Assembly (NCBI GenBank): GCA_903863885.1
Contig: CAIPEB010000608.1
Coordinates: 1-64,000 of the forward strand
DNA: 64,000 bases
Reading direction: 5' to 3'
Origin: an uncultured Planctomycetaceae bacterium
GTDB taxonomy: Bacteria > Planctomycetota > Planctomycetia > Pirellulales > Pirellulaceae
Under the pieces are notes generated by a model. The model was not told the DNA's origin. It made no database searches and was given only the letters and a program-made list of their open reading frames with translations. Position numbers and translations under genes: made by a program. Of this stretch, positions 1 to 64,000 are shown one piece after another (position 1 is the stretch's first letter; every line of letters starts with the position of its first letter).

Positions 1-1476
1 AGGGCCAGCCATGCCGGGCCGAGGTTGGCCCGGATGTACCGACATGGCAAGACCCCAGTCCATCAAGAGCACTTCGCCGAAGTCGCCGAGCATCACGTTC
101 TCGGGCTTCAGATCTCGATGGATCACCTCGCGCGAATGGGCAAAAGCGACCGCATCGGACACCTTCATCAGGATCTCGATGTTCTCCGGAAACGACTTCT
201 TGCGGACCTCCTTGCTCCAGGGCTTGCCCTTGACCCGCTTCATGCAATAGAAGAGCGTTCCGGCCTCGTCCGTGCCCATGTCGTAGATCGGCACGATATT
301 CGGGTGTTCCAACTCACCCGTGACGGCCGCTTCGGCGAGGAACTTCAGACGCGTGCCCGTGTCCTTGGCGCCGGATGGCTTCAGCATCTTGACCGCGACG
401 AGTCGATCGATCGCAGCCTGGCGGGCCATCATGACGACACCCATGCCGCCTTCGCCGAGTTTGTCCATCAACTCGTAGTCGGCCGCCTCGGGGCCCACCA
501 TGTGGGAATGGCGCACGACGCGGGGCTTGACCGCCATTTTTCCTCGAACGTCCGTCACGTGGCCCGTCGCCTTGAGCGACGTGTTGGGCGTGGCGTCGGA
601 CTCGAGTTGCTTGGACCAGATCGTCGCGATCTGCTTGTCAACATCGGGCGGAACCGTTTTGCCGTCCAGCGTTCGCATCGGACGGGCGGTCTTTTGCGGC
701 GTCTCTTCAACGCTTCCGGACGAGTCGAGTGTCCTGTCGACTCGCACTGTTTGAGGCGACTTCCTCGCTTCCGCATCCGCGATCGACTCGACTTCACCAG
801 TCGCCTCGATCGTCTGGTTGTACTGCCGTGGAGCATCGGTCTTGCGTCCCGCGTCGCGCGAAGAGTCGGATCGGCTGGCCGCCGAGTCAATGGTCTGGTC
901 AGGACGCTGTTCCTGCGATGATCTTTGCGTTCCCCCCTGCTCTGCCGACGCGGCAACCGAATCAATCGTCTGCAGCGTTTGCGCATGGTGGCGCGGAGCG
1001 TCGGTTTTTCGCCCCGGCTCAATCGGCGGTTCGGCGACGCTGCTGCTCGAGTCGATCGTTCGATCGGACGGCCGTTCCGATTCAGCGCACTTGCCCTCTT
1101 GTTGCGGAAAATCCGACGAATCGCCGGATGATTGAATCGTATGAAGGAAATTCCGCTGGTCCTCGGTTTTTCGCCCGGGCTCGAGCGGCGGCTGGTCGAC
1201 GCTGCTGCTCGAGTCGATCGTCCGATCGGACCGCTGCTCCGGTTCTGACACCGTGCCTTTCCGCCTCGCGACTTCGGCCGAATCGCCGGACTCAAGACCG
1301 CCTACCGATGTGTCCAGCGTCTGATCGATGCGCAGCGTCGCAGACGACGCCGGCGGTGCCGGCGAGGAATCTCGATCGGGCGTTGCGGGAGCGAGAGTGT
1401 GACCGCAGCTGTGGCACTGCCCGACGGCCAGGTCGCGTTCGTTCAGCGGAGCATTACAGAACGGACATTTGGTCAT
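1..1476 (-). CDS. Ser/Thr protein kinase with zinc ribbon and T-I-D-S repeat linker (3' part missing)
   Basis: This is an open frame from ATG 1476 to the window edge: 492 codons, with the kinase C-lobe beyond the window. The start is supported by GGAGG six bases upstream. A CxxC-CxxC zinc ribbon (C4, C7, C21, C24) is followed by a low-complexity linker of about 300 residues with recurrent RTIDSSSS, QTIDS, QTIEATG and RTLDSSGS motifs. The Hanks-type kinase domain begins near residue 333, with glycine loop LGEGGMGVV, VAVK lysine K363, HRDLKPEN (D455) and D473-W-G in place of DFG. The DWG variant is, to my knowledge, common in planctomycete kinases. The gene phosphorylates Ser/Thr by family; its substrates are unknown. 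It follows the giant repeat-protein genes on the same strand after a 129-bp gap, so cotranscription is possible. Kinase identity is certain; its role is not. Confidence 0.93.
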   Translation of the reverse strand, partial: MTKCPFCNAPLNERDLAVGQCHSCGHTLAPATPDRDSSPAPPASSATLRIDQTLDTSVGGLESGDSAEVARRKGTVSEPEQRSDRTIDSSSSVDQPPLEPGRKTEDQRNFLHTIQSSGDSSDFPQQEGKCAESERPSDRTIDSSSSVAEPPIEPGRKTDAPRHHAQTLQTIDSVAASAEQGGTQRSSQEQRPDQTIDSAASRSDSSRDAGRKTDAPRQYNQTIEATGEVESIADAEARKSPQTVRVDRTLDSSGSVEETPQKTARPMRTLDGKTVPPDVDKQIATIWSKQLESDATPNTSLKATGHVTDVRGKMAVKPRVVRHSHMVGPEAADYELMDKLGEGGMGVVMMARQAAIDRLVAVKMLKPSGAKDTGTRLKFLAEAAVTGELEHPNIVPIYDMGTDEAGTLFYCMKRVKGKPWSKEVRKKSFPENIEILMKVSDAVAFAHSREVIHRDLKPENVMLGDFGEVLLMDWGLAMSVHPGQPRPGMAGP

Positions 1477-1605
1477 GGGCAGCCTCCGCCGCCCGCAATG
1501 TGCGGCATTGCGGGCCGGTCAGGGAAAAACTCGTTCACACCCGGTATCTCGCGCGGCTTGGGAAGTACATTTCACGCATGGTCATGATGGTCTGCGGGAA
1601 CCCCG

Positions 1606-4600
1606 TCACGGATCCTGAAGCTGTCTGCGCAATCGGGCTCCGCGGCTCATGATATCGCTTGACGACTGCTGCAGCGCGTCGTCGATGCGCTGCGCCCAAC
1701 TGTCGGGGGAAAGCGACTGTCGCACGGCTTCAAGCGACGCGGCCAGTTCTGCGACCGCAGGCTGCACGAGCCTATCGGGGGTCTGCCTCGGAGTGAAAAG
1801 CGCCGAAGCGGGCGAAGATGCTCCGCCGTTCCCGTCGCCGCGATGGTGCGGCTGCTCCATGCTCCTCGCTCCGCTGGAACGCGGCAGGCCGGCTTCCGCT
1901 TCTTCCTTGGGCAGCGGATTTGACCCGCGTCCCGGTTCGCGGATCGGGTCGCCGAACGTGTCGCCCGATTTGTAAAACTCGACGACCTTTCGCGGCGGGA
2001 AGCCAACTTCCTTGAGGTAGATTCGGTAGCGCCCGTCGGGCAGGCCTTCCGTTTTGAACTTCTCAAAGAGCGCCGTGAGATTATTCAGCGCGTCGTCGGG
2101 AAGCAGGTACGGATCGCTCTCCGCGCCGCCGGCCGATACTCGGACTATGTAGATCAGGCGGACATTCGCGACATTGGTCTGGGCGATTGCAGCGAGATCC
2201 TCAAGCCGCCGCGACCCCTCGACCGAAATCTGGGTCGCCTCGAAAAGCGCGACGCCCGTGTCGACGGGGCGAAGCGGCGCCGGCGGCACAAATTCCTTCG
2301 GCAGTTCGGCGTAAAGCAATTGTTCGCGGGCCACCCGCACTCGCGTATAATCGCCGACTTCGTTCAGGTCGAAAGGTCGCACGTCCTGAAAATAGATGGC
2401 CGAATCATCAAATATATTGATGGTCGCGTAGGCGTATTCCGTCACCGTCAGCAGATGTGCGATCGTGTATTCGTGCGAGAGAACGTAGTGAATTGGCCCC
2501 GTGTCGCTCACATGCGTTATGACGGGCTCGCCTTCTCCGGACTCGCTGACGTGAAGCACAACGTGGTCGCCAGCGTGCAGGTTCGTGATCGTGTTTGTAA
2601 TGCCGTCGTCCCAAACGACGACGAGAGTGAAGTTCGACCCGAGTTCCAGGTTGTCCCCTTTTTCCTCCTCGCCGCCGAATGTGCCCGTGATGACCTGCAC
2701 GCGGTCGGTCAGGTTGAGACCTCGATTGGGATCGGGCGGGACGATTCGGAGCAACGGCGGGATGTTCGAGACCCGCCCGATCGGATCGGTGACCCAGCCG
2801 CCGTTCGAAAACGCAGCAACCGAGGCGCCGTTTTCGATCGTAATCAATCCGCCGGCGAGCATGGTGACCTGGCGTCCGACGATTTCCGACAGGCCAGGCG
2901 CCACTTCGCTGATCAAGATATCCCCGGCGTAGAAATCCGACGGAGCTGCAAAAAAGTCGATGTCTCCCGAGGTCCATATGCGACTGGCGGCCGTCACGAT
3001 CGTTCCGGCCATTTCCACGGTCAAATTGCCGATCGTCTGGTCGCCCAATTCACCTGTGCCGACATTCGCGTTGAAGAAGATGCCGCCGCCCGCGGAGTTG
3101 AGTCGGAGCGAATTGTATTCGTCGGTTACACTGTCGATCGTGGTCTCGTCGGTGAACGTGATATCGCCGCTTGCCGCAGAAGTGTCAATAAAAGCGGGAG
3201 AACGAAGTTCGATCGGTCCGTTCCACCGAGCGAATCCCTCCGATGCCTGAACGACCATTTCCACGCCCTGGCCTGCATTCAATACGATGCCGCCGGCGAT
3301 CGGGGCCAGGCTGCCGACATCGATGTAGGCCGTTACGTAAACGAATCCAACGGGGCCGAGGTCGCCCATGTCCCCGTCGGGAGTGTCGCCTTCGCCGAAC
3401 ACGACACCTCCGTCGGCTTGGGTAATCTCCAGCAGCGACAGTGCTTCCCTCGTACCGAGGTCCGCGTTGAAAGCCACCCGTCCAAGTCCGGCCGTCAACA
3501 CCAACTCGTTTCGTTCCCCGGAATCACTGTCGATTGTGCTCTCATCCGTGAACACGATATCGCCAACCGTCGAGTCTCCAGTGCTGATCGCCACGTGGCT
3601 GGCCAGAGTTACAAAGCCATTGAAACGAATGTCGGTGCCGTCCGAGCCGACTTCCATTCTCTGATCAGCGCCGGCGTTGAGCACGATGCCGCCGGTGATG
3701 ACCGAAATGCTGCCGATGTTGATGCCGCCGATCGCATTGACGATCGGAACCGGTCCTTGATCTCCTGTTCCGCCGCCCGGGTCATCGGCTCCTCCGAAAA
3801 TCACGCCGTTGTCGGCTCGGGTCACCTCCAATCGATCCAGAGCCACTTGCGAACCAATACTCGTGTTGAACTCAACGCCACCTGTCCCGGCGGTCAGCGT
3901 CAGATCGTTACTCTGACCGGCCCGGCTATCGATCGGGGCGTTGTTAGTGAATAGAATCTGGGCTCCCGCCGACGGGTCGCTGTCGCTCGTGTCCATCGCG
4001 ACGTCGCTTCGCAACTGCACGGCCCCGTTGAGTCTCACCGCATCACCCGTGGTCGTCAAATGCAGTGTCAGCGGTTGGCTGGACGGCGTGTGTCCCGCAT
4101 CGAACCAGATTCCCAGGTCGCCGATCGGCGAGACGCTGCCGACATCGAGGGCCCACGCACTCGGATCTATCGGGTCACCGTCCAGGCGTACAAAGGAAAT
4201 CGGGCCGAGGTCCAGTTGCGGGTCGAACGAGTCATTGCCGAACATGACACCGCGAGCATCGGTAACGACCAATCGTCCCGGTGCGGAGACGGCACCGATA
4301 TCGCCATTGAAGTTCACGATGCCGGCGGTTCCGGCCGTCAGTGTCAGGTTATTGTGCTCGCCGGGCTGGCTGTCGATCGGTGCGTGGATGGTGAATCGGG
4401 TTTCAGCGCCGGCGAACGCATTGCCGTCCGTCGTATCAAGCAGCACGTTGCTTTGAAGTTCAACTGCTCCATTGAAACGGATTTTGTCAGCGGTTGTAAC
4501 AATCGATATCGTACTGCCGTCGCCGGCGTTCAATTTGATTCCGCCCGGCCCGATCGACTCGACGCTGCCGAGATCGATGCCCCATGCACCGGGATTGGCA

Positions 4601-7600
4601 GGATCGCCCGTGACCCGGACGACGCTCAAGGGAGCAAGATCCGAGTCGGCTAGGTCGACGTCGCTTCCAAAAGCGACCTCGGAGGCTTCGGTGACAACCA
4701 GACGGCCCAGCGCGACCGACGATCCAATGTCCGCATTGAAGTTCACTGTGCCGCCAGTCCCGGCTGACAGGGTCAAGTAATTGGTCTCGCCGGACTGGCT
4801 ATCGACCGGTGCATTCTGCGTGAATCGAATTCCCGCTCCGGTACTTCCGTTATCGCTGGTGCGGATCCGGACGCTGCTTTGAAGTTCGACCGGACCGTTC
4901 AAGCGGACAGGACCGCCGGTCGTATTCAGGGCCAGCAGACCGCCGGCACCGCCGTTCAATTGAATCCCCTGGGCAATCGTCGAATCCCGTCCGAGGTCGA
5001 CCTCGCTCAGGACGTTGATTGCGTGCACTGGCGAAAAGTCGCGGCCAAACACCACGCTGTCGGCGCTGTTGACGACAAGTTGGTTCAAGGCCCATTGCGA
5101 GCCGATATCGGCCCGAAACTCGACTGCGCCGGCCTCGGCGGTCAATTCCAGATCGTTGAACTCCTCGGCCTCACTGTCGACGAAACCCCGGAACAGCACC
5201 GTGCCTCCCGCCGTGCGAACGTGCGAGTTGGCGATCACACGGACGTTCCGCATTTCAATGTTGAGGTCGAGCGTCTCGACGGTTCCGCCAATTGAAGTGT
5301 CGCTGGCCACCGAGATCAGACCGTTGCCGAATGTGGTCGTGTCGCCGGCCTCATCCCCGAGCACGACGCCTCCCGTGTTGAGGAACTCGACCGCGTCTTG
5401 AATCATCCCGCCGTCGCGAAATTCGACTGCGTAGGTCCGGCCGAATGTGACCAGAGATGTCGCGTACACTGATTTCCGAAATACAGCCGGGCCGGTGGAT
5501 TCAAGGTGATTGTCCTGGAGCGACAACGCGCCCAACGGCACGAGACCACCGACAACTCCGGTGACAGTGATTGCTCCGGAGTGGGATACCAGCGACAGGT
5601 TTGCAGTCGGTCCATCGGCGGCGCCGTCGATGGAACCGTCCACCAGGATGTCTGCCCCAAGCGGCGCAGCGTTACCAAACGTCGTATCGACAATCGCATC
5701 GCTGCGCATCGTCACTGCCCCGTTGAGCCGGACTCGGTCCGCAGCGGTGTTGATCGCAAGCGTGTTTCCTTCGCCCGCATCCAGGACAATCCCCCCGTCG
5801 CCGATGTTGGAAGAACGGCCGAGATCGACGCCGTATGTCGGCAATTCCGACGGTGCCGCGCCATCGTCCACATTGATGGAGGAAATGTGGGCGAAATCAG
5901 GTTCTGTCGGCGCGTTGCCCAGCGTCACGCCGTAGGCATCGGTTACGACGAAATGTCCCAGAACATGGCTCGCACCGATGTCGGCATTGAAACTCGCCGT
6001 GCCTTCTGCGCCCGCCGACAATGTCAGGCCGTTGTTTTCGCCTCCTTGGCTGTCGACGGGGGCGTTGAGTGTAAAGCGAATCTCAGCACCTGCCGCAAGT
6101 CCGCCGTCCGTGGTGTCGATCGACGCGTCACTCCACAATTGGGTCTCGCCGTTGAATCGGACACGGTCCGCGGTGGTCGTGAAGGCGATTGTCCTTCCGT
6201 CGCCGCCGTTCAGAATGATACCCGCGTCGCCGATTGGCGAGGCGCTGCCGATGTCGATATCGAAGGCGTCCGGATTGGAGGGGTCGAGGTCCCCGCCCAA
6301 TCGCACGGCGCTCACGGGCGCAAAATCGGGATCTCCGATGCCCGCGTCGCCGCCAAAGACAACGCCCATCGCCTCGGTCACGATTAGTTGACCAAGCGGG
6401 TCGATTGCCCCTATGTCGGCGTTGAAATTCACGATGCCTGTGGCACCTGATGAAAGAACCAGATCGTTGTTTTCGGTGGACCGGCTGTCGATGGTTGCAT
6501 TCAGAGTGAAGCGGATTTCATCGCCTGCTTCCGCGCCGCCGTCGCTGGTATCCACCCGAGCGTCGCTCTCCAGCACTATCGCGCCGTTGAATCGGACGCG
6601 GTCCGCGGTGGTCGTGAAGACGATCGAACCGCCATCGCCGCCGTTCAGCGTGATCGTGCCTTCGCCGATGGGCGTGTTGCTGCCGATATCGATGTCAAAC
6701 GCATCTAAATTGGCCGGATCGGGGTCACCGTCGACTCGCACAGTGTCCACCGGCGCAAAGTCCGGATCACTTACGTCTTCGTTATTCCCAAACGCGACGC
6801 CGTATGCGCTCCGGATGATCAATTGACCGAGCGCTCGGTCCGCCCCGATGTTCGCGTTGAAGGTGACTGTCCCTTCGATCCCTGCATTCAGGATCAGGTC
6901 GTTGTCTTCTCCTGCCTCGCTGTTAATCGGGGCGTTTCGCGTGAAGCGAATTTCCGCACCGTTGGCGCTGCCGGCGTCGGTTGTGTCGAATTCCGCGTCG
7001 CTGTTCAGTTCAACGGGGCCGTTCATCCGCACGCGACCGCTCGTCGTGGAAAAAAGCAGCGATTTCCCATCGCCCGCATCAAGCGTAATACCGCCGGCAA
7101 TGGCGTCCGTATTGCCGATGTCGATCTCGCCCAGCGTCTGAACACTGGTTACCGGATTTCCGGGACCGCCGAAGCTCACTCCGCCGTCGGCTCGAGTTAC
7201 GACCAGTCTGCCGATCGGTTGCACGTCGCCGATATTGGCATGGAAGCTCACACTGCCTGAGTCGGCCGAAAGCGTCAAGCTACTGTTGGTGAGCGGTTCG
7301 CCATCGATCGTGGCCAGTCGCGTGAAGACGATATCTCCGCCGGCTGTTTCGATGATCGCCTCGGACGCCAGCGTTACCGGTCCGTTCAATCGGGCCAGTC
7401 CTCCATTCGTGCCGATAACGACCGGAACGTCCGGAGTGGAACTGTCCAGTGAGATATGCGTCGAAGTTATGTCCACGCCCTCGGGCGCAGTGGTGGTCAC
7501 GTTGCCGCGAAGCGTCGTCGTTCCGGATCCAGACAACTGCACCAGGCTGGCCGCAAAGACGCTGCTGTCGGCTGTCACATTCACTGCATTTACGATCGTA

Positions 7601-10600
7601 AGCGGGCCGATCGCATCCCCTGCATCGGATCCGACAGTGTTGCGAAACAGAATGTCGGCTTCGGAAGTCAGCGTCAGCGCTGCGTTCGCCGAAGAAGTCA
7701 GCACTTGTTCGAACGTGATCGTGCCGTCTGCGTTGACGCCCGCGTCGCCGGACAAATCCACTGCCGCATCGAACCGCACGATCCCCCCCCCGCCGGTCAG
7801 GATCTCGAGTCCATCGAGAACGACGTTGTCCGTCGTGATATCGAGTCCTTGCGGCGCGCTGGTTCGCAGGCCATCTCGGAACGTCGTTGTTCCCGTTCCG
7901 GTCTGTTGCACCACGCTGGCCGCATCAATGGTGAGCATCGCTTCGACGTTGACAGCGCTGGTGATTGTGACTGCGCCCAACGCGTCGCCGCTGACGTTGC
8001 CGACTGCCTCCTGGAACAGGATGTCTCCATCCGTGCCGAGCGTCAGGCCGAATGCGGAATTGTCCGGGGAAAGCAGGGTTCTGACGAATCGGATCCCGGC
8101 TTCGGCGTTGATTGCGACATCTCCCGTCAATTCGACCGGAGCGTCGAAAGACGCGCTGCCGCCGCCGACAGCGGTGATGGCAAGTCCGTCAAGAACAACC
8201 CGCGCCGCGGTCAGTTGCACTCCGTCCGGTCCGCTCGTGGTCACATCGTAACGGAGCGTTGTTGTGCCGTATCCGGCCAATTGAGTCAGGCTGGCTGCCT
8301 CGATCGTGCCGAACGAGTCCACGTTGACCGCACGTGCAATGGTGATGTCGCCCAGCGCAGCGTCATCCGGTCCGACCGAATCCTCGAATCGAACATCGGA
8401 ATCGGAAGCAAGCGTGAGAAACGCTCCGACGGAAGACGTTATGCTGTCCACGAAGGTTATCGGACCGCCCGCATCAATCGTGGTATTGACCACCAGTTCC
8501 ACCGGGGCGTTGAACCTCACAATCCCCCCGCCGGCGGCGACCAAACTGAGCAAGCCGTCTGAGTCGTCCAGTACGACCTGCATTGTCGATAGGTCGATGC
8601 CCTGGAGGTACGTCGTCACGTCGCTGTGCAGCGAGGTTGTGCCCGATCCGGTCAACTGCGTCAAACCGGCTGCCTCAATCGTGCCGAACACATCGACATT
8701 CGCGGCACGCGTAATTGTAATCGCGCCGAGTGCTCCGCCGCTGTGATTGCCGACGGCCTCCTGGAACGCAACATTCGCTTCGGTGCCGAGCGTCAGATTA
8801 GATGCCGCACTGATCGGCGAGACCACCGTCTGCAGAAAACGAATGTCGCTGCCCGCATTGATGACGACATCTCCGGTCAATTCGACGGGTGCGTCAAAGG
8901 TCACTGCGCCTTCCCAGTCCGCGGTCATCACCAGCCCGTCGAGCACAACGCGGGAGGTGGTCAGTGCAACTCCCTCGGCGCCGCTCGTGGTGACATCGTC
9001 ATGAAGCGTGGTGGTGCCGGAACCGGCCAGTTGCGTCAGGCTGCCTGCGTTGATTGTGCTGAACGCCTCAACATCAACAGCTTGCTCAATCGTGACTTGG
9101 CCCAGCGAGTCGCCGAACGCTGCACCCACGGGCCCTTCAAAGTAGATGTCTGCGCCGGAGTCGAGATGGAGGTCGCCGCCGCCGGGTGATAGGACGGTCT
9201 TGAGGAAGCGGATCGTGCCGCCCGCAACGATCGCCACACTTCCAACCAGTTCCACCGGCGCATCGAAACGCGCACCGCCGTCTCCGCCCGCATTGATCGT
9301 CAGACCATCGAGAACAACTCGTGCTGTGGCCAGATCCAAGCCTTCGGGAGCCGCAGTCGTAACATCTTCGTGCAGCGTGGTAACTCCGCTCCCTGCAGTC
9401 TGAACGATGCTGGCCGCGTCGATCGCGCCAAACGCCTCAACATCCACTGCCCTCGTGATGGTAAGAGCGCCGAAAGTGTTGCCGGGCCCGGACCATCCTG
9501 CATCCTGAAATCGAATGTTCTCGTCGGACGCCAGGGTGAGCGAGTTGCCGCTCGGAGCCGTCACTTCCTGCAGGAAACTGATCGTTCCTGCTGCATCGAC
9601 AAGAGTATCACCGGTCAGTTCGGTCACGGCGTTGAACCGTACGATGCCGTGCCCGCTGGTTGCAATCAACGTTCCATCCAGCACCACGCGGTCGGCAGTG
9701 AGGTCCAGGCCTGCGGAGGCAAACGTTGTCACGTTGTCGTGAATCGTCGTCATGCCGGTTCCCGCCTGCTGGATCAGATTGCCGGCGGTGAGCGGGGCCA
9801 GGAACTCGACGTCGGCGGCTGTGATGATCTCGAGGGTTCCGAGCGGAGTCGTGCCGCCGACAATATCGTGAAACGTGATGTTGCCCGACTGCGTCGAAAG
9901 GCTCAGGGATTCCCCGCCACCCGTCCAGGCATCAAGCAGTCCCTGAAAGACTATGTCGCCGGTTGTGCTGGTGATCGCTGCGTCGCCTGTCAGGGTGACG
10001 GCGGACATGTAGGTCACGCTGCCGCCATCGGTCGTCACGTCGGCGGCCGTCTCGACGATTCCGCTTCCGGACTGAAAGAAATCGCCCAGCAGTGTTACGT
10101 CCGCTGCGCTGGACATAGTCAGCAGGCCGGCATTGTGGATTGTGAGTCCAGCGAGCGGTTGAGAGCCGCCGACCGCATCGTCGAACTCGATCACCGCAGT
10201 CAAGTCGGTCGTCTCGACCGTCAGGTTCCAGGGTCCGTTTCCGTCGCCGTCAACAGTGCCGCGGAAAAAGACTCCGGCGAGCCCGTGGCTGGTCAGCGTC
10301 ACATCGGCCGTGAGTTCGATGGCATCGTTGAATTCCAGCGTTCCGCTCGCGGTGATGCCCGCGCCGATTCGAGTGACTCCGTCCGCGTCGGTGAATAGTC
10401 GTCCGATGGGATCACTGCCTCCAAGCGGGCCCAAGATATTCGTCGTGCCGCTCGTGTTCAGGGTAACTGCGGAAACGCCTTCGACCATGCTCTCGAGCCA
10501 TATGTCTCCGGAGCCGGCATTCACGTTGAGGGTATCTAATGTCGCTCCCTGCCCGATGGTCCCCGCGACGCGGATCGTGCCCGAATCGGATTGAAACGTG

Positions 10601-12132
10601 AGGTTTTCGCCGGGGCCGAATGCAGTGCCGAACACGCTGCCCTGGACGCTGATGTCCGATCCGCTCGAACTGGTTGAGAGCAGTACCGACGCGCCGTCCG
10701 CGAGCACGAGGTCGCCCTGGAAAAGCAGATTTCCCTCGTTGACGATGTCGGCTGCATCGCTGAAGGCAATTGTCGGTGCGACGAGCGTGAGTTGGTGACC
10801 CGGGGAGCCGATCGCATCGATCTCCGCGAGCACGTTGATCGAGGACGCCGCGATCAGCGTCACGTCGCTGGTGGTCAATTGCTGAACGATCGTTGCGGCC
10901 AAAAGTGCATCAATGTCAATCGTGTCGGGGTCCAGGACAAGCCGTCCGGCGATTCCGGATGTTCCCGTGAGGTCCGCCGAGCGAGCGAAGACGATCGACT
11001 CGCCGCCGGAAATCTCGGCGTAGCCCCCCTTCATTCCTCGCGCTGAGATCGCTCCGTGCGAGGCCGCTTCCTGGTCCGCCCACACGATCACCGATCCGCC
11101 GCCGGCATCGCCGTTTGCCTCAATGCGTGATCCGGCAAGCAACTCGACGCGTCCTCCCGTCAGCGACACTTCGCCGCCGATTTCGCCGGGTGAGGTGTCG
11201 GAAACATCGATGCGGCCGGAGAAAGACAGGATGCCGTCCCGGGCGGCGTTCAGCGTAACCTTGCCTCCCGCGACGGACAGCGACGCGTCGAATTGAATCG
11301 AGCCGCCTGAGACGGCGAGCGATTCGGCTGGATTGCTGAAAAGGAACTCGGTGGAAGCGAATACCCTGTCGCTGTTCAACAATCCGGCACGCAGGAGAGC
11401 ACCTGAGTTCGTCGTCGTATTGCTTGCAGTATCGCTGATCAACAGCGTCGCCGATGCATCGGCCGACCTCATAATCAGGTGATCAGCCGGCAGTTGACTG
11501 TGGACGCTTCCGACGTCGGTGTAGCGAATGCTCGCGGACGTTGCGTCGGCTGCGTAGGAGCCGAACATCAGCTGGAACGAACCGTCTCCGCCGCCGTTGA
11601 ACTGCTGGATCAGGGTATCGGCGTGCTGGCCGACGAGAATCAGCGAGTCTCCGACCGTCAGACCACCACCGTTTCCGAGGAATTCGATGCCGCCTGCCGG
11701 GCGCGGGTCTCCGCCGGAGAAATCGATGGTCAGAATATCGCGGTCGCCGGAGCCTTGAATTCGAATCGCCGACAAATCGGCGACGTTGCCGGCGAAAGCC
11801 TCCTGGCCGCTGACCGAGATCTGCAGTTGGTCGCCCTGGCGGGCCAGCGAAAACGAATCGGACTGGCCGTCGTCAGCCAGCGATCCGGCGTCTACGGTCA
11901 GTATGCCGGCCGCGTCGACCCACGCCGCAGGCGTTGCCGAGAGCACGCGTCGCCGCTCGAGTTCCCAGACTTCCAGGTTCGGGTAGAGCGCGCGGCCTGA
12001 CTCTCGGGCCCGCCTTTTGCGGCGGGTCCATCCCAGGACGCGTCGCAGAGTTCGTTTCCAGGCCGTGGAGCGAATCGGACCACACTCCTTTAAACGCACC
12101 CACCTCGCGGATGGCTGCGGACTGCGGGCCAC
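1606..12132 (-). CDS. Giant extracellular beta-repeat protein, 3508 aa
   Basis: The frame opens at GTG 12132; GTG 12099 is an alternative. The N-terminus is basic and carries LEVWELERRRVLSA at about residues 53-66, the planctomycete-type motif of extracellular giant proteins. Two families of tandem repeats follow. Block A has about seven units of roughly 100-130 aa, each with a TLHDDVTT-like and an ARVVLDGL-like segment. Block B has about ten units of roughly 130-150 aa, with NGPVEL, IRFTxNAPIDS, NFNADIGA and LVVTEAxGVxFG segments. The composition (Gly, Asp, Thr, Val; almost no Cys) suggests a beta-helix or beta-solenoid. A distinct C-terminal region of about 350 residues lacks the repeats and ends in a hydrophilic tail. 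I see no anchor motif. The gene lies 55 bp after a similar giant gene, probably in one operon. An adhesin, surface-layer or matrix role is inferred only from architecture. Confidence 0.9.
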   Translation of the reverse strand: MARSPQPSARWVRLKECGPIRSTAWKRTLRRVLGWTRRKRRARESGRALYPNLEVWELERRRVLSATPAAWVDAAGILTVDAGSLADDGQSDSFSLARQGDQLQISVSGQEAFAGNVADLSAIRIQGSGDRDILTIDFSGGDPRPAGGIEFLGNGGGLTVGDSLILVGQHADTLIQQFNGGGDGSFQLMFGSYAADATSASIRYTDVGSVHSQLPADHLIMRSADASATLLISDTASNTTTNSGALLRAGLLNSDRVFASTEFLFSNPAESLAVSGGSIQFDASLSVAGGKVTLNAARDGILSFSGRIDVSDTSPGEIGGEVSLTGGRVELLAGSRIEANGDAGGGSVIVWADQEAASHGAISARGMKGGYAEISGGESIVFARSADLTGTSGIAGRLVLDPDTIDIDALLAATIVQQLTTSDVTLIAASSINVLAEIDAIGSPGHQLTLVAPTIAFSDAADIVNEGNLLFQGDLVLADGASVLLSTSSSGSDISVQGSVFGTAFGPGENLTFQSDSGTIRVAGTIGQGATLDTLNVNAGSGDIWLESMVEGVSAVTLNTSGTTNILGPLGGSDPIGRLFTDADGVTRIGAGITASGTLEFNDAIELTADVTLTSHGLAGVFFRGTVDGDGNGPWNLTVETTDLTAVIEFDDAVGGSQPLAGLTIHNAGLLTMSSAADVTLLGDFFQSGSGIVETAADVTTDGGSVTYMSAVTLTGDAAITSTTGDIVFQGLLDAWTGGGESLSLSTQSGNITFHDIVGGTTPLGTLEIITAADVEFLAPLTAGNLIQQAGTGMTTIHDNVTTFASAGLDLTADRVVLDGTLIATSGHGIVRFNAVTELTGDTLVDAAGTISFLQEVTAPSGNSLTLASDENIRFQDAGWSGPGNTFGALTITRAVDVEAFGAIDAASIVQTAGSGVTTLHEDVTTAAPEGLDLATARVVLDGLTINAGGDGGARFDAPVELVGSVAIVAGGTIRFLKTVLSPGGGDLHLDSGADIYFEGPVGAAFGDSLGQVTIEQAVDVEAFSTINAGSLTQLAGSGTTTLHDDVTTSGAEGVALTTSRVVLDGLVMTADWEGAVTFDAPVELTGDVVINAGSDIRFLQTVVSPISAASNLTLGTEANVAFQEAVGNHSGGALGAITITRAANVDVFGTIEAAGLTQLTGSGTTSLHSDVTTYLQGIDLSTMQVVLDDSDGLLSLVAAGGGIVRFNAPVELVVNTTIDAGGPITFVDSITSSVGAFLTLASDSDVRFEDSVGPDDAALGDITIARAVNVDSFGTIEAASLTQLAGYGTTTLRYDVTTSGPDGVQLTAARVVLDGLAITAVGGGSASFDAPVELTGDVAINAEAGIRFVRTLLSPDNSAFGLTLGTDGDILFQEAVGNVSGDALGAVTITSAVNVEAMLTIDAASVVQQTGTGTTTFRDGLRTSAPQGLDITTDNVVLDGLEILTGGGGIVRFDAAVDLSGDAGVNADGTITFEQVLTSSANAALTLTSEADILFRNTVGSDAGDAIGPLTIVNAVNVTADSSVFAASLVQLSGSGTTTLRGNVTTTAPEGVDITSTHISLDSSTPDVPVVIGTNGGLARLNGPVTLASEAIIETAGGDIVFTRLATIDGEPLTNSSLTLSADSGSVSFHANIGDVQPIGRLVVTRADGGVSFGGPGNPVTSVQTLGEIDIGNTDAIAGGITLDAGDGKSLLFSTTSGRVRMNGPVELNSDAEFDTTDAGSANGAEIRFTRNAPINSEAGEDNDLILNAGIEGTVTFNANIGADRALGQLIIRSAYGVAFGNNEDVSDPDFAPVDTVRVDGDPDPANLDAFDIDIGSNTPIGEGTITLNGGDGGSIVFTTTADRVRFNGAIVLESDARVDTSDGGAEAGDEIRFTLNATIDSRSTENNDLVLSSGATGIVNFNADIGAIDPLGQLIVTEAMGVVFGGDAGIGDPDFAPVSAVRLGGDLDPSNPDAFDIDIGSASPIGDAGIILNGGDGRTIAFTTTADRVRFNGETQLWSDASIDTTDGGLAAGAEIRFTLNAPVDSQGGENNGLTLSAGAEGTASFNADIGASHVLGHFVVTDAYGVTLGNAPTEPDFAHISSINVDDGAAPSELPTYGVDLGRSSNIGDGGIVLDAGEGNTLAINTAADRVRLNGAVTMRSDAIVDTTFGNAAPLGADILVDGSIDGAADGPTANLSLVSHSGAITVTGVVGGLVPLGALSLQDNHLESTGPAVFRKSVYATSLVTFGRTYAVEFRDGGMIQDAVEFLNTGGVVLGDEAGDTTTFGNGLISVASDTSIGGTVETLDLNIEMRNVRVIANSHVRTAGGTVLFRGFVDSEAEEFNDLELTAEAGAVEFRADIGSQWALNQLVVNSADSVVFGRDFSPVHAINVLSEVDLGRDSTIAQGIQLNGGAGGLLALNTTGGPVRLNGPVELQSSVRIRTSDNGSTGAGIRFTQNAPVDSQSGETNYLTLSAGTGGTVNFNADIGSSVALGRLVVTEASEVAFGSDVDLADSDLAPLSVVRVTGDPANPGAWGIDLGSVESIGPGGIKLNAGDGSTISIVTTADKIRFNGAVELQSNVLLDTTDGNAFAGAETRFTIHAPIDSQPGEHNNLTLTAGTAGIVNFNGDIGAVSAPGRLVVTDARGVMFGNDSFDPQLDLGPISFVRLDGDPIDPSAWALDVGSVSPIGDLGIWFDAGHTPSSQPLTLHLTTTGDAVRLNGAVQLRSDVAMDTSDSDPSAGAQILFTNNAPIDSRAGQSNDLTLTAGTGGVEFNTSIGSQVALDRLEVTRADNGVIFGGADDPGGGTGDQGPVPIVNAIGGINIGSISVITGGIVLNAGADQRMEVGSDGTDIRFNGFVTLASHVAISTGDSTVGDIVFTDESTIDSDSGERNELVLTAGLGRVAFNADLGTREALSLLEITQADGGVVFGEGDTPDGDMGDLGPVGFVYVTAYIDVGSLAPIAGGIVLNAGQGVEMVVQASEGFARWNGPIELRSPAFIDTSAASGDITFTDETTIDSVTDEYNSLRLNSAGGGIFFNANVGTGELGDQTIGNLTVEMAGTIVTAASRIWTSGDIDFFAAPSDFYAGDILISEVAPGLSEIVGRQVTMLAGGLITIENGASVAAFSNGGWVTDPIGRVSNIPPLLRIVPPDPNRGLNLTDRVQVITGTFGGEEEKGDNLELGSNFTLVVVWDDGITNTITNLHAGDHVVLHVSESGEGEPVITHVSDTGPIHYVLSHEYTIAHLLTVTEYAYATINIFDDSAIYFQDVRPFDLNEVGDYTRVRVAREQLLYAELPKEFVPPAPLRPVDTGVALFEATQISVEGSRRLEDLAAIAQTNVANVRLIYIVRVSAGGAESDPYLLPDDALNNLTALFEKFKTEGLPDGRYRIYLKEVGFPPRKVVEFYKSGDTFGDPIREPGRGSNPLPKEEAEAGLPRSSGARSMEQPHHRGDGNGGASSPASALFTPRQTPDRLVQPAVAELAASLEAVRQSLSPDSWAQRIDDALQQSSSDIMSRGARLRRQLQDP

Positions 12133-12187
12133 TGGTTCCCCGCGGTCCGCAGTTCGTCAGTCGATTCGCGGTTGCTGTAATCGCGGG

Positions 12188-15100
12188 TCAGGGTCCAGGG
12201 TGGAAAACCACGACCGGGGCATCTAGCACCAGCATACCCGCGGTTTCCGCTGCGTCATATTGCATTCCGTCAAACGTCGAACCTGCCCAGAATAGATCAA
12301 TTTTTTCGGTAGCAGAGAGCGTCGTCTTGTCCGAAACCGTCAGGACATTGGCGTCAATGCCGTCGGAGCTGTTTACCAGATCCCCGGTAGCATCCACGGT
12401 CAAGTAACCCTTGGCCGTTGTTTCGCCCAGCACGGTGTCGTGCGCGTGTATCAACGTGATGTTCTTGCCGGTCAGCGACACTTCCCCAGTGTACTGCGAT
12501 GTCGCATAGACAAGGGCTATATCGTAGTAAACATCGACTCCCGCCGCCTTGGCGATGAACGTCGCTGTTCCGCCAACCACTACTCCGCCACCGTCGTTGA
12601 TCGTGCCGGCCGCCTCAACGGACAGGTTGCCGTCGATGCTCGAATCGCCGAGCACAATGCTCTGGCCGTTTACCAAGAGCACATCGTCACCCGTGGCCGT
12701 GACCTTGACAATATGGAAGGTATTGGACGAATTATCTAGCGTGACGTTGCCGGCCACGTCGAGTGTAGTGGTCCCGACAACTGCGATGACGCCGATCTGA
12801 TCGAGATCGCCGCTGGTCGTGACTGTCAGTGTATTGGCACTGACGGGGCCAAGACGCAGTTCTGACGAGTCAACCAGCGTGACCGCATTTGCGGCCGTCA
12901 CTGTCACTTCGTTGAAGTCGTTGCCAACGCTGTTCAGGGTGATGTCGTTCGAGGCACCCGCATCGAGCGTAGCCTTGCCGGTAACCGAGAGGGTTCCGGT
13001 GTTGGTGATGTCACCGTCTGCTTCGACGCTCAGGTTGCCCGCAATCGTCGAATCGCCGAAATCCACATTCGTGGAGTTTACGATCGATACGTTGACGGCC
13101 GAAACCGTCATCGTGACGTTCATCCAGTTGGCCGGGTTGGTCAGAGTAATGTCGTCGGCAACAAGCAGTTCCACACCGTTCGCAGTTGATACCGCGCCGG
13201 TCTGGACCAGTGCGCCGCCCGCAGTCAGGATCAGCGAGTCGGCGTTGACCCCGGCCAGACTCAAGTCGTCGCTGTCAGTCAGAGTAACGGCGCCGCCGGA
13301 CGTTATTGCTACTTCGCTGAAGTTGTTCCCGGCATCATCCAGCGTGATGTCGTCAGTGCCGGCATCGAACGTGGCCTTCAGCTTGATTGAAAGCGCGCCG
13401 CTGTCGGTGATCGCTCCGCCCGCCGTGACGGAAAGAGCGCCGCCGACTGACGAGGCGGCCAGTTCAACGCCATCGGCTTCCCGGAGGGCGACGCTGCCGC
13501 CGGCGGTGAACCCGACCGACGACAAACTGTTGTCAAAACTGTTGAGGGCGATGCTATCCACGGTGCCCGCGGCCAGTGTTGCCACGCCGGTGACATCCAG
13601 GATGCCGCTCTGAGTGATGCCTTTGCCCGCCGTCACGGCCAGCGTGCCGCCAATAGTCGACGCTCCCAACGTCAGAGCATCCACATCAGTGATGGAGACG
13701 TTTCCGGCAGCCGGGAAGGCAATTGTCCGGAAGTTGTTGCTGGCATGTTGCAGCGTGACATCGGCAACTCCCGCATCGAAACTGGCCAGTTTGGCGACAG
13801 TCAACGGGCCGGATTGAGTGATGGCACCGCCTGCAACGACCGTCAGATTTCCCTTCAGGTTCATGGCCGCCAGGACGATTCCGCCTGTGTTCGTGAGCAG
13901 GACATTACCGCCGGCGACGACGGATACCGCGCCGGTCAGGTCATTTCCCGCGTTGTCCAGCGTAATGCTGTTCGTCGAACTGCTGGTCAACGTGGTCGTC
14001 CCGTCCACCAGAATTGCAGCGGTCTGCGTCAACGCACCTTTTGCATTGACGATCAGATTGCCGACGATATCAATCGCCCCCAACACCAGGGCGTTGGTGT
14101 CAGTCAGTGATGCGTTGCGCCCCGAAACGATCGACACACTGGAGAAATTGTTGGTGGCGGTCGTCAGCGTAATATCACTGGTGGTCGGTACGGTCAACGT
14201 CGTGGCCCCAGTAACGACCAATGCGCCGATCTGAGTGATCGACCCGTCGGTGGTTTCCAGGCCAAGAGTTCCCGAGATTTTCGACGCAGCCAGAGTCAGA
14301 TCGCCGTCCGTATCCTTGAGTGACACGTTCGCGCCGGACGTGATGGCCACTTGCCCCAAGGAGTTGTCATGCGTCGAAAGATTAATGTCGTTTGCGGATC
14401 CGGCGGCCAGTGTCAGTTTGCCGGTGACGTCAATGCCGCTGGTCTCAGTGATGGCGCCGTTGGAGGTTACTCCGAGCGTACCCGTGACCGTGCACGCTCC
14501 CAGGACGATCGCGCCGGAATTGCGGAGCGTTACGGCGCGGCCGTAAATGGCCACGGCCCCGCCGAAGTTATTGTCGGTCCGGCTGAGCGTAATGTTGTTG
14601 GCCGCTCCGGCGTTCAATGTCGTGGTGCCGGGCACAACCAATCCGCCGGTTTGGGTAATGGCTCCAACGGTTGTGATTTCCAGGCTGGATGCGTCGGCCG
14701 GAGGACCTGCAACATCATTCAGCACGATCGCGCCGAGCACTAAAGCGTTTGAATCTCTCACCCAAACGTCATTTGCGGCCGCGACAGTCAGCGTGCCGAA
14801 ATTGTTCGCGGCGTTATTCAGCGTAATGTCCGCCGTGCCCGTATTGAAACTCGCAATCTTCGTCGCTACCACGGCCTCGGACTGAGTAATGTTGTCGTTG
14901 GTCGTGGTGACCGTCAAATTCCCCGCGATTTTCGACGCACCGAAGTTCGTCGCAACCGTGTTCTTGAGAAGCGTGTTTCCGCCGGTGACGTAAATCGTTC
15001 CGTCCAAGACGTTGTCCGACCCCAGCGTAATGGTGCTCGCAGCACCGACCGCCAAGATCGTATTGCCCGTCACATCCAAGACGCCGGACTGAGTGATCGA

Positions 15101-15850
15101 TCCTCGGCTGCTGGAACTCAAACTGGCTTGAACGCTCAGGCTTCCAGCGACGGTGCTCGCTCCCAGAATCAGCGAATTGACGTCCTTTAGCGACACATCA
15201 TCCGCGGCAGTAACTGCGACGGACAAGAAGTTGTTGGCAGGATTCGACAGCAGGATATCTGAGGTGCCTGCATTGAGAGTCGCAGCGCCGCCCACAACCA
15301 TCGCGCCTGTCTGAGTCAATCCTCCGCCTGCACCGACGCTCAGTGTGCCCGTAATGCTCGTCGTTCCAAAGATGAGCGCAGCATCTCGGGTTACCGCGAC
15401 GTTCTTGCTCTTGGTGACCGCGAGGCTTTCGACGCTCTTCAAGTCGATCGCAACGCTGGCATTAGGTTGAATGTTCTGGACTGCCAGCGAATCGGTGCCA
15501 CCTTTTGCATCGAAGCTGATCGTGTTGACATTGTTCGAATTGGGGCCCGTCATCCTTGCCTGGAATTTGCCGGCATAATAGATGTCAACGTAACTCGTCT
15601 GACCGATCAGGGACACAGCGTCATTGCTAGCGTCACCCGTAAGTGAGAGAGTGCCGGTTCCTGCATCCCATGCAGCCGTAACGGCCAGCATTCGCCGGTC
15701 TTCGCATCCCTCAAATGCCAGCAGCCTGGCACGTCGGCCGGCATTCCGCCGCTTGCGGAAGTTCGTTCGGCTGCGATTGCCGCGCGACAAAATGCCCCTC
15801 AGAAGTCGGGAAAGGAAACCGCCGCGATTGTGACCGTACGAGTTACCCAT
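12188..15850 (-). CDS. Large extracellular beta-repeat protein, about 1220 aa
   Basis: The frame extends to ATG 15874, but ATG 15850 has a purine-rich GAGGGG a few bases upstream and is preferred. A basic N-terminus rich in Arg carries FEGCEDRRMLAVT, the same kind of motif as in the neighbouring giant protein. The rest is about 15 tandem units of roughly 70 aa. Each unit reads approximately as an ITQSGxLxVTGxATL strand, an ITLxxAxNNF segment and an xALxLGAS turn, like a beta-helix of the filamentous-haemagglutinin type. I see no catalytic motif, transmembrane helix or sorting signal at the C-terminus. It is the first gene of a probable operon with the 3508-aa protein and is divergent from the gene at 16146. 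A surface or secreted structural role is inferred; export by the HlyD/TolC locus nearby is only a hypothesis. Confidence 0.88.
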   Translation of the reverse strand: MGNSYGHNRGGFLSRLLRGILSRGNRSRTNFRKRRNAGRRARLLAFEGCEDRRMLAVTAAWDAGTGTLSLTGDASNDAVSLIGQTSYVDIYYAGKFQARMTGPNSNNVNTISFDAKGGTDSLAVQNIQPNASVAIDLKSVESLAVTKSKNVAVTRDAALIFGTTSITGTLSVGAGGGLTQTGAMVVGGAATLNAGTSDILLSNPANNFLSVAVTAADDVSLKDVNSLILGASTVAGSLSVQASLSSSSRGSITQSGVLDVTGNTILAVGAASTITLGSDNVLDGTIYVTGGNTLLKNTVATNFGASKIAGNLTVTTTNDNITQSEAVVATKIASFNTGTADITLNNAANNFGTLTVAAANDVWVRDSNALVLGAIVLNDVAGPPADASSLEITTVGAITQTGGLVVPGTTTLNAGAANNITLSRTDNNFGGAVAIYGRAVTLRNSGAIVLGACTVTGTLGVTSNGAITETSGIDVTGKLTLAAGSANDINLSTHDNSLGQVAITSGANVSLKDTDGDLTLAASKISGTLGLETTDGSITQIGALVVTGATTLTVPTTSDITLTTATNNFSSVSIVSGRNASLTDTNALVLGAIDIVGNLIVNAKGALTQTAAILVDGTTTLTSSSTNSITLDNAGNDLTGAVSVVAGGNVLLTNTGGIVLAAMNLKGNLTVVAGGAITQSGPLTVAKLASFDAGVADVTLQHASNNFRTIAFPAAGNVSITDVDALTLGASTIGGTLAVTAGKGITQSGILDVTGVATLAAGTVDSIALNSFDNSLSSVGFTAGGSVALREADGVELAASSVGGALSVTAGGAITDSGALSIKLKATFDAGTDDITLDDAGNNFSEVAITSGGAVTLTDSDDLSLAGVNADSLILTAGGALVQTGAVSTANGVELLVADDITLTNPANWMNVTMTVSAVNVSIVNSTNVDFGDSTIAGNLSVEADGDITNTGTLSVTGKATLDAGASNDITLNSVGNDFNEVTVTAANAVTLVDSSELRLGPVSANTLTVTTSGDLDQIGVIAVVGTTTLDVAGNVTLDNSSNTFHIVKVTATGDDVLLVNGQSIVLGDSSIDGNLSVEAAGTINDGGGVVVGGTATFIAKAAGVDVYYDIALVYATSQYTGEVSLTGKNITLIHAHDTVLGETTAKGYLTVDATGDLVNSSDGIDANVLTVSDKTTLSATEKIDLFWAGSTFDGMQYDAAETAGMLVLDAPVVVFHPGP

Positions 15851-15874
15851 ATTGCCCCCCTCATGATAGAGCAT

Positions 15875-16145
15875 ACCATCTAGCTTAACAGATGCGGAAA
15901 ATCTCCCTAGAAATGGGTATGCCTACGAACGAGTTCATGGTAACTCCCCCCAACTGTGCAAGCAAGAGAAAAGCCATGGACATGCCGCCAAATCGCGATG
16001 TCAGATTTGGGCGGATGGCTAGGAAGAGTAGTGTGTGCGGTTGCGGTAAATGTGACTGATTGCGCATGCGGACAGCCGACGAAGATAAGCCCAGTGAGCA
16101 TAACCGGCAGCGTCTACCGCTACCCCCGCACCTCGGATACGCGGC
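15875..16145. promoter_or_regulatory. Divergent intergenic region between repeat-protein operon and DUF gene
   Basis: These 271 bp separate two divergently oriented genes and must contain both promoters. No conserved operator, riboswitch or convincing -35/-10 pair could be identified by eye. Several short frames are open here on both strands, but none has a plausible start signal. Confidence 0.4.
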
Positions 16146-17348
16146 ATGATGAGCGCATTCCGCGAAATTGGCACTGAATCATGCACGCCGCGCAGGCGTC
16201 GCTCGGACTTACCGTCGAGCAAGCAACCGGCGGCCCGAACTACGTCGGGGACTCAGCAAGTCTCCGCCAAGGTGCGGCAATCGATTGCCGGATGGATTGC
16301 GGCCGTCGGATTGGCCATTGCAGTCGGTGTCCTGGCGGCGACTTGCCTGAACCGAGCTCTTCTGCAATCGAATCAAGCCCCGGCCCCGAGTCCGAGGCAA
16401 CATGCTGGTGGGCCGATCCGAGGGTGTGTGGGAACGGCAGGTAAATCGTCCGTCGACGAGCCTGCATCAAAAGTCGTTTCGTTGCGAAGGGGTCCGTCGC
16501 CGCCGAACCGCGTCGAGGACGCCCTGCAGTTGACGAGCTACTTTGGGCACGAGAAGGAATCGAAGTGGACCAAGAGCCTCGAATGGGAAGACACTTCGAC
16601 GAAGCTTGCTGGCCCCGATTCGATCGTCCCGTTACCTGCTGTTGAAGAAGTCGAAGTGCATGCGGATGTGGCGGATGACAAACCCGCGGAATCCAAGTCG
16701 GGGGAAGTCAACAAAGCGGGCCGGCCTTCGGACCTGAAGAGTCCCATCTGCCGATTGGCCGCCGTGCCCTCTGCTGAAGCGGAGTTGGTTTCAGCCATAC
16801 AGTTACCGGCATCGCCTGCGACAGAGGCATCCCGATCACCGGCACTGGCCGCACAGCCCGAAGAAATCGCATCACCGCAACCTGCTTTGGAGATCGACAG
16901 GCGGCCGGTCAGGTCCATGACAATCGATATCCGCGCTCGGGGAGGGGCCGTTCCCGACAACCTGGCCCGCGAGCAGTTATCGCGGATGCAGACTCTCAGC
17001 GACACTGCGTCTTTGCGAGAGTGGTCGCCCTTTGCGTATCAATGGGAAGCGCCCGGCATGTGTCATCAGCCGCTGTATTTTGAGGAAGTTTCGCTGGAGC
17101 GGCTTGGTCGGAGGCCGATTGGACCGCGATTCATCCAGCCCGCCATTTCCGCGGCCCATTTCTTCGGAACGGTTCCGCTTCTGCCCTACGCGATTGCCAC
17201 GAACCCCCCGAGTGTTCTCGTATACACGCTGGGTGAGTACCGGCCGGGGTCAGACGTCCCTTGCGACCTGCGGCGACCTCCTTTCAGTCTGCGCGGACTG
17301 TCGGTCCAATCTGCCGCGGTTACCGGTTTGATATTGATGATCCCGTAG
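16146..17348 (+). CDS. Single-pass membrane protein with conserved planctomycete-type C-terminal domain
   Basis: This is a 400-aa protein. A basic N-terminus is followed by one transmembrane helix at about residues 46-68, then a low-complexity linker of about 180 residues. The compact C-terminal domain, about residues 270-400, contains QPLYFEEVSLERLG, AAHFFGTVPLLPYA and VYTLGEYRPGS. I recall very similar C-terminal segments in hypothetical proteins of other planctomycetes, but cannot verify this here and know of no assigned function. The topology suggests a periplasmic C-terminal domain. The gene is divergent from the giant repeat proteins and convergent with the M50/HlyD locus, so it sits between a putative cargo and a putative exporter. 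ATG 16149 is an alternative start. Confidence 0.7.
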   Translation: MMSAFREIGTESCTPRRRRSDLPSSKQPAARTTSGTQQVSAKVRQSIAGWIAAVGLAIAVGVLAATCLNRALLQSNQAPAPSPRQHAGGPIRGCVGTAGKSSVDEPASKVVSLRRGPSPPNRVEDALQLTSYFGHEKESKWTKSLEWEDTSTKLAGPDSIVPLPAVEEVEVHADVADDKPAESKSGEVNKAGRPSDLKSPICRLAAVPSAEAELVSAIQLPASPATEASRSPALAAQPEEIASPQPALEIDRRPVRSMTIDIRARGGAVPDNLAREQLSRMQTLSDTASLREWSPFAYQWEAPGMCHQPLYFEEVSLERLGRRPIGPRFIQPAISAAHFFGTVPLLPYAIATNPPSVLVYTLGEYRPGSDVPCDLRRPPFSLRGLSVQSAAVTGLILMIP

Positions 17349-17411
17349 CCGATTGCGCGTTGCCGCACTTCGGAAGCCGATGCGCATCACAACGCGAAAA
17401 TCTTTGCGCGT

Positions 17412-19637
17412 TCAGGAGCCGAGACGAAAAACCTGCAGCGTGCGGCGCCGGATTCTCGCAGCGAGGGACTGCGGAGCGGCAAAGATCTTGGCCTGACCGC
17501 GAGCGGCAACGAGCACTTCCGGCGGCACGGGATCGATTGCCACCCGAACTTGATAGGCGGCAGTGGCCGGATGCGATACTCCCGTCCGATCGGTCCTCAC
17601 CGGCAGCGAGCCTGACGCCGCCAATTCGCGCGGAGCCACTTTCATGTCGAGTTTCGAAATCTCGCCGATCTTCCCGCGCAGTACGATTCCCGGCATGTGG
17701 TCCAGCTTCAGGTGGACGTCCTGGCCGCGTTGCACGAACTGGATATCCGCCTGGTCCACGACGAGAATCCCTTCGAGTCGGGCCGGATCGCCGACCGAAC
17801 AGAGCAGAGTGCCGGTTTCGATCCATGCACCGAGATTTCTCGGCTCCAGCAGCGTTCCCCGCCACGTTTTCAGGGTGCCTCGCTCGAACGTCCGGCCCGG
17901 CTGCCAAGGAGCTGGAATGACCATGCCTGCCACCGGCGCCCGCAACACGAGCTGCTCCGCGTCGTTTTGACGTTGCCGCGTGCGCGCTTCGATGTCCGCC
18001 AACGCCTCTTCGGCGGCGGGAATCTGTGCGGCCAGGCCCGGGTCGCCCGCGAGACGCACTCTCAGATTGCGCAATCTCACCCGCTGCTGTTCGAGCTGAC
18101 CGGTCAGCTCGGCGATTTCGCGTGAGATAACCGAATTCTCCAGCCTCGCGATTTCCTGGTTAATCGTCACGCGTTGTCCCGCCGCGGCCGTGTGGACGAG
18201 ACGGCCGGGAACGACGGCAAAGACATCGCGACCGTCCCTCAGTTCAAGCACGACGGGCGCGCCGACGCGGAATGGAAGCGGCGTAAACAGGATCGCGGCT
18301 CCGACCGCGGCCCAGATCAACGAGCCTCGCAGCACTTGTCGCGTGCGAAGTTGTCGGCGAAACAGCGGATTGGAAAACGAAGCGGCAGCGCGAACGAGAG
18401 GCATAACAATCAATCCTCCGATAACAACCACTGCCAGGGCCTCTGCCAGAAATTGGAGGCCCCGAGGTTCGAGAAACCGGTAACCGGCCCAGAGAATGGC
18501 GGCGGCGACGCACCAGCGGTAGATGAGCGAGGCGACTCCGTAGATCGCCACGAGCCAGCGCAGTCGCTCGCGGACGTAGCGCGAAGGGGGCCGTTCCAGT
18601 CCAAACAAGATCCGCTGAATTCCGCGGTTGACCAGTGCCCGAGCCTGAGGGCCGAGGTTCGGCACCTCGAGCCAATCCGAAAGCACGTAGTACCCGTCGT
18701 AACGCAGCAGCGGATTGCCGTTCAAGAACAGGGTGCTGACCGAACAGGCGATCACCATGTTGAGCATGAGCGTGTTGAAACGGCCGGGTTCGCTGTACCA
18801 CCACAGCAACAGGCAGACACTGGCCAGGACGATTTCCACGAAGATGCCGGCGCCCGATACCGCGATGCGCCGCCATTTGCCGGGCATCAACCAGACATCC
18901 GAGACGTCGCAATAGAGGCAGGGAGTGAACACGAGAAGCAACACACCCATTTCGTGACACTCTCCGCCAAAATGAACGCAAGTCAGAGCATGTCCCAACT
19001 CATGCAGGATCTTCGCGATCGCAACGGCCAGGGCCAGCCACAGAAGATTTGCGGGAGTGAAGAAGGCCGGCGAGTCCGAGAGCCTCTGGACCAGCGTCTC
19101 GAACTGCACGGCCGCCAGCGTCATCGCCGCGAGTATCAGCGCGCCACACGCCGCGAGAAACCACCAGGCGAAGATCCAAGCGAATCGGTCGTGCAGCCCG
19201 CGGAGCCAAGGCTGGGGATCGATGCCGGGCAACCGGATGGCCAGCACATTGCCAATCGCCTCCCATCGCTCCAGGCGAAGACGGCGCTGGTGCCGGCGAA
19301 GCAGTTGATCGCCCTGTCCCGGCGCATCGACGATCAGCAGTCCCAGGTCATATAGATGCGACATGAATGACTGCAACTGGTCCAGCGACAGACGCAGCGG
19401 TGCGTGGGCGGCCTCGAAGCGGCTCTTGATTGCCTGAAGGCATGAATCGCCATCGAGCATTGTCAGAATCGAATGCTCTTCCTTCCCGAGAAAGAAGTAC
19501 CTGCCTGCCGCACGGTCCTGCACCAGGTAGTAGAGATCCGATCCGTAAGTACGGGCGTGAATATCCAGGTCGGGCCGCAGACGCGCGCCGAGCCTGCGAG
19601 TCGCCGCGGTGCCGTAGGTGTCGTCGGCAGGGAGCAT
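17412..19637 (-). CDS. M50-type zinc membrane protein fused to an HlyD-like barrel-sandwich domain
   Basis: This is a 741-aa protein. Residues 20-110 resemble a PqqD-like small domain. Several transmembrane helices follow, carrying H212-E-L-G-H216 and N-P-L-L-R-Y-D314-G, the zinc ligands and aspartate motif of the M50/site-2 protease family. After the membrane domain comes a periplasmic part with lipoyl/barrel-sandwich halves around a coiled coil (about 480-720), as in HlyD-family adaptors. M50 enzymes normally cut within membranes. This fusion suggests processing coupled to export, or a zinc-containing scaffold replacing a pump. It starts at ATG 19637 in a TGATG overlap with a 19-codon mini-ORF, so it is probably translationally coupled to the HlyD gene upstream. 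The substrate is unknown. Confidence 0.85.
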   Translation of the reverse strand: MLPADDTYGTAATRRLGARLRPDLDIHARTYGSDLYYLVQDRAAGRYFFLGKEEHSILTMLDGDSCLQAIKSRFEAAHAPLRLSLDQLQSFMSHLYDLGLLIVDAPGQGDQLLRRHQRRLRLERWEAIGNVLAIRLPGIDPQPWLRGLHDRFAWIFAWWFLAACGALILAAMTLAAVQFETLVQRLSDSPAFFTPANLLWLALAVAIAKILHELGHALTCVHFGGECHEMGVLLLVFTPCLYCDVSDVWLMPGKWRRIAVSGAGIFVEIVLASVCLLLWWYSEPGRFNTLMLNMVIACSVSTLFLNGNPLLRYDGYYVLSDWLEVPNLGPQARALVNRGIQRILFGLERPPSRYVRERLRWLVAIYGVASLIYRWCVAAAILWAGYRFLEPRGLQFLAEALAVVVIGGLIVMPLVRAAASFSNPLFRRQLRTRQVLRGSLIWAAVGAAILFTPLPFRVGAPVVLELRDGRDVFAVVPGRLVHTAAAGQRVTINQEIARLENSVISREIAELTGQLEQQRVRLRNLRVRLAGDPGLAAQIPAAEEALADIEARTRQRQNDAEQLVLRAPVAGMVIPAPWQPGRTFERGTLKTWRGTLLEPRNLGAWIETGTLLCSVGDPARLEGILVVDQADIQFVQRGQDVHLKLDHMPGIVLRGKIGEISKLDMKVAPRELAASGSLPVRTDRTGVSHPATAAYQVRVAIDPVPPEVLVAARGQAKIFAAPQSLAARIRRRTLQVFRLGS

Positions 19638-19696
19638 CAGGCGGTCTCTCGGTACTGCGACGAACGGCCGAGTTGTTTGCTCAAGTCTTCGGTCAT
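19637..19696 (-). CDS. 19-codon coupled mini-ORF between HlyD and M50 genes
   Basis: The frame reads MTEDLSKQLGRSSQYRETA and stops. Its ATG overlaps the stop of the upstream HlyD gene (ATGA), and its TGA overlaps the ATG of the M50 gene (TGATG). It has no Shine-Dalgarno of its own beyond what lies in the HlyD coding end. The double overlap is seen directly. Whether it makes a peptide, or simply carries ribosomes from HlyD to the M50 gene, is inference. It could also be a chance frame of this length. Confidence 0.35.
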   Translation of the reverse strand: MTEDLSKQLGRSSQYRETA

Positions 19697-20574
19697 GGTT
19701 TTGCCGCGGACAGGTCGAGAATCATGCGGGCCCGCATACCGGGTTGCAACTGCAGGTCCTTGTTGTCGACCTCGGCCCAGATGCGGACCTGTGCGTTGAC
19801 AGGGTCGATCTCCGGGTCCACAAAGACCACCCGCCCTGTGAACTGCTGGTCTTTCGACGGAATCTGATCAATGATCAACCTCACCGGACTGCCCAGCAAT
19901 CGCTCGCTCCGCGTGGGCAATTTGATGAAGCCCTCGGCCCGCAATCTGTCCAGTCGCAGGACTCTCGCCACCGTGTCGCCGGGCTCGACCCATTCCCCCA
20001 CGTGACGCTTGATCTGAACGACGACACCGTGAAGCGGCGCGACGACCGCATGGCGTTCGACGCGGAGCTGCGCCGCGCGGTACTCGCTCTCCTTCAGGCG
20101 GGAAGTCACGGCCGCGACCTTCAGCTCTTCCTGGGCGCGTTCCACCTCCAGTTGACCGTTCTCGACAATCAGTCTCAGCCGGTCCATTTCCGTCTCGGAG
20201 ATGGACTTCTTGTATTTCTCGTTGGACTCTTTCGAGCGGTTCAGTTCGGCGCGAGCCACCTCGACTGTCGTTTGGGCGAAACGCACGTTCACGGTGTTTG
20301 CGGCCTTGAGATTCGCGATCTCCAACTCGAACTTCGCCCGCTCTTCGGCGGACTTGGCTTCGGTATCGTCGACCCGCGCGATCGGGTCGCCCGATTTGAT
20401 CGACTGGCCTTCCCTGACGTTCATCTCGGCGATTATGCCGGCCTCGCGGGCCGAGACTTCGACCTGCTCATCCAACCGGATCAGGGACGGGATTTCGATC
20501 GATTCCGCGGGCCGCGGCGGCACATCCGCTCCGGCCGCAGCAACCAGCAGCAATAGATATTGAATTGCGAACAT
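19693..20574 (-). CDS. HlyD-family periplasmic adaptor (membrane fusion) protein
   Basis: This is a 293-aa protein with a short hydrophobic signal sequence (about residues 1-16). A first lipoyl half-motif (about 28-65) is followed by a long Glu/Lys/Arg-rich coiled coil (about 70-165), the second lipoyl half (about 170-205) and a beta-barrel domain to the end. This order is that of RND/ABC-type adaptors, which bridge an inner-membrane component and a TolC-like channel. At 293 aa it is near the short end for the family. It lies 30 bp downstream of the GAF-HlyD gene and overlaps the next mini-ORF by ATGA, so the genes form one operon. No cognate ABC, MFS or RND pump is adjacent. Confidence 0.87.
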   Translation of the reverse strand: MFAIQYLLLLVAAAGADVPPRPAESIEIPSLIRLDEQVEVSAREAGIIAEMNVREGQSIKSGDPIARVDDTEAKSAEERAKFELEIANLKAANTVNVRFAQTTVEVARAELNRSKESNEKYKKSISETEMDRLRLIVENGQLEVERAQEELKVAAVTSRLKESEYRAAQLRVERHAVVAPLHGVVVQIKRHVGEWVEPGDTVARVLRLDRLRAEGFIKLPTRSERLLGSPVRLIIDQIPSKDQQFTGRVVFVDPEIDPVNAQVRIWAEVDNKDLQLQPGMRARMILDLSAAKP

Positions 20575-20604
20575 TCCCGTCTGCTTTCCCTAAGGTACCG
20601 TTGG

Positions 20605-22608
20605 CTAGAAGAAGAACCAGGTGCGGACCGCATCGATCAGATCGTGCAACAGGACATATCCGATCGACCGCCGGCCGCAATTCACGCGGGCCACCACGCC
20701 AGCGCCCGGCACTCGTTCCGGTATCTTCTCGCGATCCACGCCCACAGTCGCCAGGACGACCGCTCCCTCGGTCTCGGACAATTCCGTGCGATTTCCCACG
20801 CGGTCGAGTGTGCCCGTGAGTGCATGTCCCGGGGCAGACGCCAGCGTGAATGACACTTCGAGTGGCTGAGTTGATCTGCGCTGCGCGCTGAGCACCGCCA
20901 GCATCCTGCGATCGGGAATTCGCAATTCCAGGTGCCACGGGCCGCTGAGGTCTGCCATCGTCATCAGGACCTGGCCGCGGGTCACCGGGCGGCCGGCCAG
21001 GAGTTTCTCGACGCTCCATGTAAGCAGCTCACCGGCGATCGGGCTGCGCACTTCAAGTTCGGCCTGCTGCTGCCGGAGAATGGAGTATTGCGACCGGAGG
21101 CTGGCCTGGACCTCGCGGAGTTCTTCCTCCCGAGCCGTCAACTCCGTGGCCCGCTTTCGCTGCGCATCGTCTTCATGTCGGTTCTGCAGTTGTTCGGTTT
21201 GAACGGCAACAAGCTGTTTCTCGGCGGTCTGCAACTCTCCCCAGACCCGTTTGAATTCAAGGTCCAACTCGGGGTTTCGCAGCACGACCAGCACCTGATC
21301 CGCCGCGACCTGCTGGCCGGTAGTCGCCCGCACCTCCCGGATCGCACCGTCCGCCGGCGCGAAGACCTCACGAGTCAGGGCGGGCTGCAACTCGCCCCTG
21401 GCCTCGATCGTGAAATCCGCCGGTACGAACACGAGCGCGGCGGCGACAGCCACGCAGGCGGCAACCGCAACTGCGGCGCGGGTCCAGAATCCGAGCTCAC
21501 GCGGATACAGTCGGCGAAGCCATCTTCCCAGCGGCAAATGATCCACGGCGATGGCATTGTGCAGGGCCAGTGCGGCGTGCGGGCACAGTGCGGTTGCCGT
21601 CGCGAGTTGCGGTCGTTCGAATGTGGCGTAGTACCGCTCGGCGATCAGAATACCCACCACATTCGAGCCGTCCGTTGCCGGCAATGTTGCGTCAGCGATC
21701 CTCAGCGGCAGGATCGCCAGATCGCGAGCATGTGACTCGTCAATGTATGCGTCCAGCAACTCGGCCACTTGCGGCGGGTGCTCCTGCTGGTCAGAAAACC
21801 AGAGCGGCTCGCCGGTGCCGGCCACGGCCGCGGCCAATTGCTGTGCAAGCCGCACCGTATTGGATCGCCGATCGAATGTCTCGAGGCCGCTGATCGCGGC
21901 AACCCGGCATTTCGTGCGCCGCCGGATCACGATGGCCACTCGGTCGCAGCCGATCACGCGGCGCGCTTCGTTCGCCGCGGTGTAGGCCGTCGCCGGGAGA
22001 CCCAGGCCGCTGTGCACCCGCCGTGCAAACTCGTCCAACTTGCTGCCGTCCGAGACGCTGCGGCGCAGTTCGCGAAGCTGCTGGTCGCGCTGGTGATCGG
22101 CGAGCAGTTCACCGACCACCTGCAGAAATCGGAAGTAGCCTCTCTCGAGGGCAGGACCGGCTCCCGGTCGCTGAAAGACCTCCAGCACGCCCGACAACTG
22201 TTCATCGAAACGCCACGGACTGAACAACAGCAGCCACTCCGTGGCATTCCGAGCGTTTGCGACCTCGGGTATCGAGCCATGCGGAGGAACCGTCACCGGC
22301 GTTCCGCTCGCAAGCGACTGCTCCGCCCAGAGCCGATGCAGCGAAAGCGTTTCGGGAGCGTTGGCCGGCTGCCGCTCCAGCGGACCGCGCCGACATGCGG
22401 CGCGCAGGTTACCCGAGGGCTCTTGCAGCCAGATGACGCCGCCGGCTGCGGCCAGCCCGGAACCCCCTCGCTTGAGGACTTCACTGTGGAACTCCTCGGA
22501 CGCCATCTGGCTCCTGGACAGAGAAGCGATCTCGTCGACAAGGATGTCGACTTCGCGCATCGTCGGTTCCGTCGCCGGGCGGTCAGTACTGGATGCGTGA
22601 GGATTCAT
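20605..22608 (-). CDS. GAF-GAF-TM-HlyD adaptor protein
   Basis: This is a 667-aa protein. The N-terminal half (about residues 25-355) has two GAF-like segments; the second contains ANEARRVIGCDRVAIVIRR and ends in a GILIAERYY-like strand. A transmembrane helix at about 377-396 connects to a periplasmic HlyD-type domain (about 400-640) with lipoyl halves around a coiled coil. A cytoplasmic ligand-sensing GAF pair on the same chain as an export adaptor suggests export controlled by an intracellular signal. This is inferred from architecture; the ligand is unknown. It is the first gene of the leftward operon. A 7-bp hairpin lies just upstream of its start. Confidence 0.85.
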   Translation of the reverse strand: MNPHASSTDRPATEPTMREVDILVDEIASLSRSQMASEEFHSEVLKRGGSGLAAAGGVIWLQEPSGNLRAACRRGPLERQPANAPETLSLHRLWAEQSLASGTPVTVPPHGSIPEVANARNATEWLLLFSPWRFDEQLSGVLEVFQRPGAGPALERGYFRFLQVVGELLADHQRDQQLRELRRSVSDGSKLDEFARRVHSGLGLPATAYTAANEARRVIGCDRVAIVIRRRTKCRVAAISGLETFDRRSNTVRLAQQLAAAVAGTGEPLWFSDQQEHPPQVAELLDAYIDESHARDLAILPLRIADATLPATDGSNVVGILIAERYYATFERPQLATATALCPHAALALHNAIAVDHLPLGRWLRRLYPRELGFWTRAAVAVAACVAVAAALVFVPADFTIEARGELQPALTREVFAPADGAIREVRATTGQQVAADQVLVVLRNPELDLEFKRVWGELQTAEKQLVAVQTEQLQNRHEDDAQRKRATELTAREEELREVQASLRSQYSILRQQQAELEVRSPIAGELLTWSVEKLLAGRPVTRGQVLMTMADLSGPWHLELRIPDRRMLAVLSAQRRSTQPLEVSFTLASAPGHALTGTLDRVGNRTELSETEGAVVLATVGVDREKIPERVPGAGVVARVNCGRRSIGYVLLHDLIDAVRTWFFF

Positions 22609-23071
22609 ATTGAACCGAAGTATAAGCTCGTTTCCGAAAGACGAGCTACCCGCTTGCCGACCGCTGAATCGCCAGATTGCGACGCCATCGTAAGAGTGCC
22701 GGCGGCGACTGACGCGTCAGCGCAAAACCGTAGAGATTATGAACCGAGCACCACTTTCTTAGCTAGCAATTCCGTCGAAAGTGCACCATTCCTATGAATG
22801 CTATCGCGAAGAAGTCAGATTCGGCTCCAGTCCGGTTGCTGCACTCGATGAAGCTGGGAGGTTTGGGGGGAATGTTCTGAACGTAGTGGAAACTCCGGAC
22901 CTGTCGATCAGGTTGTGACGACAAATTATGACGTGTGTTCTCCCAATCGAAGGTGGAGAAGGTCCGCCCAAGCAGCGGCCAGGTTGGAAGCGGTACCGCC
23001 GGGGTTGCGGCGGGCACGAAACAGTGGGCGGAACAAGGTGCGGCGGGTTAACCGGCATTTGAGTTAAACGA
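22609..23071. promoter_or_regulatory. Divergent intergenic region of the export locus, with a leader hairpin
   Basis: These 463 bp lie between the leftward GAF-HlyD operon and the rightward TolC-like gene and must hold both promoters. A perfect 7-bp inverted repeat (AGCTCGT / ACGAGCT, 22625-22631 and 22641-22647) would form a hairpin in the leader about 17 nt from the GAF-HlyD start. I see no recognisable riboswitch, tRNA or convincing gene. Confidence 0.4.
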
Positions 23072-24976
23072 ATGCAGCCAGCGCGGAGTCGGCAGAACTG
23101 GATGGCGGCAGCACTCGGGGCGATTTTCGTCCTCGTGTGCGGCTGCCATAACCGGGAACCGGCTCCCAACTTCGGGACGACCGGCAGCGTGCCGCCTTCT
23201 CTGGAGATCACCGAGCCGATTTACGAGCCGTCGAATTTCGAGGAATTCACGGGGCCGTATGCCCCTCGGACGATTCGCGATCAGGCCAATCTGGGCTACC
23301 GCGACATTTCTCTTCAGGAGGCCATCCATATTGCGCTGGCCAACTCGAATGTCCTGGCGGACCTTGGCGGGACGGTGCTTCGGCTGCCGGATCGAGTTCA
23401 CACCGCGTACGATCCGGCGATCCAGGAGAGCGACCCGAATTTCGGCGTTGAGGGTGCGTTGAGCGCATTTGACGCGGAGTTCAACACCAGTCTGTTCTCG
23501 GAGAAGAACGATCGCCGTTACAACAATCGGGCGCTGGGCGTCGGCGGTCTTTTCACGCAGGACTACGACGTCTACAACGCCGAGCTATCGAAACGGGCGA
23601 TGACCGGGAGCCAGTTCTCCGTCCGCAACATCATCGACTTCGACCAGAACAGCAACATCGGCAATGAGTTCCCCGACGGTTCGTGGAACGCGATCATGGA
23701 AGCCGAGGTCAAGCATCCGTTTCTTCGGGGAGCGGGCGTCGAATTCAACCAGATCGCCGGCCCGAAAGGTGAGCCCGGCGTTTACAACGGCGTGCTGATC
23801 GCACGCATCCGTGCGGACATCAGTCTGGCGGACTTTGAAATGGGGGTCCGCGACTTTCTCAGCAATGTCGAGAACTCGTACTGGGACCTGTACTTCGCTT
23901 ATCGCGACCTCGATGCGAAGATCCGCGCCCGCGACACGGCGCTGGAAACCTGGCGCCGGATCGAGGCGCTTTACCGAGCGGGTCGGAGAGGAGGCGAGGC
24001 CGAGAAGGAGGCGCAGGCGCGCGAACAGTACTACCGCTTCGAGGAAGAAGTGCAAAACGCGCTGGTCGGTCGCTTGCTTGAAGGCACGCGGACGTACAAC
24101 GGATCCAACGCGGGAACGTCGCGCGGCCTGCCGGGAATCTACGCCAACGAGCGCAGATTGCGGGCACTGATCGGACTGCCGCCCAACGAGGACTACCTGC
24201 TTCGCCCGGCCGACGAGCCCACGGTCGCCGGAGTCGTCTTTGACTGGCCGATGATCGCTGCCGAGTCGATTGCCCGGCGCGAGGAACTGCGGCGCCAGCG
24301 GTGGGAGGTGAAACGCCGCGAGTTGGAACTGTTCGCCAGCAAGAACTTCCTGCTCCCCAATCTCGACGCGTTCGGCCGTTACCGTTGGCGCGGGTTCGGC
24401 GAGGACCTGTGGGCGCCGGGACGCGAGGGCCGGCCTCCGTACGACAATGCGATCATGGACCTGACGAGCGGCAAGTTCCAGGAGTGGCAGGTCGGAATGG
24501 AATTTTCGTTCCCCGTCGGATTTCGGAAGGGGCACGCGGCGGTCCGTAATGCCGAACTGGAACTTGTGCGGGCCAAGGCCGTGCTTCGGGACCAGGAACG
24601 CCAGGTCGCCCATGAACTGAGCGCCGCGGTCAGCGAGGCGGACCGAGCGTACACGGTGCTGGAAACACAGATCAACCGGTCCATCGCGGCCAGGCAGCAA
24701 TTCGAGGCGCTGCAGGCGGCATACGAATCCGACAAGGTCGAGTTCTTTGTGGTGCTGGACGCGCAGCGCCGAATGGCCGAAGCCGAAAGCGCCTACTATC
24801 GGGCCCGCGTTGAATACGCGCTTGCCCTGCGCAACGTGCACTTCGAGAAAGGTTCGCTGCTCGACTACTGCGGCGTGGTTCTCAGCGAGGGCGCGTGGCC
24901 GACAAAGGCCTACATCGACGCGGCACGCCGCGAGCGCCAAAGGCTGCACATGGACTACACGACCGATGCCGGATAA
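23072..24976 (+). CDS. TolC-like outer-membrane efflux lipoprotein
   Basis: This is a 634-aa protein with a basic N-terminus, a hydrophobic stretch and L-V-C-G-C, where C25 fits a lipobox, so it is probably lipid-anchored. The mature part has the two-fold helical pattern of the outer-membrane efflux family: a first repeat from LQEAIHIALANSNVLADLGG and a second from about residue 375 with long charged helices near 490-575. TolC-type trimers form the outer-membrane channel and periplasmic tunnel. It is longer than TolC (about 490 aa), because of an N-terminal extension and a middle insertion near residues 300-350. It is divergent from the HlyD/M50 operon and is the obvious outer-membrane partner. 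Confidence 0.87.
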   Translation: MQPARSRQNWMAAALGAIFVLVCGCHNREPAPNFGTTGSVPPSLEITEPIYEPSNFEEFTGPYAPRTIRDQANLGYRDISLQEAIHIALANSNVLADLGGTVLRLPDRVHTAYDPAIQESDPNFGVEGALSAFDAEFNTSLFSEKNDRRYNNRALGVGGLFTQDYDVYNAELSKRAMTGSQFSVRNIIDFDQNSNIGNEFPDGSWNAIMEAEVKHPFLRGAGVEFNQIAGPKGEPGVYNGVLIARIRADISLADFEMGVRDFLSNVENSYWDLYFAYRDLDAKIRARDTALETWRRIEALYRAGRRGGEAEKEAQAREQYYRFEEEVQNALVGRLLEGTRTYNGSNAGTSRGLPGIYANERRLRALIGLPPNEDYLLRPADEPTVAGVVFDWPMIAAESIARREELRRQRWEVKRRELELFASKNFLLPNLDAFGRYRWRGFGEDLWAPGREGRPPYDNAIMDLTSGKFQEWQVGMEFSFPVGFRKGHAAVRNAELELVRAKAVLRDQERQVAHELSAAVSEADRAYTVLETQINRSIAARQQFEALQAAYESDKVEFFVVLDAQRRMAEAESAYYRARVEYALALRNVHFEKGSLLDYCGVVLSEGAWPTKAYIDAARRERQRLHMDYTTDAG

Positions 24977-24985
24977 TCCGCCCAT

Positions 24986-25070
24986 TAGGCTGTAGGCTGC
25001 AGGCCTGTAGGCTGTAGGAAGACCCGCAGAAGGATGTTTGTATTCCTCCGGACTCCGGACTCCAGACTCC
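24986..25070. repeat. Short tandem repeats in a convergent intergenic region
   Basis: At 24986-25018 the heptamer-like unit TAGGCTG / TAGGCTGCAGGCCTG recurs about four times. At 25046-25070 CTCCGGA is repeated in tandem about 3.5 times. They lie between the stops of the TolC-like gene and the serine hydrolase gene. They may be slippage products or dispersed intergenic repeats. No function is evident. Confidence 0.6.
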
Positions 25071-25078
25071 TCGCTTCC

Positions 25079-26254
25079 TCATTTCGGCGCCGAGTCAAAC
25101 GCAGCGTGGGCCGCTTTGACGAACGCCTCCTGGCTCTTTCCGCCCTCGCCCGGGAACCCCGCATGCTGGACGAGCCAGACGAAGATCAAGCCCTTCTGCG
25201 TGTCGGCCGACGTATTGGTCGAGTAGGCACCGCCGTGCCCGAATGAGTTCGGGCCGACCCCGAATCCGAGACCATAGCTGTCTTTCAACTCGGCCGGAGT
25301 CTGGCGGCTGGTCAGTTGTCGGACGGCCTGCTCGGACAGGCAGCGCTTGCCTGCGACCTGGCCGCCGTTGAGCAGCATGATGTAGAAGCGGGCGATGTCT
25401 CCGGCTGTCGAGAAGAGACCTCCGGCCGGCATCGGGAACCGCTGCGTGCGGTCGGTCAACGGATAGAACAACTGGCTGATCTTGGTTTCTTCCAGGCCCT
25501 GGTTGTTGGGCCCCGGCTTGTAGGATTTCGCGACCCGCGCAGCCTGTTCCTCGTTCGGCCAGAACGTCGTGTCTTTCATGCCGAGGGGTTGAAAAAGACG
25601 TTCATCCAGGAACCGCTCGAACGGCACTTTGGCGACGACCTCGATGATCCTGGCGGCCGTGTTGATGCCCGCGTTGCTGTACTGGTACCTGCTGTCCGGC
25701 TCGAAATCCAGCGGCGTCATCGCGTAACTGCGCACGCGGGCGGCCAGCGGAAACAGATCCAGAGTCGGCTCTTCCACGGCCGACTTGAACGGCAAGCCGC
25801 TCGTGTGCGAGAGCACATTCTTGACCGTGATCGGGTGCTTCGGGCGGCGAAGCAGCACGTGTTCGGCATCCCGCTCCACGGCAACCATCTGGCCGCGAAA
25901 CTCGGGCAGGTACTTCTCGACCGGGTCGTCGAGATTCACGCTGCCTTCATCAACCAGCATCATCAGCGCCGCGGCGGTTACCGGCTTGGATTGCGATGCA
26001 ATCCAGAACACGGAGTCGTTTCGCATCGGCGACTTTGCTGCAATATCAGCCCATCCCGCGGCCTCGACGGCCAGCACTTTCTCCTTGTCGGCCACGAGCA
26101 TCACGGCACCGGCCAGTTCCTGCCGTTCGACAAAGGGCTGCACCGAGGACGCGAGCTTTCCCGGTGTTTGAGCGCCGAGTTCAGCGGTCTCGATCGGAAC
26201 CGCCATGAGGCATAGCACGAGAATCGCGGGGCGGCAGAGCAGTTTACAGAACAT
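25079..26254 (-). CDS. Secreted serine hydrolase of the beta-lactamase (class C/esterase) family
   Basis: This is a 391-aa protein with an N-terminal signal peptide (about residues 1-28). The active-site set of the beta-lactamase-like fold is present: S87-Q-S-K90 (SxxK), Y192-S-N (YxN) and H340-G-G in the third motif position. Families with this set include class C beta-lactamases, D-aminopeptidases and esterases. The H-G-G third motif and the context of sugar and ester hydrolases favour an esterase or peptidase over drug resistance, but this is inference. A GGGAG lies about nine bases before ATG 26254. The gene follows the GH32-like gene on the same strand (65 bp gap), so they may be cotranscribed. 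Confidence 0.87.
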   Translation of the reverse strand: MFCKLLCRPAILVLCLMAVPIETAELGAQTPGKLASSVQPFVERQELAGAVMLVADKEKVLAVEAAGWADIAAKSPMRNDSVFWIASQSKPVTAAALMMLVDEGSVNLDDPVEKYLPEFRGQMVAVERDAEHVLLRRPKHPITVKNVLSHTSGLPFKSAVEEPTLDLFPLAARVRSYAMTPLDFEPDSRYQYSNAGINTAARIIEVVAKVPFERFLDERLFQPLGMKDTTFWPNEEQAARVAKSYKPGPNNQGLEETKISQLFYPLTDRTQRFPMPAGGLFSTAGDIARFYIMLLNGGQVAGKRCLSEQAVRQLTSRQTPAELKDSYGLGFGVGPNSFGHGGAYSTNTSADTQKGLIFVWLVQHAGFPGEGGKSQEAFVKAAHAAFDSAPK

Positions 26255-26319
26255 CGAAAACGTCTCCCGTGAGAACTGTTTGATTTACGCAAATCGTGGA
26301 CTTGCGGTTCCGCTGCGGC

Positions 26320-28611
26320 TCAAAACGGGTTGGAGGGCGACATCTGCCAGCCGACCAGGTTCTTGAAGGACGACTCGCCTCCTTCGCTGAACAGGGTTAT
26401 GCCCAGGCTTTCGGCGTGCGCCGGAAACACTCGCCGTCCGATCGCCTGTCGATCGTTGGCATAAACCTCGACGACCGACTTGTCGACGAACACCCGCAGT
26501 TTCAACGGTTCGCCCGGTTGAAGCGCCAGCGGAGCCTGCTCGACGACCTGGCGCCCGTACTGGCCGCTGCGAGTCGAATCAAAAACGAGTTGCTTCGCAT
26601 CGGCATCATAGTAGAGCAGGGTCTCCTCGGATCCGTCGGCGGCGGCCCGGACTTTCACTCCGCAACGCTTTGCGGTGCCCGGATTGACATCGAATTGCAG
26701 TTCGCACGAATCTCCCGAGACGCCCTCAAGCGGGAACGTCTTGCCATCGGCCAGCGTCGTTTCGTTCCATGTCTTTTCGTGGCTTCGCAGCGTTTCCAGT
26801 TCGGGCACGGGACGCATCCGCAGCGTTCCGTCTTCCCCGAGCCACAGTGTGCGGGGCAGGCCGTAGACGCCCGACCAGCCCTGCTGCCGATCGGTCGGCG
26901 GATTGTCGGTCAGCCACGCCCACATGATCTGCCGTCCTTTGCCGTCGAGCAGAGCTTCAGGGGCGAAGTAAGTGTTATCAACCCACGACATGCGGCCGTG
27001 ATTGTCCGGAAAGAAACGGTCATCACGATAATCGCCGACGTAGTATTGGCAGCCCTTGTTGTGCGCGATGAACAGCAGCAGATGCTTGCCGCTCGGCGGT
27101 CCGCCTGCGGGACTCGAAGGCAGTGGCAGGAAACTCGGGCACATGTTGTCTTCGCTGCGATCGGTCCATTCCGGATTGCGATCGTAAAACACGTGCATGT
27201 AATTCCAGGTCTTCAAGTCGTCCGAACCAAAGAGGTAAAGGCGATCGCCCTGTTCGGTGATCGGCGAGTCCGGGTTGCGCCCGACCTTATTCAGCACCAG
27301 CAGGTTGCCGGTCAGCATGTAATACCGGCCGTTGTGTTTCCAGATATTCGACGGATCGGCCGAGCCGAGATAGACGGGCTTGCCGTCGGCCGACTTGATT
27401 TCAGTTACTCCCCATTCGGTCGAGCGAATCACCGGATTGGCATCGAGTTTGGTCCAGCGGTCGAAGGGACTGCGGCCCGCCGCCATGCCGATTCCCTTGG
27501 CACCCCAGAGCATCCAGTAGGTGAGATACGCTGTGCCGTCATCGTCCACGAATCCGCCGCCGCTGAAGCAGCCTTCGTCTCCGGCTCCCGGGCCGATTGC
27601 ATCCGGTTGATGACGCCAATGCACGAGATCGCTGCTGGAGATGTGGCCCCAGCAGAATCCGGATCCGTTGCGGCTGTACAGGTACATGAGATGATACCGG
27701 CCGTCATGGTAGAACGCGCCGTTGGGGTCGCCGGGCAGTCCCATGTCTTCGGTCGTGCAGAAGTGGTAGCCGGGCCGGTAGGGATCGGCGAGCATTTTCT
27801 CCCGAAGCAATCGCGTCGAGCGGAGCACGTCGTCGGGCACCGGGTCGTTCGGCGACCAGGCCCTGGGAACGGGGGCCCAGCTTTTCCCGTCGGTCGCGTC
27901 GGGCGTCGCTGCCATGTAGACTGTAGCCCCCTTGCCGCCGAGCACGAGGCACCCGTCCGCGACCCGCACATCGCCGGCGAGCTGAATGTTGTTGAATCGT
28001 CCGGTTTTCTCACGCAGCCCATCGTCTGCGAAGGACCACCAGGCCCACGGCTTGGCTCCTTCGGAAACAACGCCCGGCTGCAGTTTCGCGATCGCTTCCT
28101 CGGCAAGCGGCTCCGCATAAACCCGCGCATCGCGAATGCGGCCTGCAAACGAACGCTCGCCGTCACGGGCTTCGATGTGGCGGCGACCGAACATCACGAC
28201 CGCCTGCGGCCCAAACACCTTTGGAGCCTCCCCCATCGTGTACTTCGCATACGGTTTGCCGTTTCGGTAGATCGAAACCTCACGATCGCGGTAAACGATT
28301 GCGATCTGTACGAATTCGCCCGCCGAAACCGTTTCGGCCGGCCAATCCGTCTGTTGCTTTTCGGTGCGCACGAACCCGTTGCTGCCGGCCATCCACCGCT
28401 TCGGCTCCAGTTCGCCGAACACGATCGCGTCGAAGGCCGAGTCGAGGTTGTCGATCGTCAGGGCCGATCCGCCGCCCTGGTCGAGCGTCGAGGGCGACGC
28501 CCACACCACCAGCGTCTTGTCGCCCAGCGTGCCCTCGGCACGCGCGGAACGCGTTTCGCCCATATGCAACAGAAGTCCGACAGCCAGAAAACTCAGCGTG
28601 GTGCGGAACAT
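26320..28611 (-). CDS. LamG-like plus GH32-like secreted glycosidase homologue
   Basis: The frame extends to 28701, but ATG 28611 is preferred: it follows GGAGG and begins a clear signal peptide (MFRTTLSFLAVGLLLHMG). The product is 763 aa. Residues about 25-180 form a concanavalin/LamG-like beta domain. Residues about 270-600 form a five-bladed GH32-type propeller, with D295-P-N-G in the nucleophile motif and D419-P in the RDP-like motif. The C-terminal beta-sandwich ends with ExxxNDRQAIGRRVFP-like features of GH32. GH32 enzymes cleave fructans or sucrose. The usual Glu-Cys acid/base motif reads M490-C491 here, so activity or specificity may differ. It neighbours other secreted carbohydrate enzymes. 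Confidence 0.85.
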   Translation of the reverse strand: MFRTTLSFLAVGLLLHMGETRSARAEGTLGDKTLVVWASPSTLDQGGGSALTIDNLDSAFDAIVFGELEPKRWMAGSNGFVRTEKQQTDWPAETVSAGEFVQIAIVYRDREVSIYRNGKPYAKYTMGEAPKVFGPQAVVMFGRRHIEARDGERSFAGRIRDARVYAEPLAEEAIAKLQPGVVSEGAKPWAWWSFADDGLREKTGRFNNIQLAGDVRVADGCLVLGGKGATVYMAATPDATDGKSWAPVPRAWSPNDPVPDDVLRSTRLLREKMLADPYRPGYHFCTTEDMGLPGDPNGAFYHDGRYHLMYLYSRNGSGFCWGHISSSDLVHWRHQPDAIGPGAGDEGCFSGGGFVDDDGTAYLTYWMLWGAKGIGMAAGRSPFDRWTKLDANPVIRSTEWGVTEIKSADGKPVYLGSADPSNIWKHNGRYYMLTGNLLVLNKVGRNPDSPITEQGDRLYLFGSDDLKTWNYMHVFYDRNPEWTDRSEDNMCPSFLPLPSSPAGGPPSGKHLLLFIAHNKGCQYYVGDYRDDRFFPDNHGRMSWVDNTYFAPEALLDGKGRQIMWAWLTDNPPTDRQQGWSGVYGLPRTLWLGEDGTLRMRPVPELETLRSHEKTWNETTLADGKTFPLEGVSGDSCELQFDVNPGTAKRCGVKVRAAADGSEETLLYYDADAKQLVFDSTRSGQYGRQVVEQAPLALQPGEPLKLRVFVDKSVVEVYANDRQAIGRRVFPAHAESLGITLFSEGGESSFKNLVGWQMSPSNPF

Positions 28612-28634
28612 GGTGACTGCCTCCGTTGGTGTCT

Positions 28635-28651
28635 TGCGCCTCTGTGAGAGC
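28635..28651 (+). repeat. 17-nt dispersed repeat, copy 1
   Basis: TGCGCCTCTGTGAGAGC occurs here, just upstream of the GH32-like start, and again at 37541-37557 upstream of the RND exporter gene. Planctomycete intergenic regions, as I recall, often carry degenerate CTCTGTGA-type dispersed repeats; this is probably one of them. Confidence 0.5.
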
Positions 28652-28833
28652 CCTTTTTTGTGTAACTCCGCAATTCTCCAGGCAGCCGTTTGAGCGGTCA
28701 AACACTAACTAGGGCAGAGCGAAAGAATAACCTATACAATTCGCCGGTTGCTTGTGAGCGAGCGATGCGAAAAAAATCAGTGTGATCGGCCAGGCCTGGA
28801 AGTTTGTCGTCGATGAGTTGCAGTGTCCTATCC

Positions 28834-28901
28834 GGCTCTGCCAATGGAAACGGCGATCACACCCATGCCTGCTGTTTTGAGTGCCACTGGCTGTGCCAGT
28901 G
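28834..28901. repeat. REP-like palindromic repeats, left cluster
   Basis: CACTGGC-TGT-GCCAGTG (28885-28901) is a perfect 7-bp hairpin. A degenerate partner, GGCTCTGCCAATGGAAACGG (28834-28853), matches 18 of 20 bases of the complement of the right-hand cluster. Palindromes of this CACTGGC...GCCAGTG kind are, as I recall, dispersed in planctomycete genomes. Confidence 0.6.
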
Positions 28902-29130
28902 TAAGCGGTCATGCCATCGAACACTCACGGCTTGCCTGACCAAAACAGCCTGAATTTGGTCATCTCCATCCAACAACCGGTCCAGTCACCGGAGCCAGAT
29001 ATCCCGTGTGCTAACTTATTCATCAAATGTTGCATTGTTCGAGAGTCCTGCCGGCATTACCTCTTCGCCCTTTGGACTTTGCTCTCCGTTGCGGACCCTC
29101 TCAGACTCGGATATTGGAGGTCGTTGGCAA

Positions 29131-29161
29131 CGACCGTTTCCACTGGCACAGCCAGTGCCAC
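29131..29161. repeat. REP-like palindromic repeat, right copy in inverse orientation
   Basis: The complement of 29141-29157 is identical to the 17-nt hairpin at 28885-28901. It is extended by CGACCGTTTC on the outer side, matching the GGAAACGG of the left cluster. The two copies are about 240 bp apart and inverted. Confidence 0.6.
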
Positions 29162-29196
29162 ACGAACGAATTCATCAACTCATTCTTTCGCTCTGC

Positions 29197-31293
29197 CTAA
29201 GACCCGGCTTTCGGTTTGTGCGTTTGGCTCAGGCCGGCCGGATCATCCAGATTCACGCCCATGGCGTCGAACATCGCTGCCGCGTTGAGGAAGTGGGCTG
29301 TCATCCAGAATACGGTCCAATGCTCGCTGTAGCCGCCTCGCAGTTTGTAGACGTTGGACATGTCGCCCGACTGGCCGAAATTCGTGTGCTGGATCTGTTC
29401 ACCCTGGCTGCCGAACGGGTCGATCATCTGACCGCAACTGCGGAACATCACGATTGCCAGTCGCCGGAGATCCTCGCGCCCGAGCAGTTCTCCCATGCGG
29501 CAGATCTCGGGCGTGAACAGCACGCCGTACACGTCCAGATGCTGGTTCTGCGCCGACACAATGGTCCACCCGTGCGTCTTGAGGCCATGGTCGCGCAGAC
29601 GCCCCGGGGGAAGGTCGATGTCCCAGAGGACCGTGTAGGTCAGCGCCACGTCCAGCGCGTGCGATGCCCATTCCAGGTGCTTCGGGTCCTTGGTCAGTTC
29701 GTAGACCGCGAGAAATGCCTGGAAGGCGGCCAACGCGCCTTCCTTGTCTTCGCAGCGGGCGTCGAGTGTGCCGCCCCAGTACGGTTCCTTCATGTCGAGG
29801 TGCCGTTTTGCGTAATGTTCGGCCGCCTTCAACGCGGCACTCCGGAACTCCTCGTCCTGGAACAACCCGTAGGCGCGGCACAGCGGCGAAACAAAGAAAG
29901 CCTCGGCCGTTGAGACCGGACGCCAGTCGTCGCGCAGAATTCTCGCTGCATGGAACTTGCCTGCTTTGCGGAGAAACTCCTCCCAGGGACGCGTATCGAC
30001 GCCGGCGACGGCACGGCCGGCGATGATGGCGCGCGCGAAATTCTCCATCGCCTGCCCCTGCGACACATGGTCCTGCTCTGTCCACTTCCCTGTTTCCGCC
30101 GTGTACCGTTGCAGGAATCCGCCATCGTTGAAGGGGGCAGTCGCAAGGTGGTTCAGCGATCGCACGCCCTTGCCGACCGCTTGAGGATCGTTCAACAGCG
30201 GCGCCAAACGCAGCAGCGCATTGCAGCAGGCTTCGCCCTGACCGCACCAGCCCATGACGTAGTGCGTTCCTTCGACGTAGTCCGGGTACATCTCGAAACC
30301 GGCGTCGGGATTTCGGTCGCGGAACCGCGAGCAGGCGAAGCGATACTTGTCGCGGACAATCTGTTCGCACGTCGGCAGACCTTCGAGGCTGAACGGCGCG
30401 TTCAGCCGCATCGCGGCGCGCAGCGGCGCGCGGAATCCCGAGCCTTCAGAGACGGAAGGACAAACCTGCAGGAAGAACGTCTTTTCGATGATCTGCTCCG
30501 GCCGCAGCGTCACCCACGTGTCGGGATATTCGAGGAACTTGCCCTGCAACGCCTTGACCACGCTGTGGCGTCCGTTGGCGGCGCACGGCCCCGAGAGCAG
30601 CGCCAGTTCCGTATCGGCTTCGTGAGCCGACACGCCGAGCGACCACCATTGATCGGGCTGATTCCCGCCGGCCACCGGGGAGGGCAGCGAGTGGAGCGCG
30701 GCGCTGCGCGACATGTCGCCGTCGTGCCATTCGACGCACGCCCAGGGGGCCGAATAGCGGTGCTCTTCAAAGTAGGACTCGTCGCCAGGATTGCCGGGAT
30801 GAACGGCCACCGCTCCGTGACCGGTGCGGGCCCCCGACGGATTTCCGTAGTAGAGGATTCCGGGAAGCAACGGCCGGGCTTTCGTCGCGCCCTCGGCCAG
30901 CCATCGCACGGACAGCGTGCACTGCGGCAAGGCCTTCGTGCTTTTCCACGAGAACCGCCTGATACCGCGCACGATACCGTCTTCCACCCGATACGCGTCG
31001 CGGAGTTCCAGCACGCCGTCCTGCAGCGTGAGATTGCCGGACACAATAGTCCAGTCTCCGGACTGCTCGATGCGTTCGGGCCTCGCGTGCCGCCATTCGG
31101 CCGGCCAACCGTCTCGCCAGGCAATTGCCACAGACCAGAGCCCTTCGGTCGGACTCCGCAGTATCACTCGATCCCCGGAACGCACTTCGGCGCGAAAGTC
31201 GGGCGCCTTGCTGACGCAAAACGTTACGGCCGGTTCGTCGGCGAAGGCGATCGCCGGAGTCGCAGCCAGCAGGATTAGCAGTCTGGTGATCAT
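29197..31293 (-). CDS. Secreted six-hairpin (alpha/alpha-barrel)-like protein, probable carbohydrate-active enzyme
   Basis: This is a 698-aa protein with a signal peptide (MITRLLILLAATPAIAFA) and GAGG five bases before the ATG. Residues about 20-290 are beta-rich (DGVLELRDAYRVEDG, ILYYGNPSG). Residues about 310-690 are helical, with repeating patterns typical of six-hairpin glycosidase-like barrels: HYVMGWCGQGEACCNALLRL, FNDGGFLQRYT and DQHVSQGQAMENFARAI-like segments. Such folds are found in glucuronyl hydrolases, lyases and related enzymes. I cannot assign a family or the catalytic residues. It sits between the GH32-like protein and the transglutaminase/esterase fusion, on the same strand, suggesting polysaccharide use. 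Confidence 0.75.
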   Translation of the reverse strand: MITRLLILLAATPAIAFADEPAVTFCVSKAPDFRAEVRSGDRVILRSPTEGLWSVAIAWRDGWPAEWRHARPERIEQSGDWTIVSGNLTLQDGVLELRDAYRVEDGIVRGIRRFSWKSTKALPQCTLSVRWLAEGATKARPLLPGILYYGNPSGARTGHGAVAVHPGNPGDESYFEEHRYSAPWACVEWHDGDMSRSAALHSLPSPVAGGNQPDQWWSLGVSAHEADTELALLSGPCAANGRHSVVKALQGKFLEYPDTWVTLRPEQIIEKTFFLQVCPSVSEGSGFRAPLRAAMRLNAPFSLEGLPTCEQIVRDKYRFACSRFRDRNPDAGFEMYPDYVEGTHYVMGWCGQGEACCNALLRLAPLLNDPQAVGKGVRSLNHLATAPFNDGGFLQRYTAETGKWTEQDHVSQGQAMENFARAIIAGRAVAGVDTRPWEEFLRKAGKFHAARILRDDWRPVSTAEAFFVSPLCRAYGLFQDEEFRSAALKAAEHYAKRHLDMKEPYWGGTLDARCEDKEGALAAFQAFLAVYELTKDPKHLEWASHALDVALTYTVLWDIDLPPGRLRDHGLKTHGWTIVSAQNQHLDVYGVLFTPEICRMGELLGREDLRRLAIVMFRSCGQMIDPFGSQGEQIQHTNFGQSGDMSNVYKLRGGYSEHWTVFWMTAHFLNAAAMFDAMGVNLDDPAGLSQTHKPKAGS

Positions 31294-31335
31294 CGCAACC
31301 TCGCGAGATTTGAAGCTGAATTCGGCCGCGTGTTT

Positions 31336-34300
31336 CTAATGCACTGTCTCCGCGGAGAATCGCACGACGACTTCGGCACTGAACACGGACTTCGGGTCTC
31401 CCCGTTCCTCGAGGGTCTTGTGGAGGACTGCGATCATTCGCTGAACGTTTGCAGTCTCCATCTGCTTGCCGTCGCGCGTGATCGTGATCGGCTGGTCGAG
31501 GTCCAGCATGCGGTCGTTGAATCGCACCGTCACGCGATCCAACTGGTCGGAATGCAGATCAACCCGCTGCCTGTCGCGCGTTGCGACAACTTCGGTCCCT
31601 GCCTTTCGCTGGTCGTCGTCGATGGCGAGCCAGTAGAAGCGATTGTGGGTCACGTCGTCCTGTCGCCACACGATCTTCGCGGGCAGCGGATTGCGGCTGA
31701 ACTTCGCCATCCACGGCAGGGCCACGGCGTCCTCCCGGTCCATCCAGTGGCCCTTGTCGGGGTGAACGGAAACGAGATGCGGATAACCGTCCGGATCGCT
31801 TTTTTTCAGGTCATCCAGTTTCTTTTCCCATTCGCGAGCCACGTTATTGCGATTGAAGGCGCTGTCCTTGCCTCCGACGTGGATCGTGAAAGGCAGATTG
31901 CGCAGTCCCAGTGGCGAAGCCTCGTTGGGGTGCCCTGCCATCATCGCGGCGGCGGCGAGGCGGTCCGCCATGCGCGGCGCCAGCTGGTAGACTCCGTCGC
32001 CTCCCGCAGAATACCCCATGATGTAGACACGGTCCGGATCGACATCCTCGAACACGATCAGGTCTTCGATCAGCCGGTCGAACAGCGAGTCGATGTGATC
32101 CTGATGCCAGAGATTCCACGTGTCGGTCGGCGCACGGGGCACAGCGTAGACGCCCTCCGCGAGCGTGTATAACCGTTTCTGGTTCTCCCATTGGCTATCG
32201 TTGACCGCCTTCGGAGCGCCGCCCCCTCCGTGCATCGAGATAAAAAGGCTGCGGCCGCTCTGGGGCTTGTTGCCGAACACCTTCAGGAAGAAGGGCATGA
32301 CCAGGTCGCCCTGCCGCAACTTCCCCTCTTTCATCTCGCCTTCCCGCTCCGCACGAATGCGCCGAGTGTGGTCCGCAACAAGCAACTGCTCGGCCTGAGC
32401 AGCGTCTTCGCGAGTCAGCGGAACCTCGGAAAAAGTCTGCTTCTGGAGGGCTCCTCGCGTGGCCGCGTCGCGCGCAAGGTACTCTTTCAGAGACGCGACC
32501 GCAGCGGTTGACTTGCCTGAATCGACACGAACGCTCGCCGTCACCAACGCGATTTTCGTTTCGCGGTCCGCCCCGTGGCGGGCAGCTGCATCTGCCTGCT
32601 CGGTTCTGCCTGCGACGAACACGAGCGTCACGAGTTGGCCTGCCCGCACCGAATCCACGGTCGCACGGACGGTCTGCGTCTCGAATTGCGCCTCGATTTC
32701 GTACTTTGCGCCGGCCTTGATCACAGCGGTCAAATGGTCGTTCGCATCGAATCGCTCGTCCTTTGTCACGCCCTCGAACACCTGCTCACCATCGGATCCT
32801 CGCACTTTGAGTCGTGCAACGACCCGTTCGTTCAGACCATTCACCGCGCGGAACATGATCGACACGGAACCTTCCGGCACAAACGGAGCGTGCTCGGTGT
32901 AACGATCCGTGACGTTGACTGCCCACACGTCACGGTTCTTCCTGGACCAGACCATGGGAAACCGCGTAGGAGTGCGCCGGAAGCTGACGGCGTATATCGC
33001 ATGCAGCGGATCGTCGCGGCGAGCGGTCGAAGCGCGACCGCCGAACCAGCCGCTGTCCAGCTTGTCGCCGTTCGGTTCTGCGGCGCCCGTGAAATGCCAT
33101 CCCTGATCCCAGACTTCGACCCAGGAGTGGTTGCCGCAATCGTCGGACCACATGGGCACGCCGACAAACCGCGCGGGCACGCCGACGGCGCGGCAGGCGT
33201 CGACCAGCAGCACGGCCAGACCGGTGCAGGATGCCAGCCCCGATTCAATCGACTCGTACGGGCTCTGGTCGGCTTTCGCGCGTTTGGTCGAGTAGCGGAC
33301 GTTGAGCACTCCGAAGATTTTCTGGTTCAAAATCGCTGCAGCCTGCGACGGGTTCCGCGCTTCTTTCACCAGAGGCGAGAATCGTTCGAAAAAGTCGCGC
33401 CGCCATTGGTCGCGCCGCTCGTTAATGCTCGCATACGGCAGCACGTCGTTGAGAAACACGTCCTTGGGAATCCGATCCCTCCAGCTCGATTCGAGCCATG
33501 CGCGATAGGCATAGCCGGTGTTTTCAAGTAGAAACTCGGCGGACAGGTTTTGCAGGTCCCGCTCGGGCATGTTTTCGACAAGAAACAGCATCCCTTCTTT
33601 CTGGTCTGCCGGAGCATCCCGCAATGCACGCTCGATCTGCGGGCGGTTCTTGCCCGCCGAATCCAGCGCGGCCGGGATCCCCGAGCGTTTCTCTTCGACG
33701 CGGGTCATCCACAGACGGGAATCCTGCCGTACATGCCACTCCTCGCGCACGCCGTCCTCGGCCGTTCGGCGCAGAGTTGCGAGAAAGCCGTCGTCCGTGA
33801 GATGCATTTCGGGAGGGGAGGGAAATCGCTTCAGTGTTTCCGGGTCGATAGCCAGATCATCAAGCCGTTCGGCCCACCGTCCGTGTCGCTCGCGGAATGA
33901 CTTCTGGTGATGGTAGATTTCCATCAGAAGATCGCGCGCGGGCAATGCCGGATCCGGTCGGAACGGCGCGTCGGCCTTCGAGGCGTGGGAGAATTCGACG
34001 TATCCCCACCGCTCCGGACGGTGCATGTCGACGATCCCCTGCGGCGACCAGATCCAATTGTTCTCCGGCTTGTTCGGCACCTTCCGGTACTTGCCGTCGG
34101 CAACGGTCCGCTGCCATTCGACTCGAGAGAAGTTCATCCGCCATCGATCACCTGCCTTGGGTGCGATGGCGTCGCGACCGCCCCGATTGAAAGCCGTCCA
34201 GGGAAAGGCCAGTTCAACCGTCCAGTTGTGATCGATGTCGGACGGATCGTTGATCGTGCCGTCGACGTTCACGGCCGACCGCAGGCCGGGAATCTCCCAA

Positions 34301-34806
34301 CTGTTGTCCGCCTTGCCGTCATCCTTGTAAGGCTTGGGAAGATAAAGGTCCCAACCGGTATTGAACGCGTTCATTTCAAATTCGTAATACGAGTGGTTGT
34401 CGCCGTCCGGATCAAAGAACAACTCGAAATCGTTGTCCTGAAAGACCACGGCGTCGTGCTCGCGGATGGTTGCCCAGACGTGCGGTTCGTCCAGGCGGGC
34501 GGCGATGTAAAGGAATCGGTCGTCCCAGAGCATCTTGGCTCGCGTGCAGTAAGTCGGCGCGGGCTTCGCGTCTCCTTCGATATCTGCGAAAGGCTCAGAC
34601 CACTGCGCTCGCTCCCAGGCCGCTTCGTCCAGCTTTCCGTCAACGTTGATCGCCGTGTCGGCGCGGCAGCAGACGTAGCCGCGGGGTTGCAGTCGCTTCA
34701 TCTTGCTCCAGTCCTCAGCCGAATCTCCCGCGGCCCTCGCGGCCGAACCGGCAACGACTGCCACTGCGGCAGTAATCAAGAACAACAACGGCGGCCTGCT
34801 TCGCAT
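31336..34806 (-). CDS. Secreted three-domain protein: CBM9-like, transglutaminase-like, alpha/beta-hydrolase
   Basis: The frame can be read from TTG 34812, but ATG 34806 follows GAGG and starts a signal peptide. The product is 1156 aa. Residues about 40-260 resemble a CBM9-like domain (AAWERAQWSEPF, ARLDEPHVWATIREHD, WTVELAFPWTAF). Residues about 480-590 are transglutaminase-like, with C527 (GLASCTGL) and H560 (GNHSWVEVW). Residues about 850-1050 are an alpha/beta hydrolase with G-Y-S933-A-G-G, D981 and H1020 correctly ordered, as in PHB depolymerase/feruloyl-esterase-like proteins. A carbohydrate-binding module, a papain-fold domain and an esterase on one chain suggest polysaccharide or glycopeptide attack. 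The substrate is unknown. Confidence 0.85.
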   Translation of the reverse strand: MRSRPPLLFLITAAVAVVAGSAARAAGDSAEDWSKMKRLQPRGYVCCRADTAINVDGKLDEAAWERAQWSEPFADIEGDAKPAPTYCTRAKMLWDDRFLYIAARLDEPHVWATIREHDAVVFQDNDFELFFDPDGDNHSYYEFEMNAFNTGWDLYLPKPYKDDGKADNSWEIPGLRSAVNVDGTINDPSDIDHNWTVELAFPWTAFNRGGRDAIAPKAGDRWRMNFSRVEWQRTVADGKYRKVPNKPENNWIWSPQGIVDMHRPERWGYVEFSHASKADAPFRPDPALPARDLLMEIYHHQKSFRERHGRWAERLDDLAIDPETLKRFPSPPEMHLTDDGFLATLRRTAEDGVREEWHVRQDSRLWMTRVEEKRSGIPAALDSAGKNRPQIERALRDAPADQKEGMLFLVENMPERDLQNLSAEFLLENTGYAYRAWLESSWRDRIPKDVFLNDVLPYASINERRDQWRRDFFERFSPLVKEARNPSQAAAILNQKIFGVLNVRYSTKRAKADQSPYESIESGLASCTGLAVLLVDACRAVGVPARFVGVPMWSDDCGNHSWVEVWDQGWHFTGAAEPNGDKLDSGWFGGRASTARRDDPLHAIYAVSFRRTPTRFPMVWSRKNRDVWAVNVTDRYTEHAPFVPEGSVSIMFRAVNGLNERVVARLKVRGSDGEQVFEGVTKDERFDANDHLTAVIKAGAKYEIEAQFETQTVRATVDSVRAGQLVTLVFVAGRTEQADAAARHGADRETKIALVTASVRVDSGKSTAAVASLKEYLARDAATRGALQKQTFSEVPLTREDAAQAEQLLVADHTRRIRAEREGEMKEGKLRQGDLVMPFFLKVFGNKPQSGRSLFISMHGGGGAPKAVNDSQWENQKRLYTLAEGVYAVPRAPTDTWNLWHQDHIDSLFDRLIEDLIVFEDVDPDRVYIMGYSAGGDGVYQLAPRMADRLAAAAMMAGHPNEASPLGLRNLPFTIHVGGKDSAFNRNNVAREWEKKLDDLKKSDPDGYPHLVSVHPDKGHWMDREDAVALPWMAKFSRNPLPAKIVWRQDDVTHNRFYWLAIDDDQRKAGTEVVATRDRQRVDLHSDQLDRVTVRFNDRMLDLDQPITITRDGKQMETANVQRMIAVLHKTLEERGDPKSVFSAEVVVRFSAETVH

Positions 34807-34884
34807 GGACAAACCTCGACTCTTGTTTATCCGGGGAGGTACACATTTATCGCGAACGGCAATTGTCGTCGGCGCAATTGCAAA

Positions 34885-35106
34885 TCACAAGCGGCGAATG
34901 GTGGCATCCGCGGGGTGAGTCCAGCCCGCGGCGGCGACGCCCATTTCGTGAATACGCCGATGCCGCGGGCGCAGCCACAGCGGAATGCGGTATGCATCGT
35001 CGATGACCGCCGAAGCCGTTGCATCCGCGCCTGAGCCGATGGCCGGCGTCACACAACGCGCATTCCAACCCGCCTGCGCTAGCCGGAGTACCGGCGGTCC
35101 GGACAC
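34885..35106 (-). CDS. Doubtful small ORF, 73 aa
   Basis: This frame begins 21 bp after the RND exporter stop on the same strand and has a mostly G/C third position, as expected of local genes. No Shine-Dalgarno, known motif or hydrophobic segment is visible. It lies in the 321-bp gap 34807-35127, which otherwise shows nothing. It may be a real small gene or a chance frame. Confidence 0.22.
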   Translation of the reverse strand: MSGPPVLRLAQAGWNARCVTPAIGSGADATASAVIDDAYRIPLWLRPRHRRIHEMGVAAAGWTHPADATIRRL

Positions 35107-35127
35107 GCCCAGCGGACGTGGCGTGCG

Positions 35128-37389
35128 TTATGTCCGGATCACTTTCAACAGCAGCGGCAGGACCAGCAGGTTCCCCGCCAGGCCGCCGATCAGCGCAACG
35201 TCCGCGAGAATGCTGAAATGAACGGTCGGAATGAAGTTCGACAACGCCAATGCGGCGAAGCCGACGACCAGCGCGAGATTTGAAAAGACCATGGCGCTGC
35301 CGACGCGGCGGTGCGTCGCGTGCAAGGCCTCGTCGAACGGTACCCCCGCCAGACGTTCCTGTCTGAAGCGGTAGAGGTAATGGATGCTGAATCCGACGGA
35401 AATGCCCACAGACACCGAAGCGATCATCGGTGTGCCCATGTCGATCGGCAGGCCGAGCCAGCCCATTGCGCCGAGAACCATGAGGATCGGGCCGAGTTTC
35501 GGGACAAGGCCCACGAATGCGAGTCGCACGCTCCGAAGCGCTATGCACATGATCAGGAACACACCCGCCGTAGCGCACAGCAGCGTGTTCAACTGATCGG
35601 ACATCAGGCTGTCGACCAAGTGGTTCAGCAGAGGATAGACGCCGGTGACTCGCACTCGCGCCGGCCTGCCCGGGCTGTCGAGAACCTCGTGGCCGATTCG
35701 TTCAACGGTGGCGATGAGCTGTTTCTTCACATCGGTGGGAGCCTGCTCGCGGGCTCGCAGCATCAGCCGCATCTGCCCTTCTTTCTTGTTCCAGAACGAC
35801 TGCACGAGGTCAGGCCGCTGCTCCTCGATCAGCCACAGCTTCGAAGCGAGACTGGCGTTTGGGCTCATCCAGCGACTGATCGTTCCTGTGAGCCCGACGT
35901 CGAAGAAGTCGATCGCATCGACGAGCCCCATCACTTTCGTCAGGTCAGGCGTAGCGCGCAGGCGTTTTTCAAGGTCGCGCAGGCGATCTGCCAATTCCGG
36001 AGTGAAACCGTCGGGCGCGTCGAAGACCAGTTCCATGGTCCCAACGCCGCCCACTCGCTGCTCGACGAAGTTGTATGCCTCGACCAATTCGCTCGATTGG
36101 CGGAAGTTACGCGTAAAGTCCGTTTCCGCGCGGATGCGGAAGATCCCGGCCACTGCAGCCACGAGCAGCAGGATGACGACGGCGGCCACTTGTCGCGGCC
36201 GCGCGAGACTCCACACCATCGTCGCTTCGAGCAGTCGTTCGATGTGCCGCTCGCCCGGGGCCGCAGCCGGATCGATCGGGCGACGGCCGAAAAGTACGAC
36301 GCCGGGGACAAGTGTTGCGGTCGCAACGAAAACGAGCGTCGAGGCCAGGGAGAGCATGATGGCGAAATGCCGCACCGGCACAACCGACGATACGAGCAGC
36401 GATGCGAATCCTGCGGCAGTCGCGAGGCTCGCCCACAGCACGGCCGGGCCCGCGGCAGTCATCGTGCGCATCAGGGCGTCGGCAACCTCCAGCCGTTCCC
36501 GCTCCTCGCGATATCTTGCCGTCACCTGAACGACGCTCGCCACGCCGATGACGGTAACCAACGCCGTGAGTGTCGCCGACACCATCGTGAGATGTGCTTC
36601 GACCAGCCAGAGAAAAGCCTTGGTCCAGATCAGCGTGATATGCACTACCGCCAGCGGCAGAATGACCCAACGGACTCGGCGGAAGAGAACTCCGATCACC
36701 GCCACCAGCGCGAGGGTCGATACCCAACTCAGCATGCGGCTGTCCTGGTCAACAAATTTCGCGGCGTCATGTGTCAGCGTCGGGCCACCGGCCGCCACTG
36801 TTTTGAAAGCGTTCTTCGACGCTCGCTCGCGGATACCGGCGATCAGCCGCCTTCGCTCCGCATCGTTACGCTCCGGATGAATCGTGATCGCAATGGCGGC
36901 CGTCTGTCCGTCCGCTCCCAGCAGAACGTCACGGTAGAGTTCGGATTTCAGCAGTCCGGCCCTGAGTTCTTCGCGTGAGAGATGTCGCCGGTCGACCAGC
37001 AATGGCAGCGGCGTAGGGTCCATCGGCGCGAGCGGCCATCTTGCATCTGCCAGGCTCGTGACCCGCTCGACACCCAATCCCTCCAATTCGCGAAACGAAT
37101 TCGAGAATCGCTGCAATCGCCGCAGGCCGTCCGCCGTAAGCAGATCCGGGTCCGTGTACGCTACGACGACAAGTTCCGCCCCGCCGAATAACCGGAGACC
37201 TTCCTGGTACGTCACAAGGACCGGATCGTCAGGCGGAAAGAGGCTGGTGATGGAGACCTCGAACTGCAACTGGCCCGCCGGCCAAACACCGGCCAGCGCC
37301 AGCAACAGCGTTCCCGCAAAAAGCGGCGTTCGCCAGCGGATGAACCATGCGGCGATGCGGTGTGTCAATGTGAGCGATTCGTCGTCCAT
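35128..37389 (-). CDS. MMPL/RND-superfamily membrane exporter
   Basis: This is a 753-aa protein with the 1+5 / 1+5 transmembrane layout of the family. A first helix near residues 18-38 is followed by a large periplasmic domain to about 210, five helices to about 400, then a second helix, periplasmic domain and helices to the end. FEVSITSLFPPDDP after TM1 and SVSVGISVGFSIHYLYRFRQE near 660 match the hopanoid/lipid MMPL (HpnN-like) group and SSD-type segments. Such proteins move lipids or hydrophobic compounds using the proton gradient. No lipid-synthesis genes adjoin, so the substrate is open. No adaptor gene is adjacent. Confidence 0.88.
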   Translation of the reverse strand: MDDESLTLTHRIAAWFIRWRTPLFAGTLLLALAGVWPAGQLQFEVSITSLFPPDDPVLVTYQEGLRLFGGAELVVVAYTDPDLLTADGLRRLQRFSNSFRELEGLGVERVTSLADARWPLAPMDPTPLPLLVDRRHLSREELRAGLLKSELYRDVLLGADGQTAAIAITIHPERNDAERRRLIAGIRERASKNAFKTVAAGGPTLTHDAAKFVDQDSRMLSWVSTLALVAVIGVLFRRVRWVILPLAVVHITLIWTKAFLWLVEAHLTMVSATLTALVTVIGVASVVQVTARYREERERLEVADALMRTMTAAGPAVLWASLATAAGFASLLVSSVVPVRHFAIMLSLASTLVFVATATLVPGVVLFGRRPIDPAAAPGERHIERLLEATMVWSLARPRQVAAVVILLLVAAVAGIFRIRAETDFTRNFRQSSELVEAYNFVEQRVGGVGTMELVFDAPDGFTPELADRLRDLEKRLRATPDLTKVMGLVDAIDFFDVGLTGTISRWMSPNASLASKLWLIEEQRPDLVQSFWNKKEGQMRLMLRAREQAPTDVKKQLIATVERIGHEVLDSPGRPARVRVTGVYPLLNHLVDSLMSDQLNTLLCATAGVFLIMCIALRSVRLAFVGLVPKLGPILMVLGAMGWLGLPIDMGTPMIASVSVGISVGFSIHYLYRFRQERLAGVPFDEALHATHRRVGSAMVFSNLALVVGFAALALSNFIPTVHFSILADVALIGGLAGNLLVLPLLLKVIRT

Positions 37390-37540
37390 GTCGCATCATG
37401 CGGCGTTTGGAAGGTCCTTACACACGCATTCGTTGCACATCCAATCAACCCGATGAGCGGTTCGAATGCAGGGAATTCCTCTCACGGAGCCATCGAGTTC
37501 ACGGAGGGTGTTTTCTTAAATCAGATCGCTCCGTGCTCCC

Positions 37541-37557
37541 TGCGCCTCTGTGAGAGC
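37541..37557 (+). repeat. 17-nt dispersed repeat, copy 2
   Basis: This is identical to 28635-28651. It lies between the RND exporter and the zinc-ribbon gene, within a stretch rich in CACGGAG/CTCTGTG-type words (about 37480-37560). Function unknown. Confidence 0.5.
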
Positions 37558-37601
37558 ACGACGTGTTTCCGCACGTGTTTCGTTCGATTCCCGACTGTCC
37601 G

Positions 37602-38483
37602 TCAACGGAACGAAACCGTTTCCGTGAGTCTTGCGCCGCTTGTGGTCTCGATTCCTGTGCGGAACGGGCCCTGTTCCGGCTTGAATTCCAGTATGAATTG
37701 TTGCAGAGTTCCGCGCGGCTCCAATCGAACACCCAGTCTATTCTTCTGGCCCTGCGCCGACTCGACAACCCACACGTATTCCGTCGCAGGGTCGGGTTGG
37801 CCGCGCACAAATTCATAGTCGACGCTGAATCCCGTCGCAGTACCGGTGGGCAGCGATTGCGGCAGGGCCGTTGCGGCCGAAAGCTTAATCGAGATCGGCC
37901 CTGACGGTGTCGCAGATGGCGCCGGCGGAACCGATGGGGATGGAACGGACGTGGCCGGATTGAACGGGGATGAACCAGACGGTTGACCGGGCGTGCCCGG
38001 AAATGGCCCGGCCGGCATCGATGGCGGCCCCATGAAAACGGGCTGGCCGCTCGGCGGCTCCACCTTGGGTGCGGCAAAGAAGACTTGCGGAGGCGCAGGT
38101 CCGCCGTTCTGCTCGGGCGCCGAGGTTCCGGTCCAGAAACTCGAAACGAAGATCGCAATTACCACCAGAAACACAACGGCGCCGGCTCCGCACATCGCGA
38201 AGATCAGCCCTCGGCTTAATCCCGGCGACGATGACTGGCTCGGCGCGAAGGCGGGCAAACTGTTCTGGCCCCAATGATCGCCGGCCATCAGCGTCGGCTG
38301 GGGTGCAAACGCTTCAAGCTGCGCAAATCCGCCTTGGCCTGCCGGTCCGCCAGTCAAAGATCGAGCATCGGCGGACGGGATTTCCAACGGCTGGGCACAA
38401 CTCGGACAACTCACGCGTTTTCCGGCCAACTCGTCGATGGCCGAGAATTTCTGGCCGCAGCGGCAACTCACGATGATCGGCAT
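37602..38483 (-). CDS. Zinc-ribbon single-pass membrane protein of unknown function
   Basis: The frame extends to 38510, but ATG 38483 (MPIIVSC) is the natural start, because the ribbon C-x-C...C-x-x-C begins immediately. The product is 293 aa. It has an N-terminal CRCGQKF / CPSC ribbon (about residues 7-35), a linker, one transmembrane helix at about 90-115, a Pro/Gly/Ser-rich stretch (about 125-205) and a C-terminal beta-rich domain of about 90 residues. Ribbon plus TM proteins with variable tails are frequent in planctomycetes. The role is unknown. Confidence 0.72.
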   Translation of the reverse strand: MPIIVSCRCGQKFSAIDELAGKRVSCPSCAQPLEIPSADARSLTGGPAGQGGFAQLEAFAPQPTLMAGDHWGQNSLPAFAPSQSSSPGLSRGLIFAMCGAGAVVFLVVIAIFVSSFWTGTSAPEQNGGPAPPQVFFAAPKVEPPSGQPVFMGPPSMPAGPFPGTPGQPSGSSPFNPATSVPSPSVPPAPSATPSGPISIKLSAATALPQSLPTGTATGFSVDYEFVRGQPDPATEYVWVVESAQGQKNRLGVRLEPRGTLQQFILEFKPEQGPFRTGIETTSGARLTETVSFR

Positions 38484-38684
38484 ATTCCTGACCTGTGACA
38501 AACGGTTCACGTCGAAAGAGCCACCTGCCCGGGACCATCAGCTGGTCTATGCGGTTTCCATCAAGCCACCGCCAGCACGATTTGCGCCGGCGACTGGCTC
38601 ACCGGTATTCTAACAGCTAATCTGTCGGGCGTTGTGCAAGCGAGTCTGCAGCACGCCCGCTTCGGCAGCAAACGGAGTTGATCG

Positions 38685-39050
38685 GTGCAATTCAGCCTGC
38701 GCGCGCTATTGATCGTCGTCACATTCGCCGCGATTTACTGCGGAGTGTTGTTCGGTTTGCCCGCCTCGAACAGCGTTTTCGTTCTTGCCGGGCTTTCCGG
38801 CATCCTTCCGGGGATCATCGTCGGCGGCATCGTCTACTCGCGATCGCAGTGGCGAGCGTTCTGGGTCGGCTGCGCCGCGGGGGGCGTCGCTGTCGGTTTC
38901 TTTCTTGGTCTGCAGGTGTTTCTCCCTTCGTATGCCGGCGGCAACGACACGAAGTATCTCTTGTACGGCATGGCGATTTGGCACAGTCTCATTCTGCTCA
39001 ACGGCATGGTTGTCGCGGCTATAAGCTGGAGGTTAGCAAGGACGCTCTGA
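38685..39050 (+). CDS. Small four-helix membrane protein (FSLR-type N-terminus)
   Basis: This is a 121-aa protein with a GTG start at 38685, preceded by GGAG at about nine bases. MQFSLRALLIVVT at the N-terminus is a recurrent planctomycete start of small membrane proteins. About four hydrophobic helices (residues 5-25, 30-52, 60-80, 95-115) fill the protein. No catalytic motif is visible; function unknown. Confidence 0.72.
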   Translation: MQFSLRALLIVVTFAAIYCGVLFGLPASNSVFVLAGLSGILPGIIVGGIVYSRSQWRAFWVGCAAGGVAVGFFLGLQVFLPSYAGGNDTKYLLYGMAIWHSLILLNGMVVAAISWRLARTL

Positions 39051-39357
39051 ATCGAGCCCGCCCTGCAGGCGGCCTGTTGCGAGATAGTGTGTTGGAATAA
39101 CGAAAGGATCCGTGTTTTATCCGTGCCAATCTGCGGGTTCCTTATCCTCCAGACTCTGGGACTTTGCCGCACGAGCTTCGGTCGAATCAAACCAGCCTGA
39201 ATCCGCGACGACACTGACAGGCTGGCCTTTCCCGCTGGATTGCGTTGATTCCAGGCAATGCTTGCGAGTTTCGTGCCTCCCAGACTGCCTGCCTTGCCTG
39301 GTCGCTCTTGCTGCAATCGGACAGTTCTACTAGCATCCGCGCGACCAACGTCAACTC

Positions 39358-42300
39358 TTGTGTCGGGTACGGAGCTATTGTGCGAACTCACCTTTGCAAC
39401 CGCTGAGCAAGATTGTGGAACTATCGCTGCCCAAGCACTTTTGCGCCGGCACGCGGGTGCTGGCCGCACTGCTGGCTATAGTCGCCAGCGCGTCCAGGTT
39501 CAGTGCGAGCGGAGCCGAGACGGCGTCGCCGGCGAGCACCTCGTCGCACGAGTATCAGGTCTACCCGCTGGCGCACGCGTCGGCTGATGAAGCCGAGAAG
39601 TTGCTGACAACGACGCTTTCGCAGGTGGGTGAACCGAGCCATGTGGTGGCCGACACAAAAGCCAACCAGGTTCTGGTGCAGGGGTCGCCGCGGGCGCAGC
39701 AACTGGCTCGGCAACTCTTGAGCACACTCGACAAATCCCCGGCAGCTCCGGCCGAAAGCGGCGAGGAGTCTGTGCTGCGAAAGTACACGGTGCCGGATGT
39801 TCAGGCCTCGCGGCAGCAGCTGCGAGCGGTCTATTCCGACGAATCACGGGTGCGACTGGCGACCGATCCGAACACGGGCCAGTTGATCGTGGTGGCTTCC
39901 CCCGAGCTGCAGAAACGAATTGCGGAAATCCTCACTCGCGGCCGCGCGGAAGGCTCGTCTCTGCAAAGTCCGGGGCAGAGTGCAGCCGTGCGTCGCGCGG
40001 CATCGCCGGCTGCCGATAAATTGGCTTCGAGGAAAACTGAGACGACGGCGCAGCCTGAGCCACCCGTCGAGTTGACAGTTCGTCTTGCGCATACGCGAGT
40101 GCCGAGTCTGGAATCATCGCTGCTGAAGACCCTCGGGTCGCGCTTGGAGCCGCTTCCTGCTGCGAAGAACTCTCCGATCACGAGCTATCGTCTGCAAAAT
40201 GCGGGTGTCGCAGCGGCAGAATTGTCTTTCGATGAACGGGGCAATGCAGTCGTCGTGAAAGGGCCCGGCGAACTGGCCCGCCAATTGACTCGGCTCGTGC
40301 AGGCCATGGACACGACGGACGACACTCGCGACCGAACGACGCGAATCATCCCGTTTCGCACGGCCGACCCTCGCAAAGTCAAGCAGGCGCTGGATGCATA
40401 CATGGGGCAAGGCGTTCCGGAGAGCACGGACGCATCGGACGAGGACGCGAAGGCAATACCGGCCAAGGGATCGTCGTCCCAGTCTGCCCTGCCGAGCGGT
40501 CAGAAACGCACTGCTCATCCCAGCAACGGGATCGGGCTGGTGGGTTACATTTTCGAGGCGGCGCCGGCGGATGGTGGCCCGGCAGCGGCCGAACCGGCTG
40601 GTTTGCCCGATGGTCGCAGCGAAGAGAATACTCAAAAAGAGCAACTCCGTGCGCTTGGGATAGACGTTGACGTCGAGACCTTGCCGGATCTCGATATCGT
40701 CATTCTCCGAGGCCGCGATCGGGATGTCGAGGAATTGTCGCGCATCATCGATGAGTTGGAGCGGTTGAGCGCCGAGTCGGAGCCGGAGATCGTGGTGGTT
40801 CCGCTGCGGCACGTGCGCGGGTCGGCTCTGACCGGGATCATCACGCAGATCAGCCCGACGCTTGTGGGACCGCGTCAGGGCCGCGTCCTTGTGACCTCCC
40901 TGGAAAAACCCAATTCGCTGCTGCTCATCGGCTGGGGGGAGGCACTGCAGACGATCAGGAAGTTAATCCGCAAGCTGGATCAGCCGGTCTCCCCCGAATC
41001 GCAGCTGCAGGTGTTTGTGCTCGAAAATGCCCGCCCCGAGCAGCTCGCCGCGATCCTGACGCAGTTCTTTGCCGCGAGGCAGGGGCTGGGAACTCAAGTG
41101 AACGTCGTGCCTGATCCTCGTTCGGACTCGTTGATCGTCCACGCCTCGCCTCGCGATATGGAGGAAATCGGCCTGCTGATCAAGAAACTGGACACCGAGC
41201 CGGCAAAGGTCAATCAGGCGAAGATTTTCAAACTCAGCAACGCGATGTCCGACGACGTCGCGCAGACTTTACGAACCGCGATCACGGCCGCCGGCCGAGG
41301 CCCCGACGCCCGCCGGTCCGGAATCCTCGAGTTTTTGGCCGTCGATGGCGAAAGCAGGCGTTTGATCCGATCCGGTCTGCTGACCAGTGTGGAGATCACT
41401 TCGAACCCGCGGAATAACACCCTGCTGGTGATTGCGCCGCCCGAAAGCCTGGATCTGCTGGAAGCGTTGATTTCGCAACTCGACACCGGCATCGCCACCG
41501 CTCAGATCAAGGTGTTCCGCGTTGTAAATGCGGATGCGAACAACATGGTCGCGATGCTGCGGTCGATCTTCCCGGCCGACTCGGGTGCGGTGCAGGGTCC
41601 CGCGCTGTCCGGTGCCGAGGGCGAGACCTCGCTGGTGCCGCTGCGGTTCTCCGTGGACACCCGCTCGAACAGCATCATCGCGACGGGCAGCGAAGGAGAC
41701 TTGCGGATCATCGAGGCCCTGCTGCTGCGGCTTGATGAACGCGGGTTGAACGATCGCCAGAACCAGGTATTCCGACTCAAGAATGCGCCCGCACTCGATG
41801 TCGCCAATGCGATCAACGAGTTCTTGCGCAGCGAGCGAATCGTGAAACAGGCCGCCCCTGGAGTGTCAAGTCCGTTCGAGCAAATCGAGCGGGAGGTGGT
41901 CGTGGTTCCCGAACCGATCAGCAACAGTCTGCTGCTCAGTTCAACGCCGCGGTTTTTCGACGAGATCAAACAGCTGATCACCAAGCTCGACGAGGAACCG
42001 GCGCAGGTGATGATCCAGGTGCTCATCGCCGAAGTGCAACTGGACAATGCACACGAGTTCGGTGTCGAAATGGGACTGCAGGATTCGGTACTTTTCGACC
42101 GCAGCCTGCTGGGGGATCTACAGACCACGACGAACACGCAGCAATTCAGCACGCCGGCGGGCATTCTGACCGCAACCAACGAAATCATACAGGCGGCCAC
42201 CAACACGCCGGGTTACAACTTCAACGGCACGAATCCCGTATTGCCCAACAGCGCGAGCGAGAGATCCCTGGCGACGTCCGCCAACGTGGCGCCGCAGGCT

Positions 42301-43359
42301 CTCTCAAACTTCGCACTCGGCCGGATGAGCAACGAACTCGGGTTCGGCGGATTGGTGCTGTCGGCCAGCAGCGAGAGCGTGAGCATGCTGCTTCGCGCAC
42401 TGCAGGAAAACCGACGCGCCGAAATCCTCAGCCGGCCGCAGGTCCGCACGCTCGACAATCAGCCCGCCTTCATCCAGATCGGCGAACGCGTGCCCCGCGT
42501 CATCCAATCCACAATCACCACCGGCGGGACGATCACCAACTCGATCGATCTCGAGAACGTCGGCATGATTCTCGGTGTGACGCCGCGAATCAGCCCGGCG
42601 GGCATGGTGGTCATGGAAATCGACGCCGAAAAATCGGAACTCGGCCGCGAAGCCGAAGGTGTGCCGATCGCCATCTCGGCCAGCGGCGGTACGATTCGGG
42701 CGCCGATTGTAAGGACGACCGTGGCCGAAGCAACGGTCAGCGCTCTTGACGGAGAGACGATCATCCTCGGCGGGTTGATCACCAAATCCACGTCGACGCT
42801 GCAGCGAAAGGTGCCGTACCTGGCCGAAATCCCGCTGGTCGGACAACTCTTCCGCTACGACTCCGAAACGGGCGTCAAGAAGGAACTGCTCATCATTCTC
42901 ACGCCGCACATCATCCGCAACTCGGAGGACAGTGACCGAATCACCCAGTTGGAGACCGCTCGCATCAGCTGGTGCTGCGCCGACGTGCACGCAATTCACG
43001 GCGTAGCCGGACTGTGCAACGTTACGGACTGCCCCGCCTGCGCCGCGGAAATTCCGGCGCTTTATCCGGACTTTGATCCGCGGGGAATCCGGCCGAACAT
43101 GTCACCCAACCAAACCGAACCGGACGCTCCGCAGTTCGAGCAGGTTCCTGCTCAGCCCACACCCGTTCCACCGCAGCGTCAGCCCGTTCCGCCACAGCCC
43201 ATCCCGCCGCAGCCCATCCCGCCACAAGCGGCAGCACCGGTTCCTGCAGCACCGCCCGCATCGCCGGGCATGCTCGCGCCGCAGCCTGCCGCATCAGGCA
43301 GCGCTGCCACAGGGAATGCGGCCACGCCCGATGCGCGGTGGCTCAATCCCGCGCCGTAA
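39358..43359 (+). CDS. Secretin (GspD-like) with about nine N-domain repeats
   Basis: The frame opens at TTG 39358. GTG 39415, just before a basic-hydrophobic signal segment, is an equally plausible start, so the N-terminus is unresolved. From the first start it is 1333 aa, about twice a typical GspD. About nine KH-like N-domain repeats are seen, each ending in a (L)LxKLD-like helix (about residues 60-880). The secretin beta-domain (about 882-1190) includes SRPQVRTLDNQPAFIQIGER, VGMILGVTPRIS and VPYLAEIPLVGQLF. A Cys-containing segment and a Pro/Gln-rich tail follow (about 1190-1333). Secretins form the outer-membrane gate of type II secretion and type IV pili. No other gsp gene is in the window. 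Confidence 0.9.
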   Translation: MCRVRSYCANSPLQPLSKIVELSLPKHFCAGTRVLAALLAIVASASRFSASGAETASPASTSSHEYQVYPLAHASADEAEKLLTTTLSQVGEPSHVVADTKANQVLVQGSPRAQQLARQLLSTLDKSPAAPAESGEESVLRKYTVPDVQASRQQLRAVYSDESRVRLATDPNTGQLIVVASPELQKRIAEILTRGRAEGSSLQSPGQSAAVRRAASPAADKLASRKTETTAQPEPPVELTVRLAHTRVPSLESSLLKTLGSRLEPLPAAKNSPITSYRLQNAGVAAAELSFDERGNAVVVKGPGELARQLTRLVQAMDTTDDTRDRTTRIIPFRTADPRKVKQALDAYMGQGVPESTDASDEDAKAIPAKGSSSQSALPSGQKRTAHPSNGIGLVGYIFEAAPADGGPAAAEPAGLPDGRSEENTQKEQLRALGIDVDVETLPDLDIVILRGRDRDVEELSRIIDELERLSAESEPEIVVVPLRHVRGSALTGIITQISPTLVGPRQGRVLVTSLEKPNSLLLIGWGEALQTIRKLIRKLDQPVSPESQLQVFVLENARPEQLAAILTQFFAARQGLGTQVNVVPDPRSDSLIVHASPRDMEEIGLLIKKLDTEPAKVNQAKIFKLSNAMSDDVAQTLRTAITAAGRGPDARRSGILEFLAVDGESRRLIRSGLLTSVEITSNPRNNTLLVIAPPESLDLLEALISQLDTGIATAQIKVFRVVNADANNMVAMLRSIFPADSGAVQGPALSGAEGETSLVPLRFSVDTRSNSIIATGSEGDLRIIEALLLRLDERGLNDRQNQVFRLKNAPALDVANAINEFLRSERIVKQAAPGVSSPFEQIEREVVVVPEPISNSLLLSSTPRFFDEIKQLITKLDEEPAQVMIQVLIAEVQLDNAHEFGVEMGLQDSVLFDRSLLGDLQTTTNTQQFSTPAGILTATNEIIQAATNTPGYNFNGTNPVLPNSASERSLATSANVAPQALSNFALGRMSNELGFGGLVLSASSESVSMLLRALQENRRAEILSRPQVRTLDNQPAFIQIGERVPRVIQSTITTGGTITNSIDLENVGMILGVTPRISPAGMVVMEIDAEKSELGREAEGVPIAISASGGTIRAPIVRTTVAEATVSALDGETIILGGLITKSTSTLQRKVPYLAEIPLVGQLFRYDSETGVKKELLIILTPHIIRNSEDSDRITQLETARISWCCADVHAIHGVAGLCNVTDCPACAAEIPALYPDFDPRGIRPNMSPNQTEPDAPQFEQVPAQPTPVPPQRQPVPPQPIPPQPIPPQAAAPVPAAPPASPGMLAPQPAASGSAATGNAATPDARWLNPAP

Positions 43360-43371
43360 TTCTGCGCTTTG

Positions 43372-43391
43372 CCTCTACTGTGCGTTAGAGG
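43372..43391. terminator. Weak convergent hairpin after the secretin gene
   Basis: CCTCTA and TAGAGG form a 6-bp inverted repeat with an 8-base loop 12 bases after the secretin stop. There is no T-run, so termination is only suggested by position between convergent genes. Confidence 0.25.
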
Positions 43392-43460
43392 AATTCGAGG
43401 CGGGACGCCGTCGTTGCGATTCAGAAAACGCGATGGAACAGCACGAGAAAAGCCATGATC

Positions 43461-46400
43461 TCATTTCCGCAATTGTTCGATAGCTTCGGCGACTCGTTCG
43501 CGAGCTGCGAATACGCGATCCGGGTCGGGCAGGATGCGCGTCGAGTAACGTCCGCCGGCGTTGGGAATCGTCACGAGTTCCTGTGCGAAATCCATGGCCT
43601 TCTGCGCGGACGTGGTGTCTTTGCCGGCTGCCCGGGCCTTGTCGATCAGGTGGCGGAGCAGATAGAGGTATTCATAATCCTCGCATCCCTCGCGAGCCTG
43701 TTCGAGGCGAATGGATGTAACCGGGCCGTCGTGGCCGATCGTCGCACCGGGATATGCGAGGAAACCGTCGCCGTTGGGGTAACGCACGTAGTATGAATTT
43801 TCGGGCGTGTCGCTCTGGAAAATGTAACTGTGCCAGCCCCATTTGTAAGGATCATAGGTCAGCCAGTTGATCCCCCAGAACTCATATGCCTCGGCACCGT
43901 ACTTGAAACAGTACGCCGGCAGCAGACGCTCGACGGCGCAATACGGCGTGTCGGTGCACATCTGGCCATCGGTGGTCCACCGGACACGGTCCCCGGCCGC
44001 TTTGCGTTTCGCGATCAATTCCGGTGCAACAATGCCGTAATGTCCGATCCCCCAGCAGTTGAGGTACCCGTCCCATTCCGGCACGTGGGCCCACGTGCTG
44101 CAGTAGATGAATATCGCGGGGTCCACCTCGTGGATCATCTCGCACAGGGCCTTCATCTGGGTGATGATTTCTTTCTCGCGATAGAACGGCTCGTCGGAGA
44201 TATACAGCACGCACTTCTTGTCCCAGCCCCGTGACTTCAGGTGGTCCCAGTAGGTTTTGAGAACCGCCTGATAAGCCCGCTTGAATTCCGGGCGGAGTTT
44301 GCCGCGATCCGCGCCAGGGTACGGGTACTTGCCCTCATAAGGCTTTTCGCCGAACTTCTCCGACGGCGGAAATCCCCAGCCGAACAGGTAGAAGTCCCCC
44401 GGCGTGTAGAACTGAGGCAGGCCGAGTTCGTCGAGTGCATATTCGGCTGCCTTGTCGAAAGCCGTGAAATCGGCGACGACCTTTCCGTTCTCGTATCGCA
44501 ATTGAGGCGTCGGGTGTACCGTATCGGGGCAGACGCGGCGGTCCGCCATGAACTTGAGAAAGTCCCGCTGCGCCTGCTCCGGCGACTTGCCGGGGATGTT
44601 CCATCGGCCATCCATGCGGAGGTCGTAGACCGCTCCGACATGATTTTCACGAGGCAGCTCGAAATCCCAGACATGGACGGTGAAGGGAACACGGCCGATC
44701 TCGGTGCCGGACGCAACGAATCTCGCAACGCCCCGGTAATCGCCGGGGGCCGTATCCGCCGCGGTCTTTATCGTGATCCACACAGGCTGGGTTATGCCCG
44801 CTCGTAATTCGAATCGGTCGCGGGGCAACAGCGGATCGGGCCAGTAACCGGCCCAGCCGTCGCATGCCGGCGGCGACGTCGGGTACTTGCGGACCCAGGC
44901 CGCCGTCTTTGTGCTGTAGTAATTGGTCGGATAATCGACAGGCACATAACCGACGGCTCCTATCTCGAATTTGTTCAGCATCTTGCCTGCCCCGTTGCGC
45001 GGAGCGTCCACTTCGACCCGCACTTCGGGGAAAGCCCGATCCGATCGGACTGCAAGCTGCAGCGGTTCAAATTCTCCGCGAGCCATGCGGATGCTGGTCT
45101 TTGCCGCGGTCTGCGCCGGAACGTCGTCCTGAAATACCTTGACGATCGAGTTGACCTGCCAGACCTGGAAACCGCGGTTGGCCGTTGTGTCGCGGGTCTC
45201 CATGCGGCCGATCTGCGCAGAACACACTTCGACGAGCAATGCTCCGTCATGCCATGCCGTGCCCGTGGAATTCATCGTCAGGTGAAGCTGGAAATTCGCA
45301 ATGTCGCGCGGCATCGTGAAGAGTCCGGAGATCAGCGTCCAATCCGTCGTGCCGTCGATTGCAGGGCCCGCGCCGGTCATTCCGGCGCTTTCACACAACC
45401 CGCCTGCCGCGTTGCGAAAGTGTGCGTGCAGTTGCAGGCCGCCCTTGAGCTGTTCGCACTTGACCCACGCGGCAAAGAGATACGACCTGTCGGGTTCGAC
45501 CCGCACGTCCTGCCGCCAACCGAACCACGACGACTGTGCGTCCTGCGGGATACTGATGCGTGCACTGCGGCGGCCAAACAACCCGGGCTCAACCAGGTCC
45601 ATGCGACTGTTCGCCGGACGCTCGCCCGCCGCGCCGCCCGACCAGCCTTCGGGCAACGAGTCGCCGGATTCGAAGCTTGGGTTGCGCACGAGGTTGATCG
45701 GACTGGCAAGCAGGCTTTCGTAGCCGGGGCCGCCCGCCATCTTCTGTCTTGCAGTCGAATCGCCCGGCAGTGCCGGGTTCAATGCGTTGGTGGTAAACGC
45801 GTCGCCGGTCGATGTTGGGACCGGAGAACTCGTTTCAGCGAGATACAGATAATACACATTGACTGTATGCGGCGGTATCGACGCGCCTTCGATGAGAAGC
45901 AGGTCGCCAAGCTGATAGGATTTCACGGCGCGTCCGTCGAGCACCGCGACGAGTCGATCGCGATCAGCTCTGCCGCGCAACCGCGCGAGTACTCCGGCGA
46001 GGTCAACCGATATCAGTCCAGTGGCAGCCTGGGCGTCGCCGTAGTTGGCGACACGAACAGGAACGCGATAGTTCCAGGCCTTGCCGCTGCCCGTCTTATC
46101 GCCATACCAAGCGGTATCTGCTCCGAACTGTGCAAGGGTCAGTTTTTCGCGTTGCCCGGCGGTTGCTGTCAGTCGGGCCGGGTCCTGACATTCGAGCGAT
46201 ACGTCGTCAAACCAGGCGCTGCCGGTCCCGTGCAGAACGGTGCCGAGATCGGCCCGGTCGGCCTCGGCCGGCGCGGTGAATTCGGCAACAACTTCCTTCC
46301 ACCCGTAGGTGCCCTCGCCGCCGGAAAGCATGGGCGACGCGAGCATGAAGTTCTTTTCGTTGCCGACATGGATGTACCAGCCCGCCATGCCCGTTACGTC

Positions 46401-47075
46401 CTGTGCCTTGACCCATGCCCGCATCACGTAGCGCGAACCGCCCGTGATCCGCAGACTTCCCTGCCGCGTGGCAACCCACGAAGACGGTGCACCCGAGTCC
46501 ACCGTCGTCTTCATGCTGCGATTGCCCGACCGCTTCTCGTCACTGACCCAGGCAATGCGATGCTGAGCGTCCGTCGTATCGCTTCGCCAGGATGTTGGAT
46601 CCGCACCGTCACCATGTTCAAAGCCGCCGTTGCGTACTCCAACGTCTGCTTCCAGCCAATCCGGAACGCCCCACGCCGAAGGATTGTCGAAATAGGCCCA
46701 ATAACGGACGTTCGCGCCGGCAGCACATTCGACGGGCAGCACCAGATGACTGCCTTCCGGGATTGGTCCGGCATGTACCTCATCGCCCTCGGGGCCGATG
46801 ATGTTGTAGAGCACTTCGACTCCGACATCGTTGCAGACGCGCAGCGACTCGACCGGCACACCCGCGAGATCCGCGTTCTGCGATTCTCGCCGGATCAGCA
46901 ATTTCACAGGCTCGCCCTTGGCGTCTTTGCCGGTCTGGTTGCTGACGTTGATGGGCAAGCGACTCTGCCAGATGTCTCCATTACCCATGCAAAGCCCTGG
47001 GTGCCATGGAGCAGCTTGCGCCAAAGCGGCTACGGATGCCGCGAGGGTGGCCAACAGCATGATGATGCGCGTCAT
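43461..47075 (-). CDS. Secreted DUF4091/GH123-like protein
   Basis: The frame extends to ATG 47096. ATG 47075 is preferred: AGG lies five bases upstream and the signal peptide (MTRIIMLLATLAASVAALAQA) begins there. The product is 1204 aa. The N-terminal two thirds hold beta-sandwich, carbohydrate-binding-like segments, including two similar ones near residues 140-295 and 465-620 (each with an RSxRxxxxSGAPSSW- or SARISIPQDAQSSW-like strand). The C-terminal third is a TIM-barrel like DUF4091/GH123, with YISDEPFY (D961-E962) matching the acidic pair of GH123 N-acetylgalactosaminidases. The substrate may be an amino sugar; this is inferred. Confidence 0.83.
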   Translation of the reverse strand: MTRIIMLLATLAASVAALAQAAPWHPGLCMGNGDIWQSRLPINVSNQTGKDAKGEPVKLLIRRESQNADLAGVPVESLRVCNDVGVEVLYNIIGPEGDEVHAGPIPEGSHLVLPVECAAGANVRYWAYFDNPSAWGVPDWLEADVGVRNGGFEHGDGADPTSWRSDTTDAQHRIAWVSDEKRSGNRSMKTTVDSGAPSSWVATRQGSLRITGGSRYVMRAWVKAQDVTGMAGWYIHVGNEKNFMLASPMLSGGEGTYGWKEVVAEFTAPAEADRADLGTVLHGTGSAWFDDVSLECQDPARLTATAGQREKLTLAQFGADTAWYGDKTGSGKAWNYRVPVRVANYGDAQAATGLISVDLAGVLARLRGRADRDRLVAVLDGRAVKSYQLGDLLLIEGASIPPHTVNVYYLYLAETSSPVPTSTGDAFTTNALNPALPGDSTARQKMAGGPGYESLLASPINLVRNPSFESGDSLPEGWSGGAAGERPANSRMDLVEPGLFGRRSARISIPQDAQSSWFGWRQDVRVEPDRSYLFAAWVKCEQLKGGLQLHAHFRNAAGGLCESAGMTGAGPAIDGTTDWTLISGLFTMPRDIANFQLHLTMNSTGTAWHDGALLVEVCSAQIGRMETRDTTANRGFQVWQVNSIVKVFQDDVPAQTAAKTSIRMARGEFEPLQLAVRSDRAFPEVRVEVDAPRNGAGKMLNKFEIGAVGYVPVDYPTNYYSTKTAAWVRKYPTSPPACDGWAGYWPDPLLPRDRFELRAGITQPVWITIKTAADTAPGDYRGVARFVASGTEIGRVPFTVHVWDFELPRENHVGAVYDLRMDGRWNIPGKSPEQAQRDFLKFMADRRVCPDTVHPTPQLRYENGKVVADFTAFDKAAEYALDELGLPQFYTPGDFYLFGWGFPPSEKFGEKPYEGKYPYPGADRGKLRPEFKRAYQAVLKTYWDHLKSRGWDKKCVLYISDEPFYREKEIITQMKALCEMIHEVDPAIFIYCSTWAHVPEWDGYLNCWGIGHYGIVAPELIAKRKAAGDRVRWTTDGQMCTDTPYCAVERLLPAYCFKYGAEAYEFWGINWLTYDPYKWGWHSYIFQSDTPENSYYVRYPNGDGFLAYPGATIGHDGPVTSIRLEQAREGCEDYEYLYLLRHLIDKARAAGKDTTSAQKAMDFAQELVTIPNAGGRYSTRILPDPDRVFAARERVAEAIEQLRK

Positions 47076-47119
47076 CGCGACCTTATCCTTGTGCACTTGG
47101 AGTTTCGGGAAGCGGTGCC

Positions 47120-48343
47120 CTATTTCGGAGCAACAGCACCGCTTTCGGCGGAGGTATTACCGCCCTGCGAGGCCTCCACGATCAAAGCGTCGATCCATTT
47201 GTCGAGTTGTTCGTCACCGGGCGAACCCAGTGACTTGTGGCGAATCACTCCCTTGGCGTCGAGTATGTAGAGTGTCGGCCACCCTCGCACATTCCAGGTT
47301 GTCGAGATCTCTCCCGAAGTGCTTCCCCCGTTCCACCAGCTCGGCCACGTGATCTGTTCTTCCTGGATGACTTTCTTCAGTGCTTCGCGATCCCGATCAC
47401 TGTTGATTCCCAGCAACGCAAACGGCTTGTCGGCCAGACGCTTCACGAGCGACCGCTCGTGCGGGTACATGCCCCGGCAAGGGCCTCACCAGTTGCCCCA
47501 GAAATCGAGCATCACCACCTTTCCGCGAAAGTCCGACAGGCGGAGCTTCTTGCCCTCGATGTCCTCGCCATCGATTTCCGGCGCCGCGCATCCGACCGAG
47601 AGATGCTGGATCTCGAACAGTTCCCGCTCAGCGGCCTGTCCCAGCGTCTTGTTGCCGAACTTCAGTTCGCCGTAGGTCTGCACCACGCGCCCCAACAGCG
47701 TTTCAATCTCGGTGGCCAACTGTTTCGGATCCCGCGAGACGAGCCGATCCGACGCTTCTTTGCCACGAATCTCCGCGTAGCGGGCTGCAAGCTCCGGGCG
47801 GTTCTTCAGTTGTTCGAGCAATTGCCCCTGTTGCTTCAGGAATTGCGCCAACGCATAACACGCCGGTCCCTGCACGGAGCGATGTGGATTTGTTTCCAGC
47901 GCTTTGCGCAGGAAAGCTTCGGCTTGCGGGCTGTCGCTGTAGACCAGCGCAGTGCAGACGTTGCCGAGTTTGTCGCTGGCGATGTATTTCTCGGACAGCT
48001 TGCCGAGCGCCTTGTCCGGCAATTCCCCCGAACGCACGTTCGAGACGACCCATAAGAGTGAATCCGCAGCGGCTCCTTCGTCGGTCGTCGTATCGGCGAA
48101 CTCAAGCAATCGCTTTCCCGTGGATTCGGGACTGGGCCTTTCATTGACGGCCTTGCTGCGTTCCTCGTCCGTCTTGGCCTCCGAGTACTTCTTGAAGAAC
48201 TCCTGCTGGCCCTTCGAATACTCCGCGAGTATTCCCGCGAGCTGCTCGGATGCCGATGGCGGCTTATCCGGCTTCGCCTCTTCGCCCCGCAATTGTCCCG
48301 CTGAAATCAGCAGGGTCGCGAGGCCAACAAGAATGCGAGTCAT
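47120..48343 (-). CDS. TlpA-like thioredoxin, probable selenoprotein (W-U-G-P-C) with in-frame UGA
   Basis: ATG 48343 follows a strong AGGAGG and starts a signal peptide (MTRILVGLATLLISAG). The frame runs to 47120 with a single TGA at 47486-47488, codon 286; read through, the product is 407 aa. Residues about 20-240 are helical. Residues about 245-400 are a TlpA/redoxin domain: RLSDFRGKVVMLDFWGNW, then U286-G-P-C289, then RGMYPHERSLV and the cis-proline RGWPT. The TGA sits exactly where homologues have the attacking Cys, and both flanks stay in frame and conserved. Sec readthrough is therefore more likely than decay. A hairpin with a GGUC loop lies 25-42 nt downstream. A TGC-to-TGA mutation or sequencing error is the alternative. 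No selA/selB/selC is in the window. A standard caller would split it into 47486-48379 and 47120-47470. Confidence 0.85.
47444..47461 (-). promoter_or_regulatory. SECIS-like hairpin downstream of the UGA codon
   Basis: On the coding strand CACGAGC-GGTC-GCTCGTG forms a perfect 7-bp stem with a GGUC tetraloop. The stem starts 25 nt and the loop 32 nt after the UGA. Bacterial SECIS elements have an apical loop 16-37 nt after the UGA with G in its first positions, and E. coli fdhF also has GGUC at its tip. The bulged U of the fdhF stem is absent here. It encodes conserved residues H-E-R-S-L-V, so protein constraint could contribute to the palindrome. Confidence 0.55.
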
Positions 48344-48534
48344 CAGCGAACCTCCTTTGGAAATAGGAATCGAACACAACTCACAACAGTTTTCGGTTGC
48401 TCGATCGTGGGTGGCACGGGCAGCGTGCTCTCAGGTTTCACCTCGTCGCTGTTCAGGTTTGCCGTTCCGGGCGTCAAGGGTGGCTGGTCCACCCGCAAGG
48501 TTGAACATCACCGGTGCCCGCAATGTCCGCGTTT

Positions 48535-50049
48535 TTACAGCCCCCAGCCTTTGCGGTATTCTCGCCGCAGGTACTGGTTCGCGTCGGCCACGTTGGTAAT
48601 CCGCATGTTGTCGCTGTCGAATTCGACCTTTGCTCCGGCGCGCAGGGCCACCGCGCCGAGATTGACGGTGTCCGTGATCGATCCCGCGTTCAGGAAACTC
48701 CCGGGCGCCTGTTCGCCTCCTCGGCAGGCCTGCAGCCATGCTCCGTAACGCCCGCCCGAATCACGCGGTCCGGCAGCAACATTCTGTGAGGACGAGCCGG
48801 CGGCGAGAGGTTCGTTCTTGCCTTGCGTGATCAGTCGGGGATCCTGCCCCAGAAAGCCGGCGAGAATCACGCCCGACTCTCCGACGAACATGATTCCCTC
48901 CGCCGAGATGCCGACGTTCTGGGCCTCGAGTTCATCGGGAAGGCGCGGCTGCATGCCGCCGTCGTACCAGAACAGGTCAATCGCCGGCGTGTCGGCTGCC
49001 GCCGCGAATTTGAAGCGAAGGGTGCAGGCCGTGGGAAAGGAAAAGTCGTTCTTCACCGTCCGGCTGACTTGATCCGTAATCGTGCACGTATGCGTGGCGC
49101 GCGCTTCCGCGCTGAGCGGGGGTCCGAGATTCAATGCTGTGAACACGGGCCACAGGCTGTAGATGCCCATGTCCGCCATGGATCCTCCCCCGAAGTCGTA
49201 CCAACCGCGAAACACCGTGTGGGTGTAATGCGGATGATAGGGGCGATCCACCGCCGGCCCCAGCCACAGATCCCAATCCAGCCCCTTGGGAACCGGCGGC
49301 GTATCGGTCGGGATCTCCGTGTACTGCGGCCACACGGGGCGGTTCGTCCAGTTGTGGATCTCGCGCAGTTTGCCGATCGCTCCTTCCTTGATCCGCGAGG
49401 CGATCCACGCATTGCCCCCGCCGCTGCCGTAGGCCAGCAGAAACGTCGCGAGCTTGGTCTTTTGCGCCGCTTCGACAACGCGTCTCCCCTCGTACATTCG
49501 ATTGGCAAGCGGCTTGTGCACCATGACGTGCTTGCCCTTGTTCATTGCAGCCAGTGCGATGGTTGCGTGCAGGTGATCCGGCGTCATGATCTTGACTGCG
49601 TCGAGATCGGGCGTCTTGTCGAGCAGTTCGCGAAAATCCGCGTAAGCGGCGCATGCCTTGAAGCTCTCGGCTCCCCGCTGGTTCTTGTAATAGGTGTCTA
49701 CAACGAGGCGGCCTACTTCTCGTCCGCCGGGGCAGCCGGCTGCATCCTCCCGCCACGTCGGGTTCCCGAGATAACCGCGGATCGTGTTTCGTACGCTGTG
49801 CTTGCCCCACTCCACATAGTCGCTGCTGTCGGTGTTCGGATCGCACACAGCCACGATCTGAATCCGCGGCTCGGACAGCAGACCTCCCAGTTCGTTGAAT
49901 CCCTGGGTGCCCATGCCGATATGAGCGAGCGTGACCTTCTCGCTGGGCGCCACGTATCCCTCTCCTCCCAGCACGTGTCTGGGCACGATGGTCAAGACTC
50001 CCGTGGCGACAGCTGTCTCCATGAAGCGGCGGCGATTGAAGTCCGGCAT
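48535..50049 (-). CDS. Tat-exported Gfo/Idh/MocA-family oxidoreductase
   Basis: The frame extends to 50205, but ATG 50049 begins MPDFNRRRFMETAVATG, a twin-arginine signal, and follows a GGGG stretch. The product is 504 aa. After the signal comes a Rossmann fold (VTLAHIGMGTQGFNEL, IVAVCDPN) and HVMVHKPLA, which is the E-K-P-like region of the family with His at the usual Glu position (V-H-K-P). A C-terminal beta-sheet domain follows, with DFGGGSMADMGIYSL. These enzymes act on sugars or cyclitols with NAD(P). Tat export with a bound cofactor is usual for the many planctomycete members. It may act on products of the secreted hydrolases nearby. Confidence 0.87.
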   Translation of the reverse strand: MPDFNRRRFMETAVATGVLTIVPRHVLGGEGYVAPSEKVTLAHIGMGTQGFNELGGLLSEPRIQIVAVCDPNTDSSDYVEWGKHSVRNTIRGYLGNPTWREDAAGCPGGREVGRLVVDTYYKNQRGAESFKACAAYADFRELLDKTPDLDAVKIMTPDHLHATIALAAMNKGKHVMVHKPLANRMYEGRRVVEAAQKTKLATFLLAYGSGGGNAWIASRIKEGAIGKLREIHNWTNRPVWPQYTEIPTDTPPVPKGLDWDLWLGPAVDRPYHPHYTHTVFRGWYDFGGGSMADMGIYSLWPVFTALNLGPPLSAEARATHTCTITDQVSRTVKNDFSFPTACTLRFKFAAAADTPAIDLFWYDGGMQPRLPDELEAQNVGISAEGIMFVGESGVILAGFLGQDPRLITQGKNEPLAAGSSSQNVAAGPRDSGGRYGAWLQACRGGEQAPGSFLNAGSITDTVNLGAVALRAGAKVEFDSDNMRITNVADANQYLRREYRKGWGL

Positions 50050-50245
50050 GGCGCGTCCCCTGCAATAAAGCCGAATGAATGGGGTGACCGATACAACCGA
50101 GCAGTTCGTGATTGTAGCGATCCGCCGCCGCGGTCTCGACAGAGCATGGCGCAGAGAGGAGTCCGAAGGCAGACAAACACCTACCCGCTGCTGGTTGCCG
50201 GCCACCGGCCGCTACCAGTTACCAGTTTCCGCTGCCGGCTTCGCG

Positions 50246-51631
50246 TCAGAGCAGCGTTCCGCGGAGCACGAACAAAGCGACCGTGAAGTAGATCACGAGA
50301 CCGGTGACGTCGACGAGAGTGGCGACAAACGGCGCGGACGACGTGGCCGGGTCCAGGCCGAAATGTTTGATCAGGAACGGGAGCATCGACCCGGAGAGGG
50401 TGCCCCACATGACGACGAATATCAGCGAGACGGCGACCGTGAATGCGACCAGCAGCCAGTGGGGACCGTAGATGCCTGAAAAGAGGCTCCAGATCGTAAT
50501 CCTCAAGAATCCGATCGAGGCGAGCACCACGCCGAGCAGGAGACCGGAAATCAACTCGCGTCGCATCACTTTCGACCAGTCCCGCAAGGTCACCTCTCCG
50601 ACCGCGAGCGCACGCACGATGAGTGTTGCGGCCTGGGACCCGGAGTTGCCTCCGCTCGAGATGATCAGCGGCACGAAAAGCGCAAGAACGACGGCCTTCT
50701 CGATTTCGCCTTCAAAAAGGCCCATCGCCGACGCGGTCAGCAGTTCTCCGAGGAAGAGCACGATCAGCCAGCTGGCCCGCTTTCGGACAAGCCGCAGCAC
50801 CGGAGTGGCAATGTACGCTTCGTCGAGTGCCTCCAAGCCGCCGAATTTGTGGATTTCGCGAGTTGCGACTTCTTCGGCAACGTCCATGACGTCGTCAACC
50901 GTGACGACTCCCAGCAGCAGTCCGCGCCGGTCCAGGACGGGCAGCACCGTTCGATCGTACTTGCGGAATTGCTGGACCGCATACGACTCGCGATCCGTGA
51001 CGAGCAGCGCGACGAACTGCCATGTCATCAGGTCTCGCACGATGCTGTCCGGGGAAGACAGCAGTATCGATCGCATCGGAATATCGTCGATCAAGTGGTG
51101 CTGACCGTCCATGACGTAGACGGCATTCAGCGTTTCGCAGTCCTTGCCGACTTCCCGCACGTGGTCAAGGACCTGTTTGAGCGTCCATTCCTCCCGAACG
51201 GCGATAAAATCGGGGGTCATCAAGCGTCCGACCGTCCCCTCCCCGTACGAGAGCAAGGACCGGGAGAGTCTCTGGTTTTCCGGCGTGAGGAGCGTCAGCA
51301 TCCGCTCGACTTCGTCGCCCGACAGGCCTTCCAGGAGAGCGGTCCGATCGTCGGCTGCCACTTCGTTGAGGATCCGTCGCATTTCGGATTCGGGCAGTAC
51401 ATGGATCATCTTGCGCTGAACGCCCTCGTCCATCCGAGAAAAGGTGAGTGCGGCAAGTTCGAGTTCCAGATTTTGAAAGGCCACGATTTCTTCGTGGGGC
51501 GACAGGTCGGTGATCAATTGGGCCAGGTCAGCCGGCAGCCATCGGTTAAGGCTGTCCCTCAGCGTATCGAACTCCCTGTTGTGGATAAGTTCTCGGATTT
51601 CGGGTAGCAGCAGTTTTTCGAGCATTGTCAT
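50246..51631 (-). CDS. mgtE: MgtE-family magnesium transporter
   Basis: This is a 461-aa protein with the full MgtE order: an N-terminal helical superhelix (residues about 1-135), two CBS domains (about 140-260), a plug helix and five transmembrane helices (about 285-460). Signature motifs are PLIISSGGNSGSQAATL in TM2-TM3 and DPATSSAPFVATLVDVTG with the pore aspartate near residue 430. MgtE is a Mg2+ channel gated by cytoplasmic Mg2+. ATG 51625 is an alternative start. It is divergent from the hybrid kinase gene; the 245-bp gap shows no recognisable Mg riboswitch. Confidence 0.93.
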   Translation of the reverse strand: MTMLEKLLLPEIRELIHNREFDTLRDSLNRWLPADLAQLITDLSPHEEIVAFQNLELELAALTFSRMDEGVQRKMIHVLPESEMRRILNEVAADDRTALLEGLSGDEVERMLTLLTPENQRLSRSLLSYGEGTVGRLMTPDFIAVREEWTLKQVLDHVREVGKDCETLNAVYVMDGQHHLIDDIPMRSILLSSPDSIVRDLMTWQFVALLVTDRESYAVQQFRKYDRTVLPVLDRRGLLLGVVTVDDVMDVAEEVATREIHKFGGLEALDEAYIATPVLRLVRKRASWLIVLFLGELLTASAMGLFEGEIEKAVVLALFVPLIISSGGNSGSQAATLIVRALAVGEVTLRDWSKVMRRELISGLLLGVVLASIGFLRITIWSLFSGIYGPHWLLVAFTVAVSLIFVVMWGTLSGSMLPFLIKHFGLDPATSSAPFVATLVDVTGLVIYFTVALFVLRGTLL

Positions 51632-51876
51632 GGCTGTGCCTGGACATTTGCGGATAATTTTCGGTATTTCGGTGAACTCGATTACTGCCTTTGCGCCGAC
51701 AAACAGGTCGGCTCGTCACAGTGTTCCGGCCGGCAGTCGGGAAAATTCCCATAGACGAAAACGCCGACTACCACCGCTTTCGTTTCGAGGAAATCGCGTG
51801 CCGCCAGTATACTTACATTTCTCGGTGGGCAGTCAGCACTTCAAAAACGCGCGATTCTACCCAAGCGTCAAAATCG

Positions 51877-54800
51877 ATGACATATCGTTCGAAGGTATCC
51901 CTGCGCCGTAAGGTACTTTGGCCGTTGATCGGCGCTGCCGTGGCGTTATTGAGCGGTGGAACGGCCTCCACGATAGCGCTCATGCAGCACAGCATTGACG
52001 AACGACTCGACGGACACGCCGCTTCGATTGCATCGTCTGTGGTGGCTGTGGCCGAAAATCTCAGCCGGCTCAGCGATCTCCAGCGGGTTGTCAGCGTGAT
52101 GGCGGCCGAGCCGGATATCAAGCTGATCGTCGTGGTGGCCGGCGATCAACCGCGGGTGATCGCGAGCAGCCAGCATGATCTGCTGGGCAAGCCCCTGTCG
52201 GCATTGCCGCGGGCCATGGTCGGCGAGGACATTGAGACGGCGCTTCGCACCAGACAGTCGCGCAGCCGACCGCACCATTCGATCAATGCTTTTGACCATA
52301 CCGATTTCGTGCGGTTAACCCTGCCCGAGATCGCGGGGACCGAACCGGTTCCCGGAGCCATCATGCTGCACCTCGATACCCGGCCGCTTCAAGCCGAAAT
52401 ACGCAGATCGCTGTGGATGCTGATGGGGACCGCGGGACTGGGACTCAGTGCCTTCATGGCATTGGCCTACGCGCTCATGCGGCGGTACATCTTCACACCG
52501 CTCAAGCAGATTGAAGCCGATTTGCAGCATCCGACCAACCACCATCGCGAGATCCGCCTCCGGTCCCATCGGAACGACGAAATCGGCGCATTGGTCGAGG
52601 CGCTGAACCAGTCGTTCCTGGACCGCAAACGCTCGCTGGAACAGTTTCAAATGGCGGTCGAGGCCGCTCCCTGCTCGATGATCATGATTGACAGCAACCG
52701 CGTCATCATGCTGGCCAACGCTCAGGTGGAGCGGACATTCGGCTACAGCCGCCAGGAACTGATGGGCCAACGCATCGAAATACTAGTCCCGGAGCGGTTC
52801 CGCCCCGGGCATCCGGCGCTTGTGGAGAAGTTCTTTGCCACGCCCCAGGCCGTGCCCATGGGATTCCGAGGCAATCTGTTCGGATTGGCCAAGGACGGAC
52901 GCGAAGTGCCGATCGAAATCGGTTTGAATCCGATTATAGCTCCTGACAAGACTTTCGTTCTTGCATCCGTCATCGACGTGACGGCGCGCCAGAAGATGGA
53001 AGTGGAACTTCGCGAGGGGAAGGCCAGGCTTGACCAGTTGGCCGAGCAGAGCCGGACCTTCGTGTGGGAAGTTGACGAAAACGGACTCTTCACTTACGTC
53101 AGCGATGTGGTGAGTCTTGTGCTGGGATACCGTCCCGAGGAACTGGTGGGGCGGATGCACTTCCACGAACTCCATCCCGAAACAGGACGCCAGGACTTCG
53201 AGCGAGTTTTTCTGGCGATTCTGCGGCGAAGGCAGGATTTTGTGGAGTATGTCCACGTCGAAACGGCCAGGGATGGACGTCAGTTGTGGATTTCCGCCAA
53301 CGGCATTCCGCTCTTGAATCCGGACGGGAGTTTACGCGGCTACCGAGGCAGCAACACCGATATCACGGACCGCCATCGAATTGAACAGAAGTTGCGGGAA
53401 AGTGAGAGTCGCTTCCGGCTGATGGCCGACCGCGCTCCGGTCTTGATCTGGCTTTCCGGCGAAGACAAACAGTGCACTTATTTCAATCAAAGCTGGCTCG
53501 ACTTCACCGGGCGGACGCTGGCTGAGGAGATCGGGAGCGGCTGGACCGACCGGGTGCATCCGGATGACGTCCTGGTCTGCATCCAGACCTACATCGACGC
53601 GTTCGATGCGCGACGACCGTTCGCGATGGAGTATCGGCTGCGGCGGAAAGACGGCGAGTACCGTTGGATTTTGGACAACGGCGTGCCACGTTTCGAAACC
53701 GACGGATCGTTCGCGGGCTACATCGGTTCATGCGTGGATATCACGGAACAGAAGGATGCCGCCGATGCGAAGCAGCGTTTCGAGCAGTTATTCCGCAACA
53801 GTCCGGTGCCGATGGCGATATCTACCTTGACGGACCGGAGATTCGTTGACGTTAACGATGCGCTGCTCAAAACCCTTGGCTATCGCAAGGAAGACATCCT
53901 CGGCCGGACGGCCAGGGAATTGAACCTGTTTGTGCATCCGGAGCAGCAAACGCTCGAGGAGCAGCAGGTGCTTACGCTGGAACGCGTCAACAATCTCGAA
54001 TTGCAGGTGCGCCGCAAGGACGGCGTGCGGTTGGACGGCCTGTTCTCCGGCGAAATCGTCCACAGCGAGGGACAGCGGTATTTTCTGAGCGTGATGGTCG
54101 ACATCACGGCGCGAAAGCGGGCCGAGGCCGCTCTGATTGAGACGAACCTCCAACTGCAGGATGCCACGGCGCGGGCGAATGTCCTGGCGGAGCGAGCGGA
54201 GGCTGCCAATGCGGCCAAGAGCGAATTTCTAGCCAACATGAGCCACGAAATCCGCACGCCGATGAACGGCGTCATTGGAATGACCGGCCTGTTGCTCGAC
54301 ACCGAACTGTCTCCCGATCAAATGCGCTACGCCGAGACCATTCGCAACAGCGGCGAAGCCCTGCTCGCGCTGGTCAACGATATCCTCGATCTCTCGAAGA
54401 TCGAAGCCGGCAAACTCGTGCTCGAAATGCTGGATTTCGACCTGAGATCGCTGCTGGATGACGTGGTCGCGCCTCTGGCCCTTCGTGCCCAGGACAAGGG
54501 GCTGGAGTTCATCTGCGCTACGGCGCCCGAAGTGCCGGTTCACGTTTGCGGCGACCCGGGACGCTTGCGGCAGATCCTCACCAACCTCGCGGGGAATGCC
54601 GTGAAGTTCACCGAAAGGGGTGAGGTTTCGGTGCAGGCCAGCGTTGTTTCGCAGACCGACATTGACACCGTCGTGCGTTTCGCCGTCCGCGACACGGGAA
54701 TCGGTATTTCGCAGGAGCAGCAGAAAAAGCTGTTCCAGAAGTTCAGCCAGGCCGATGCTTCAACGACGCGCCGGCACGGCGGCACGGGACTGGGGCTGGC

Positions 54801-56184
54801 CATCTCGAAGCAACTCGTCGAATTGATGGATGGGGAAATCGGCGTGACCAGTGAGCCGGGAACGGGTTCCGAATTCTGGTTCACCGTCCGCCTCGGCAAG
54901 CAGACACAGCCAGAGCGTTTGTCCACGTCAGAGGCGGATCTGCGCGGAGTGCGGGCGCTGGTTGTGGACGACAATGAGACCAATCGCGAAGTACTTCTGG
55001 CTCACCTGAAATCGTGGGGCGTGAGGGCGCAAGCCACGCCGGATGGTCCCACAGCGCTGGAGGCGATGATGCGGGCCGAACAGTCGGGCGATCCGTTCCG
55101 TGCTGCCCTGCTCGACATGCAGATGCCCGGGATGGACGGAGCCGATCTCGCCCAGGCGATTCAGGCGAATGATCGGCTGCGCGAGACGCGGCTGATGTTG
55201 CTGACATCGCTGGATCAACTGGCTGATGCCGACAGTCCACAATCGCTGGGGTTTTCCGCCTGCCTCACCAAACCGGTTCGCCAGACCGAGTTGTTTCTTT
55301 GCCTTTCCGCCATGTTGGCCGATTCTCCTGCCTCGGCATCCGAGTCGGTGCTGTTCACGCCGGCGGCCGTGATCGCCTTGCGGCGGCGCGGATCGAGAAT
55401 ACTGCTGGCCGAGGACAACCCCGTCAATCAGGAGGTGGCGCTGGGCGTGCTGCGCAAGCTGGGCATCCGTGTCGATGCCGTGGCCAACGGCTTTGAGGCG
55501 CTGGAGGCTTTGAAAACGCAGCCCTATGACCTGGTGCTGATGGACATGCAGATGCCGAAGATGGATGGTCTGGAAGCCACTCGGATCATCCGCCAGTCAA
55601 GCTCGGGCGTGTTGAACCATGAAATCCCGGTGATCGCAATGACCGCAAACGCCATGCGGGGTGACCGCGAACGCTGCATAGAGGCCGGCATGAACGGCTA
55701 CGTCAGTAAACCGGTTTCGCCCCAGGCATTGGTCGAAGCATTGAATTCGTGGCTTCCAAAGGAAGTGAACAAGATTGCAGCCGTTGCCGACGATCTGCCC
55801 GCGACGGACACGGCGATCGCCTCGGCAGCACAGACGCAGCGGCCGCTCTTCGACCGAGCGGGCATGCTGGCTCGTTTGATGGGTGACAAGGAGATCGCAA
55901 CAATCGTGCTGGGGCGATTTCTTGAAGCGATGCCCGGACAGTTCGAGTCGCTCCGCACGTCCCTGCAATCGGGTGATGCCGCAGCAGCCGAAATCCAGGC
56001 GCACAGTATCAAAGGCGCGGCCGCCAACGTCGGCGGCGAAAGGCTGCAGTCGGTCGCTTTCGCGGTCGAAGAGGCAGCCCGTGAGGGGGATCTGGCTACG
56101 GCCGGCCGACTGCTCGGCGAACTGACGTCCGAGTTCGAGTGTTTGCAGCTGGCGATCACGGACGCCATGCACGCAGGCTTGTAG
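51877..56184 (+). CDS. Hybrid histidine kinase: sensor, HAMP, four PAS, HisKA, HATPase, REC, REC, HPt
   Basis: The frame opens at TTG 51691, but ATG 51877 directly precedes a basic N-terminus and the first transmembrane helix and is preferred. The product is 1435 aa. Order: TM1 (about 12-35), periplasmic sensor (about 36-180), TM2 (about 183-205), HAMP, four PAS domains (about 265-760), and HisKA with H790 in [12 protein letters not shown]. The HATPase has TGIGIS and GTGLGLAIS. The first receiver has D1080 ([12 protein letters not shown]), the second D1223 ([13 protein letters not shown]), and an HPt has H1376 ([11 protein letters not shown]). A complete BarA-like phosphorelay is encoded on one chain. 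The output partner is not adjacent. Confidence 0.9.
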
Positions 56185-56537
56185 TTTCTATTCCGCGCAA
56201 GTCTGCCGCCGTTTCCCTCCCCACCGTCCCCGATTCACGCCTTTCGGATGAGGGGCCACGGGTGCCGGAACGCGTCCATTTCGCACGATCCCCTGGAATC
56301 AGGGGGCGGTTTCGCCCCGCGTCTTTTCATTCCCGGAATTCGCTGGACGCGGCGAAATGCACGAAAACCGGGAAGACGCCACGGTCTCCCGGCGAGCGCT
56401 GTATTTTTCGGGGCTTCCTGAGACCCTGTTTTGCTCCAGCAGTTTAATCAACTATCATCTAATGCGACGTGAATAGGCGTGCTCGCCCACCCTGAAACCA
56501 GGCGTAAGACGAGGCAGCTGCAAACGGACGTTCATTA
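56185..56537. promoter_or_regulatory. 353-bp gap between the two hybrid kinases
   Basis: No gene is visible here. Near its left end lies a pair of overlapping hairpins (56290-56318). The right end (about 56460-56530) is the leader of the second kinase and contains GC-rich, possibly structured sequence that I could not match to a known riboswitch, including TPP. Confidence 0.35.
56303..56327 (+). terminator. Probable intrinsic terminator of the first hybrid kinase gene
   Basis: GGGGCG-GTTT-CGCCCC (56303-56318) is followed by GCGTCTTTT. Its left arm overlaps a second hairpin, CCCCTG-GAAT-CAGGGG (56290-56305), so the two structures would compete. Confidence 0.4.
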
Positions 56538-59500
56538 ATGCATTCCGAAATCACGCCGTCACCCCGTTTGGTTCAACGACTCTTCTCACGCTGGCTGCCG
56601 TTTGCAATTCTGATCTGCGCGCCGCATTCGATGGCGGCGGGGCAGGAAGCGGTTACGCTCCGCCTTAAGTGGGTGAACGCATTCCAATTCGCCGGATACT
56701 ATGCGGCTGAGAAACTCGGCTATTACCGCCAGGCGGGGCTCGATGTGCGATGCGAACCGGGCGCTCCCGGAGTGGACGTTGTTTCGGAAGTGGTCTCCGG
56801 AAAGGCGCAGTACGGTGTCGGCACGAGCAGCCTGCTGCTGGAACGCGCCGCCGGCAAGCCGGTGGTAGTCCTGGCGGTGATCTTTCAGCACTCTCCTCAG
56901 GTAATCATCGCACGGCAACAGTACGACTCGCAAAGCATTCATGAACTCGCCGGAAAGCGAATCATGATTGAAAAGAACGCGGACGAGCTGTTCGCCTACC
57001 TCCGGCGCGAAAGGGTCTCGCTGAAGAACGTATTGCAGGTTGAACATGACTTTTCGGTGGAAAGTCTGATCAACGGAAAAGTCGACGCCATGTCGGCGTA
57101 CAGCTCCGATGAGCCGGAGCGGCTGGACCGGCAGAAATTCGCCTATCAGGTCTACTCGCCGCGTTCCGCGGGCATCGATTTTTATGGCGACAATCTCTTC
57201 ACCTCCGAGCATGAACTGCGGTACCACCCGGCGCGAGTGCGGGCGTTTCGCGAGGCAAGTCTGCGCGGATGGGAATATGCAATGGGCCATGCCGACGAGA
57301 TCATCGACTGGATGCTGCAGAACTTCTCGGAGATGCGGCCGCGAGAGCACTATGAGTTCGAGGCGGATCAGATGTTCCCTTTGATTCGCCAGGATTTGAT
57401 CGAGATAGGCTACATGAATCCGGGGCGGTGGCGCCATATTGCGGACATCTATGCCGAGGTGGGCCGATTGCCCGCTGACTTCTCGATGGAGGGTTTCATT
57501 TTCGACCCGAACCCGCGAATGAGCCTGACGTGGGTTTACGCGGTGCTGGCATTTTCCGCAGCAGTTGTTGGAATTGGTTCCGGAGTGATGGCGCCGATCC
57601 TGGTTCTGAATCGCCGCTTGCGCCACAGCCTGAAGCAACTGGCTGATTCGCAGGAGGCCCTGACCGCAAGCGAGACGCAGTTCCGCGCACTTGCCGACGA
57701 AAATCCCGCGGCGATCGGTGTCTTGCAGGGAACCAACTTTGTCATGGTCAATCCGGCGATGGCAGCGGTTACCGGATACTCGCGCGACGAGCTCTTGACG
57801 ATGGATCCTTTTGGAATCGTCCATCCGGAACACCGCGAACTCGTGCGGCAACGGTCGCTGCAGCGGCGCCGCGGCGGGCAGGTCGCGCCGCGTTACGAGG
57901 TCAAATTGCTGACCAAGAGCGGCGAGACTCGCTGGATGGAGTTGTCGGCCGGGCTGATCCAGTTCCGCGGTCAGCCGGCAACGGTCTCCACTGCTTTCGA
58001 TGTAACCGACCGGCATCGGGCCCTCGACGAATTGCGAGCCAGTCAGCTCAAGTACCAGACGCTGACCGAAAGCATGAAAGACGTAGTCTGGACATTCGAC
58101 CCCGAAGCAGGACGCTTTCTCTATGTCAGCCCTTCCGTGCGCAGACTTTGCGGATTCACGCAAGCGGAGATCATGGGATCGCCCGAGGCCGACTTGCTGG
58201 ATAATCGCGCCCTCAAAGCGTTTCTAGACGCAATCCGGAAAAGGACGGCGGCGTTCCGGGCCGGTATATTGTCCACAGGACCGTATTTCACCGAGGAAGC
58301 CGAGCAGCCCTGCAAGGATGGATCCACCGTTTGGGTTGAGGTCAACATGCGGCTTATCGTGAATCCGCAAACGGGCGAGGTCGAAGTCCACGGAGTGACA
58401 CACGACATCAGCGATCGGAAACGATACGAGCGGGAGTTGCTGCAAGCGCGTGATGAGGCGGAATCCGCCAATCGCGCGAAGAGCGAGTTCCTGGCCAACG
58501 TCAGCCACGAAATCCGCACGCCGATGAATGGCGTGATCGGCATGACCGGACTGTTGCTCGACACGGATTTGAATCCATCCCAGCGGCGATACGCCTCTAC
58601 GATTCGAGCCAGCGGTCAGTCGCTGCTCAATTTGATCAACGACTTGCTCGATTTGTCGAGAATCGAGGCAGGCCGGCTCGAATTGGAGATCCTGAATTTC
58701 GATCTGCGCAGTTTGCTGGATGAAATCGCCGCTCCGCTGGCTTTGCGGGCCGAGGAAAAGGGGCTGGGATTTACCTGGTCGATCGCTCCCGATGTTCCGC
58801 TCAAAGTCAGCGGCGCTGCTGACCGCCTTCGGCAGGTCCTGATGAACCTGGCAGGGAATGCTGTGAAGTTCACGCAGAATGGCGAAATCTCGGTGCATGC
58901 TTCTCTGGCCACTCATGCTTCTCTGGCCACTCAAGGCGAGGGCGACTCAATCGTACGCTTCACGGTCCGCGACACAGGCATCGGGATCTCGCCGGCTCAC
59001 CAGCAGAAACTGTTTCAGAAGTTCACCCAGGCAGATGCTTCGACGACGCGACGGTTCGGCGGCACCGGACTGGGATTGGCGATCGCCAAAGATCTCGTGG
59101 AGTTGATGGGGGGCAGAATCGGGTTGACCAGTCACGTCGACGTCGGCTCCGAGTTCTGGTTCACTGTGCGACTTGGCAAGCCGGCCGAACCGCTTTGCTC
59201 GGCCGTTGCCGGCGAGCTTGATTCAGAGGCGGATCCCGCCAGATCCGCAACTTCTTCCGAGCCGTTGCGGCGACGCAATGCCAGAATTCTCGTGGCCGAA
59301 GACAATATAGTGAATCAGGAAGTGGCACTCGGCATTCTTCAAAAACTCGGAGTGAATGCAGATGTCGTCAACGACGGATTAACTGCGATCGAGGCCCTGA
59401 AAAACAACAATTACGACTTGGTGCTGATGGATGTTCAGATGCCGGAAATGGACGGATTCGAGGCGACTCGCATTATTCGCGATCAGCGGTCCGGCGTCAG

Positions 59501-59690
59501 CCCGCACGATATCCCGATCGTGGCCATGACGGCCAACGCGATGCGAGGAGATCGCGAACTCTGTCTCGAAGCAGGCATGAACGACTTTATGAGCAAACCT
59601 GTTTCTGTTCAGGCCATCATCGACGCGTTGAACAGGTGGCTACCCCCCGACTCCCAGACCCGTGACGACGGCGGCACGGCCGAAACCTAG
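56538..59690 (+). CDS. Hybrid histidine kinase with NMT1/THI5-like periplasmic binding domain
   Basis: This is a 1050-aa protein. After a signal segment, residues about 38-300 form an NMT1/THI5/SsuA-type substrate-binding domain (LKWVNAFQFAGYYAAEKLGYY, VGTSSLLLERAAGKPVVVLA). A transmembrane helix (about 328-355) leads to two PAS domains (about 375-640), HisKA with H657 ([12 protein letters not shown]), a HATPase ([15 protein letters not shown]) and one receiver with D965 (LVLMDVQMPEMDG). The binding family usually captures the thiamine pyrimidine precursor or sulfonates for ABC importers, so a related small molecule may be sensed. An 18-bp tandem duplication lies in the HATPase region. It follows the first hybrid kinase and resembles it in the kinase core, probably through duplication. 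Confidence 0.9.
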   Translation: MHSEITPSPRLVQRLFSRWLPFAILICAPHSMAAGQEAVTLRLKWVNAFQFAGYYAAEKLGYYRQAGLDVRCEPGAPGVDVVSEVVSGKAQYGVGTSSLLLERAAGKPVVVLAVIFQHSPQVIIARQQYDSQSIHELAGKRIMIEKNADELFAYLRRERVSLKNVLQVEHDFSVESLINGKVDAMSAYSSDEPERLDRQKFAYQVYSPRSAGIDFYGDNLFTSEHELRYHPARVRAFREASLRGWEYAMGHADEIIDWMLQNFSEMRPREHYEFEADQMFPLIRQDLIEIGYMNPGRWRHIADIYAEVGRLPADFSMEGFIFDPNPRMSLTWVYAVLAFSAAVVGIGSGVMAPILVLNRRLRHSLKQLADSQEALTASETQFRALADENPAAIGVLQGTNFVMVNPAMAAVTGYSRDELLTMDPFGIVHPEHRELVRQRSLQRRRGGQVAPRYEVKLLTKSGETRWMELSAGLIQFRGQPATVSTAFDVTDRHRALDELRASQLKYQTLTESMKDVVWTFDPEAGRFLYVSPSVRRLCGFTQAEIMGSPEADLLDNRALKAFLDAIRKRTAAFRAGILSTGPYFTEEAEQPCKDGSTVWVEVNMRLIVNPQTGEVEVHGVTHDISDRKRYERELLQARDEAESANRAKSEFLANVSHEIRTPMNGVIGMTGLLLDTDLNPSQRRYASTIRASGQSLLNLINDLLDLSRIEAGRLELEILNFDLRSLLDEIAAPLALRAEEKGLGFTWSIAPDVPLKVSGAADRLRQVLMNLAGNAVKFTQNGEISVHASLATHASLATQGEGDSIVRFTVRDTGIGISPAHQQKLFQKFTQADASTTRRFGGTGLGLAIAKDLVELMGGRIGLTSHVDVGSEFWFTVRLGKPAEPLCSAVAGELDSEADPARSATSSEPLRRRNARILVAEDNIVNQEVALGILQKLGVNADVVNDGLTAIEALKNNNYDLVLMDVQMPEMDGFEATRIIRDQRSGVSPHDIPIVAMTANAMRGDRELCLEAGMNDFMSKPVSVQAIIDALNRWLPPDSQTRDDGGTAET
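58896..58931 (+). repeat. 18-bp in-frame tandem duplication inside the second hybrid kinase
   Basis: CATGCTTCTCTGGCCACT is repeated exactly twice in tandem, adding six residues (H-A-S-L-A-T) in a strand-loop of the HATPase domain. The first hybrid kinase lacks the extra unit. Perfect identity points to recent slippage. Confidence 0.85.
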
Positions 59691-59982
59691 CCGGCGCAGC
59701 GCCTCAAATTCCTCCCAATCGTTAAAATCGGTCAAGTTCTTCCCGTCTTAACGCCGATTCTTGAGTCGTGGAATCCCGCGCCAGCACTGCAAATGCAGGG
59801 AGACTCTATGGGGCTAGGCTCCATTCCAGAGAAGCTTAGCGTCTGAGAACTGCGAAAGACATCTGCCACCGAGGGTGGAAAGGCCGGATGCCGGAGTGCG
59901 GAGGGGAACACAGCGGGTGAAACAGTAGACGGAACGAAGCCGACTCCAGACCCGGACTAATTCGAGAAAAGGAGTTCTCGAC
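59691..59982. other. 292-bp leader region of the radical SAM gene
   Basis: No gene is visible. Several short inverted repeats occur (CTGCA/TGCAG near 59791, CCACC-GAG-GGTGG near 59865), so a structured leader is possible. I could not match it to a known riboswitch. Confidence 0.3.
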
Positions 59983-61518
59983 ATGTCTACAAAATCGCTG
60001 GGCTTTTGCAGCACGTGCAAGGACCGCGTACCTGCCGAGTACCGAGTCGATGAAGGCCAGGTGCATTTCCGAAAATCGTGCCCGGATTGCGGCGACACGG
60101 AGTCGTTCATCAGCTCGGACGCTGCGTCGTGGCAGGCCAAACGCGACCTGTGGCAGGGTGTACCGGTCAGTCGCTCCTTGAACTGCACGCTGAATTGCGA
60201 CCGCTGCAAGACCGACCACAACCCGACCATGTTGTTCATGGATGTCACGAATCGCTGCAACATGGATTGCCCGATGTGCGGGTTTTCCCTTCGCGGGATG
60301 GGGTTCGATTTCAATCCGCCTCTCGAGTACTTCGACAAGATCCTGCATGCCGTTTCGCAGATGAAGCCCCGCCCGGTCGTCAACCTGTTCGGGGGCGAAC
60401 CTACCGTCCGCGACGACATGTTCGAGATCATCGACATGGGGCGGAGGTACGGAATCGATACCCAGATCACCACCAACGGACTGCGACTGGCCGACGAGGA
60501 ATACTGCAAGAAGCTTTGCGAAAAGGGAGTCGGGCTGCGTCTGGCCTTTGACGGCCGCGGACGCGAAATCTACGAGCGTCTCCGCAACAACGGGCCCGCA
60601 TATGAAAAGAAGATGCGGGCCCTGCAGAATCTCAAGAAATACAGCCGCAGAAAGCACTCGATCATCGCCTGTGCCGCGACCGGCATCAACGATCATTGCC
60701 TGACGGATCTGATTCAATTCTGCTTCGAAAACCGGGAAATCATCGCCGACCTCGGCATCATTCCGCTGTACGAGAACTGGAAGCCCGGCGAGTTCGAAAT
60801 CGCTTCTCACACGACGGCTGCCGACGTCGAGCGAATGGTCAGGGACTGCGTACCGGGAGGCGGAGTGGACTTCATTCCGGCCGGCATGACCCACTGGTTG
60901 GCCGTGATGCGGCCGTTTTTCCGAGCCAGCCGCCAGGCGGGCATCCTCAGCTTTGCGGGCGTCCACCCGAATTGCGAATCGATCACTTTCCTGATTCCGG
61001 ATCGGGACGGATACCGCGGGCTGAATCACTACATGAACAAGACGCTTCCGCAGGCGGCCGGCGAACTGGCCGGCATTGTCAAGAAGATCGAACCCAGGCT
61101 GTCCCGACTCGACCCCGCCAAGACCGTTGATCGGTTTCTCGGCAGAATGATCTGCTTCGCAGCGGTGGTCCCCTGGCTACTGCGAACGATCAACAAGCGC
61201 CGGGTGTTCGGAGGAAATCCGATCGCCGGCGTGATCCGGACGGTGCGGAATCTGTGGAATCGCCGTCGCGTGAAACGACAGACCGGGCGGCCGTCCCCCG
61301 TAACCTATTTCCGCATTGCCGTGCTCCCGTTTGAGGAGCAGCATTCGATCGACTCGGAACGGCTGAAATCGTGCCGAGTCGGCATGCCGTACGAGAACGT
61401 GAAGACCGGCAGGATCGAGGTCATTCCGCATTGCGTCTGGTATCCGTATCGCAACGCCATTCTCCGGGACATTGCGAACAAGTACGGCAACACCCGCACC
61501 CTGCGACGGGCTGCGTAA
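59983..61518 (+). CDS. Radical SAM enzyme with N-terminal zinc-ribbon-like motif
   Basis: This is a 511-aa protein with GGAG eight bases before the ATG. The N-terminus holds paired cysteines (CSTCKDRVPAEY, CPDCG). Two further cysteine pairs occur near residue 70 (LNCTLNCDRCK). The radical SAM cluster motif is C92-N-M-D-C96-P-M-C99 (CxxxCxxC). NLFGGEPTVRDD matches the GGEP SAM-binding segment. The C-terminal third includes GMPYENVKTGRIEVIPHC and WYPYRNAILRDIANKYG. The overall plan resembles the MJ0619/tetraether lipid synthase-like group, which acts on lipids or pterins. The assignment is by resemblance only. No pathway neighbour clarifies the substrate. Confidence 0.85.
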   Translation: MSTKSLGFCSTCKDRVPAEYRVDEGQVHFRKSCPDCGDTESFISSDAASWQAKRDLWQGVPVSRSLNCTLNCDRCKTDHNPTMLFMDVTNRCNMDCPMCGFSLRGMGFDFNPPLEYFDKILHAVSQMKPRPVVNLFGGEPTVRDDMFEIIDMGRRYGIDTQITTNGLRLADEEYCKKLCEKGVGLRLAFDGRGREIYERLRNNGPAYEKKMRALQNLKKYSRRKHSIIACAATGINDHCLTDLIQFCFENREIIADLGIIPLYENWKPGEFEIASHTTAADVERMVRDCVPGGGVDFIPAGMTHWLAVMRPFFRASRQAGILSFAGVHPNCESITFLIPDRDGYRGLNHYMNKTLPQAAGELAGIVKKIEPRLSRLDPAKTVDRFLGRMICFAAVVPWLLRTINKRRVFGGNPIAGVIRTVRNLWNRRRVKRQTGRPSPVTYFRIAVLPFEEQHSIDSERLKSCRVGMPYENVKTGRIEVIPHCVWYPYRNAILRDIANKYGNTRTLRRAA

Positions 61519-61562
61519 TCACGCCCCGTCAGCCTTCCGTGCAAGTCCACAATCTTGCAGGA

Positions 61563-61578
61563 CGGATTTCCCAATCCG
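61563..61578. terminator. Hairpin after the radical SAM gene
   Basis: CGGATT-TCCC-AATCCG is a perfect 6-bp stem 45 bases after the stop. No T-run follows. It shares its stem core with the hairpin at 61708-61729. Confidence 0.3.
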
Positions 61579-61707
61579 ACCGGCGGCAAGGCAACGGATC
61601 GAGAGACGCGCAAACGGTCTTGTGCGGCACGCTCTGCGATGGAAAGAGCCACACCATCCACCCGGTTTCCGAACCTCCCGTCCGAGTTGCGAACCATCCC
61701 AAACCAT

Positions 61708-61729
61708 GGGCGGATTAGGCAATCCGCCC
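61708..61729. terminator. Hairpin between convergent genes
   Basis: GGGCGGATT-AGGC-AATCCGCCC is a perfect 9-bp stem with a 4-base loop, about 100 bases from the sugar kinase stop. It could act in both directions as a terminator or RNA-stabilising hairpin. No U-tract is present. Confidence 0.4.
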
Positions 61730-61829
61730 TGCGGAAGAGGACCGTCGCACGTGGAAACGGAATTTCCTTGACAGGCTGGTTTTCGCGGGGCCGATCGCGA
61801 TGCATTCGAGATACGTCGCCGACACCGGC

Positions 61830-62798
61830 TCACGGCCTTGATCGGTCTCGCAGGAACTGCCGGGTCTCCTGCCGCGAAGGGATCGACGGCTGCGCTCCGA
61901 GACGCGTGACGCAAATTGCGGCTGCCGCGCTGGCGAACCGAACGGCATCGATCAGCGGCTGGTCTTCAACAAGACAGGTGGCCAGCGCACCGCAGAACGA
62001 ATCACCGGCTGCTGTCGCATCCACAGCCGTCACGGCGAAGGCCGGGACGTGGACCGCCTCGCCGCCGCTGGACAGGCAGACGCCCTGCGAACCGAGAGTG
62101 ATCAACACAACCCGGGGGCCGCGCGCCCGCAGGGACTCGGCGGCTCGGGCAGCGAGTTCAAACGACTCGATGGGAAACCCGCAAAGGAACTCGGCCTCAG
62201 ACTCGTTGAGAATCAGGTAGGTGACCCTCTGCAGACTCGACTCGGTGACCGCTCGCGCCGGTGCGAGATTCAACAGAATCGGACGCCGTTGTTGGGACGC
62301 CAGTTCAACAACATAGTCGAAGGTATCGGCGAGGATCTCGCACTGCAGCACGATCATGGCCGAGTCAGCGATTAACGCCCGTACCTGATCGATGTGGCTG
62401 CGATTCAACTCGTAGTTCGCACCTGGCGCTACGGATAGGTAGTTGTCGCCGTCGCCGCCGATCATCACCAGCGCCGTGCCGCTGGCCACTCCCGGTGATG
62501 TAAACACAAAACGGGTGTTAACGCCGACGGGTTGCAGGTTCTCGACAATCGCCGGACCGTAGCGATCATCGCCGACGCAATTCACAAAATAAACTTCGCC
62601 TCCCGCCTGAGCGGCCGCATAGGCCTGGTTTGCGCCTTTGCCGCCGAATGTCTGCAGGAACGTCGCATTCGTGATGGTCTCGCCGCGCTGCGGAAGACGC
62701 GACATTTTCATAATGAAGTCAACATTTGAACTGCCGACGACGATGATTCGTCGCGGCTTGTCGCTGTCGTGGCCGAGCGATTCTGTTTGGCTTGCCAT
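61830..62798 (-). CDS. PfkB-family sugar kinase, ribokinase-like
   Basis: This is a 322-aa protein, the usual length for ribokinases. It begins with IIVVGSSNVDF and has the first family signature TFGGKGANQAYAAA. The second signature reads VDATAAGDSFCGAL, with catalytic base D266; the first Gly of the usual T-G-A-G-D is Ala. Ribokinase-like enzymes phosphorylate ribose, fructose or similar sugars with ATP in the cytosol. The gene starts 6 bp after the stop of the alpha-galactosidase gene on the same strand, so they form an operon. A sugar released from galactosides, or a moiety attached to it, is the likely substrate. The exact sugar cannot be read from sequence. Confidence 0.9.
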   Translation of the reverse strand: MASQTESLGHDSDKPRRIIVVGSSNVDFIMKMSRLPQRGETITNATFLQTFGGKGANQAYAAAQAGGEVYFVNCVGDDRYGPAIVENLQPVGVNTRFVFTSPGVASGTALVMIGGDGDNYLSVAPGANYELNRSHIDQVRALIADSAMIVLQCEILADTFDYVVELASQQRRPILLNLAPARAVTESSLQRVTYLILNESEAEFLCGFPIESFELAARAAESLRARGPRVVLITLGSQGVCLSSGGEAVHVPAFAVTAVDATAAGDSFCGALATCLVEDQPLIDAVRFASAAAAICVTRLGAQPSIPSRQETRQFLRDRSRP

Positions 62799-62804
62799 GA
62801 TTTG

Positions 62805-64000
62805 CTACCCGCCGAGTTTCTGGTAGGTAATTACCGCTGATCCCGGTCTGTCCTTGATGTGGACGCTCAGGCCGTTCTCCATCAGTTCCTTGCCGGAAGA
62901 TGTCGTCGGGTCTTTCGCGTCGAAATTCGTTACTCGGTATTGTGCGCCGGCGTCCAGTCCGCGGAGCCGCAGGTTCAACGTTGTCTCGTTGTTACCGCCG
63001 CGACGGAATGCCTGGATTGCTCCGTCGCCCTGTTCGGGCCGATTGAATTGCCAGGCGATCCACTGGTCCGCAGCCAGAGAATAGGGCGTGAGGGGATAAT
63101 AATCGCACAGCATCAGCGGAGCGACGCGGCGACACTCGGCGTAAGCCTTCTGCTGGGCCGCGGTGCTCTCCGGATTCAACGTCCCCATGCCGAACGAAGG
63201 CAGATAGAAACTCCGGTAGGCATAAGGATCGTAGAGATAGCACCCGCTGCCCTGGAAAGGCAGCCAGGAGGACAGACCGTAGGTGTGCCCCTGGTTGCCT
63301 TCGATCACGCCCGGCATTTCGGCAAACTGAAAGTCACTGCGCAAAAGCGGCACAGCGCGGCGCATGGTTTCCAGGTCGTTGCGGCGACCGCCGGATGCGC
63401 AGGAGTCGATGCGGAGACTGGGGTGCCGTCGGCGCAGTTCGTCCCAGAACGCAAGGTGTCCCTGCACGTAGAGATTCTCTGTCACGCCCTGACGGTCGGG
63501 CGCATCATGGCGCCGCCACGCCGGCAGCGGTCCGCCGCCGTTCATGTCCTCGCGATACCAGTCGAGGCCCTGCGACTGAATCATGCGGCTGATGTGGTTG
63601 ACGAGCCATGCGCGCGCAGCCGGATTGCCCTCGTCGAGCAGCGCGCCGTGCGACGTCCCGGGCAAGAGCCACTCGGGATGATTCTTGCCAAGCCACGAGT
63701 CGGGATCGCCGACTCGTTCGGGCTCGAACCAGAGAACGAACTGCATGTTTCGTGCATGTATCCAGTCAGAAAAGGGCTTGAACCCGTTGGGGTATTTAAC
63801 CGTATCGATCTCCCAGGTGCCCGAGTTGAGCCAGATCGCGCCGGGATCCTTGAAAGGTCCGTCTCCCGCCTGGAACCAGACGTTCTCGCGGAAACCGCCC
63901 GCATCCCGCCAGCAGAGATCGACGTGGATTCCGGCATCCAGAAAACGCTGAACATACGCGGTATCGTTCTCGGCACCTCCGACCTGGATTTGAGCAACTG
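62805..64000 (-). CDS. GH36-type alpha-galactosidase (5' part missing)
   Basis: This is an open frame from the window edge to the stop at 62805; the last 397 residues or so are visible. The TIM-barrel motifs of GH36 alpha-galactosidases are present: VLWFEPERV, DWYREDMN with the likely nucleophile Asp at codon 63546-63548, RIDSCASGGRRNDLETM, and a following RSDFQ with the likely acid/base Asp. A C-terminal beta domain ends the protein. The enzyme removes terminal alpha-galactose from oligosaccharides. The N-terminus and signal peptide are outside the window, so its location is unknown. It is followed within 6 bp by a PfkB sugar kinase. Confidence 0.9.
   Translation of the reverse strand, partial: VAQIQVGGAENDTAYVQRFLDAGIHVDLCWRDAGGFRENVWFQAGDGPFKDPGAIWLNSGTWEIDTVKYPNGFKPFSDWIHARNMQFVLWFEPERVGDPDSWLGKNHPEWLLPGTSHGALLDEGNPAARAWLVNHISRMIQSQGLDWYREDMNGGGPLPAWRRHDAPDRQGVTENLYVQGHLAFWDELRRRHPSLRIDSCASGGRRNDLETMRRAVPLLRSDFQFAEMPGVIEGNQGHTYGLSSWLPFQGSGCYLYDPYAYRSFYLPSFGMGTLNPESTAAQQKAYAECRRVAPLMLCDYYPLTPYSLAADQWIAWQFNRPEQGDGAIQAFRRGGNNETTLNLRLRGLDAGAQYRVTNFDAKDPTTSSGKELMENGLSVHIKDRPGSAVITYQKLGG

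Follow-up and report, generated by a model that had tools for sequence, protein, structure and literature searches.

The window, by which we mean the whole 64,000-nucleotide stretch of DNA analysed, carries on its minus strand a frame of 407 codons that runs from an ATG at 48343 to a TAG ending at 47120 and whose sole interruption is a TGA at codon 286 (47488 to 47486). The first-pass annotation had described a single break falling on the first residue of a thioredoxin motif, here W-U-G-P-C, and the translation bears this out, together with the flanks it had quoted (DFWGNW, RGMYPHERSLV and RGWPT), all of which lie in the minus-strand frame. Its placement of the frame at 47120-48343 was right; the strand was left unsaid, and the forward-strand translation of this interval contains several stops. 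The active-site context reads ...VVMLDFWGNW-U-GPCRGMYPHERSLV... in the minus-strand translation, and AAAGGAGG lies ahead of the start ATG. The features of the locus are as follows.

47123-48343, minus strand: coding sequence of the predicted selenoprotein, 407 residues, TlpA/ResA-like (translation, Pfam, ATG with AAAGGAGG upstream)
47120-47122, minus strand: TAG stop codon of the selenoprotein gene
48351-48358, minus strand: Shine-Dalgarno-like AAAGGAGG, read from the sequence
47486-47488, minus strand: in-frame UGA at codon 286, predicted to encode selenocysteine (Sec) and opening the W-U-G-P-C active site
47477-47479, minus strand: codon of Cys289, the second active-site residue
47444-47461, minus strand: putative SECIS hairpin CACGAGC-GGUC-GCUCGUG, 24 nt past the UGA
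47451-47454, minus strand: GGUC loop of this hairpin, 31 nt past the UGA
47162-47596, minus strand: thioredoxin-fold (ResA/TlpA-like) domain, residues 250-394 (Pfam, AlphaFold2 model, structure matches)
47603-48253, minus strand: N-terminal all-helical domain, residues 31-247 (AlphaFold2 model)

Also on the minus strand of the window are an open frame of 3516 residues (1606-12156), for which Pfam gave nothing at E<=0.001, and one of 1244 residues (12188-15922), which contains 15 stretches of DUF5649 repeat.

With U read as C, the Pfam model AhpC-TSA (PF00578) matched residues 250-369 at 68.2 bits (cut-off 26), and the Thioredoxin_8, Redoxin and Thioredoxin models also scored above their cut-offs; in the N-terminal domain, TPR_19 and HEAT_2 appeared only below theirs. 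The AlphaFold2 model (18 sequences in the alignment; mean pLDDT 90.1, pTM 0.82) is all helix over residues 31-247, with the thioredoxin fold occupying about 250-394; pLDDT falls below 50 at both ends of the chain (1-19 and 396-407). Foldseek confirmed the thioredoxin fold, aligning ResA chains at TM scores (target) of 0.85-0.92, and the nearest PDB structures, by sequence as well as by fold, are of the ResA type. The earlier label of "TlpA-like" is therefore sound at the level of the fold. Scores against the NCBIfam models for ResA, TlpA and DsbE were 76.6, 51.4 and 46.2 bits, all under the curated cut-offs of 170, 230 and 123, and the model of the WAxxUGC selenoprotein (NF041054) gave 37.6 bits where 300 are required, the window motif being UGPC and not UGC. 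The combination by which Prx-like thiol:disulfide oxidoreductases are recognised, PF00578 with UxxC or UxxU, is found in the window protein (UGPC). A hydrophobic N-terminus, judged by eye, suggests that the protein is exported.

The helical domain is complete ahead of the UGA, and Sec insertion, as a rule, has to compete with termination. One can thus picture the UGA as a regulated switch, in which low selenium would bring translation to a stop at codon 286 and release a truncated helical protein with a meaning of its own, and Sec insertion would give the redox form. The thioredoxin half is, however, strongly conserved, from which it follows that the full-length product matters, and we consider such a switch unlikely.

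The first-pass annotation had proposed that homologues be aligned at residue 286 and that decay of their downstream halves would count against a selenoprotein. A search with the protein (P0001) against 98 related genomes, its own included, gave matches in 53 at E<=1e-20. Of the first 30 loci, 19 had TGA and 11 had Cys at codon 286, and 18 further regions (15 listed with TGA for which there was no locus yet, plus three others) yielded 14 TGA, three Cys and one Tyr. The pooled set of 136 loci (L023-L070, L220-L307), deduplicated by sequence to 139 contexts, was selected on protein matches and on the stops within them, without regard to the hairpin, and is weighted to TGA. These contexts have TGA at codon 286 in 121 cases, Cys in 17, Tyr in one, and TAA or TAG in none; since mainly TGA matches were fetched, the ratio of TGA to Cys cannot be taken for a frequency in the population. 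In the aligned region of the 121 TGA contexts, other stops occur only at 289 (a second TGA, in eight) and at 390-396 (gene ends), and the frames of these relatives are intact past codon 286 save for a frameshift after residue 305 that splits one copy (L064). Because TGA recurs at this codon and is never replaced by TAA or TAG, it cannot be put down to a sequencing error or to a nonsense mutation confined to one genome.

Several family members deserve separate mention. The one copy with Tyr at 286 (L067, G027:C1) has a TGA at 333, in a genome with neither selA above cut-off nor a listed tRNA-Sec; it is probably a plain pseudogene and serves as an apt negative control. The window's own genome encodes a Cys paralogue with a W-C-G-I-C motif and without the hairpin (L070, G000:C229). 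As many as five UGA copies were found per genome examined, and adjacent UGA copies on one strand (L056, L058, L161 and L173) suggest tandem duplication. In a quick tree of 138 thioredoxin domains (L064 was dropped as too short), computed without codons 286 and 289 and the hairpin region, we counted at least 9 Sec/Cys changes, against a shuffled mean of about 16, the tree being unrooted and most of its forks unresolved.

Exactly 24 nt past the TGA begins a hairpin that was absent from the first-pass annotation. The bSECIS criteria set out in the relevant part of PMC13188914 are an upper stem of 4-16 bp, an apical loop of 3-9 nt, a G in the first two loop positions, a distance of 16-37 nt from UGA to loop and a minimum free energy of at most -7.5 kcal/mol. 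The window hairpin has a stem of 7 bp, a 4-nt loop that reads GGUC (as it does in 111 of the 121 UGA copies), a UGA-loop distance of 31 nt and an energy of -10.5 kcal/mol for its 18 nt (z=-3.97); the stability of an 87-nt fold around it is not unusual (z=-1.13). An additional hairpin between the UGA and the SECIS, seen by eye, was dropped, as its register shifts between sequences.

Across the 121 UGA copies, CACGAGCGGTCGCTCGT is present at 24 nt past the TGA without mismatch in 100, with one mismatch in seven, with two in four and with three to eight in the remaining ten. Of these copies, 111 retain all six inner pairs together with the GGUC loop, and we call them canonical; none of the 18 non-UGA homologues does so. 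Overall, 698 of 726 paired cells can pair, a number that drops to 350 at most if the two strands are put out of register by 1-3 nt; the outermost pair is not conserved (83/121). Unconstrained folding of 60-nt segments predicted the full hairpin in 26 of 34 UGA contexts.

Within the canonical copies, Cys occupies position 289 in 103 of 111. The eight of the 121 UGA copies with a second TGA there (U-L-T-U in seven and U-L-S-U in one; L032, L041, L042, L064, L232, L239, L269 and L281) have two UGAs three codons apart, at 286 and 289, with one hairpin. The seven UxxU copies in the tree share one branch (SH-aLRT 99), and public genomes add the motifs UPTU and ULGU.

The hairpin is also coding sequence, spelling H-E-R-S-L at codons 295-299. 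Synonymous entropy in the 111 canonical copies is 0.18, 0.13, 0, 0 and 0.13 bits at these five codons, against 1.87 bits at the neighbouring Pro294, 1.38 at Val300 and 0.9-2.5 at most others; the lowest values outside the hairpin, Trp and Met aside, are those of Cys289 (0.28), Tyr293 (0.39) and Phe281 (0.69). The same five codons vary in the 18 non-UGA homologues. Only two of the 12 possible synonymous single changes in the HERSL codons preserve both pairs and loop (C27U and C39U), and these are the only residue-neutral changes seen in the canonical copies, each occurring alone in two of them (L030 and L267; L034 and L292, respectively). Wherever an inner pair has changed in these copies, pairing has been kept: by the compensatory changes G30A and C37U, which turn Leu299 into Phe (L293 and L298, in what may be one event or two), by C27U and G40A, which turn Val300 into Met (L263), by A29G as a G-U pair, with Glu becoming Gly (L239), and by A26G as a G-U pair, along with a further change at position 25 (L269). 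Position 25 alone is altered in L254 and L305. Judged from this pattern of substitution, which shows it as far as a comparison of sequences can, the hairpin is selected at the level of RNA pairing.

An opposite view would be that the protein needs P-H-E-R-S-L-V after its active site, so that the hairpin is fixed through the residues and RNA pairing is incidental. The stretch does come right after the active-site helix, and in 14 Cys homologues H295 is retained in five, E296 in seven and R297 in nine; conservation of H-E-R-S-L could thus serve the protein in part. Against a purely protein-level cause, the choice of codons is near-invariant beyond what the protein needs, only 8 of the 864 possible spellings of HERSL preserving pairs and loop; residues 299 and 300 do change where both strands change and pairing stays; and Ser298 is found in one of the 18 non-UGA homologues (L068, as TCC and out of register) and in none of the ten divergent UGA copies. 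We hold this explanation to be very improbable.

On balance we lean towards a different reading, in which a single SECIS sequence has stayed near-fixed while, in Planctomycetota and Verrucomicrobiota, the rest of the protein has drifted to roughly 30-65% identity, the RNA dictating residues near the active site. The hairpin would be near-fixed because RNA pairing, the identity of the loop and the H-E-R-S-L codons hold one another in place; Ser298 would be the foremost dictated residue, and most substitutions that pass would be wobbles or compensatory pairs by which a residue is altered.

The ten UGA copies without the canonical hairpin (L261, L278, L287, two in L289, L294, L297, L300, L303 and L304) read, for example, HEKALV in place of the HERSLV region. 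Seven of them (L278, L287, L294, L297, L300, L303 and L304) can form an alternative hairpin 7 nt further on, with at least 5 consecutive pairs and a 5-nt loop starting 38 nt past the UGA; its stems vary and still pair. The same structure is possible in 2 of the 111 canonical copies and in none of the 18 non-UGA homologues, and over the ten copies 42 of 50 paired cells can pair, against at most 30 when slid. No candidate hairpin was found in L261 or in either L289 copy. The alternative hairpin is possibly a shifted SECIS, which we treat only as a lead because it was found post hoc and because 38 nt is one beyond the published range of 16-37. The divergent ten and the Cys homologues together suggest that once the SECIS has shifted or Sec has been lost, codons and residues are freed together.

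The hairpin is also largely specific to this family. Its 16-mer core has 37 exact matches in the 98 genomes, against 4 for the reversed control, and none was seen in another selenoprotein family. Among the 30 match loci read, the only ones without the TGA-plus-24 arrangement are two unrelated loci (L071 and L075) and a decayed family fragment (L098); the 7 matches that gave no new locus fall inside P0001 matches already found. The decayed fragment (G043:C10:8990) retains the exact core and one TGA. We considered whether the hairpin might be the genome's general SECIS and rejected this idea: the sequence after the TGA of selD differs, and no other selenoprotein family was seen among the matches. 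A scan of public genomes (84,980 species) with the 44-base pattern TGA-N24-CAYGAGCGGTCGCTYGT returned at least 123 matches on at least 119 stretches. A P0001 homologue (blastp E<1e-5) is encoded by 122 of 123 among the matches listed, so that the pattern picks out the family; the sole exception among them (L116) is within chance expectation, which we put at about 2 by a rough estimate. Going by record title, the 119 stretches listed belong to Planctomycetota (92), Verrucomicrobiota (13), unassigned sources (8) and others (6), and the last six may be misnamed MAGs. The TGA-N24-hairpin pattern had no match in viral_contigs.

The machinery that the first-pass annotation had named for checking is present in full. 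The window's genome (11.0 Mb in 789 contigs, 96% complete) encodes selB (345.9 bits, cut-off 242.25) with selA directly after it on contig C11 (548.1 bits, cut-off 267.9), a tRNA-Sec on the same contig (69.9 bits, cut-off 47; tRNA-SeC(tca) by ARAGORN) and selD (352 bits, cut-off 125). The selD match, around 1531 of L020 (G000:C664), contains one in-frame TGA of its own, and SelD is therefore likely to be a selenoprotein itself; in the 33 nt past that TGA we found no stable fold that could serve as its SECIS (z=+1.05).

Copies with UGA also track the machinery between genomes. Among the 98 related genomes, all 19 with TGA at 286 have selA above cut-off and a tRNA-Sec of at least 66 bits, whereas selA is found in 40 of the other 79 (Fisher p=1.6e-5 for selA in 19/19 vs 40/79). 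In 392 genomes sampled from the phylum, 95 matched at E<=1e-30, 89 of them among the matches listed (to about E=2e-36). selA is above cut-off in 80 of the 85 genomes with listed TGA matches vs 157 of the 307 others (p=5e-15), codon 286 itself having been checked in fetched copies only. In three of the 89 listed genomes (G166, G376 and G463) the match contains no stop, and selA at E<=1e-85 is likewise absent; a fourth (G452), also without selA, has Cys at 286 and a TGA outside the aligned part. The five TGA-match genomes without selA above cut-off are G467, where selA is split across two contigs and tRNA-Sec scores 69.5 bits; G358, with a tRNA-Sec of 69.7 bits and no selA; G246, with no selA and tRNA matches no higher than 49.4 bits; and G268 and G306, 77% complete, with neither selA nor tRNA-Sec.

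Two further explanations can be set aside briefly. A pseudogene or sequencing error, in which a chance nonsense codon struck the first catalytic Cys and the downstream half is decaying, has a negligible probability: true remnants of the family do have in-frame stops (the TGA at 333 in L067, the fragment L098), but TGA at 286 recurs in the 121 contexts across many genera without a TAA or TAG, the frames beyond it are intact save L064, the UGA copies track selA and the SECIS is under pairing constraint. The chance that UGA is instead reassigned to a standard amino acid such as Trp, or generally suppressed, without any Sec, is just as negligible: beyond the open frame itself nothing speaks for it, many long ORFs of the window end in TGA, including the frame just downstream (43461-47156), relatives have Cys and not Trp at 286, and both the SECIS hairpin and a complete Sec machinery are present.

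The suggestion of a probable selenoprotein is thus strengthened by the machinery, by the recurrence of TGA in relatives and by a constrained SECIS hairpin, and the gene very probably encodes a true selenoprotein that falls in an already known, broad class, the TlpA/ResA-like proteins with a UxxC motif. We are close to certain, on genomic grounds, that it would act as an exported or periplasmic thiol-disulfide oxidoreductase whose attacking residue is Sec, inserted under the direction of the SECIS. SelB carrying Sec-tRNA(Sec) would bind the hairpin at 47444-47461, with its GGUC loop 31 nt past the UGA, and would deliver Sec at codon 286 in place of termination. The product would present a ResA/TlpA-type thioredoxin domain with W-U-G-P-C behind a helical N-terminal domain; Sec286 would attack a disulfide or another oxidised partner, and Cys289 would then resolve the selenenylsulfide.

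Standard annotation is expected to render such genes as two fragments or as pseudogenes, and a redox family may for this reason be largely hidden in planctomycetes and verrucomicrobia. Planctomycete selenoproteins and Sec genes as such are already known (PMC4807772). What is new lies in the near-invariant SECIS, the paralogues and the UxxU clade. Of interest, besides that SECIS, are the way in which RNA and protein constraints coincide and the clade itself, with its two UGAs three codons apart on one hairpin. Bacterial SECIS elements are described as plastic, many without mutual resemblance, in the relevant section of a review (PMC13188914), and a SECIS that hardly varies in a family spread over two phyla is at odds with that picture. 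Nature provides in this family a test case for the constraint that an RNA signal embedded in a gene places on the evolution of the encoded protein. Our literature search, made on listings of freely accessible journal articles, found no report of the family's fixed SECIS, and a term search within PMC12013277 gave nothing.

Selenoproteins of related kinds are known, namely the Prx-like thiol:disulfide oxidoreductases (PF00578, UxxC/UxxU) and the thiol-disulfide isomerase-like or Trx-like 1 proteins (cd02966, COG0526, UxxC), both of which appear in the portions of PMC13188914, PMC9312934 and PMC2398784 that concern them. The window family resembles these in its AhpC-TSA, Redoxin and Thioredoxin_8 matches and in having Sec first in UxxC, UxxU also occurring in related groups. 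As far as the table descriptions of those sources allow a comparison, it differs by its long helical N-terminus and its near-fixed SECIS at 24 nt; most of its members in this analysis come from Planctomycetota and Verrucomicrobiota, and a single genome often carries several paralogues. The ResA-like WAxxUGC selenoprotein of NF041054 is likewise TlpA/ResA-like and aligns at residues 252-338, but its motif is U-G-C where the window protein has U-G-P-C. With ResA, TlpA and CcmG (DsbE) the protein shares the thioredoxin fold and the position of the active site; unlike them, it has Sec in place of Cys and an additional N-terminal domain. The SECIS of E. coli fdhF has a GGUC loop about 18 nt past its UGA, and like it the window element is a stem-loop within the coding sequence, soon after the UGA, with a GGUC loop. 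The two differ in distance, the loop of the window element lying 31 nt past the UGA, and, in contrast to fdhF, the letters of the window SECIS are near-identical through most of its gene family.
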